DNA from: a virus
Strand: one strand, 5' to 3'
DNA: 31,136 bases
Virus record (IMG/VR): IMGVR_UViG_3300034403_000110
Span: 1 to 31,136 of that record
This document shows, one piece after another, positions 1 through 31,136 of this stretch (position 1 is its first letter; every line of letters starts with the position of its first letter). Below the pieces are notes generated by a model. That model had not been told where the DNA came from, did not search any database, and was given only the letters and a program-made list of their open reading frames with translations. A program made the position numbers and the translations under genes.

Positions 1-1152
1 AGTTGCTCCGGGTTGCAAAACTTTGGCATGGCACTACGTTGTGAGGCTACAGGAAAGGAGGTTAACCTTACCCCACAAGATAAACCTGCTGATATTTATC
101 AGACAGTTATCACTAAGGTTAAAGATAAGTTAGAATCCCGAATACCTCATTGGGATTGCATGACTCAAGCAGACGCCGAAAGAGAGGCAACAGAACTTCT
201 TAGGCACTCCTTTGTCCAAAAAGAAGCGAAAGCGTTTCTATTATTTATGGAGGAGGTACTATCTCCATTCTACGATGAGAAAGGAAATAAGATACCCAAG
301 AGTGAAGAAGCTTTGAAGGGTCATAAAATCAGGGAGGAATATTTAGCGATGTACTCATGGTTGAAGTTTGGATTGAACAGGAAGATAAGTAAGCGTTCAG
401 TAATGACATTCCCCTACGGATCAAGAGCCTATGGGTTTCGTGATCAACTCATGGAGGACATAGTAGATAAGACCCGAAGAGAACAAACCCTGCTCTTGGA
501 GTCAGGTAAGATAACTAGAGAGGAGTACGATGAGGCTTATCCTTTTGTACACTTGTCAGGGTATGCAGGGGCAGGTCACATGGCTAATTGGCTTTATGAG
601 GCAGTCACAGGTACAGTTGTGAAAGCTGCTGAAGCAATGCAATGGTTGAAGGAGTGCGCCAAGCTTGTAGCTAAAGGAAACAAGCCTGTCATCTGGACAA
701 CACCACTTGGATTTCCAGTTAAACAGCATTACCATAAGTCCGAGAAACAATTGATTAAGACCTCATTCTTGGGTGCAAAGGATGTGAGATTCATCATGCG
801 TAAGTCATTGCCGGATGTAGATGGGCGGAAGCAGTCAGCCTCTGTATCGCCTAACTTTGTTCACTCACTTGATGCCTCTCACCTGATGCTTGTGACCGCA
901 CGATCTGGGTTAGATAATCTGGCCTTAGTTCACGACAGCTTTGGCACTCTACCGAGCAGGACAGATTATCTATTCAAGGTCTTGAGAGAGGAGTTCTTCA
1001 ACTTATATACTGAAGTGGATGTCTTTGAGAACTTCCGAGAAGAAGTGTTGCAACAATTAGATGAAAAGGAGAAGAAGAAATTAGCACCTTGCCCGGAAAA
1101 AGGTAGCTTAGATTTATCTTTAATCAACCAGAGTATGTATTGCTTTGCCTAA
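1..1152 (+). CDS. Phage single-subunit RNA polymerase, C-terminal part (5' truncated by window)
   Basis: This is the catalytic C-terminal part (383 codons visible) of a T7-type DNA-dependent RNA polymerase, which transcribes the middle and late phage genes from phage-specific promoters. The frame is open from base 1. The first residues, SCSGLQNF, match the T7 segment just after catalytic Asp537, so that Asp lies just outside the window. Fingers motif KRSVMTFPYGS (nt 391-423) carries the equivalents of T7 Lys631 and Tyr639. HSLDASHL (about nt 865) and HDSFGT (nt 931-948) form the palm, the latter holding the second catalytic Asp (T7 Asp812). The protein ends in Phe-Ala like T7 RNAP. Nt 726-801 corresponds to the promoter-specificity loop and differs strongly from T7, as expected if it reads the promoter-like repeats at 1326, 1405 and 12398. 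Identification is secure; the N-terminal half is missing only because of the window edge. Confidence 0.97.
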   Translation, partial: SCSGLQNFGMALRCEATGKEVNLTPQDKPADIYQTVITKVKDKLESRIPHWDCMTQADAEREATELLRHSFVQKEAKAFLLFMEEVLSPFYDEKGNKIPKSEEALKGHKIREEYLAMYSWLKFGLNRKISKRSVMTFPYGSRAYGFRDQLMEDIVDKTRREQTLLLESGKITREEYDEAYPFVHLSGYAGAGHMANWLYEAVTGTVVKAAEAMQWLKECAKLVAKGNKPVIWTTPLGFPVKQHYHKSEKQLIKTSFLGAKDVRFIMRKSLPDVDGRKQSASVSPNFVHSLDASHLMLVTARSGLDNLALVHDSFGTLPSRTDYLFKVLREEFFNLYTEVDVFENFREEVLQQLDEKEKKKLAPCPEKGSLDLSLINQSMYCFA

Positions 1153-1178
1153 AAAGAAGCGGATGTGAGAATAAAAAT

Positions 1179-1343
1179 ATGAGTGAGAGTAACGCCCCCT
1201 CAAGTGGGGGGAAAGGAAGTAGAAGAAGGGAACGGAAAGTTAGTGATGCTGAGTATAAGGCTAACTGGGATTTAATCTTTACTAAAAAGAAGAAGGAGAA
1301 AAAGTTAACTGAGGTGAGACAGAAAGTTAACGGACACCTTTAA
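1179..1343 (+). CDS. Small basic protein of unknown function downstream of RNA polymerase
   Basis: This encodes a 54-residue, strongly basic protein with a Gly/Ser-rich N-terminus followed by RRRERK and KKKKEKK. The middle motif, EYKANWDLIF, resembles the Y-x-x-N-(W/Y)-D-x-I-F pattern that I recall from small phage proteins of unknown function. I chose ATG 1179. A TTG at 1140 would extend the frame 13 codons into the RNA polymerase gene and seems less likely. The Shine-Dalgarno sequence is weak. The last codons overlap promoter-like repeat P1 (from 1326), and a terminator follows, so it is probably the last gene of the early transcript. The function is unknown. Confidence 0.6.
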   Translation: MSESNAPSSGGKGSRRRERKVSDAEYKANWDLIFTKKKKEKKLTEVRQKVNGHL

Positions 1344-1350
1344 GACAACT
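1326..1350 (+). promoter_or_regulatory. Putative phage RNA polymerase promoter P1
   Basis: The element GTTAACGGACACCTTTAA is followed by GACAACT. It recurs at 1405-1429 with one mismatch in 25 bases, and in diverged form at 12398-12422. Its size (18 bases before a G), its position downstream of the RNA polymerase gene, and its placement before the replication and head genes fit promoters for the phage polymerase. The likely +1 is the G at 1344. It overlaps the end of the small gene 1179-1343. The promoter function is inferred from recurrence and position. Confidence 0.7.
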
Positions 1351-1369
1351 GATTGATTGTCGCTCAGTT

Positions 1370-1404
1370 GGCAGTACTTCCACATCGGAGGTATTGCCTT
1401 TTTT
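1370..1404 (+). terminator. Intrinsic terminator at the early/middle boundary
   Basis: A 12-base-pair stem (1370-1381 with 1387-1398, including two G-U pairs) closes a five-base loop and is followed directly by six T (1399-1404). This is a textbook rho-independent terminator. It lies between promoter-like repeats P1 and P2. By analogy with the T7 early terminator it could stop host polymerase after the early genes, and may also attenuate transcription from P1. Confidence 0.9.
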
Positions 1405-1429
1405 GTTAACGGACAGCTTTAAGACAACT
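1405..1429 (+). promoter_or_regulatory. Putative phage RNA polymerase promoter P2
   Basis: GTTAACGGACAGCTTTAA followed by GACAACT differs from P1 by a single C to G change in 25 bases. It starts immediately after the terminator T-run and lies 24 bases before the next gene (1453), so transcription from it would not meet the terminator. The likely +1 is the G at 1423. It is expected to drive the SSB to NrdB block. Confidence 0.72.
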
Positions 1430-1452
1430 TAATTTTACTACACAGGAAACTA

Positions 1453-1656
1453 ATGAAAACAACACTACATGACGTTGAACTATTTGGAGACGATGACACG
1501 CTCTTAACTTTAGAAGTTGAGCATGATGGATTCATTAACCACAACGTAACTATCGAGTCAGTTAAATGGCGAGATAAGGACATCAAAGATGAACTGAGTT
1601 ATGAGGAACTTTATTACCTTGGAGACTTGATCGCTGACTTAAACCCAACTACATAG
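1453..1656 (+). CDS. Small acidic protein of unknown function
   Basis: This encodes a 67-residue acidic protein that I do not recognise. It is the first gene after promoter-like repeat P2 and lies directly upstream of the SSB gene. The Shine-Dalgarno AGGAAA is well placed before ATG 1453. The sequence has an N-terminal acidic stretch (FGDDDT) and a C-terminal acidic, amphipathic half (DELSYEELYYLGDL). It shows no transmembrane segment, signal peptide or cysteine. Its position corresponds to that of T7 gene 2, a 64-residue inhibitor of host RNA polymerase lying just before gene 2.5, but I see no convincing sequence similarity, so that role is only a positional guess. Confidence 0.75.
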   Translation: MKTTLHDVELFGDDDTLLTLEVEHDGFINHNVTIESVKWRDKDIKDELSYEELYYLGDLIADLNPTT

Positions 1657-1668
1657 GACTACTATCAT

Positions 1669-2304
1669 ATGGCTAAACAGAAAATCTTATCACCCAAAGG
1701 TACAGCAGTTTACCCTTGGTTGAATAACCCAGACACTCGCTCATTTAATGGGCAACCAAGCAGACCTGCCTATAAGGTTAGCTTACGCCTCACAGGAGAG
1801 GCCATAGGACAACTACAGGCATCAATCGACCCCTTAGTTGAGGAAAGCTATCAGTTAGCTTTAGAGGAAGCTAAACCTGCTGATAGGAAGAAAGTACATC
1901 GTGCTTACCCCTATTCTGAAGAGGTTGACTCAATGGGGAATGAGACAGGTGCAATGCTTTTCAAGTTCAAGCAGAACGCTGAACTTCGTGCTAAAGACGG
2001 AAGCATCATTAAGATGAAAGTCCCTCTCTTTGATAGCAAGCTGAACACCGTGTCTGAAATGGTGTATGGGGGTAGTGAGATTAAGACGGCCTTCACCACC
2101 AGACCTTACTACCTAGCTTTGACTAAGGCAGCAGGAATCTCATGTGATTTATCCGCAGTTCAAGTCCTTACCCTTGTGTCCGGCAATGGACAAACAGGTA
2201 CTTCATTTGGTTTTGGAAGTGAAGAGGGTTTTGAATCAGTTGCCGAGGTGGAATCCCCACAAACTTTTGAGGAAGCCTTTGAGGATGAAGACGAGGAGTT
2301 CTAG
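1669..2304 (+). CDS. Single-stranded DNA-binding protein (T7 gp2.5-like)
   Basis: This 211-residue protein coats single-stranded DNA at the phage replication fork and coordinates polymerase and primase-helicase. Its length and layout match T7 gp2.5. An N-terminal region with conserved LSPKGTAVYPWLN and the aromatic and basic positions of an OB fold is followed by a central MKVPLFDSK segment. The C-terminal tail is highly acidic (about the last 30 residues) and ends in Phe, as in T7 gp2.5, where the tail contacts replication partners. The ATG at 1669 follows a weak AGG in the stop codon of the upstream gene, suggesting translational coupling. Its 3' end overlaps the RusA-like gene by 20 bases. 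Confidence 0.92.
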   Translation: MAKQKILSPKGTAVYPWLNNPDTRSFNGQPSRPAYKVSLRLTGEAIGQLQASIDPLVEESYQLALEEAKPADRKKVHRAYPYSEEVDSMGNETGAMLFKFKQNAELRAKDGSIIKMKVPLFDSKLNTVSEMVYGGSEIKTAFTTRPYYLALTKAAGISCDLSAVQVLTLVSGNGQTGTSFGFGSEEGFESVAEVESPQTFEEAFEDEDEEF

Positions 2305-2644
2305 TGAGTGGGTATCCGCACACATTAAACCTTTAAGTATTAATGAGGCATGGAATGGGCGAAAGGTTAAGTCAGCTAAGTACAGGAGATACGAGGAAGT
2401 ATTACTCGCTATTCTCCCAGACTTAACCATCCCCATAGGCGATCTCTATGTCAAGTTAGTGGTTAGATATAGGTCTAACCGCTCAGATATAGATAACTGC
2501 ATTAAGCCTTTCTTAGACATCTTACAAAAGCGGTATCACTTCAATGATAACAGGGTTTATAGATTATCAATAAGGAAGGAAGTTGTACCCAAACATGAGG
2601 AGGGAATCACTTTTTCAATAACAGATTATGAAACTAAAAAATAG
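2285..2644 (+). CDS. rusA: RusA-like Holliday-junction resolvase
   Basis: This 119-residue protein is predicted to cut branched DNA (Holliday junctions) formed during replication, recombination and packaging. The key evidence is RSDIDNCIKPFLDILQ followed by FNDNRVYRL. This matches the RusA pattern D-x-D-N-x-x-K-x-x-x-D-x-L plus a downstream acidic pair, containing the metal-binding Asp residues and the conserved Lys. An N-terminal INEAWNGR segment also fits the family. The start is ATG 2285, with GAGGA 11 bases upstream, inside the SSB gene; an earlier start would only duplicate the SSB region. The gene occupies the slot where T7 carries the unrelated endonuclease I (gene 3), which suggests functional replacement. 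Confidence 0.88.
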   Translation: MKTRSSSEWVSAHIKPLSINEAWNGRKVKSAKYRRYEEVLLAILPDLTIPIGDLYVKLVVRYRSNRSDIDNCIKPFLDILQKRYHFNDNRVYRLSIRKEVVPKHEEGITFSITDYETKK

Positions 2645-3095
2645 AGAAAAAACAACACAGCTTGTCATACACTGTTCAGCAACTAAGCCGGACATGATGA
2701 TTGGCGCAAAAGAGATAACAGCATGGCATAAGGACAGGGGGTGGCTGACTAACGGTTACCACTATGTAATTAATCGCTCTGCTCGTTTAGAACTGGGACG
2801 GCAGGAAGATGCTATAGGAGCAGGGGCTAGGGGAAATAATCTGGAGTCTGTTCATATCTGCATGGTAGGAGGAGTGGATGCGGAGTTAAAACCTGACGAT
2901 AACTTTACCGTAAGTCAGTACACCACCTTACGCAACGTACTCATTTTACTACGCAGTCGATACCCAGAAACAACCATTTATGGTCACTACGAACTCGATA
3001 ATAAGAAGGCTTGTCCATCGTTTGATGTAGACAGATTCTTAGATGTCATCGACATGACCAAAGAACCAACTAAAACTACTAACTATTTAACTTAA
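2628..3095 (+). CDS. N-acetylmuramoyl-L-alanine amidase (T7 lysozyme, gp3.5-like)
   Basis: This 155-residue zinc amidase cleaves the bond between muramic acid and L-alanine in peptidoglycan. Zinc ligands are visible as His15 (VIHCSATKP), His120 (YGHYE) and Cys129 (KKACPSFD). Tyr44 (NGYHYVI) and Lys127 match the T7 catalytic positions Tyr46 and Lys128, and the length is close to the 151 residues of T7. In T7 this protein also binds and inhibits the phage RNA polymerase, so a regulatory role is plausible here too. It overlaps the RusA-like gene by 17 bases. There is no signal peptide, so release would need a holin or a similar factor. Confidence 0.96.
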   Translation: MKLKNREKTTQLVIHCSATKPDMMIGAKEITAWHKDRGWLTNGYHYVINRSARLELGRQEDAIGAGARGNNLESVHICMVGGVDAELKPDDNFTVSQYTTLRNVLILLRSRYPETTIYGHYELDNKKACPSFDVDRFLDVIDMTKEPTKTTNYLT

Positions 3096-3108
3096 AAGGA
3101 CTCATTTT

Positions 3109-3423
3109 ATGACTACCACTACTAAACTTACTCAGCCGGAAATCATCATCAATCACATCGTTAAATACGGTGAGTTAACTTGTAAGATGGCACTTAATCT
3201 TTATGACATTGCTCACCTGCCTAGCAAGATTTATCTTCTTAAAGCCCAAGGTTTTGAGTTCGTTACTAGAGAGGTATCAAGAGGAGAAAGAGGTCGAGCC
3301 ATTGTCGCTTATAATCTGACTGAAGACCATAGAACACACGCTTTAGATGTCGTGGAGTACAACCGCTTATATAGCAAATTAAGATTGCAAGCTATACAAG
3401 ATACCCATCAATTGCCTATCTAA
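3109..3423 (+). CDS. Small winged-helix/HTH protein
   Basis: This 104-residue protein resembles the HTH_39-type winged-helix domain found in phage proteins. Residues about 8-55 read as helices ending in ALNLYDIAHLPSKIYLLKAQGFEF, matching the usual pattern of a hydrophobic helix, then an S/A-x-x-I-x-x-L recognition helix, then the QG-(F/Y) wing. A short basic segment (RGERGRA) follows. The Shine-Dalgarno AAGGA lies upstream of ATG 3109. The gene sits between the amidase and the primase-helicase, and its stop TAA touches the TTG start of the primase gene. The DNA-binding role is inferred, and a target site cannot be named. Confidence 0.72.
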   Translation: MTTTTKLTQPEIIINHIVKYGELTCKMALNLYDIAHLPSKIYLLKAQGFEFVTREVSRGERGRAIVAYNLTEDHRTHALDVVEYNRLYSKLRLQAIQDTHQLPI

Positions 3424-5028
3424 TTGAAGACGGAATCTGCATTTGTTTCCCATGAACCATGCCCCTCATGTGCTAGTAAAGATAACTTAGCTAGGTACAG
3501 TGATGGGCATGGTTACTGTTTTTCATGTGAGTACTTTGAAACGGCTGAAGGAGAGATTAAGGTGAGTAGTAAAATAGAGTTTACCCCTTTGAAGGGGGAG
3601 TATAAGGCGTTAAAAGCTAGGGGGATCACGGAAGAAACCTGCGCCTTATACCACTACTCCATTAGCGATAGTGTTAACGGTAGAGTTCACGTTGCTAATA
3701 TGTACAACAAGGACGGTACTCTCACTGCTCAGAAATTGAGAGGTAAGGGTAAGGCATTTAGTGTCCGAGGTAATCTTGATAATTCCCTCTTTGGTAGACA
3801 TTTGTGGTCAGGTGGAAGGAAGCTTGTAATTACAGAAGGTGAGATAGATTGTCTTTCTGTGTCACAAGTTCAAGGCAATTCCTACCCAGTTCTTTCCCTC
3901 CCTAATGGGGCTGCAGGTGCTAAGAAGGTTATAGCGAGCAACTTAGAGTATCTAGATAACTTTGAAGAGATTATCCTAATGTTTGATATGGATAAGGCAG
4001 GACGTAAGGCTAGTTTAGAGTGCGCTTCTATCTTACCTATAGAGAAAGTTAAGATTGCAGAGTTACCTGAGAAGGATGCCAATACCTGTCTAACTGAGGG
4101 TAAGGGCAAGGCCATCATCAATGCCATATGGTCAGCAGTCCCTTATCGTCCTGATGGGTTAGTAAAACTCTCCGATATCATAGACGATGTACTAAAGCCT
4201 ACTGAAGTGGGTATCCCTTGGTTCTTACCTACCTTAACAGAGTATACCTACGGTAGAAGATGGGGAGAGACTTACTTCTTCGGGGCAGGAACAGGTGTAG
4301 GTAAGACCGATGTATTCACTCAATCAATTGCTTTTGACATTGAGACCTTGAAGGAAAAAGTAGGGGTGTTTTACTTAGAGCAAGGGACAATTGAAACTGG
4401 TAAGCGTATAGCAGGGAAGCTATGCGGTAAACGCTTTCATGTCCCAGATGCAGGGTGGACGAGTAAGGAACTTGAAGCTTGCTTAAAGGATAAAGAGTTA
4501 GTAGATAGGATCACCTTATATGATTCATTCGGGGTCAATGATTGGGACTCAATGAGACAGAAGATTGTCTACTTAGCCTCAAATGGAGTGCGCCTTTTCT
4601 ATATAGATCACCTGACAGCATTAGCAACAGGACAGGATCAGAATGAAAGGGAAGTCCTAGAAAAGATAACTGCTGACATGGCATCTTTAGCTAAGAAGCA
4701 TCAAGTTATCATCCACGTTATATCTCACCTCGCTACACCAGACGGCACACCCCACGAAGAAGGTGGTCGTGTCTCTATCCGGCACTTTAAAGGTAGTAGA
4801 GCAATTGGCTTTTGGGCGCACTTTATGTTTGGCATGGAGCGTGACCAACAGCATGAGGATGTCTCTTTAAGACAACTCACTACCTTTAGGGTACTCAAGG
4901 ATAGGCATACAGGTTCTTCTACTGGCAAGACTATTCAACTTGGTTATATAGAAGAGACAGGGATGTTATTTGAGCATGACGAGGATGTAACAAAGGTGTT
5001 TACCCCAGAGGTAATTGATGAGTTCTAG
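3424..5028 (+). CDS. Primase-helicase (T7 gp4-like), full-length form
   Basis: This 534-residue bifunctional protein makes RNA primers and unwinds DNA at the fork. It begins with a zinc ribbon with Cys13, Cys16, Cys32 and Cys35, with the same C-x2-C-x15-C-x2-C spacing as T7 gp4. A TOPRIM primase domain follows (TEGEIDCLS, then FDMDKAGR). Next comes a RecA-type hexameric helicase with Walker A GAGTGVGKTD (about nt 4281-4310), the Walker B-like YIDHLTAL and the sensor HVISHL. The C-terminus is acidic and ends in Phe, as needed in T7 for polymerase contact. The only available start is TTG 3424, directly after an in-frame TAA that also ends the HTH gene. No Shine-Dalgarno is evident, so initiation probably relies on coupling. 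Confidence 0.95.
   Translation: MKTESAFVSHEPCPSCASKDNLARYSDGHGYCFSCEYFETAEGEIKVSSKIEFTPLKGEYKALKARGITEETCALYHYSISDSVNGRVHVANMYNKDGTLTAQKLRGKGKAFSVRGNLDNSLFGRHLWSGGRKLVITEGEIDCLSVSQVQGNSYPVLSLPNGAAGAKKVIASNLEYLDNFEEIILMFDMDKAGRKASLECASILPIEKVKIAELPEKDANTCLTEGKGKAIINAIWSAVPYRPDGLVKLSDIIDDVLKPTEVGIPWFLPTLTEYTYGRRWGETYFFGAGTGVGKTDVFTQSIAFDIETLKEKVGVFYLEQGTIETGKRIAGKLCGKRFHVPDAGWTSKELEACLKDKELVDRITLYDSFGVNDWDSMRQKIVYLASNGVRLFYIDHLTALATGQDQNEREVLEKITADMASLAKKHQVIIHVISHLATPDGTPHEEGGRVSIRHFKGSRAIGFWAHFMFGMERDQQHEDVSLRQLTTFRVLKDRHTGSSTGKTIQLGYIEETGMLFEHDEDVTKVFTPEVIDEF
3548..3564 (+). promoter_or_regulatory. Internal ribosome binding site and GTG start for a short helicase form
   Basis: AAGGAG at 3548-3553 lies eight bases before an in-frame GTG at 3562. 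Initiation there would produce a 488-residue protein lacking the zinc ribbon but keeping TOPRIM and helicase domains. This matches the T7 arrangement in which gene 4 gives a full-length 4A and a zinc-less 4B. This site is much stronger than the one for the full-length TTG start. Confidence 0.6.
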
Positions 5029-5036
5029 GAGGTGTG

Positions 5037-6863
5037 ATGAGGAGATATTGCTTTGATGTTGAGACAGATGGATTACTTCCGGAACTAACCAAGATACATT
5101 GCTTAGTCATTCAAGATGTAGATACAGGGGAGGTCTTTAAGTATCCACCGGGTGAGGTGAAGGAGGGGTTAAAGAAGTTAGCGTATGCTGATGTCCTCAT
5201 TGCTCACAATGGGATTGGATTTGACCTACCTGCAATACAAAAGATTTACCCTAAGTTTAAAAGCAAGCCTTGGGGTAAGGTCTTAGATACACTGGTTTAC
5301 GCTAAGTTGGTGTGGTCAAACCGAAGAGACCTTGACTTTGGTTTATTTCAGAAGAATAAATTGGAGGGGAAGTACATTGGCTCTCATTCCTTAAAGTCTT
5401 ACGGATACAGATTAGGTATCTTAAAAGGTGACTTCTCTGAGGGTACAGATTGGCAGACCTACAGTGAGGACATGTTGAGTTATTGTGAGCAGGATGTAGC
5501 AGTAACTACGGCATTATTTAAGCAGTTGGAGTCTTACAATTACTCTGAGACTGCTATTAAGTTAGAGATGGATGTCGCTACCTTGATGACGCAACAGGAG
5601 AGAAACGGTTTCTACTTTAATGAGAAGGAGGCCGCCAATCTTTACGCTGAGTTGAGTGAACGTAGAGGGGTCATACATCAAGAACTACTTGATACTTTTG
5701 GTGCGTGGTATAAAAAAGGTATAGAAACTACACCTAAACGTACTCTTAATTTCAAGGATAAGACCAAACCTTCTTATGTAGAAGGGGCAGTCTACACCAA
5801 GGTCACACGCATCACCTTTAATCCGGCATCAAGAGCGCATATTGCTAAACGCCTGAAAGAGTTATTTGGATGGGAATCACCTGAGACTACAGAGAAAGGC
5901 CAACCAAAAATAGATGAGACTACTCTGCAATGTCTAGGTAATGAACACTCTAAGTTGCTCATAGAGTACTTCATGTTACAGAAGAGGATCGGGCAGTTAG
6001 CTGAGGGGGATAACGCATGGTTGAAATTAGTAAGAGAGGGAAAACTTCATGGTCGTATTAACACTAATGGTGCTGTCACAGGCAGGGCTACTCACCATTC
6101 TCCTAATATTGCTCAAGTACCGAGTGGTAACGCTATTTACGGCAAAGAGTGTCGTTCTTTATTTACTGTCCCTGATGGTTATAAGTTATTTGGTTGCGAT
6201 GCTTCTGGCCTTGAACTTAGATGCCTTGGTCATTACATGAGTGCGTATGACGGTGGGGAGTATAACAAGGAGATACTTGAGGGTGATATCCATACTGCTA
6301 ATCAGAACGCAGCAGGACTATCCTCAAGACCTCAAGCTAAGACTTTCATCTACGCCTTTTTATATGGTGCAGGGGATGTCAAGGTTGGTTCTATTGTCCA
6401 TCCCGATTCAGATGAAGAGACTCAACGTAAGGCCGGAAGGAGACTGAAATCCAGATTCTTGAAGAATACCCCTGCGCTTAAAACATTAAGGGAGCGTACC
6501 TCAACTGCTTCAGAGAGAGGGTACTTAAAGGGGTTAGATGGAAGACAGATATTCATCCGCTCTAAACACGCTGCCTTAAACTCTCTATTGCAATCAGCAG
6601 GGGCAATTATTTGTAAGGCATGGTTAGTCGAACTGGACAAGCTAATGTCCTCTCATGGCTTCTCTCATTCATGGCAAGGTGATTATGTTTACTGCGCTTG
6701 GGTTCATGATGAATTACAGATAGCAGTAAAAGGGAAGGAAGCCCTAGAAGCAATTAAGAAAGCCTCAAGACAGGCGATTAGAAATGTCGAAGTAGATTTA
6801 AAACTACGCTGTCCTCTAGATAGCGACTACTCAATTGGCTCTACATGGGCTGACACACACTAA
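5037..6863 (+). CDS. Family A DNA polymerase with 3'-5' exonuclease (T7 gp5-like)
   Basis: This is the replicative polymerase, 608 residues against 704 in T7. The exonuclease domain shows DVETDG (Asp7, Glu9), AHNGIGFDLP and YCEQDVAVT. Polymerase motifs are A, DASGLELR (nt 6198-6221); B, AKTFIYAFLYGAG (about nt 6331-6372); and C, VHDELQ (HDE at nt 6705-6713). NGAVTGRATH and GLDGR are also conserved. I chose ATG 5037 because AGGAGG (5027-5032) is only one base from the GTG at 5034. The segment matching the T7 thioredoxin-binding insertion (between GAWY and ITFN, nt about 5700-5822) is roughly 35 residues shorter than in T7. It lies directly downstream of the primase-helicase gene. Confidence 0.97.
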   Translation: MRRYCFDVETDGLLPELTKIHCLVIQDVDTGEVFKYPPGEVKEGLKKLAYADVLIAHNGIGFDLPAIQKIYPKFKSKPWGKVLDTLVYAKLVWSNRRDLDFGLFQKNKLEGKYIGSHSLKSYGYRLGILKGDFSEGTDWQTYSEDMLSYCEQDVAVTTALFKQLESYNYSETAIKLEMDVATLMTQQERNGFYFNEKEAANLYAELSERRGVIHQELLDTFGAWYKKGIETTPKRTLNFKDKTKPSYVEGAVYTKVTRITFNPASRAHIAKRLKELFGWESPETTEKGQPKIDETTLQCLGNEHSKLLIEYFMLQKRIGQLAEGDNAWLKLVREGKLHGRINTNGAVTGRATHHSPNIAQVPSGNAIYGKECRSLFTVPDGYKLFGCDASGLELRCLGHYMSAYDGGEYNKEILEGDIHTANQNAAGLSSRPQAKTFIYAFLYGAGDVKVGSIVHPDSDEETQRKAGRRLKSRFLKNTPALKTLRERTSTASERGYLKGLDGRQIFIRSKHAALNSLLQSAGAIICKAWLVELDKLMSSHGFSHSWQGDYVYCAWVHDELQIAVKGKEALEAIKKASRQAIRNVEVDLKLRCPLDSDYSIGSTWADTH

Positions 6864-6874
6864 CAGGATGATTA

Positions 6875-7129
6875 ATGAACAACGATGATAAGGTCTTCGC
6901 ATTACTTTGGGGTTTAGGTGACCTACTGGATAAGCATAGTGCTGCTATTTCCTTCAATGAAGATGATGGACTAACTCTAATATTTGCTGATATGGCAAAT
7001 GAACTTGATGTAATAACTATCCCTTTTAATTCGGAGGTTGCCTCAAGTGGGACAATCTTATCCCTGCTACAGAAGGCTAGAGGTGAGGATGAGGATTATG
7101 TGGTAGAAGAAGAGAGGAAGTTAAATTGA
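6875..7129 (+). CDS. Acidic hypothetical protein
   Basis: This encodes an 84-residue acidic protein that I do not recognise. It starts at ATG 6875 with AGGA upstream. The sequence has a hydrophobic N-terminal helix (FALLWGLGDLL), a central beta-like stretch (GLTLIFADM, VITIPF), and an acidic end (EDEDYVVEEERK). There are no cysteines and no clear membrane segment. It lies between DNA polymerase and the nucleotide-metabolism genes. Its stop codon overlaps the TTG start of the next small gene (TTGA), so the two are probably translated together. Confidence 0.75.
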   Translation: MNNDDKVFALLWGLGDLLDKHSAAISFNEDDGLTLIFADMANELDVITIPFNSEVASSGTILSLLQKARGEDEDYVVEEERKLN

Positions 7130-7287
7130 AAGTGTGTACAGCGAGATGCGATAACACTAAGTGTGCAAGGAACTTCATCCACCTCAAGCCAGTTTACCCT
7201 ACGATACCTATGCTGGCCTTTGACTACTCTGGGGAGTGTAAGGAATATAAGAAGGTTGCATGGTCAGCCGGAAGGGGAAAGAGATAA
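7126..7287 (+). CDS. Small cysteine-containing (zinc-ribbon-like) protein
   Basis: This is a 53-residue protein starting at TTG 7126, which overlaps the upstream stop in the form TTGA. GAGGAAG lies about seven bases upstream and supports this start; GTG 7132 is an alternative. Four cysteines occur as C-x3-C-x4-C (CTARCDNTKC) near the N-terminus and one near the C-terminus (SGECKEYK), a layout that could bind zinc. The C-terminus is basic (GRGKR). Its stop overlaps the next ATG (TAATG). Short Cys-rich proteins are common in phage early and middle regions, but no function can be assigned. Confidence 0.65.
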   Translation: MKVCTARCDNTKCARNFIHLKPVYPTIPMLAFDYSGECKEYKKVAWSAGRGKR

Positions 7288-7457
7288 TGAATATGGGTAA
7301 ATTAAACCGAACTGTTGAAAAGATAGAAGAGGACATTATTGTGTGTTCCGCTCAGTACCAAGTAGCTGTGACTAGATTGGCTAAACTTACAGCAGAGAAG
7401 ATTGAGAAGAGTCGAAAAGATGCACAGTTTATAGCACTACTACGGAGGGGAAGATGA
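7287..7457 (+). CDS. Small coiled-coil hypothetical protein
   Basis: This encodes a 56-residue, Lys/Glu-rich and probably mostly helical protein. The ATG at 7287 overlaps the preceding stop, with AAGGGG about ten bases upstream; ATG 7293 is possible too. Heptad-like hydrophobic spacing (LNRTVEKIEEDIIV, then VTRLAKLTAEKIEK) suggests a short coiled coil, and the end is basic (LLRRGR). The ATGA overlap with thyX indicates coupled translation. The function is unknown; an accessory or nucleic-acid-binding role would be speculation. Confidence 0.65.
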   Translation: MNMGKLNRTVEKIEEDIIVCSAQYQVAVTRLAKLTAEKIEKSRKDAQFIALLRRGR

Positions 7458-8125
7458 TTAGTTTTGATGATGTACTAGGAGATGGGGTAGGGAATGCCCA
7501 CCTTATTGACTCAATGGGGGATGACCTGACTGTTGTTAATGCGGCTAGAGTTTCTATGGGCAAGGAAAGCTTTTGGGAAATGAGTAAACTTCCAGAACGT
7601 GATGCGAAACTTATTAATTATCTAGCAAAGCATCAGCATTGGACACCCTTTTCTCATGTCATGGTGACCCTCAGATTGAAGATGCCTATATTCGTTGCAC
7701 GACAATGGTTTAAGCATACGATTGGGTTCACTCGTAATGAGATAAGTAGACGGTATGTCGATGAGACTCCAGAGTTCTACTCCCCAGAACGATTACGCCT
7801 TAGAGCAGATAATGTAAAGCAGGGTAGCAGTGATGAGGAAATTGAGACTGACGAGTTTAACAAGGAGTATGAGGACTCTGCTCTAGCTTTATATCGTCTG
7901 AATCTAGACGATGGTGTTGCCCCTGAGTTAGCAAGGATGTACTTACCTCAATCTACATATACAGAGTTTTACGAGACAGCCTCCCTAGCCGCTTACGCCA
8001 GACTTTTCAACCTTAGAACAGAAGAGACTTCACAACAAGAGATTAGGAAGTACGCAGAAGTTGTGGGTGAGATATGTTCTTGGATAGCAGAGGAGTCTTG
8101 GGATGCCCTTTCAAAGCAGAGATAG
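7454..8125 (+). CDS. thyX: Flavin-dependent thymidylate synthase ThyX
   Basis: This 223-residue enzyme converts dUMP to dTMP using methylene-tetrahydrofolate and NADPH with FAD, supplying thymidylate for replication. Recognisable parts are NAARVSMGK, the substrate segment HWTPFSHVM, ARQWFKHTIGFTRNEISRRY (residues 82-101) and YLPQSTYTEFY. The signature R-H-R-x7-S is altered here to K87-H88-T89 with an eight-residue gap to S98, while NE and RRY are retained. The gene has a strong GGAGGGG ribosome site and an ATGA overlap with the upstream gene. Its end overlaps the downstream membrane-protein gene by 23 bases. Confidence 0.93.
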   Translation: MISFDDVLGDGVGNAHLIDSMGDDLTVVNAARVSMGKESFWEMSKLPERDAKLINYLAKHQHWTPFSHVMVTLRLKMPIFVARQWFKHTIGFTRNEISRRYVDETPEFYSPERLRLRADNVKQGSSDEEIETDEFNKEYEDSALALYRLNLDDGVAPELARMYLPQSTYTEFYETASLAAYARLFNLRTEETSQQEIRKYAEVVGEICSWIAEESWDALSKQR

Positions 8126-8300
8126 GCAGGTGTTTATTGTGTATTGTGTCTGGGCGTTTTCCTTCTTCTTATGTCTCTTCAATGCCTTGGAGATTATAGC
8201 TATTCCTTGGGGTGTAGCCTTACTTCCATTCCTCATTTCATTGGTGATTCTACTTTTGCTTATTCTATATATCAACCTTGAGGGGAGCGAGACACGATGA
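8103..8300 (+). CDS. Small membrane protein with two predicted transmembrane segments (holin-like candidate)
   Basis: This is a 65-residue, very hydrophobic protein. Two membrane-spanning stretches are evident, about residues 10-32 (VFIVYCVWAFSFFLCLF) and 35-58 (FLISLVILLLLILYI), linked by a very short turn with Pro. AGGAG seven bases before ATG 8103 supports translation even though the start lies inside thyX. The ATGA overlap couples it to the exonuclease gene. Length and topology fit a small phage holin, but the charged C-terminal tail typical of holins is short (NLEGSETR) and the location is among replication genes. The holin role is therefore tentative. Confidence 0.7.
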   Translation: MPFQSRDRQVFIVYCVWAFSFFLCLFNALEIIAIPWGVALLPFLISLVILLLLILYINLEGSETR

Positions 8301-9046
8301 GACAGACAAATACCTTATTAATTGATGCAGATATCTTCTGCTTTCAGGCAGCCTCAGCAGTAGAGGAAGAGATTCATTGGGGAGACGATCTATGGACTCT
8401 TCACTCTGACTTAGGTAAGGCCAAAGCTAAGGTGGAGAGGGATTTAGATAAGGTGGCAATGACCATTGGTGGTTACTGCGAGTTTATCATCTGTCTCACT
8501 GATAAGGAGAACTTCAGAAAAGAGGTCTTACCTTCATACAAGGAGAATAGGAAGGGTAAAAGGAAGCCAATAGCCTTGGCAGAATTGAAGGAGTGGTTAG
8601 CCTCTAAGTACGAAAGCTTCACTAGACCTACCTTAGAAGCGGATGACTGCATGGGAATCTTAGCTACATGGGATGCCTATAAACCCGGCACTAAGAAGAT
8701 TATTGTTAGTGAAGATAAGGACATGAAGACTATCCCCTGCTACCTATTTAATCCGGCAAAGGATGTAAAGGTTAAGGAGGTTACTGAGGTAGAAGCAGAC
8801 TACTACCACTTCAAACAGACCTTAATGGGAGATACAACAGATGGATACAAAGGTTGCCCCGGCATAGGTGAGGTTGGTTCTACTAAAGTTCTAGATAAAG
8901 GTAACACTTGGGATAATGTGGTCTCTGCCTTTGTCCATAAAGGTCTTACGCAAGGCGAGGCTTTAGTTCAAGCTAGAGTTGCAAGAATATGTAGAGCATC
9001 AGACTACGACTTTAAAAAGAAAGAGGTGATTTTATGGACTCCCTAA
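8297..9046 (+). CDS. 5'-3' exonuclease (T7 gp6-like, FEN family)
   Basis: This 249-residue nuclease degrades DNA 5' to 3', removing RNA primers, generating recombination ends and, in T7, helping break down host DNA. Visible motifs are LLIDADIF at the N-terminus (metal-binding Asp), LEADDCMG, VSEDKDMKTI, and GDTTDGYKGCPGIGEVGSTKVL. The last is the acidic plus helix-three-turn-helix DNA-binding signature, nearly the same as in T7 gp6. AGGGGAG upstream gives a strong ribosome site. It lies inside the nucleotide-metabolism block and overlaps the DUF3310 gene by 13 bases. Confidence 0.94.
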   Translation: MRQTNTLLIDADIFCFQAASAVEEEIHWGDDLWTLHSDLGKAKAKVERDLDKVAMTIGGYCEFIICLTDKENFRKEVLPSYKENRKGKRKPIALAELKEWLASKYESFTRPTLEADDCMGILATWDAYKPGTKKIIVSEDKDMKTIPCYLFNPAKDVKVKEVTEVEADYYHFKQTLMGDTTDGYKGCPGIGEVGSTKVLDKGNTWDNVVSAFVHKGLTQGEALVQARVARICRASDYDFKKKEVILWTP

Positions 9047-9255
9047 AAAGACAGGTGGGTGGTAAGCACTATGTTGACAAGGCTATTCAGCCGTTAACTT
9101 ATTGTGTGGAGAATAAGCTAGACCCTTATCAATTTAATATCGTTAAATATGCCACACGGATGTACGACAAAGGACAATGTTTATCTGATTTAGATAAGAT
9201 AATTCATTACGCACAGTTAGCTAAAGAGAACGCAATCAAGCAGGGAATCAAATGA
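9034..9255 (+). CDS. DUF3310 family protein
   Basis: This 73-residue protein has the DUF3310 layout. The opening VGGKHYVDKAIQPLTYCVENKLDPYQFNIVKY is followed by TRMYDKG and a DLDKIIHYAQL helix. The family is widespread in tailed phages and sometimes labelled as a nucleotide kinase without good support; its function is not established. Translation begins inside the exonuclease gene and ends with an ATGA overlap with the MazG-like gene, so it is part of a coupled cluster with nucleotide-pool enzymes. Confidence 0.88.
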   Translation: MDSLKRQVGGKHYVDKAIQPLTYCVENKLDPYQFNIVKYATRMYDKGQCLSDLDKIIHYAQLAKENAIKQGIK

Positions 9256-9689
9256 GAGAGAAACACGTTAAAGAGTTTATGGAAGCAACCATGCAGACGG
9301 TTGATTTGAAACTGACAGACGAGGATGTGGATGCAGTAGACATGACTTTAGCCTTGGAAGGTACGCTTATCGCTGAAGAGTGTAAAGAGTTATTAGATGA
9401 GTTAATTGCTTTACGTCAGACCCTCGCAGATGGACATGAAATAACGAATGAGATGATTGGTAAGTTCTTAAAGGAATTAGCTGATCTTCAATATGTCACT
9501 AGCCATTGTGCTGCTGCTTTTGGGCTACCTGCTGCCATAGCTTTTTATGAGGTACATCATAGCAATATGTCGAAGCTTGATGACAATGGTGAACCAGAAC
9601 TTAGAGCGGATGGCAAGGTACTGAAGGGGGCTAATTACACAGCACCTGATTTTGATTTCATAGTGGAACAATATGTCGATAAAGATTAA
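9252..9689 (+). CDS. MazG-like nucleotide pyrophosphohydrolase
   Basis: This 145-residue all-alpha NTP pyrophosphohydrolase probably hydrolyses nucleoside triphosphates to monophosphates. The metal-binding pattern is seen as IAEECKELLDE (E-E-x-x-E) and KELADLQYV (E-x-x-D). The C-terminal VHHSNMSK, GKVLKG and NYTAPDF segments are characteristic of phage and bacterial MazG-like proteins. Acting with ThyX and ribonucleotide reductase, it may remove non-canonical nucleotides or feed dUMP to ThyX. Its 3' end overlaps nrdA by 17 bases. Confidence 0.87.
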   Translation: MREKHVKEFMEATMQTVDLKLTDEDVDAVDMTLALEGTLIAEECKELLDELIALRQTLADGHEITNEMIGKFLKELADLQYVTSHCAAAFGLPAAIAFYEVHHSNMSKLDDNGEPELRADGKVLKGANYTAPDFDFIVEQYVDKD

Positions 9690-11433
9690 AAGGACTAGAA
9701 ATAGCCTACTGTCAGACCAAGCAACAATATTGCTTACCGATTACTACACCCTCCCCAGAGAAGATATCCAAGAGGCCTTTGCTAGAGCATCATTGGCCTA
9801 CTCTGGTGGAGACCAGAGTCTAGCCCAAAGATTATATGACTACGCCTCTAAAGGATGGTTCATGTTCTCTTCGCCAATTCTAAGTAACGCACCTAGAAGA
9901 GGGGAGAAGAATAGGGGGTTACCAATCTCCTGCTTCCTCTCTTATGTGCCTGATACCTTAGAGGGGTTAATAGAACATCAATCTGAACTTGCATGGTTGT
10001 CTGTAAAGGGTGGTGGTGTAGGTGGACATTGGTCAGATGTACGAGCGGTAAGTGATAAAGCCCCTTCACCCATTCCTTTTATGAAAGTCGCTGACTCAAG
10101 CATGACTGCTTATAAACAAGGTAAGACACGAAAGGGGTCTTATGCGGCCTACCTAGATATCAATCACCCTGACATATTAGAGTTCTTAGATATTAGAGTA
10201 CCAACTGGTGGTGATGCTAACCGTAAGTGCTTCAATATGAATAATGCGGTTAACCTTCCTGATGAGTTCATGGAGAAGGTACTCAAGGATGAGCAGATGG
10301 ACTTAGTTGATCCGCATGATGGAAGCGTTAGAGATACTGTCTCCGCACGAAAGCTATGGGAAAAGGTACTGGAGGTTCGCTTCCGGACAGGAGAACCATA
10401 CCTTAACTTCATTGATGAGGCGAATAGGAAGTTGCCTTATGCCTTAAAGAAGAAGGGACTGAAGATACACGGATCAAACTTGTGTAATGAGATTCACCTG
10501 CCCACCAATGAGGACAGAACTGCTGTCTGTTGCTTATCTTCCGTAAACCTAGAGAAATGGGAAGAGTGGAAAGACAGTGGGATGGTAGGTGATCTCATTC
10601 ATATGCTTGATAATGTCCTTACTGCCTTTATAGCTACTGCCCCCGATGCTCTAAGTAAAGCAGTTTACAGCGCACAAAGGGAACGTAGTCTTGGGTTGGG
10701 AGCAATGGGTTTTCATGCCCTCTTGCAGTCTAAGAATCTCCCCTTTGAATCAGCACAGGCTGTCGGCTTAAATAACTTAATCTTCATGTCTATCAAGAGA
10801 AGAGCAGAACAAGCATCTGTAGACTTAGCTGATAAGCTTGGAGCATACCCTGATGGGGAAGATACAGGCATGAGGAATAGTCACTTATTGGCGATAGCAC
10901 CAAACGCTAACTCCTCTATGATTGCAGGGACATCACCTTCAATTGAACCTTGGAAAAGTAATGCCTTTACACATAGAACCAGAGTGGGCGCACATCTTAT
11001 TAAGAATAAGTACCTCAATCAGGAATTAAAGAAGATTCAAAGTATTAAAGGGTATGACGGTCAGTGGCTTGAGGATCAATGGCAGAGCATTATTCACCAT
11101 GAAGGCTCAGTACAACACTTAGACTGCTTAGACCCTTGGCATAAATCTGTCTTCAAGACTGCTTTTGAAATAGACCAACATTGGGTAATTCAACACGCTG
11201 CTGATCGGCAGAAGTTCATCTGTCAGGGACAAAGTGTGAACTTATTCTTTGCTTCCGGTGTAGAACGCTCATACGTTAACTCTGTTCACTTAGATGCTTG
11301 GAAGAAGAAGATGAAGGGGTTGTATTACCTACGAACTTCCTCTGGACATACTGCTGAACAAGTGGGACGGAAGGTAGAAAGGATTGCACTTAAAGACTTT
11401 GAGGAGAGCGAATGTCTAGCTTGCGAGGGATAA
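9673..11433 (+). CDS. nrdA: Ribonucleoside-diphosphate reductase, large (alpha) subunit
   Basis: This 586-residue catalytic subunit of class I ribonucleotide reductase makes deoxyribonucleotides. The active-site residues are present: Cys87 (ISCFLSY), Asn269/Cys271/Glu273 (NLCNEIHLP) and Cys286 (VCCLSS). The Tyr551-Tyr552 radical relay pair (YYLRTSSG) is also present, as is the C-terminal Cys581-x2-Cys584 pair that exchanges disulfides. PNANSSMIAGTSPSIEP is also typical. It is much shorter than E. coli NrdA (761), mainly because the N-terminal ATP-cone is absent; the protein begins almost directly with the barrel-preceding helices. Feedback inhibition by dATP through that cone is therefore not expected. 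nrdB follows after three bases. Confidence 0.96.
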   Translation: MSIKIKRTRNSLLSDQATILLTDYYTLPREDIQEAFARASLAYSGGDQSLAQRLYDYASKGWFMFSSPILSNAPRRGEKNRGLPISCFLSYVPDTLEGLIEHQSELAWLSVKGGGVGGHWSDVRAVSDKAPSPIPFMKVADSSMTAYKQGKTRKGSYAAYLDINHPDILEFLDIRVPTGGDANRKCFNMNNAVNLPDEFMEKVLKDEQMDLVDPHDGSVRDTVSARKLWEKVLEVRFRTGEPYLNFIDEANRKLPYALKKKGLKIHGSNLCNEIHLPTNEDRTAVCCLSSVNLEKWEEWKDSGMVGDLIHMLDNVLTAFIATAPDALSKAVYSAQRERSLGLGAMGFHALLQSKNLPFESAQAVGLNNLIFMSIKRRAEQASVDLADKLGAYPDGEDTGMRNSHLLAIAPNANSSMIAGTSPSIEPWKSNAFTHRTRVGAHLIKNKYLNQELKKIQSIKGYDGQWLEDQWQSIIHHEGSVQHLDCLDPWHKSVFKTAFEIDQHWVIQHAADRQKFICQGQSVNLFFASGVERSYVNSVHLDAWKKKMKGLYYLRTSSGHTAEQVGRKVERIALKDFEESECLACEG

Positions 11434-11436
11434 CTT

Positions 11437-12393
11437 ATGTCCGTAAATAAACCAAACAGAGTATATAAACCCTTTCAATATCCTTGGGCAATGGAGATAG
11501 CAGAGGATCACGAAAAGATACATTGGGGTTCTTGGGAAGTAAAACTCCAAGAGGATGTGAATCAATGGAAAGGGAATGAGTTATCAATTAGTGAGAAAGA
11601 CCACATTACACAGATACTCAGGTTATTTACTCAAAGTGATGTACAGGTTGCTGCTAATTACTGTGACCTATTCATTCCCTACTTCAAGAACAATGAGATT
11701 AGAAATATGCTCTTGTCGTTTGCGAATAGGGAGGGTACGCATCAACGTGCCTATGCTTTACTTAACGATACACTTGGGTTAGATGAAAGTGAGTATTCCG
11801 CTTTCCTTGAGTATGATGCGATGAAAGAGAAGATTGCTTTCATGGCTTCTGGTGGTGGGATGTGGTGTGGAAACTCAGACATGGCAATCTGTCTGGCTCA
11901 AAGTACCATCAATGAGGGGATGTCCTTATTCTCAGCCTTCATCATGCTTCTAAACTACCAGAGGTTCGGTAAGATGAAAGGTATGTGTGAGGTAGTCGAA
12001 TGGAGTATCCGAGACGAGACTAAGCACGTTGAAGGGATGACTGAGTTATTCAAGGTATATCTAAAAGAGAATCCAAGACTTGTTACTGATTCTTTCAAGG
12101 CAGATGTCTATGAGATGGTACGGACAGCGGTTGGCCTAGAAGATAAGGTCATTGAGTTAGCTTTTAGGATGGGGGATGTCGAGGGTCTAACTGCTTCTGA
12201 GGTGAAAGAGTATATTCGCTACTTAGCAGATAGAAGATTAATCCAAATGGGACTTAAAGCTAACTTCGGGGTTAAGGATAATCCGTTACCTTGGGTCGAT
12301 TGGATCATTGCAGGGGATAGCTTCAAGAACTTCTTTGAAGGGACTGTAACTGATTATAACGCTGAAGGAATGGCAGGAGACTTTGGATGGTAG
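11437..12393 (+). CDS. nrdB: Ribonucleoside-diphosphate reductase, small (beta) subunit
   Basis: This 318-residue radical-generating subunit pairs with NrdA. The di-iron ligands can be placed: Asp68, Glu99, His102, Glu160, Glu194 and His197. The radical tyrosine is Tyr106. Spacings Asp68-Glu99 (31) and Glu160-Glu194 (34) equal those of E. coli NrdB (84-115, 204-238), so this is a canonical tyrosyl-radical enzyme and not a Phe-substituted type. The C-terminal tail is acidic and aromatic (NAEGMAGDFGW), as required for docking on NrdA. The ribosome site GAGGG lies six bases upstream. The third promoter-like repeat begins right after its stop. Confidence 0.96.
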   Translation: MSVNKPNRVYKPFQYPWAMEIAEDHEKIHWGSWEVKLQEDVNQWKGNELSISEKDHITQILRLFTQSDVQVAANYCDLFIPYFKNNEIRNMLLSFANREGTHQRAYALLNDTLGLDESEYSAFLEYDAMKEKIAFMASGGGMWCGNSDMAICLAQSTINEGMSLFSAFIMLLNYQRFGKMKGMCEVVEWSIRDETKHVEGMTELFKVYLKENPRLVTDSFKADVYEMVRTAVGLEDKVIELAFRMGDVEGLTASEVKEYIRYLADRRLIQMGLKANFGVKDNPLPWVDWIIAGDSFKNFFEGTVTDYNAEGMAGDFGW

Positions 12394-12397
12394 AAAA

Positions 12398-12422
12398 GTT
12401 AACGGTCACCTGTAAGGGAGCA
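12398..12422 (+). promoter_or_regulatory. Putative phage RNA polymerase promoter P3 (late genes)
   Basis: GTTAACGGTCACCTGTAA matches the first 18 bases of P1 in 16 positions. It is followed by GGGAGCA where P1 and P2 have GACAACT. It fills the gap between nrdB and the first late gene. A G-rich start (GGGAG from 12416) is also the hallmark of strong T7 class III promoters, so this copy may be the stronger one for head genes. The AGGGAG also doubles as the ribosome site for the gene at 12428. Confidence 0.7.
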
Positions 12423-12427
12423 ATAAT

Positions 12428-12622
12428 ATGAAACTAAGGTATAACAGTAACAGTTTAACTGATATAGCTGAAGCTTTAGATACAGCTTTTCCCTTACAAA
12501 ACCCCACTCCCTTAGAGAACCTTCCTGCTATACAAAGAAGAGCAGGACAGCGTGACGTTGTTGAGTATATACAACGACTTATTACGGAAGAGGATGCTTT
12601 TAAATTACTCAAGAAGGAGTAA
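12428..12622 (+). CDS. Small hypothetical protein, first gene of the late unit
   Basis: This encodes a 64-residue soluble protein that I do not recognise. ATG 12428 follows the AGGGAG of P3 at a suitable distance. The sequence is predicted helical, with an N-terminal LTDIAEALDTAF, a proline-containing linker, and a C-terminal RDVVEYIQRLITEEDAFKLLKKE. There is no cysteine, signal peptide or membrane segment. It precedes two polyproline proteins and the portal gene and shares their transcript. A late or assembly role is possible from position only. Confidence 0.72.
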   Translation: MKLRYNSNSLTDIAEALDTAFPLQNPTPLENLPAIQRRAGQRDVVEYIQRLITEEDAFKLLKKE

Positions 12623-12627
12623 GACAT

Positions 12628-12864
12628 ATGTGTTTTGGAGGTTCGCCACCACCACCACCACCTTTACCACCTCCTCCACCTCCACCTCCACCACCCCCGG
12701 CGAAAGCCCCTCCTCCTGCATCTCCACGCAAGAGTAAAGTGTCAGAAGTGAAGAGAGCGAAGAATACCCCCACTAACTCTTTTAGGATAAAGAAGAGCGT
12801 TGGTACTACGTCAGGGGTTATTACTAATTCAAAGAAGTCGGGATTACGCATCCCTGTTAAATAA
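12628..12864 (+). CDS. Polyproline small protein 1 (gp7.3-like virion assembly candidate)
   Basis: This 78-residue protein starts MCFGGS, then has runs of 6 and 11 prolines split by one Leu. A basic C-terminal half ends in SGLRIPVK. AAGGAG lies eight bases before ATG 12628. Proline codons are mixed (CCA, CCT, CCC, CCG), so the run is a protein feature rather than a slipped repeat. Position just before the portal gene and the basic, Ser/Gly-rich tail fit T7 gp7.3, a small virion protein needed for tail assembly and adsorption. Similar M-C polyproline proteins occur at this place in T7-like phages of marine bacteria. The Cys at position 2 is shared with its neighbour. Confidence 0.75.
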   Translation: MCFGGSPPPPPPLPPPPPPPPPPPAKAPPPASPRKSKVSEVKRAKNTPTNSFRIKKSVGTTSGVITNSKKSGLRIPVK

Positions 12865-12885
12865 AAAATAAGGAGATATAGATTT

Positions 12886-13170
12886 ATGTGTTCGTCCCCC
12901 AGACCCGTGTATAGACCGGCCCCGGCACCGCCACCGCCACCTCCTCCTCCTCCTCCTCCACCGCCTCCACCGCCACCTCCACCTGCTGCTGCAAGATCAG
13001 CATCTTCCGCTTCATCTTCCACTAAAACAGGATCAAGTAAGAGAAAGCCAGTAGGGGCTTCTTCTTCCCCATTCCGGGTTAAGAGTGGCACAGGTGTAAG
13101 GAAAAAGGGTTCGGGTATAGGCGTAAGTATTGGTGGGTCAGGTACTGGAACACAAGTACCAAATAAATAA
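12886..13170 (+). CDS. Polyproline small protein 2 (tandem paralogue)
   Basis: This 94-residue protein opens MCSSPRP, followed by 19 consecutive prolines, an Ala/Ser stretch, and a basic, Gly/Ser-rich tail (SPFRVKSG, GIGVSIGGSGTG). It has a good AAGGAG site ten bases upstream. Layout, the M-C start and the FR(I/V)K-type motif show it is a diverged duplicate of the upstream gene. It lies directly before the portal gene, as T7 gene 7.3 does. Long proline runs stall ribosomes unless elongation factor P is active, so expression should depend on host EF-P. The exact virion role is unknown. Confidence 0.75.
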   Translation: MCSSPRPVYRPAPAPPPPPPPPPPPPPPPPPPPAAARSASSASSSTKTGSSKRKPVGASSSPFRVKSGTGVRKKGSGIGVSIGGSGTGTQVPNK

Positions 13171-13186
13171 ATAAAAGAGGACATCA

Positions 13187-14734
13187 ATGTACGATAATGA
13201 AACTGTAGGTTCTGCTGAAGGACGCTATGTTCAATTAAAGACAGACAGAGAACCTTTTCTGTACAGGGGAAGAAGGAGTGCCGAGTTAACTTTGCCCTTC
13301 CTTCTCCCCGAAGATGGAGTTACAGGCAATACCCAGTTTCAGACACCGTACCAGAGTCTTGGGGCGAGGGGTGTTGTCCATTTAGCCAGTAAGCTATTAA
13401 TGGCTTTACTCCCTCCCAATGCTCCCTTTTTCCGTTTAACGGTTGATGACTTTGATGTCGAACAGTTGACAGGAGAGGATCAGAGAGGGCAACTTGAAGA
13501 AGGCTTGTCCTCCATTGAACGAGCAGTAATGACTCGCATTGAGACAGCAGCGGTCAGAGTTCCTTGTTTTGAGGCATTAAAGCAACTCATAGTAACTGGG
13601 AACTGTCTCATTAATGTAAATAAAAGTGACGGTTCAATTCGCATATTCAAGCTAGACTCTTATGTAGTCTCTAGAGATGGACTAGGAAATCTACTTGAAG
13701 TTGTAACTCATGAGAAAGTAAGTCCGATGCTACTTCCACTAGAAGTACAAGAGATCATTGCACAACGTGAGCAGGATAAGAATGAAGTAGAGAAGAACTT
13801 GAACCTCTATACTCACATTAAGTTAATTAACGGTAAATGGGAGTTATATCAAGAGGTGAAGGGGATCAAACTCCCTGACTCTTATAAACATTACCCGAAA
13901 GATAAACTTCCTTGGTTACCACTACGCTTCTCAGCGGCTAATGGTGAGGACTATGGTCGAGGTTTAGTTGAGATGTACATAGGTGACTTAAAGAGTGTGG
14001 AACTACTATCACAAGCTTTAGTTGAAGGCGCACAAGCTGCAGCACGAATCCTATTCTTAGTTAGACAGAACGGTCAGACAAGGGCAAAAGTAATTGAAGA
14101 AGCACCTAATGGTGCAGTAAGAGCAGGGAATAAAGATGATATCTCTGTACTCCAGATGGACAAACAGGCTGACTTTGGTTTTGTCAAACAAACCTTAGAT
14201 GATGTCTCCTATCGCTTATCCCATGCCTTCCTTCTTAATAGTGCCGTACAGCGCAATGCTGAACGTGTTACAGCAGAAGAGATTAGGTACATGGCTAATG
14301 AGTTAGAGGGGGCATTAGGAGGCGTGTATTCCGTCTTATCACAAGAGTTCCAGAGACCATTGGTAGAGTTATTATTAGCTAACCTAGAGAGTGAGGGCAA
14401 GATGCCCAAGCTTCCTAAGAATATGGTTAGACCTCAGATAACAACAGGAATTGAAGCTTTAGGTAGAGGGCAAGACTTGAATAAGTTAGCACTATTCCTA
14501 GAGAAATTAGCACCACTAGGTCAGGAAGTATTGGCAGCCAATTTGAACGTAGATGATTACATAGATCGTCTAGGAGCATCTATAGGCATAGACACCTCTG
14601 GCCTAATTAAGAGTGCAGAAGAAAAGCAAGCCGAGCAGGAAGCACAGCAACAACAGATGCAACAACAGCAAATGGCTGAAGTAATGAAAAGTGCAGCCCC
14701 TGCAATGGCTAAACAATTAGAAGGACAACCTTAA
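13187..14734 (+). CDS. Portal (head-tail connector) protein, T7 gp8-like
   Basis: This 515-residue protein forms the twelve-subunit ring at one capsid vertex through which DNA is packaged and ejected. It matches T7-type connectors in length and in segments such as the N-terminal RGRRSAELTLPFLLPEDG, the ARGVVHLASKLLMALLPPNAPFF stretch, the middle YGRGLVEMYIGDLKSVELLSQALVEGA, and ERVTAEEIRYMANELE. The C-terminus is Gln-rich (QQQQMQQQQM) and probably helical. AGAGGA precedes ATG 13187. It is followed after ten bases by the scaffold gene. Confidence 0.96.
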   Translation: MYDNETVGSAEGRYVQLKTDREPFLYRGRRSAELTLPFLLPEDGVTGNTQFQTPYQSLGARGVVHLASKLLMALLPPNAPFFRLTVDDFDVEQLTGEDQRGQLEEGLSSIERAVMTRIETAAVRVPCFEALKQLIVTGNCLINVNKSDGSIRIFKLDSYVVSRDGLGNLLEVVTHEKVSPMLLPLEVQEIIAQREQDKNEVEKNLNLYTHIKLINGKWELYQEVKGIKLPDSYKHYPKDKLPWLPLRFSAANGEDYGRGLVEMYIGDLKSVELLSQALVEGAQAAARILFLVRQNGQTRAKVIEEAPNGAVRAGNKDDISVLQMDKQADFGFVKQTLDDVSYRLSHAFLLNSAVQRNAERVTAEEIRYMANELEGALGGVYSVLSQEFQRPLVELLLANLESEGKMPKLPKNMVRPQITTGIEALGRGQDLNKLALFLEKLAPLGQEVLAANLNVDDYIDRLGASIGIDTSGLIKSAEEKQAEQEAQQQQMQQQQMAEVMKSAAPAMAKQLEGQP

Positions 14735-14744
14735 AAAGGACATT

Positions 14745-15515
14745 ATGGTAGATAGCACCCACGAAGAAGAATCGGTAGAAGGCAAAGACGATGAAGCTAT
14801 GGCAAAGATCGGTAGTCAACTGAGAGAGGATAATACCTCTCCGGAAGATAAACCCGAATGGTTGCCAGAGAAGTTCAAGTCTGCTGAAGACATGGCTAAG
14901 GCTTATAACGAATTGGAGAAGAAGTTCACCCAAGATCGTATGTCACCGAAAGAAGAAGTAGCTGTGGATAATGCTGAAGAATCACAACCAGAAGAAGTGC
15001 AAGAAACACTTGAAGAACTTGGTTTAGATTTCGATGCTATGTCACAGCGTTATGCTGAAAACAGCGATCAAATCACTGAGGAAGATTATGCCTCCCTAGA
15101 GGCTAAAGGTATCCCGAAAGAGATGGCAGACCAGTTTGTAGCAGGGCAGGAAGCGACAGCCCAATTGTTAGAGTATAAAGTTCATTCTTCCGTTGGTGGA
15201 ACTGAACAGTTTAACAAGTTGCAAGAGTGGGCAAGTACCTCTTTATCTCCAAAAGAGATTGAGATTTACAATAACGCCACCGAGTCAGGGGATACTGATA
15301 CATTAATCTCAGCCGTTAAAGGTCTTCAAGCACGTTTTGAGAACGAGTACGGTAGTTCAGGCCAACCTTTATCAGGCAAGACAGCAACGTCTGCCCCAGA
15401 CCGTTACAACTCTGTCTTTGAATTAAGACAGGCAATGAGTGATCCTAGATACAAGCAAGACACTGCGTATAGAACGCAGGTCGAACAGAAGTTATCTAGA
15501 AGTTCCATCCTCTAA
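14745..15515 (+). CDS. Capsid assembly scaffolding protein, T7 gp9-like
   Basis: This 256-residue, highly acidic protein lies between portal and capsid genes, the T7 gene 9 position. It guides procapsid assembly and leaves before DNA packaging. The N-terminal third is rich in Glu/Asp (STHEEESVEGKDDE). The segment DKPEWLPEKFKSAEDMAKAYNELEKKF is the recurring scaffold signature in T7-like phages. The C-terminus contains short helices (SVFELRQAMSDPRYKQD, YRTQVEQKLSRS) of the type that contact the capsid protein. The ribosome site AAAGGA lies upstream of ATG 14745. Confidence 0.94.
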   Translation: MVDSTHEEESVEGKDDEAMAKIGSQLREDNTSPEDKPEWLPEKFKSAEDMAKAYNELEKKFTQDRMSPKEEVAVDNAEESQPEEVQETLEELGLDFDAMSQRYAENSDQITEEDYASLEAKGIPKEMADQFVAGQEATAQLLEYKVHSSVGGTEQFNKLQEWASTSLSPKEIEIYNNATESGDTDTLISAVKGLQARFENEYGSSGQPLSGKTATSAPDRYNSVFELRQAMSDPRYKQDTAYRTQVEQKLSRSSIL

Positions 15516-15548
15516 GAACCCTACATTTGCAGGACAATTCTTACTCCA

Positions 15549-15591
15549 GACCCAATAGGGTCATCCCAAAATAATAGAAATACGACCCTAT
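15549..15591 (+). promoter_or_regulatory. Alternative hairpins in the capsid-gene leader
   Basis: GACCC (15549-15553) can pair with GGGTC (15558-15562). The same bases, as ATAGGGTC (15555-15562), can instead pair with GACCCTAT (15584-15591). The two structures exclude each other. They lie in the 159-base non-coding gap between scaffold and capsid genes. The regulatory meaning is not known. Confidence 0.4.
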
Positions 15592-15597
15592 CTGAGG

Positions 15598-15622
15598 ACA
15601 ATCGGAAAGCTATTAGTTAAGG
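15598..15622 (+). promoter_or_regulatory. Weak candidate phage promoter before the capsid gene
   Basis: Aligned to P2 without gaps, the core from CGG (15603) to AG (15616) matches in 11 of 14 positions (CGGAAAGCTATTAG against CGGACAGCTTTAAG), but the upstream GTTAA block is largely absent. Its place just before the capsid gene corresponds to the T7 phi-10 promoter. Transcription would start at G 15616, inside the first arm of the following inverted repeat. The match is suggestive only. Confidence 0.28.
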
Positions 15623-15658
15623 CGTTTCTACGCCACTTATATTTACTTTTAACTAATA
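15611..15658 (+). repeat. Inverted repeat and nested hairpin in the capsid-gene leader
   Basis: TATTAGTTAA (15611-15620) is the exact reverse complement of TTAACTAATA (15649-15658). Immediately inside the first arm is a second perfect hairpin, GGCGT-TTCT-ACGCC (15621-15634). The outer stem ends two bases before the AAGGA ribosome site (15661-15665) of the capsid gene. It could stabilise the mRNA, serve as a processing site or modulate capsid translation. Confidence 0.65.
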
Positions 15659-15674
15659 ACAAGGATTCCAAATA

Positions 15675-16751
15675 ATGGCATTTCCAACAAATCAATCGGT
15701 TACCTTTGCAGGTCAGCAGAACAATGCAAATGATAACCGTAAACTCTTTCTCGACATCTTTGCAGGGGAAGTATTAACCGAGTTCCACAACAAGAACATA
15801 ATGATGGACAAGCATCGTGTTCGTACCATTTCATCTGGTAAAAGTGCAAGCTTCCCAATGATTGGAACAGCAGGTGCTAAGTACCATACTCCGGGCGAAT
15901 TGATTCAAGCGGATCAGATCGCACATAGTGAGCGTAAAGTAACGGTTGATGATCTCTTGATCTCTCCTATCTTCATTCCGAACATCCAAGAAGCGATGCG
16001 TCATTATGAAGTACGTTCAACTTACTCTTCTGAGTGTGCTTACGCTCTAGCCGCTGTAGCTGATAGAAATATCCTGCGTACAGCATTGAAGTCAGCGTTT
16101 ATTACTAATGCTACACAAGCAGCCGCTGCAGGTTTAGTACCTGTTACTGGTGAGACATTTACAACTAATGTCGCATTAGGTGCAGCAGATGATGAAAATA
16201 AAGGTGACAAGATTGTTGCTTCAGTCTTCGCAGCAGTAGAACAGATGCAAACTAAGAACGTGACAGGCGAAATGGCTCTATTCTTACGCCCTGCTCAGTA
16301 CTACGCTCTGTTCAATACTACTGATACATCTAAATTGTTCTACATGAATAAGGATGTTGGTGGTGCAGGTTCATACGCTACTGCTCAGATTCCAATGATT
16401 GCAGGTGTTCCAGTTTACTTAACGAATAACCTTCCTTCTTCGGATCAGCAGCAGACTACCGTAGCTGGGGCGACAGTTAATAACCTTAGTGATGGTGATC
16501 CATCTCCACTAGCGGATACTGCCGTAGGTTCTGGTCGTGATGGAGCGTATGCAGGTGATTATAGTGATGTTGTAGGCTTGTTAATGAACAAGGATGCAGT
16601 TGCTACTGTGAAGCTAATGGACTTAGGTCTTGAGAGCGAGTACCAAATCGACCGTCAAGGTACATTGATGGTTGCTAAGTACGCTATGGGGCATAATATC
16701 TTGCGTCCGGCAGGTGCTATTGCTATTACGAAATTTGTAGCTGCAGGATAA
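15675..16751 (+). CDS. Major capsid protein, T7 gp10A-like
   Basis: This 358-residue HK97-fold head shell protein is close in length to T7 gp10A (345). It begins FPTNQSVTFAGQ and contains DIFAGEVLTEFHNKN, RTISSGKSASFP and the LIQADQI-HSERKVTVDDLLISPIFI stretch typical of T7-like capsid proteins. The C-terminal region YSDVVGLLMNKDAVATVKLMDLGLE also fits. AAGGA nine bases upstream supports ATG 15675. It is flanked by a structured leader and by a terminator, matching the isolated high-expression setting of T7 gene 10. I found no convincing frameshift signal for a longer minor form. Confidence 0.95.
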   Translation: MAFPTNQSVTFAGQQNNANDNRKLFLDIFAGEVLTEFHNKNIMMDKHRVRTISSGKSASFPMIGTAGAKYHTPGELIQADQIAHSERKVTVDDLLISPIFIPNIQEAMRHYEVRSTYSSECAYALAAVADRNILRTALKSAFITNATQAAAAGLVPVTGETFTTNVALGAADDENKGDKIVASVFAAVEQMQTKNVTGEMALFLRPAQYYALFNTTDTSKLFYMNKDVGGAGSYATAQIPMIAGVPVYLTNNLPSSDQQQTTVAGATVNNLSDGDPSPLADTAVGSGRDGAYAGDYSDVVGLLMNKDAVATVKLMDLGLESEYQIDRQGTLMVAKYAMGHNILRPAGAIAITKFVAAG

Positions 16752-16774
16752 CTGTAAATTAGCGTAAATAAACT

Positions 16775-16808
16775 AGAGGTTACCCTTAATTGGGTGACCT
16801 CTTTTTTT
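16775..16808 (+). terminator. Intrinsic terminator after the capsid gene (T-phi-like)
   Basis: An 11-base-pair stem (AGAGGTTACCC 16775-16785 with GGGTGACCTCT 16792-16802, one G-U pair) is followed by a run of T to 16808. It lies 24 bases after the capsid stop codon and directly before the ribosome site of the tail tube A gene. This is the same place as the late terminator of T7, which is leaky so that downstream tail genes are made at lower level. Confidence 0.9.
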
Positions 16809-16823
16809 CTTTTAGGAGTGAGA

Positions 16824-17399
16824 GTGAATCTAAATCCAACAACAGAACTAGAAGCAATAAATGAAATCCTTACTTCTATTGGAGAATCACCAGTTAGTAG
16901 TTTGAAGAGCGGTGTAGCAGATGCAGAAGCTGCAGCAAATACGCTACTTTCTATTTCCAGAAGAGTACAATCCTCTGGATGGTCTTTCAATACAGAAGTT
17001 AATCTGAAGCTTCAACCCACTATAAGTGGGGAAGTAATCCTCCCCTTAAATACCATGAGTGTAGATGAGGTCATCGGAAAGGGTAACTCTTTGGTTAACA
17101 GAGGGGGAAAACTTTACGATAGAGAGAAACACACCTTTATCTTAGAGAGGGAAGTCACTTGTAACTTAACTGTCCTGCTTACTTTCGATGAGTTACCAGA
17201 GTCAATTAGGTCGTACATAACCTTGAAGGCCGCTAGAGTCTTCCAAGATCGCACAATTGGTGCTTCCGATCTACATGGGTATCAGCGAGAAGATGAAGAG
17301 AGAGCGTGGCACGACTTTATAAGTGTGGAAATAGAAAATAGCGATTTTAACGTATTTAACAATAGTGGTATCAAGGCTAATATAGTTAGGAGGGTATAA
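16824..17399 (+). CDS. Tail tubular protein A, T7 gp11-like
   Basis: This 191-residue gatekeeper or adaptor protein forms a ring under the portal. It aligns with T7 gp11 at ELEAINEILTSIGESPVSSL, SRRVQSSGWSFNTE, LVNRGGKLYDR and DELPESIRSYITLKAARVFQDR. I chose GTG 16824 because AGGAG (16814-16818) lies five bases upstream and the protein then begins where T7 gp11 does. Upstream in-frame codons are just the terminator T-run. Stop and the next start overlap (TAATG). Confidence 0.94.
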   Translation: MNLNPTTELEAINEILTSIGESPVSSLKSGVADAEAAANTLLSISRRVQSSGWSFNTEVNLKLQPTISGEVILPLNTMSVDEVIGKGNSLVNRGGKLYDREKHTFILEREVTCNLTVLLTFDELPESIRSYITLKAARVFQDRTIGASDLHGYQREDEERAWHDFISVEIENSDFNVFNNSGIKANIVRRV

Positions 17400-20317
17400 T
17401 GGCTTTAATATCCTCTAGTATACCCAATCTAATTAATGGTGTTAGCCAACAACCAGATGAAGTACGACAACCATCTCAAGCTGAAGAACAACTTAATGGT
17501 TTCTCCTCTGTAGTTAAAGGATTAGTGAAGCGTCCTCCTTTTGAACGGTTAGGTTCAGTGGGCTTGCAAGACATAATCTCACACCCAGATAGCTTCCATA
17601 TATATGAGAGAGATGAGACAGAGAAGTACGTTGTCTCTGTGCGAGATAAGGAGATACTGGTACATGATTTTACTGGTCAAGCACTTACAGTAACATCAAG
17701 TGATCCAAGTGAAGCTACACAATATCTCACAGCCAAAGACCCTAAAAGCCTAGAGTTTAAAACTATAGCGGATCATACCTTTGTACTAAATACGGAGCGT
17801 AAGGTCAGGCTAAAGGCTATAGAAGGAAATGCTCCTACAGTAGTTTCCCACCAAGAGGAAGGGGTTACGATTTTTAAAGTCCTACCCTTGGGAGAAAAGA
17901 AAACTGCTTATAGAAAGAAGGTAGGGGAAGACTACACAACCGAGACGATCTCTCCTTATTACTCTTTTGGTATTAGACCCTTTCTTAGCCAGTCAAACTT
18001 CCATTATGTAACAATGGGAGCAGCTAACCGATCAGGGGCAGATGATTATCGTCCCGAAGTGAATGAGGTTAAACCTTGGCTTGTAGATTTAGACCCTACA
18101 GAAGAACTCCCCACACCATTTGAGTATGCCGCTTTTCTTGGAGCAGAGATAGAGAGGACTATTGGACTTGAAACTGTAGTGGAGGGGGATATAATACGGA
18201 TATATGGTTCTTGGGATGTGGACAGTTGTATCCGAGATCAATCAGCAGAAATAGAGTATTCACATCTCCACACATTCCCTGATGGGGAAACTGTTGAAAG
18301 GTATCGTGAAGTAATAGCGATTCCATCTCATGTCCCTCAGCAGGAGGGTTATTCCGAAGAAGGTAGCCCCTACTTTGAGAAACTATTATCTAATGTTATC
18401 CGTCTTGTCGATTTTGATGTAGATGAGGAGGATATTGTAACTAATGTTCTGGATGATGTTCAGAAAGAGGCAGTTGTCTTTATTAAGGCAGGTAACTATG
18501 GTGCTACTTATTCCATATACGTTAATGGTTCTCAGGTTGCCTCAACAACTAGGGGAACAACTGCTGTAAGTCAGATTCAAACACATAGTATTGCAAGCTC
18601 TTTAGCAAGTGCTGCTTCTTCTAGTCTAGGGGCTGCAAATTGGACAATTAATAATCACGGAAACCGAGTACATATTAAAAGGAAGGCAGATGCAGATGGT
18701 TCTTTCCCAGACTTTGACATTCGTGCAGAGGACTCGACAGGGAATAACTCTTCCATTGCTTTTAAAGGAACAATAACTGATTACTTAGATTTACCTGCGG
18801 TATGTACTGATGGGTACAATGTGAAAATTGAAGGTGATGCAGGTTCTGGGGAAGATGATTGGTATGTGACATTTGATGGCACCGATAACGTATGGCGAGA
18901 GTCTACTCAGGCAGGGCTTAATTATGAATTAGACCCCCGATCTATGCCTCATAAATTAGTAAGGGAAGCGGATGGGACGTTCACTTTTAGTCCCATTGAC
19001 TGGGGTTCTAGGTCAGCAGGAGACACTAACACCGCCCCAGACCCCTCTTTTGTAAACCAGACTATTAATGATATCTTCTTCTTTAAGGAGCGATTGGGCT
19101 TGCTTACTGGGGAGAGTATTGTTTTAAGCGAGGTTGGACAATATTATAACTTCTACCCCACTACGGTAAGGTCTTCTCTAGATACTAAGCCTTTAGATGT
19201 CTCTGTCCTTGATGAGCGGATTGCAGATTTGAAACACGCTGTGGTCTTCGATGAAAGTTTACTCGTATTTAGTAAGTACGCTCAGTTTGCCTTAGACAGC
19301 CAAGGCACGTTTACAGCCAAGTCTGTCAAGTCAAATGTCACCACTCGCTTTGAGTCCTCCACCATAGCCTCTCCTGTGGGAGCAGGTAAAAACGTCTTCT
19401 TCCCCACCTATGAAGGAGGGTGGAGCGGTATGTTAGAGTACTTCGTTGATTCGGAGTATAGGACTAAAGATGCCGCTAATATAACAGCGCATTGTCCCTT
19501 GTATATAGAAGGTGAGATAACTCAAATAATCGGATCATCTAATGAGGACATAATTATATGTCGAACAGATAGCACCCCGGATAAATTATACGTTTACTCA
19601 TACTTCTGGAAAGGGACTGACAAAGTTCAAAGTTCATGGTCAACATGGCAAACATCAGGGTCAATATGTGATATGACGTTCTTAAATAATGAGGTTGTTC
19701 TCATTGTTTTAAGGGAAGGTCAATACTATATTGAGGTTCTCAAATTAGGAGGGGTAGGTGACCCTACACTTAACGGTTTCCCTACCGAGATATTATTAGA
19801 CAGTCGATCCTTAATTAGACAAGAACCTTCAGCAGGATCCCTTGTAGACCCTCTAGATGATGTGGTTGGGGTAGGGAAGGATGGATCGGTTTATTATGGT
19901 GAAGCGGATATTATAGAAAGTATTAAAAAGCAAGATACTTACATTGGGACACCCTACGAGTTCTCATACGCCTTCTCTAAGCAGCAAGTCAAGAGGGAGG
20001 GTTCTACTACCCCTCTAAGGGATGGTAGATTGCAATTGCGTTCATTCGCTATTTCCTTTGCTGATACTGGGGCATTTGAAGTGGAAGTTACCCCTAAAGG
20101 GAGAACACCTTCTACCTACCCATACAGAGGGAGAGTCTTAGGGACGGATGGTAACAGAGTAGGTAGGACACAATTGGAATCAGGGGTATTTCGTGCGCCT
20201 ATTTTATCAAACGCTTTAACTGTAGATATTAAATTGAAGAATAACTCTCCCACACCGAATGCCTTCCAGAGTGTTGAATGGGAAGGTGTATATAACACAA
20301 GAGCAAAAAGGATTTAA
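17399..20317 (+). CDS. Tail tubular protein B (nozzle), T7 gp12-like
   Basis: This 972-residue nozzle protein is longer than T7 gp12 (794). It begins SSSIPNLINGVSQQPDEVRQPSQAEEQLN, a hallmark of the family, and contains SLEFKTIADHTFVLN, NDIFFFKERLGLLTGESIVLSE and FFPTYEGGWSGMLEYFVD, all recurring in T7-like nozzles. The extra length sits in the middle (about residues 330-520), where a Ser/Ala-rich and Gly/Asp-rich segment suggests an inserted beta domain. It forms the distal tail tube with gp11. ATG 17399 overlaps the preceding stop. Confidence 0.94.
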   Translation: MALISSSIPNLINGVSQQPDEVRQPSQAEEQLNGFSSVVKGLVKRPPFERLGSVGLQDIISHPDSFHIYERDETEKYVVSVRDKEILVHDFTGQALTVTSSDPSEATQYLTAKDPKSLEFKTIADHTFVLNTERKVRLKAIEGNAPTVVSHQEEGVTIFKVLPLGEKKTAYRKKVGEDYTTETISPYYSFGIRPFLSQSNFHYVTMGAANRSGADDYRPEVNEVKPWLVDLDPTEELPTPFEYAAFLGAEIERTIGLETVVEGDIIRIYGSWDVDSCIRDQSAEIEYSHLHTFPDGETVERYREVIAIPSHVPQQEGYSEEGSPYFEKLLSNVIRLVDFDVDEEDIVTNVLDDVQKEAVVFIKAGNYGATYSIYVNGSQVASTTRGTTAVSQIQTHSIASSLASAASSSLGAANWTINNHGNRVHIKRKADADGSFPDFDIRAEDSTGNNSSIAFKGTITDYLDLPAVCTDGYNVKIEGDAGSGEDDWYVTFDGTDNVWRESTQAGLNYELDPRSMPHKLVREADGTFTFSPIDWGSRSAGDTNTAPDPSFVNQTINDIFFFKERLGLLTGESIVLSEVGQYYNFYPTTVRSSLDTKPLDVSVLDERIADLKHAVVFDESLLVFSKYAQFALDSQGTFTAKSVKSNVTTRFESSTIASPVGAGKNVFFPTYEGGWSGMLEYFVDSEYRTKDAANITAHCPLYIEGEITQIIGSSNEDIIICRTDSTPDKLYVYSYFWKGTDKVQSSWSTWQTSGSICDMTFLNNEVVLIVLREGQYYIEVLKLGGVGDPTLNGFPTEILLDSRSLIRQEPSAGSLVDPLDDVVGVGKDGSVYYGEADIIESIKKQDTYIGTPYEFSYAFSKQQVKREGSTTPLRDGRLQLRSFAISFADTGAFEVEVTPKGRTPSTYPYRGRVLGTDGNRVGRTQLESGVFRAPILSNALTVDIKLKNNSPTPNAFQSVEWEGVYNTRAKRI

Positions 20318-20318
20318 C

Positions 20319-20783
20319 ATGGATAACACCAAGGACGCTTACTACCGAACTGCGAGGTTTAAAGATTGCCACATCTTAGCAAAGAAGATGCGAAAAGCAG
20401 ATGTTGTGGAAATTGATTTACTCGCAGGGTTTACTCCCAAACAAGCATTAGTTGAAAGCTTCCACGCCTCCCCTTTAGATAGACACTCAATTATATTGAA
20501 TGGGGAAGTGATCGGGATGTTTGGGGTATCAAATCACGGTGGAGCAAAGTGGGCAACTCCTTGGTTGTTAGCTTCAGATAAAATCACTCAGATACCTCTT
20601 ACTTTTTTACGGCACTCTAAGCACTATATCAATAGTCGAGAGTACCCATTACTTATGAACTATGTCCATGCAGAAAATACCCTTTCTATAGCGTGGTTAA
20701 AACACCTTGGCTTCTCTTTTATTAGACAAGTTACAGGGGCGAGAGGAAGGGGTTTATTTTACGAATTTGTGAGGATTAAATAA
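20319..20783 (+). CDS. GNAT-fold internal protein, T7 gp13-like
   Basis: This 154-residue protein lies at the T7 gene 13 position between nozzle and internal core protein genes. It resembles acetyltransferase (GNAT) folds: an N-terminal helix region, IILNGEVIGMFGVS, then NYVHAENTLSIAWLKHLGFSF, the usual place of the N-x-x-S-I-x-x-L-x-x-x-G-F motif. The acetyl-CoA binding loop is not clear, so it may be structural rather than enzymatic, as with T7 gp13, which is needed for virion assembly but not a core component. The start is ATG 20319 with AAGGA upstream, one base after the nozzle gene's stop codon. Confidence 0.82.
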   Translation: MDNTKDAYYRTARFKDCHILAKKMRKADVVEIDLLAGFTPKQALVESFHASPLDRHSIILNGEVIGMFGVSNHGGAKWATPWLLASDKITQIPLTFLRHSKHYINSREYPLLMNYVHAENTLSIAWLKHLGFSFIRQVTGARGRGLFYEFVRIK

Positions 20784-20784
20784 T

Positions 20785-21483
20785 ATGTGTCCAGTTACAT
20801 TAACAGGGTTAGCCATAGGGTCAGGTTTCTTCGGTGGAGCAGCTATGAGTGTGGGAGTGGGAGGTCTTGCTGTCGCTTCTACAGCCGGAATTGGAGGGGC
20901 AGCCGGAGCATCTATCGCCTTAGCTACCTCTGCGATGGCAACAGCGACTGCCCTATCATCAGCATTAAGTGTCGGAGGAACGCTCTTGTCGTTAGGGGCA
21001 GGAATACACTCTTCGATGTCGCAAGCGAAACAGCAGAAGCGACAGATCAGGGAGAAGTATCGACAGCAAGAACATAAGAATAAGTTAGCTAAAGATGCTC
21101 TCCTCCTCGATTATGAGACAGCGAATATTAAAAAGATGGAACTTAATAAGGTGGCTGCCGGAAAGCAGGAGGATATCCAACTAGCCACTGCTCAAGACAG
21201 AGCAACGGCAAGAGTATCAGCGGCAGAAGCCGGAGTTACAGGACTGTCCATAGATAGTTTATTAGACTCAGTAACCAGAGAGGGTCTATACGATGCCAAT
21301 ACGGTAAGCAGTAACCTAGCGATGCAGACGGCACAGGTAGATAGAAGCACTAGAACAAGTAAACTACGTTACTCTGGTCGTGCTGATACCTCTCGCTTCT
21401 ACATGGAAGATAATACAGGCAGTCTCCTTGGAGCATTAGGGGGTGCTTTAACAGATTCTAGCGGCTACGGAGCATTAGCATAA
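20785..21483 (+). CDS. Internal virion protein B, T7 gp14-like
   Basis: This 232-residue core protein is ejected first and, in T7, forms a pore in the outer membrane. The N-terminal 75 residues are Ala/Gly/Ser-rich and hydrophobic (GSGFFGGAAMSVGVGGLAVAS), followed by a basic helical linker (QAKQQKRQIREKYRQQ). An alanine-rich C-terminal part contains AEAGVTGLSIDSLLDSVTREG, a motif shared by podovirus internal proteins. GAGGA precedes ATG 20785. Its stop overlaps the next ATG (TAATG). Confidence 0.9.
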   Translation: MCPVTLTGLAIGSGFFGGAAMSVGVGGLAVASTAGIGGAAGASIALATSAMATATALSSALSVGGTLLSLGAGIHSSMSQAKQQKRQIREKYRQQEHKNKLAKDALLLDYETANIKKMELNKVAAGKQEDIQLATAQDRATARVSAAEAGVTGLSIDSLLDSVTREGLYDANTVSSNLAMQTAQVDRSTRTSKLRYSGRADTSRFYMEDNTGSLLGALGGALTDSSGYGALA

Positions 21484-23513
21484 TGGCAAGAGCAAGAGCA
21501 TCCACACCTAAACTAGCACAAGCAAGGAGAGTGCCTGTCTCAAGAGAGAGTCATGCACAAGTAACTGATACTTTTTTCCAAAACAGTACGCAGCATCAGT
21601 TTGTAAAGAAGGCAGGTACTGAAGAACTTGTAGGTGCTATTACTAAGTTTGGTGACAGCGAGAGGACGAGACAGCAAAACTATATTAACAGTGTTAATCA
21701 GAACAATGCGGAGCAAAAGAAGCAGATTAATGCAGAGCAATTAGTCTGGGCAAACTTAGTCCGTAAGAGGGCTGAGACTGACCTTAAAGCCTACTGGAAC
21801 ACTAACCCTTCAGCGACAGGTGCTGATTTCAAAGGTTCTGATGAGTACAAGAGAATCTCAGCGACCTTCGCAGGAGTACAGGATGATTTACGTCCTAAGT
21901 TCTTAGGTGATTTCCAAGAGTCTGTCCATGAATCTACAGGATTGAGAGACAGGGCTATAACCTACAATAATAGTGTGAACCTAGCCTCAGAAACACTTGG
22001 GGTTGAAATGCCGGAATGGCTTAACTCTGGGGATAAAGACCTTATCCACGACCGTTTAGATGCGCTACACAAGACCTTCGTAGGGGGTTTTAATATATCT
22101 GAAGAGGATGCCAACGCTATTTATTTAGCAGAGGCAGAGTCGGCTATATTAGAAGGGAGTAGTGATACCTCTATTCTAGATTATTTAAGTACTACAGGGG
22201 ATGACACCAGTATATCCCCAGAGTCAAAGGTAAAAATAGCAGGTCTTTACAAAAAGGCGAAGATAAAAAGTGCTGAACAAAAGAATAAAGTTGCTTGGCA
22301 ATTTAATCAGGAAGCAACTGCAAAGTTAAAAGATAATGTAATTACCAAAGAGTGGCTGTCTGAGCAGATAGAAAGGTATCCGGATATTATATCTGCGGAT
22401 AAAGCACAATCTTGGATTTTCAAACAGCAAAGGCAGTTTAAAGCACAAGATATTGAGGTAGCTAAAGCAGAAGCAAAACAAGCTGATATATCTATCTTAA
22501 TGGGGAAAGTGGGGAGTACACAGCACCTTAGTAAGCTAGGAAAGAGTAATGCTTACGATTGGATTGCTGAAGCTATTATGAGTGATCCAGAGCATCAGTT
22601 GAACCAGAATAGACCCGAAGGGACACCTATCTCTGGTGCTGATTTAGATCAAGCAGTCTTCAAGCAATTAGCACAAGTAGGTCTAGTACACTCTCAGACA
22701 AAAGAGGCTATAGAGAATGGGGCGAGGACTTTGCTCCGTATAGACGATGAAGGTAAAGCTAATCCACACTTTAAGAAAGCTTATGAGCGGTATCAGATTG
22801 CGGCTTCCACAGGGTACATAGATACCTTAGATATTGGCACTAAGCAAATGGCTCTTTTTGACAGTGTGAACATCATACAGAAGGTTGGTGGTATCAGCTT
22901 TGATGAGGCAGTTGTCCAAGTTAACGATGCTTATACTAACCCACAAGGTGACACGAATTTACAAAATAAGTCACAGATTACCAAAGGGGATATTGTTGCT
23001 AAAGACATTACAGATCATGTTGAAGAAGCGTTCTGGAAGGTCTTCGGATCAACAGCAACATATGAAGCACCTTATGGACGTATGCTCTCAGAACTTGGGA
23101 AGTATCAAGACCTCCTTATACGAGCAGGAGTTAACCCAACAGATGCAAAGAAGAAAGCAATAGAGAAGGCTGACCATTATGAAAACTTCGGGGGTGTAAT
23201 GTACCACAACAGAGGTATGGCACTCGCTCAATATCGAGAGCGGATCATACCGAGAACTGAAATGGTAATTGATGCATGGTTAAAACAAAATCCGGGTATA
23301 ACTCGACATGATAAAGGAGACTTGCTCATGCGCCCCGATAATGCACAGAACTTCATCCTTATTGACAGGAGTACAAGGATGCCAGTAGTAGATGAGAAGA
23401 ACAGATATACACGTTACGATCTTAATGACTTTTTAGGGGATGACGGTCTGGTCGATAGAGAGGTTGTTAAACCGGCCATGAGAAATACAGTTAACGTGTC
23501 TATTCATAAATAA
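21483..23513 (+). CDS. Internal virion protein C, T7 gp15-like
   Basis: This 676-residue, mostly helical and Lys/Glu/Gln-rich protein lies between the gp14-like and gp16-like genes, so it should be the second core protein (T7 gp15, 747 residues), which forms part of the periplasmic DNA-ejection channel. N-terminal VTDTFFQNSTQHQF and segments such as DLKAYWNTNPSATGADF and AILEGSSDTSILDYL fit the family. No enzymatic motif, signal peptide or membrane segment is seen. Assignment rests mainly on position, length and composition. Confidence 0.87.
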   Translation: MARARASTPKLAQARRVPVSRESHAQVTDTFFQNSTQHQFVKKAGTEELVGAITKFGDSERTRQQNYINSVNQNNAEQKKQINAEQLVWANLVRKRAETDLKAYWNTNPSATGADFKGSDEYKRISATFAGVQDDLRPKFLGDFQESVHESTGLRDRAITYNNSVNLASETLGVEMPEWLNSGDKDLIHDRLDALHKTFVGGFNISEEDANAIYLAEAESAILEGSSDTSILDYLSTTGDDTSISPESKVKIAGLYKKAKIKSAEQKNKVAWQFNQEATAKLKDNVITKEWLSEQIERYPDIISADKAQSWIFKQQRQFKAQDIEVAKAEAKQADISILMGKVGSTQHLSKLGKSNAYDWIAEAIMSDPEHQLNQNRPEGTPISGADLDQAVFKQLAQVGLVHSQTKEAIENGARTLLRIDDEGKANPHFKKAYERYQIAASTGYIDTLDIGTKQMALFDSVNIIQKVGGISFDEAVVQVNDAYTNPQGDTNLQNKSQITKGDIVAKDITDHVEEAFWKVFGSTATYEAPYGRMLSELGKYQDLLIRAGVNPTDAKKKAIEKADHYENFGGVMYHNRGMALAQYRERIIPRTEMVIDAWLKQNPGITRHDKGDLLMRPDNAQNFILIDRSTRMPVVDEKNRYTRYDLNDFLGDDGLVDREVVKPAMRNTVNVSIHK

Positions 23514-23525
23514 TGAGGGGTAGTA

Positions 23526-26500
23526 ATGGAAGAGGAAAGCGGTTGGCTAGATAAGGCTGACAGAAGCCCAGAGCCATACTTGGGGAAGAAGTTTATAACC
23601 GATGAAGAAGTAAGCAGAGCAGAGAAACACGCTGAACTTCAAGAAAACAATACAAGTTGGTGGAGTGAGTCCCTTCCTACTGCTTTTGAGCAAGAGTCTG
23701 TTGCTAGTTGGTTGCTACGAGATGGGGGGAATGAGGACTTCATCCCTGACTTAAATTGGTCACCCTCTGATGAGGACATCAATTCATGGAATGAGGGGGT
23801 AGAAGATCGTTTCCACGATGCTCTGGGTGAGTCTGTTAGCGCAAAACACGCAACAGCAATTAAAGCTAGAGTACTAGAGACTCAAGAGAGAGATAAGATT
23901 ATAAACTCTCATGGGGTAGTAGCAGGTGTGACTGCTAGAGTTCTGGGTGGTATCTTTGATCCTGCGGCCATAGCAGTAACAGTGGCATCTGAAGGGTTAT
24001 TCGCTTTACCTATTTTAGCAGGTAAAGTGGGTAGGATTGGTAATGCAGTACGAGGAGGCCTAGCGGCTGCGACAGGTAATGTTGCCTTAGATGCTTACCT
24101 AGTACACGAAAGACCAGATATGAAGGCCAGTGATCTTATCTACTCCGTAGCAGGGGGAGCGATCTTCGGTGGTGGTATTGGTGCTTTAAAGCGTGTACAT
24201 ACCCCAGAGTCTAAGTGGATTATTGATTCACTACAAGACATCCAGAATAACAGGGTTCTTGATGACCTAAAGGGGGCAAGCTTACCTCTTACTGAGAAGG
24301 GTGTTCGGCAATTAGGGAATAATAAGAAGTATTGGGAGGAGATTGCTTTAGCCTCCGGTGAAAGTCTAACTAGAGGTCAACGTAAAAGGATTGATGGTAA
24401 GATTAAAAACCTCACCCATGACTTAACTCAGCAGTTAAAGAAGATTAAGGCGTATAAAAAAGCCAATCCTCTTATCGCTAAAGCAGGTAGGCAGTTATCT
24501 GGGAAGAAGTCCCACCAACAATTGTCTAAAGCTGAAGAGCAACTTCAACGAGAGTTAACAAGTATTAAAGGAGCATTGGAGGAACTGAAAGCTACTAGGA
24601 GTGCAGATGTAGATGTCAGATCGTTCAGCGGTAACGCAGATGCCAAGAAGATTGTCCTTGAAGCTAGGATGAATCATATCCCACCTGAAGGTGCGTTGCG
24701 TATGTTAAGAGGGGAAACCCTTGAGCAAGTCATGCCGAAGGCCATACCTAAAGCTAAGGTATCTACACTAAGTGAACCTAAAGTAGGAATCAGTTCACCT
24801 AAAGCCCTTAAAGACAGAGCATTGGCCTCTGATGAGGGGATAAGGTCACCTTCTACTCCAAATGAAAGTGTTCATGTTAGAGAGGATGCTAATGGTGAAG
24901 ATGTAGAGTTAGATAGCCCTCATTCCAATGTCCATATAACTAGGATGGAAGAGGATATGCCGGAGGAGGTAGGGAAATCTTACGGTAGTTCATTCCGTCT
25001 AGATCGCTCTTCTTGGGCAGGGTCATCGCCCATAGCATTAGCTAGATACGTTAATGGTATTATATTTGAGGATGCACCGGGGTACACAAATACCAATTTA
25101 ATCAAAGCAGGATCAGCTTCTATTTTCAAGAAGATCATGCTTGGTAGGATTATGTACCACCATAACAAATCCTTTCAGATGAACTTTAAAGGTTGGTTAG
25201 AAGAGAAGGGGAAGACAGGTCGTTTTCAAAACTTTAGAGGTGACTCCCGAAGCGAGTTTAATGAGGAAGTAGCTAAAGCAGTACGAGGTACTCAATCTCC
25301 TAGTCAGTTTGTCAATGCTCATGCATCCCATCAAGCAGATGCCTATGAGCAGATGCTACAAGCGGCACAAAAGTATGGGGTAACTGGTGTAGAGAATCTA
25401 GAGAAGAACCGTAATTATATCCCCAGAATATGGAGTGCTGTCCGGTTAAGGTCGCATATAGATGAAGTAGGTAGAGAGGTGGTGGTAGCAAATATCGCTA
25501 GAAGCCTACGCCCCAAGACAAAGAACTTCCCTTCTAAGGAAGGGCTAGTAGGGGATGATCCAACTCCAGAAGATTTAGAGAGAACGGCAAATGGTATTAT
25601 TAATATAGTGCTTAATGCTCAAGGCGGTGGTGTAGATATTCATAAGGTGATCAGTACAACTGATATCCCTAGATTGAAGTCCCACTTGAAAGACTTTCAA
25701 GTCCCTGAAGCGGATATTGAAACCTTCATTGCCTCCCTTAAACACGGCAAGCAAAGTGCAGACAGTAATGTCTCTCGCTTACAAAGACGTATTGAAATGG
25801 ACGAGACTACTGAAGTCAGTATGTACTTTGATAATAACGCTGAGGGTTTATTTCATAACTACGCTAATTCTATGACAGGGCATATTGCACTGGCAAGGCA
25901 GGGGATTAGAAATGAGCAGGATATGGAGGAGATACTTTCTAGGATTAGAACGAGACAGTCAGGAGAGCAAGCTGATGGCACGATGGGGGATGCAGGGTCT
26001 GTTAAGAATAAAGAGGTTATAGGCAACCTTAGAGATGGGTACAATCATCTAATAGGAAGACCTCTTGAAGCTGATCCTAACTCTTTTGAATCACATAGTG
26101 CAAGAATAGTCCGTAAGCTTAACTTTGCTAGACTCATGAACCAAGTGGGTTTAGCACAGATACCAGAGGTTGGTGTAGCAGTTGGACAATTAGGCTTCCG
26201 TGTCATGCTACAGCACATCCCAGAGATGGGTAAGATATTTAAGAGAATGGACGATGGTAAGTTTGTTGATGACCTAGCTGAAGAACTGGATGATTGGATG
26301 GGAGGCTATTCTTCAATGTCCTTGCTAAATCCTCCTACTAATCAGGTGGATGAAGTCGGGTCTACTATGCGTAAAGGTGGTGGATTCAGGGATAAAGTTA
26401 ACGCAGGTGAGAAGAAATTAGATCAATTGAACTACGCTGTGGGGCATTCATCAGGTTTCTTCGGTATCAATCAGGTCATTAAGAATATGACAATGAAGGG

Positions 26501-27353
26501 TATGGCACAGAAGTGGGTTAACTCTATTGACTTTGACGAGATCGGACATAAAGGTAAAAAACTTACCAGTGCAGATCGGATGCACGACCTTGGTATAAGC
26601 GAGGAGATGCAGGAACTGATTAAAGGCCAGATTAAACAGCACTCAAAGTTGAAGGAAGGTAGCACTAAGCTTAAAAACCTCAACCTAGAAGAGTGGGATG
26701 AAGGAGTCCGTGACACTTTCGTTATGTCTATGCGTAGATGGGGCGATGGTATTATTCAAGATAATGACATGGGATCATCACACCGATGGTTAGATTCCAG
26801 TATTACTGGGAAGGTGATTCTCCAGTTTAGATCATTCGTACTTCAAGCGTGGTCACGACATCTTGTAAAAGGGGCGAAGTATAAAGACTTTGCCTTTGTT
26901 CAAGAAATGGCCTTCTCTATGATGACTGCAGCTATGGTTTATGAAGTCCAACAAAGATTGACCACTCTGGGAAGAGATGATCGAGATGAACTATTAGAAG
27001 ATCGTTTGAGCAATTCAGCTAGAGCATCTAATGCCTTTTCAAGGTCAGCTTTCGCCTCTATTGTTCCGGCTATAGCGGAATCACTCGCTTCACCTTTCAT
27101 CGAAGACCCAATCTTCCATAGAACATCAGGGCAGGGAACAGGGGCATTCTCACTAGATGCTACACCTTCCTTAGATTTACTACACGATGCTTGGAACGTC
27201 TACGGATCATCCGCTGCACTCTTTGATGATGAGATTGATTACACCAAAGGAGATGCTAGACATCTATTAGGAGTCCTACCTTTTGGTAACCACATCCTAA
27301 TGAAATCTTTCTGGGAAACAATGTTCATTGATGGACTGCCCGAACAACATTAA
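23526..27353 (+). CDS. Internal virion protein D, T7 gp16-like
   Basis: This 1275-residue largest core protein is ejected to span the inner membrane and pull in DNA. Length is close to T7 gp16 (1318). Residues about 130-170 and 200-220 are hydrophobic (RVLGGIFDPAAIAVTVASEG, YSVAGGAIFGGGIGAL) and could insert into membrane. Two-thirds of the way in, RLNFARLMNQVGLAQIPEVG-type sequence and, near the end, LQFRSFVLQAWSRHL are recurring podovirus features. The N-terminus begins with an acidic, Trp-containing region and shows no soluble lytic transglycosylase motif, unlike T7 gp16. GAGGGG lies five bases before ATG 23526. Confidence 0.92.
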   Translation: MEEESGWLDKADRSPEPYLGKKFITDEEVSRAEKHAELQENNTSWWSESLPTAFEQESVASWLLRDGGNEDFIPDLNWSPSDEDINSWNEGVEDRFHDALGESVSAKHATAIKARVLETQERDKIINSHGVVAGVTARVLGGIFDPAAIAVTVASEGLFALPILAGKVGRIGNAVRGGLAAATGNVALDAYLVHERPDMKASDLIYSVAGGAIFGGGIGALKRVHTPESKWIIDSLQDIQNNRVLDDLKGASLPLTEKGVRQLGNNKKYWEEIALASGESLTRGQRKRIDGKIKNLTHDLTQQLKKIKAYKKANPLIAKAGRQLSGKKSHQQLSKAEEQLQRELTSIKGALEELKATRSADVDVRSFSGNADAKKIVLEARMNHIPPEGALRMLRGETLEQVMPKAIPKAKVSTLSEPKVGISSPKALKDRALASDEGIRSPSTPNESVHVREDANGEDVELDSPHSNVHITRMEEDMPEEVGKSYGSSFRLDRSSWAGSSPIALARYVNGIIFEDAPGYTNTNLIKAGSASIFKKIMLGRIMYHHNKSFQMNFKGWLEEKGKTGRFQNFRGDSRSEFNEEVAKAVRGTQSPSQFVNAHASHQADAYEQMLQAAQKYGVTGVENLEKNRNYIPRIWSAVRLRSHIDEVGREVVVANIARSLRPKTKNFPSKEGLVGDDPTPEDLERTANGIINIVLNAQGGGVDIHKVISTTDIPRLKSHLKDFQVPEADIETFIASLKHGKQSADSNVSRLQRRIEMDETTEVSMYFDNNAEGLFHNYANSMTGHIALARQGIRNEQDMEEILSRIRTRQSGEQADGTMGDAGSVKNKEVIGNLRDGYNHLIGRPLEADPNSFESHSARIVRKLNFARLMNQVGLAQIPEVGVAVGQLGFRVMLQHIPEMGKIFKRMDDGKFVDDLAEELDDWMGGYSSMSLLNPPTNQVDEVGSTMRKGGGFRDKVNAGEKKLDQLNYAVGHSSGFFGINQVIKNMTMKGMAQKWVNSIDFDEIGHKGKKLTSADRMHDLGISEEMQELIKGQIKQHSKLKEGSTKLKNLNLEEWDEGVRDTFVMSMRRWGDGIIQDNDMGSSHRWLDSSITGKVILQFRSFVLQAWSRHLVKGAKYKDFAFVQEMAFSMMTAAMVYEVQQRLTTLGRDDRDELLEDRLSNSARASNAFSRSAFASIVPAIAESLASPFIEDPIFHRTSGQGTGAFSLDATPSLDLLHDAWNVYGSSAALFDDEIDYTKGDARHLLGVLPFGNHILMKSFWETMFIDGLPEQH

Positions 27354-27372
27354 TTTATATAGGATATTTTGA

Positions 27373-29214
27373 ATGAGTTATTCTCGACAAATATACACAG
27401 GAGACGGAAGTGTTCAAAGCTTTCAAATAGGTTTCCCTTTTTTAAACCAAAGCGATATTAAAGTATATGTATCCAATGTCCTTCAAGACTTCACTTGGTC
27501 TGGTTCAACAACCATTAATATAACAACCGTTCCCCCTGATAACTCAATCATTGAGATTAAAAGGACAACAAATGTAGCTACGAGAGTTATAGATTTTGTT
27601 GACGGTTCAATCTTTACTGAAGATGAACTAGATACTGCTTTCTTGCAGTCATTCTATACCATCCAAGAAGTACACGATGATCTCACACAGGGTATATTGA
27701 CTCACAGTAATCTACACGATGCTCAAGGGTTGCGTATAACAAATGTGGGTGATGGAGAAGCCGCAGGAGATGCCGTAACAGTTGGACAGTTATTAACCAG
27801 TTATCCCGCTGTTTCTACGGTGGCAGATAATATTGGGGCAGTAAACACTCTGTCTGATAATATGCCTATCCTTACTACAGCAGCTTTAAATAACTATGGG
27901 GCGTTACCCTCACCTCCTTCTAACCCTCTTGAAGGGGTAGTTTATTACGACACCACTATGGGAGTATCAAGGCAGTACAATGGTAATCTCTGGATAAGCC
28001 TTAATGGTAGAGCAAGGAGATATCGGTATAAAGCAGGAACACCTAGCGCAGGATACGATGGCAGTTTAACCAACTTCCCAACTGCTCACACATTGGGTCA
28101 GGTTGATGTTTACGTTAATGGTTTACACCAAGAACCTTATGTAGAAGGGTTACCTTATGCCTATACAGAGACAGAGACATCGGTGATATTAAACCCTCCT
28201 GCTGTGGCAGGTTACTCTGTAGTCATAGTCGGTTATGAGCAACAATTATCTGTAGAGCAGCCTCATACCAAAGTATTAAGGGAAGATTACTTCGATGAGA
28301 TGTATGCGTACAGAAGTTACTTGTCTACGTTACTAGATCAATTAATTACAACCGAAACCGGAGTACTAGCGGCTTACGATGTATGGTTAGATACAGAGGC
28401 TACAGGGGCGGAGATCGGTTGGAATTATACTGCTACCAATGCTTATGTCGATGGGACGAACAGGAACTTAAACCCGAAAGCATGGACAGGAGACGATTTG
28501 CAATTCGGTACTTTGGGAGGTTATAACCCTTACACATGGGAAGCCTTTCTGTATAGTACAGGCAAGGAAGCACACAGCAATAGTGCTTGGTTTAACACTT
28601 GGGAATACGATATCACCCCTCCACTGGGGGCTAAATCCCTCTCCGTAGTAGTAAAAGGTGGTGATGGAGGTGGTGGATATGAGAAGGACGGAGGAATGGG
28701 GGGACTTGCTAAAGTTAACAATGTTCCTGTTGATAATTCTACATACAGGGTGACTGTTGGGCAAGGAGGTCTTGCCGCTCACCTAACTAGTACCCAATGG
28801 CCTTACCCTGATTCCCCTACTAATTCATCCGCATATGCTGCCGAGGGAAGTAATATAGAGGATGGAACTTCATCTAAAGTAGTCGGACATGAAGTCTTTT
28901 CTGGTCAATACAATGGACAGGACAATGAAGACCCATCAGATGGGTTTTATGCTGAACCTACTATAACTGTAGCAAGAGCGGAGGGTGGTACATCGGTTAG
29001 ATACCAAGGTTTCATCTCTAATGCGCCTAATACGGCACTAAGTAGTGTAGGACTTTTAGATCGACCTCTGTCAGGCGTTATACATCGAGAGCATCCTCTA
29101 GCCGCTTCGTATAAAGTAGGAGCGTCATTCACTGATTGGGAACACGTAGCAACCGAACTCTCTGAAGCGAATGGGGCAGTAGGTTCTGTACACATCACTT
29201 GGTATGGGGAATAA
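27373..29214 (+). CDS. Tail fibre protein with T7 gp17-type N-terminal adaptor
   Basis: This 613-residue fibre or fibre adaptor begins with the T7 gp17 virion-attachment domain (about residues 1-150). MSYSRQIYTGDGSVQSFQIGFPFL and YVSNVLQDFTW come first, then IIEIKRTTN, the ELDTAFLQSFYTIQEVHDD helix and ITNVGDGEAAGDAVTVGQL. A second copy of the ligand-like motif (VDVYVNGLHQEPYVEGLPY, residues about 235-255) repeats part of the head domain. Around residues 430-450 is a glycine-rich patch (GGDGGGGYEKDGGMGG), common in receptor-tip regions. It is followed by a second, modular fibre gene, so the fibre may be built from two polypeptides. Confidence 0.9.
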   Translation: MSYSRQIYTGDGSVQSFQIGFPFLNQSDIKVYVSNVLQDFTWSGSTTINITTVPPDNSIIEIKRTTNVATRVIDFVDGSIFTEDELDTAFLQSFYTIQEVHDDLTQGILTHSNLHDAQGLRITNVGDGEAAGDAVTVGQLLTSYPAVSTVADNIGAVNTLSDNMPILTTAALNNYGALPSPPSNPLEGVVYYDTTMGVSRQYNGNLWISLNGRARRYRYKAGTPSAGYDGSLTNFPTAHTLGQVDVYVNGLHQEPYVEGLPYAYTETETSVILNPPAVAGYSVVIVGYEQQLSVEQPHTKVLREDYFDEMYAYRSYLSTLLDQLITTETGVLAAYDVWLDTEATGAEIGWNYTATNAYVDGTNRNLNPKAWTGDDLQFGTLGGYNPYTWEAFLYSTGKEAHSNSAWFNTWEYDITPPLGAKSLSVVVKGGDGGGGYEKDGGMGGLAKVNNVPVDNSTYRVTVGQGGLAAHLTSTQWPYPDSPTNSSAYAAEGSNIEDGTSSKVVGHEVFSGQYNGQDNEDPSDGFYAEPTITVARAEGGTSVRYQGFISNAPNTALSSVGLLDRPLSGVIHREHPLAASYKVGASFTDWEHVATELSEANGAVGSVHITWYGE

Positions 29215-29223
29215 GGAGGGTAT

Positions 29224-31136
29224 ATGTCAAGTCACAAAACAAGATCAAGGCATCTGGCCGATCTATTAAACTTTGAGGGGGATGTACACGCAGAGCATCT
29301 TGATGAGCAGAACCCTAGTATCACAGGAGATACTGGGGCAAGTGCTTATGAGGTATGGATAGGCGAGGGGAACGTAGGTTCTGTCGCTGATTACTTCGCC
29401 ACTTTAAGACCTTCCCATTCATGGAGTGGGAGTGCATTAACCTTTACTAATCCTGATGGGACTAATGGGACTAGCACAGACTTAAAACCTGTCTTAGGAA
29501 CGGATTACACCATTGCTTGGGATGCGACTACACCCTCTGCTCTTAATGTTAATGGGGTTATTCATGACTTAAAACCTGTCTTAGGAACTGATTACACAAT
29601 AGAGTTATCTGATACAACCCTGACAGTCAATGGCACATCTACAGACCTGAAAGGTGAAACTGGTGCTATACCTAATCATATTTGGACAGGATCATCTCTA
29701 TCTATAGAGAAACCTGATGGCACTTACGCAGACCCAGTTCCTCTTCAGGGGTTACCGGGATACACCCCTGTTAAGGGGGTCGATTATGATGATGGGGTTA
29801 CCCCTACAGTCGCATGGGATGCAACTACACCTACTGCCCTAATTATTAATGATGAGGCTGCTGTAGACCTGAAAGGGGAGATAGGAAATACCCCAGTAGT
29901 TGGTGTAGATTTCACGCAACCAGAGGATGGTGCAACACCTTTTATTTCTTGGGATTTGACAGTTCCTACAGTACTAAAAATTGACGATCTAACACCAGTA
30001 GACCTTGCTCCAAGCACCTCATGGTCAGGTACAACTCTCACCGTCAATGGTGAGTCATCAGACCTTAAAGGGATTCAGGGTGACCCCGGAGTTGACGGCA
30101 CAAAGTGGCTCAATGTAAACGGCTATCCTTGGACTTTCCCATCGGAGGTAGCAGGGGCTAGTGTTGGAGATATAGCTTACGATTATAGTGACAAGATACT
30201 CTGGCGTAGAAAGACCTCAACATGGGATGATGACATTAAGGTTATCGCAATGAAGTGTGCAATTACCGCTCTACGGTACACTGTAGACTTAAACCCAACA
30301 GGTTCTTTTGTCACTTTCCTCAGTGCCGATATTGGGGGTGGTAGATTACGGATAAACCTTGACGATGATGGCACTTATGGCACAGGTGGAGTTAGTATTA
30401 CTGATTCTCTGGGATTTCTACAAATTGCAACTGGGGCTATTTCTGCTACTTTGGGAGATCTAGATGCTTGGAATCACTTTGACACCCATATTCTCACCCC
30501 TGTACTAGCGGATACCTCTAGCTTTTCAGAGGTCTTTAACGAGGATTGGGTTGAGGCAGACTACTCTGAGTTTGGGGCATTCATGAAGGTTACTGAAGCC
30601 ACACATGATGGTACTCATAGCACCCAGTGGGATTGGGAAACTGAAATAGGAGGTTTAAACGCATATTGGAATGGCACTACAGTCTATTTCAAGCCCCCAC
30701 ATGTAGAGGTCGACCCAACTCCTAATTACATCCTTGCAAACGGTGTTGACTTAAAGGGGGCTACCCCAGTAGTAGGAGTAGACTTTGCTCAGCCTTCTGA
30801 TGGCATTACACCTACAGTAGCTTGGGATGCAACTACTCCTACTGCCCTTATCATTAATAGTGAAGCACCTGTAGACCTTAAACCAGTATTAGGAGTTGAT
30901 TACACTCAACCTGCTGACGGAGTGACACCCACAGTAGCTTGGGATGCCACTACACCTACTGCCTTAATTATCAACAGTGAGGCAGCAGTAGACTTAAAAG
31001 GAGCAACACCAGTAGTAGGGACAGACTTCACTCAACCTGCTGACGGAGTGACACCCACAGTAGCTTGGGATGCCACTACACCTACTGCCTTAATTATCAA
31101 CAGTGAGGCAGCAGTAGACTTAAAAGGAGCAACACC
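29224..31136 (+). CDS. Modular repeat tail-fibre protein, 3' end outside window
   Basis: This open frame runs from ATG 29224 (AAGGAGG four bases upstream) to the window end without a stop, 637 codons. It is built of related beta-type modules of about 40 residues, with consensus TPVVGVDFTQPADGVTPT-VAWDATTPTALIIN-SEAAVDLKGA, and shorter variants such as WSGTTLTVNGESSDLKG. The modules flank a non-repeat domain (about nt 30090-30720) rich in aromatic residues. Short GxxG segments (GIQGDPGVDG) resemble collagen-like fibre parts. The gene follows the T7-type adaptor fibre gene, so it probably forms the distal, receptor-facing fibre. Family assignment beyond repeat fibre is not possible from sequence alone. 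Confidence 0.85.
   Translation, partial: MSSHKTRSRHLADLLNFEGDVHAEHLDEQNPSITGDTGASAYEVWIGEGNVGSVADYFATLRPSHSWSGSALTFTNPDGTNGTSTDLKPVLGTDYTIAWDATTPSALNVNGVIHDLKPVLGTDYTIELSDTTLTVNGTSTDLKGETGAIPNHIWTGSSLSIEKPDGTYADPVPLQGLPGYTPVKGVDYDDGVTPTVAWDATTPTALIINDEAAVDLKGEIGNTPVVGVDFTQPEDGATPFISWDLTVPTVLKIDDLTPVDLAPSTSWSGTTLTVNGESSDLKGIQGDPGVDGTKWLNVNGYPWTFPSEVAGASVGDIAYDYSDKILWRRKTSTWDDDIKVIAMKCAITALRYTVDLNPTGSFVTFLSADIGGGRLRINLDDDGTYGTGGVSITDSLGFLQIATGAISATLGDLDAWNHFDTHILTPVLADTSSFSEVFNEDWVEADYSEFGAFMKVTEATHDGTHSTQWDWETEIGGLNAYWNGTTVYFKPPHVEVDPTPNYILANGVDLKGATPVVGVDFAQPSDGITPTVAWDATTPTALIINSEAPVDLKPVLGVDYTQPADGVTPTVAWDATTPTALIINSEAAVDLKGATPVVGTDFTQPADGVTPTVAWDATTPTALIINSEAAVDLKGAT
30903..31010 (+). repeat. 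Exact direct repeat, copy 1 (108 bases)
   Basis: This 108-base stretch is identical to 31029-31136, with an offset of 126 bases (42 codons, frame kept). It encodes most of one fibre module. A related but diverged unit precedes it around 30770-30890. Confidence 0.95.
31029..31136 (+). repeat. Exact direct repeat, copy 2 (108 bases, at window end)
   Basis: This stretch is identical base for base to 30903-31010. The window stops while still inside the match, so more copies may follow. The lack of silent differences, unlike in older modules of the same gene, indicates a recent duplication or gene conversion. Confidence 0.95.

Follow-up and report, generated by a model that had tools for sequence, protein, structure and literature searches.

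Promoters of T7-like phage RNA polymerases have been described in several phages that bear on the locus studied here. LUZ100 is a T7-like Pseudomonas phage that encodes an integrase, and eight phage promoters were identified in it by ONT-cappable-seq (PMC10134795). The promoter of cyanophage Syn5 is ATTGGGCACCCGTAA followed by GGG (PMC3950665). In T7, residue Asn748 of the polymerase touches base pairs -10/-11 of the promoter (PMC5937735), and the N748D substitution turns the T7 polymerase to T3 promoter specificity (PMC11477551). We analysed a 31,136-nucleotide stretch of viral DNA (the window; IMG/VR record IMGVR_UViG_3300034403_000110) in which a first-pass annotation had picked out a repeated element as a candidate phage-polymerase promoter. 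Its placement, strand, anatomy, and covariation with the polymerase specificity loop all support that proposal, and we hold with high confidence that the element is the promoter of this uncultivated phage's own T7-like single-subunit RNA polymerase, with predicted starts at G1344, G1423, and G12416. The start site was assigned from promoter anatomy. The kind of switch is well known, and the element is a new version of it in sequence.

The window is one part of a larger genome. The last 123 bases of a second contig, L009 (13,873 bases), are identical to window positions 1-123, and its first 70 bases are identical to the window's last 70 (100% in both cases). Judged by these overlaps, L009 is the adjoining piece of the same phage genome, and the two together give a map of about 44.8 kb, although the join is one of sequence and not proof of a single virion. 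A nucleotide search of a phage collection returned no match. Genes run in the order RNA polymerase, ssDNA-binding protein, nuclease, amidase, primase/helicase, DNA polymerase, thyX, exonuclease, mazG, nrdA, nrdB, portal, scaffold, capsid, and tail tubes, and L009 contributes the terminase, an early region, and a tyrosine integrase (PF00589, E 1e-24), as well as a partial tRNA-Leu-like sequence as a possible attachment site. This gene content and order match those of Autographiviridae phages. Beside the integrase, L009 encodes a winged-helix-like protein (10412-10771), with a weak HTH match of 20 bits that falls below the cut-off. We regard the phage as an integrase-bearing, potentially temperate T7-like phage.

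The RNA polymerase gene spans the junction between the two contigs. The first 525 residues are encoded on L009 (12176-13750), and the open reading frame crosses the join without a stop to give a protein of 908 aa. Both parts matched T7 RNA polymerase in the PDB (E 1.7e-50 for the window part and 1.5e-87 for the L009 part), and the T7-equivalent catalytic residues D537, K631, Y639, and D812 are all present. By homology, the 908-aa protein is a T7-like single-subunit RNA polymerase. In alignments, the position of T7 Asn748 is occupied by lysine (window codon 757-759, Lys778 of the joined protein).

Table 1. Coordinates of the polymerase, promoter copies, and terminators (window positions unless L009 is named).
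Feature	Position	Strand	Details
RNA polymerase, C-terminal part	1-1152	+	383 aa; PHROG 414, E 1.7e-95
Specificity loop	730-822	+	equivalent of T7 739-770, from alignments
Promoter copy P1	1326-1344	+	GTTAACGGACACCTTTAA; predicted start G1344; exact match, 33.3 bits
Two hairpins with T6	1344-1404	+	-25.7 kcal/mol, z -5.65; second hairpin 1370-1398, between P1 and P2
Promoter copy P2	1405-1423	+	GTTAACGGACAGCTTTAA; predicted start G1423; exact match, 31.2 bits
Promoter copy P3	12398-12416	+	GTTAACGGTCACCTGTAA; predicted start G12416; exact match, 30.7 bits
Intrinsic terminator	16775-16802	+	11-pair stem then T6, directly after the major capsid gene
Intrinsic terminator	L009 11969-11986		between the integrase gene and the tandem promoters

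The element GTTAACGGWCASCTKTAAG has three exact matches in the window, all on the plus strand and at the positions first reported (1326, 1405, and 12398; Table 1). Allowing up to three mismatches added no further match, and 100 dinucleotide shuffles of the window gave an expectation of 0.04 matches at this tolerance. The first-pass annotation was thus right that the window holds no other good match, but the weak fourth copy that it listed at 15598 received no weight-matrix score and was dropped. Its count of three is correct for the window and not for the genome, which holds six copies once those on L009 (5806, 12066, and 12091, one of them with a single mismatch to the pattern) are added. When a weight matrix was run over the window and L009, the six copies scored 30.7-33.3 bits and the best non-site 13.2 bits; shuffled sequences reached maxima of 10-19 bits, so the best non-site is at chance level. 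All six copies lie on the coding strand and outside open reading frames of at least 75 aa. Their consensus is GTTAACGG(A/T)CA(C/G)CT(T/G)TA(A/G) followed by G, 19 bases including the G; in the weight-matrix alignment the left arm, GTTAACGG, is invariant in 6/6 copies and the right arm varies at three positions. A pattern scan of IMG/VR matched eight contigs. Only L009 is a real occurrence, and the other seven exact matches, on contigs with no related gene and without any phage RNA polymerase, were rejected as chance.

The copies stand at gene boundaries. As the first-pass annotation had stated and the ORF map bears out, two come after the RNA polymerase gene, whose stop is at 1152, and one lies between nrdB and the late genes. 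A short ORF (67 aa from TTG 1140, 54 aa from ATG 1179) runs into P1 and has the TAA of that promoter copy as its stop codon. P3 occupies the 34 bases that separate nrdB (stop 12393) from the first late ORF (ATG 12428), where its start would leave a 12-nt leader with a Shine-Dalgarno-like GGGAG. On L009, the copies at 12066 and 12091 are in tandem directly upstream of the RNA polymerase ATG (12176), and the copy at 5806 is downstream of the terminase, thioredoxin, and one small ORF.

Terminators accompany these promoters. Within the scanned part of the window, no terminator-like site ranks above the hairpin at 1370-1398; with its T6, this is an intrinsic terminator, which probably acts on host RNA polymerase as the early terminator. 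If the phage enzyme also stops there, the P1 transcript would be a 61-nt structured RNA. We considered a unique small RNA made from P1, but the early-terminator role is simpler because a terminator beside the post-polymerase promoters is also found in Nitrincola and T3. In T3, the early terminator TE (7646-7667) immediately precedes phi1.5, just as the terminator here precedes P2. In the T3 record, the replication origin is annotated between the first and second promoters downstream of the polymerase gene. The terminator that follows the major capsid gene is the counterpart of T7 Tphi and LUZ100 T16, both of which come after the capsid gene, and the terminator on L009 matches the placement of LUZ100 T4 between the integrase gene and phi1.

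These features suggest how the element could be used during infection. Transcription of the early region, and of some of the polymerase gene, would fall to host RNA polymerase; the phage enzyme would then boost its own gene from the two tandem upstream copies, a positive feedback like that proposed for LUZ100 phi1. Around the early terminator, P1 and P2 would start transcription of the middle genes; P3, with its short leader, would do so for the late genes, and the copy after the terminase gene may work near the genome end, like T7 phiOR. At each copy, Lys778 of the polymerase would read G-12/G-11, and transcription would begin at the G following TAA. P1 and P2 might also serve as a primary replication origin.

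How is the element distributed among related phages? The exact element was seen in one phage only, and the nearest relatives carry different sequences. The first-pass annotation had suggested looking for the same element in related genomes; among 160 loci this gave five weak matches, none of them placed as a promoter, and the nearest polymerases found are 47% identical (loci L022-L024 and Nitrincola sp. A-D6 Contig99). Matches to the exact element in the Nitrincola genome were at chance level only. We also used a blind repeat search, which in control genomes recovers the promoters of T7 and 7/8 of those of LUZ100. In L022-L024 it returned TTTACCCCCAGTACTAGC / TTTACCCCCAGTANTAGC in 5 to 7 places on one strand, and Nitrincola Contig99 carries AATTACCACACACTTATGA seven times around the polymerase gene. 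Both have coding-strand repeats before and after the RNA polymerase gene, as here; those of L022-L024 also mark the late boundary and follow the terminase gene, again as here, and the predicted Nitrincola transcripts begin with GACAA, like those from P1 and P2. RHEph01 has GAATTACCCCTCCCTTAGG twice before its RNA polymerase gene, twice after it, once before the late genes, and once after the terminase gene, and in CRP-171 the repeat search returned GATTAGGTTGCACCATAGC in places equivalent to those here. No clear element was found in HTVC019P, or in L104 and L106, in which nrdA/nrdB are 77-78% identical to those here and the polymerase about 30-35%. Altogether, promoter sequence has been replaced between relatives while positions and overall anatomy were kept.

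The replacements follow the polymerase at one residue. The phage studied here has GG at -12/-11 and lysine at the 748-equivalent position, whereas LUZ100 has CC and Asp, and L022-L024 and Nitrincola have CC and Glu; the -12 to -7 block here is otherwise of the LUZ100/Nitrincola type. We called the element beside each polymerase gene without reference to its 748-equivalent residue, reduced the loci to lineages less than 80% identical, and scored each element by its first conserved GG or CC. Lineages with Asp or Glu had CC rather than GG in a ratio of 15:0, and lineages with Lys or Arg had GG rather than CC in a ratio of 9:3 (Fisher p = 4.7e-5, an indicative value, as the test treats lineages as independent though they are not fully so and automatic calling is noisy). 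Of the three exceptions, which have a basic residue and CC, L065 and L061 look by eye like flank miscalls (ATAGGTTGCCC and TGGTTGCCC), and L207 looks real. Lysine goes with GG in Syn5 and CRP-171, as in the phage studied here. Characterised phages fit as well: T3 has Asp with CCC, Syn5 has Lys with GGG, and SP6, judged by eye from its sequence and promoters, has Arg with GG. This covariation ties the element to the polymerase and not to another protein. We think it probable, with less assurance than the promoter assignment itself, that this is a general code in T7-like phages in which the charge at position 748 decides bases -12/-11, CC for Asp or Glu and GG for Lys or Arg. If this code is true, the promoters of uncultivated phages could be predicted and switched from sequence alone.

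Could the element instead bind a phage repressor, as an operator or stoperator? Its sequence is a partial palindrome (TTAACGG-ACA-CCTTTAA), and this imperfect inverted repeat would bind a dimer; L009 carries the integrase and the weak HTH match, and two copies lie directly upstream of the polymerase gene. However, the symmetric half-site conservation expected of an operator was not found. Both halves of a dimer site should be open to change, whereas here the left arm is the same in every copy and the right arm is the variable one, and the Syn5 promoter has a similar partial symmetry. LUZ100 has promoters both at the late-gene boundary and downstream of terminase, and copies of the element are found in these two places as well; a repressor also leaves the covariation with polymerase residue 748 unexplained. 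We therefore consider an operator very unlikely.

Less probable still is a dispersed repeat that has no regulatory function and was spread by recombination. This reading draws on a 44-base block common to window 1299-1342 and L009 5779-5822, which includes 27 bases upstream of the element. However, the remaining four copies have in common just the element and a short A-rich lead, and a passive repeat would make both the match to LUZ100 positions and the lineage-specific replacements in equal places a coincidence. The least probable reading, that these are host sigma-70 promoters sharing a sequence by chance, draws on one match in a simple scan that overlaps P3 (TTAACG-17-AATAAT, 9/12), but the -10 hexamer of that match lies right against the ATG of the gene that follows, P1 and P2 had no match, sigma-70-like sites are rarer than in shuffles (20 vs 32.7), and the 19-base element does not have the -35/-10 layout, with hexamers 16-18 bases apart upstream of a gene, that such promoters should show.

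As a promoter of the phage polymerase, the element extends the small characterised set of polymerase-promoter pairs by one that appears orthogonal and comes from a lineage without a close isolate, and the link between one residue and two bases would be of use in predicting the promoters of metagenomic T7-like phages.

Comparison with T7 and T3 places the element in a familiar class by anatomy and not by sequence. The T7 promoter (TAATACGACTCACTATA then G) matches the element at 8/17 positions, which is not significant (p 0.07 to 0.25), and the promoters of T7, VSW-3, KpnP, Ro45Iw, KP34, and EM1 all resemble it at background level. T7 and T3 carry about 17 copies and the phage here six, with none before the scaffold or capsid genes. 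Shared with the T7/T3 class II/III promoters are a length of about 17-19 bases, an AT-rich 5' part, a specificity block at -12 to -7, and a start at G, and in both cases promoters stand on both sides of an early terminator downstream of the polymerase gene.

The closest known sequence is the Syn5 promoter. The first-pass annotation had called the element unfamiliar, which it is not wholly: start-aligned, the Syn5 promoter is identical to the element at 10-11/15 positions (p 0.0003-0.0014) for three of the four variants and to P2 at 9/15 (p 0.005, shuffles). Both share GG-N-CACC-NN-TAA followed by G in equal register, and both polymerases have Lys at the 748-equivalent position; the 5' part differs (ATT in Syn5, GTTAAC here), as do positions -5/-4. 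Promoter copies are few in both genomes, although Syn5 has two, one within the RNA polymerase gene and the other downstream of terminase, compared with the six at gene boundaries here. Because the polymerases are just 26.5% identical, we regard this likeness as the same layout rather than shown descent.

In placement, the element agrees with the mapped promoters of LUZ100. The LUZ100 promoter, ATTACCACACAG..TGGA (PMC10134795), differs from the element here, and its three extra copies (downstream of amidase and ahead of the capsid gene) are missing, so that phi4, phi5, and phi7 are without a counterpart. The copies here are the counterparts of phi1, phi2/phi3, phi6, and phi8, and the two phages thus match in having promoters before the RNA polymerase gene, twice after it, at the boundary between the ribonucleotide reductase and late genes, and after the terminase gene. 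They are also alike in the order in which integrase, terminator, promoter, and RNA polymerase gene follow one another.

The similarity between the window and L009, the second contig of the same phage map, extends past the element, the 19-base repeat read as a polymerase promoter. They share a 44-base block at 95% identity, comprising the element and the 27 bases upstream of it, an extra GTTAAC among them. By its appearance, this block arose when a short, 54-aa ORF (ATG 1179) had its 3' end duplicated to the genome end. On L009, six units with a 12-base period, each containing CCTAAAG, probably mark the genome-end region.

The early region of L009 encodes a C5 cytosine DNA methyltransferase (PF00145, E 2.5e-35), for which an anti-restriction role is possible. 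A candidate phage attachment site is a sequence similar to a tRNA-Leu gene in its 5' half, flanked by the integrase on one side and the polymerase promoters on the other. The tail-fibre gene carries degenerate tandem repeats, spaced about 126 bases apart, which probably caused the assembly break between the window's 3' end and the start of L009.

Coordinates of the features discussed
Feature	Window	Other contig
44-base block	1299-1342	L009 5779-5822
Proline-rich protein	12628-12864	
Tail-fibre repeats	30745-31136	L009 1-117
CCTAAAG units		L009 5970-6045
Methyltransferase		L009 9131-10090
tRNA-Leu-like stretch		L009 11847-12023
T7-like polymerase locus, Nitrincola sp. A-D6 Contig99		L203 11213-11672

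Another T7-like contig, IMGVR_UViG_3300034403_000061, shares its IMG sample number with L009. Its nrdA and nrdB are 77-78% identical to those of this phage, whereas its RNA polymerase is only about 30-34% identical; these sequence identities suggest that co-occurring phages have exchanged ribonucleotide reductase genes.

The CCTAAAG motif of L009 also occurs many times near the two ends of T7 (175-332 and 39671-39837). A small protein of very high proline content is flanked by nrdB and portal, and Syn5 has gp36, annotated as proline-rich, at the equivalent place. Finally, the Nitrincola polymerase locus, which lies within a bacterial assembly, carries its own element seven times. Of the copies that follow the polymerase gene, the last has an intrinsic terminator at most about 35 nt on, an arrangement resembling that of P1, the first window copy downstream of the polymerase gene.
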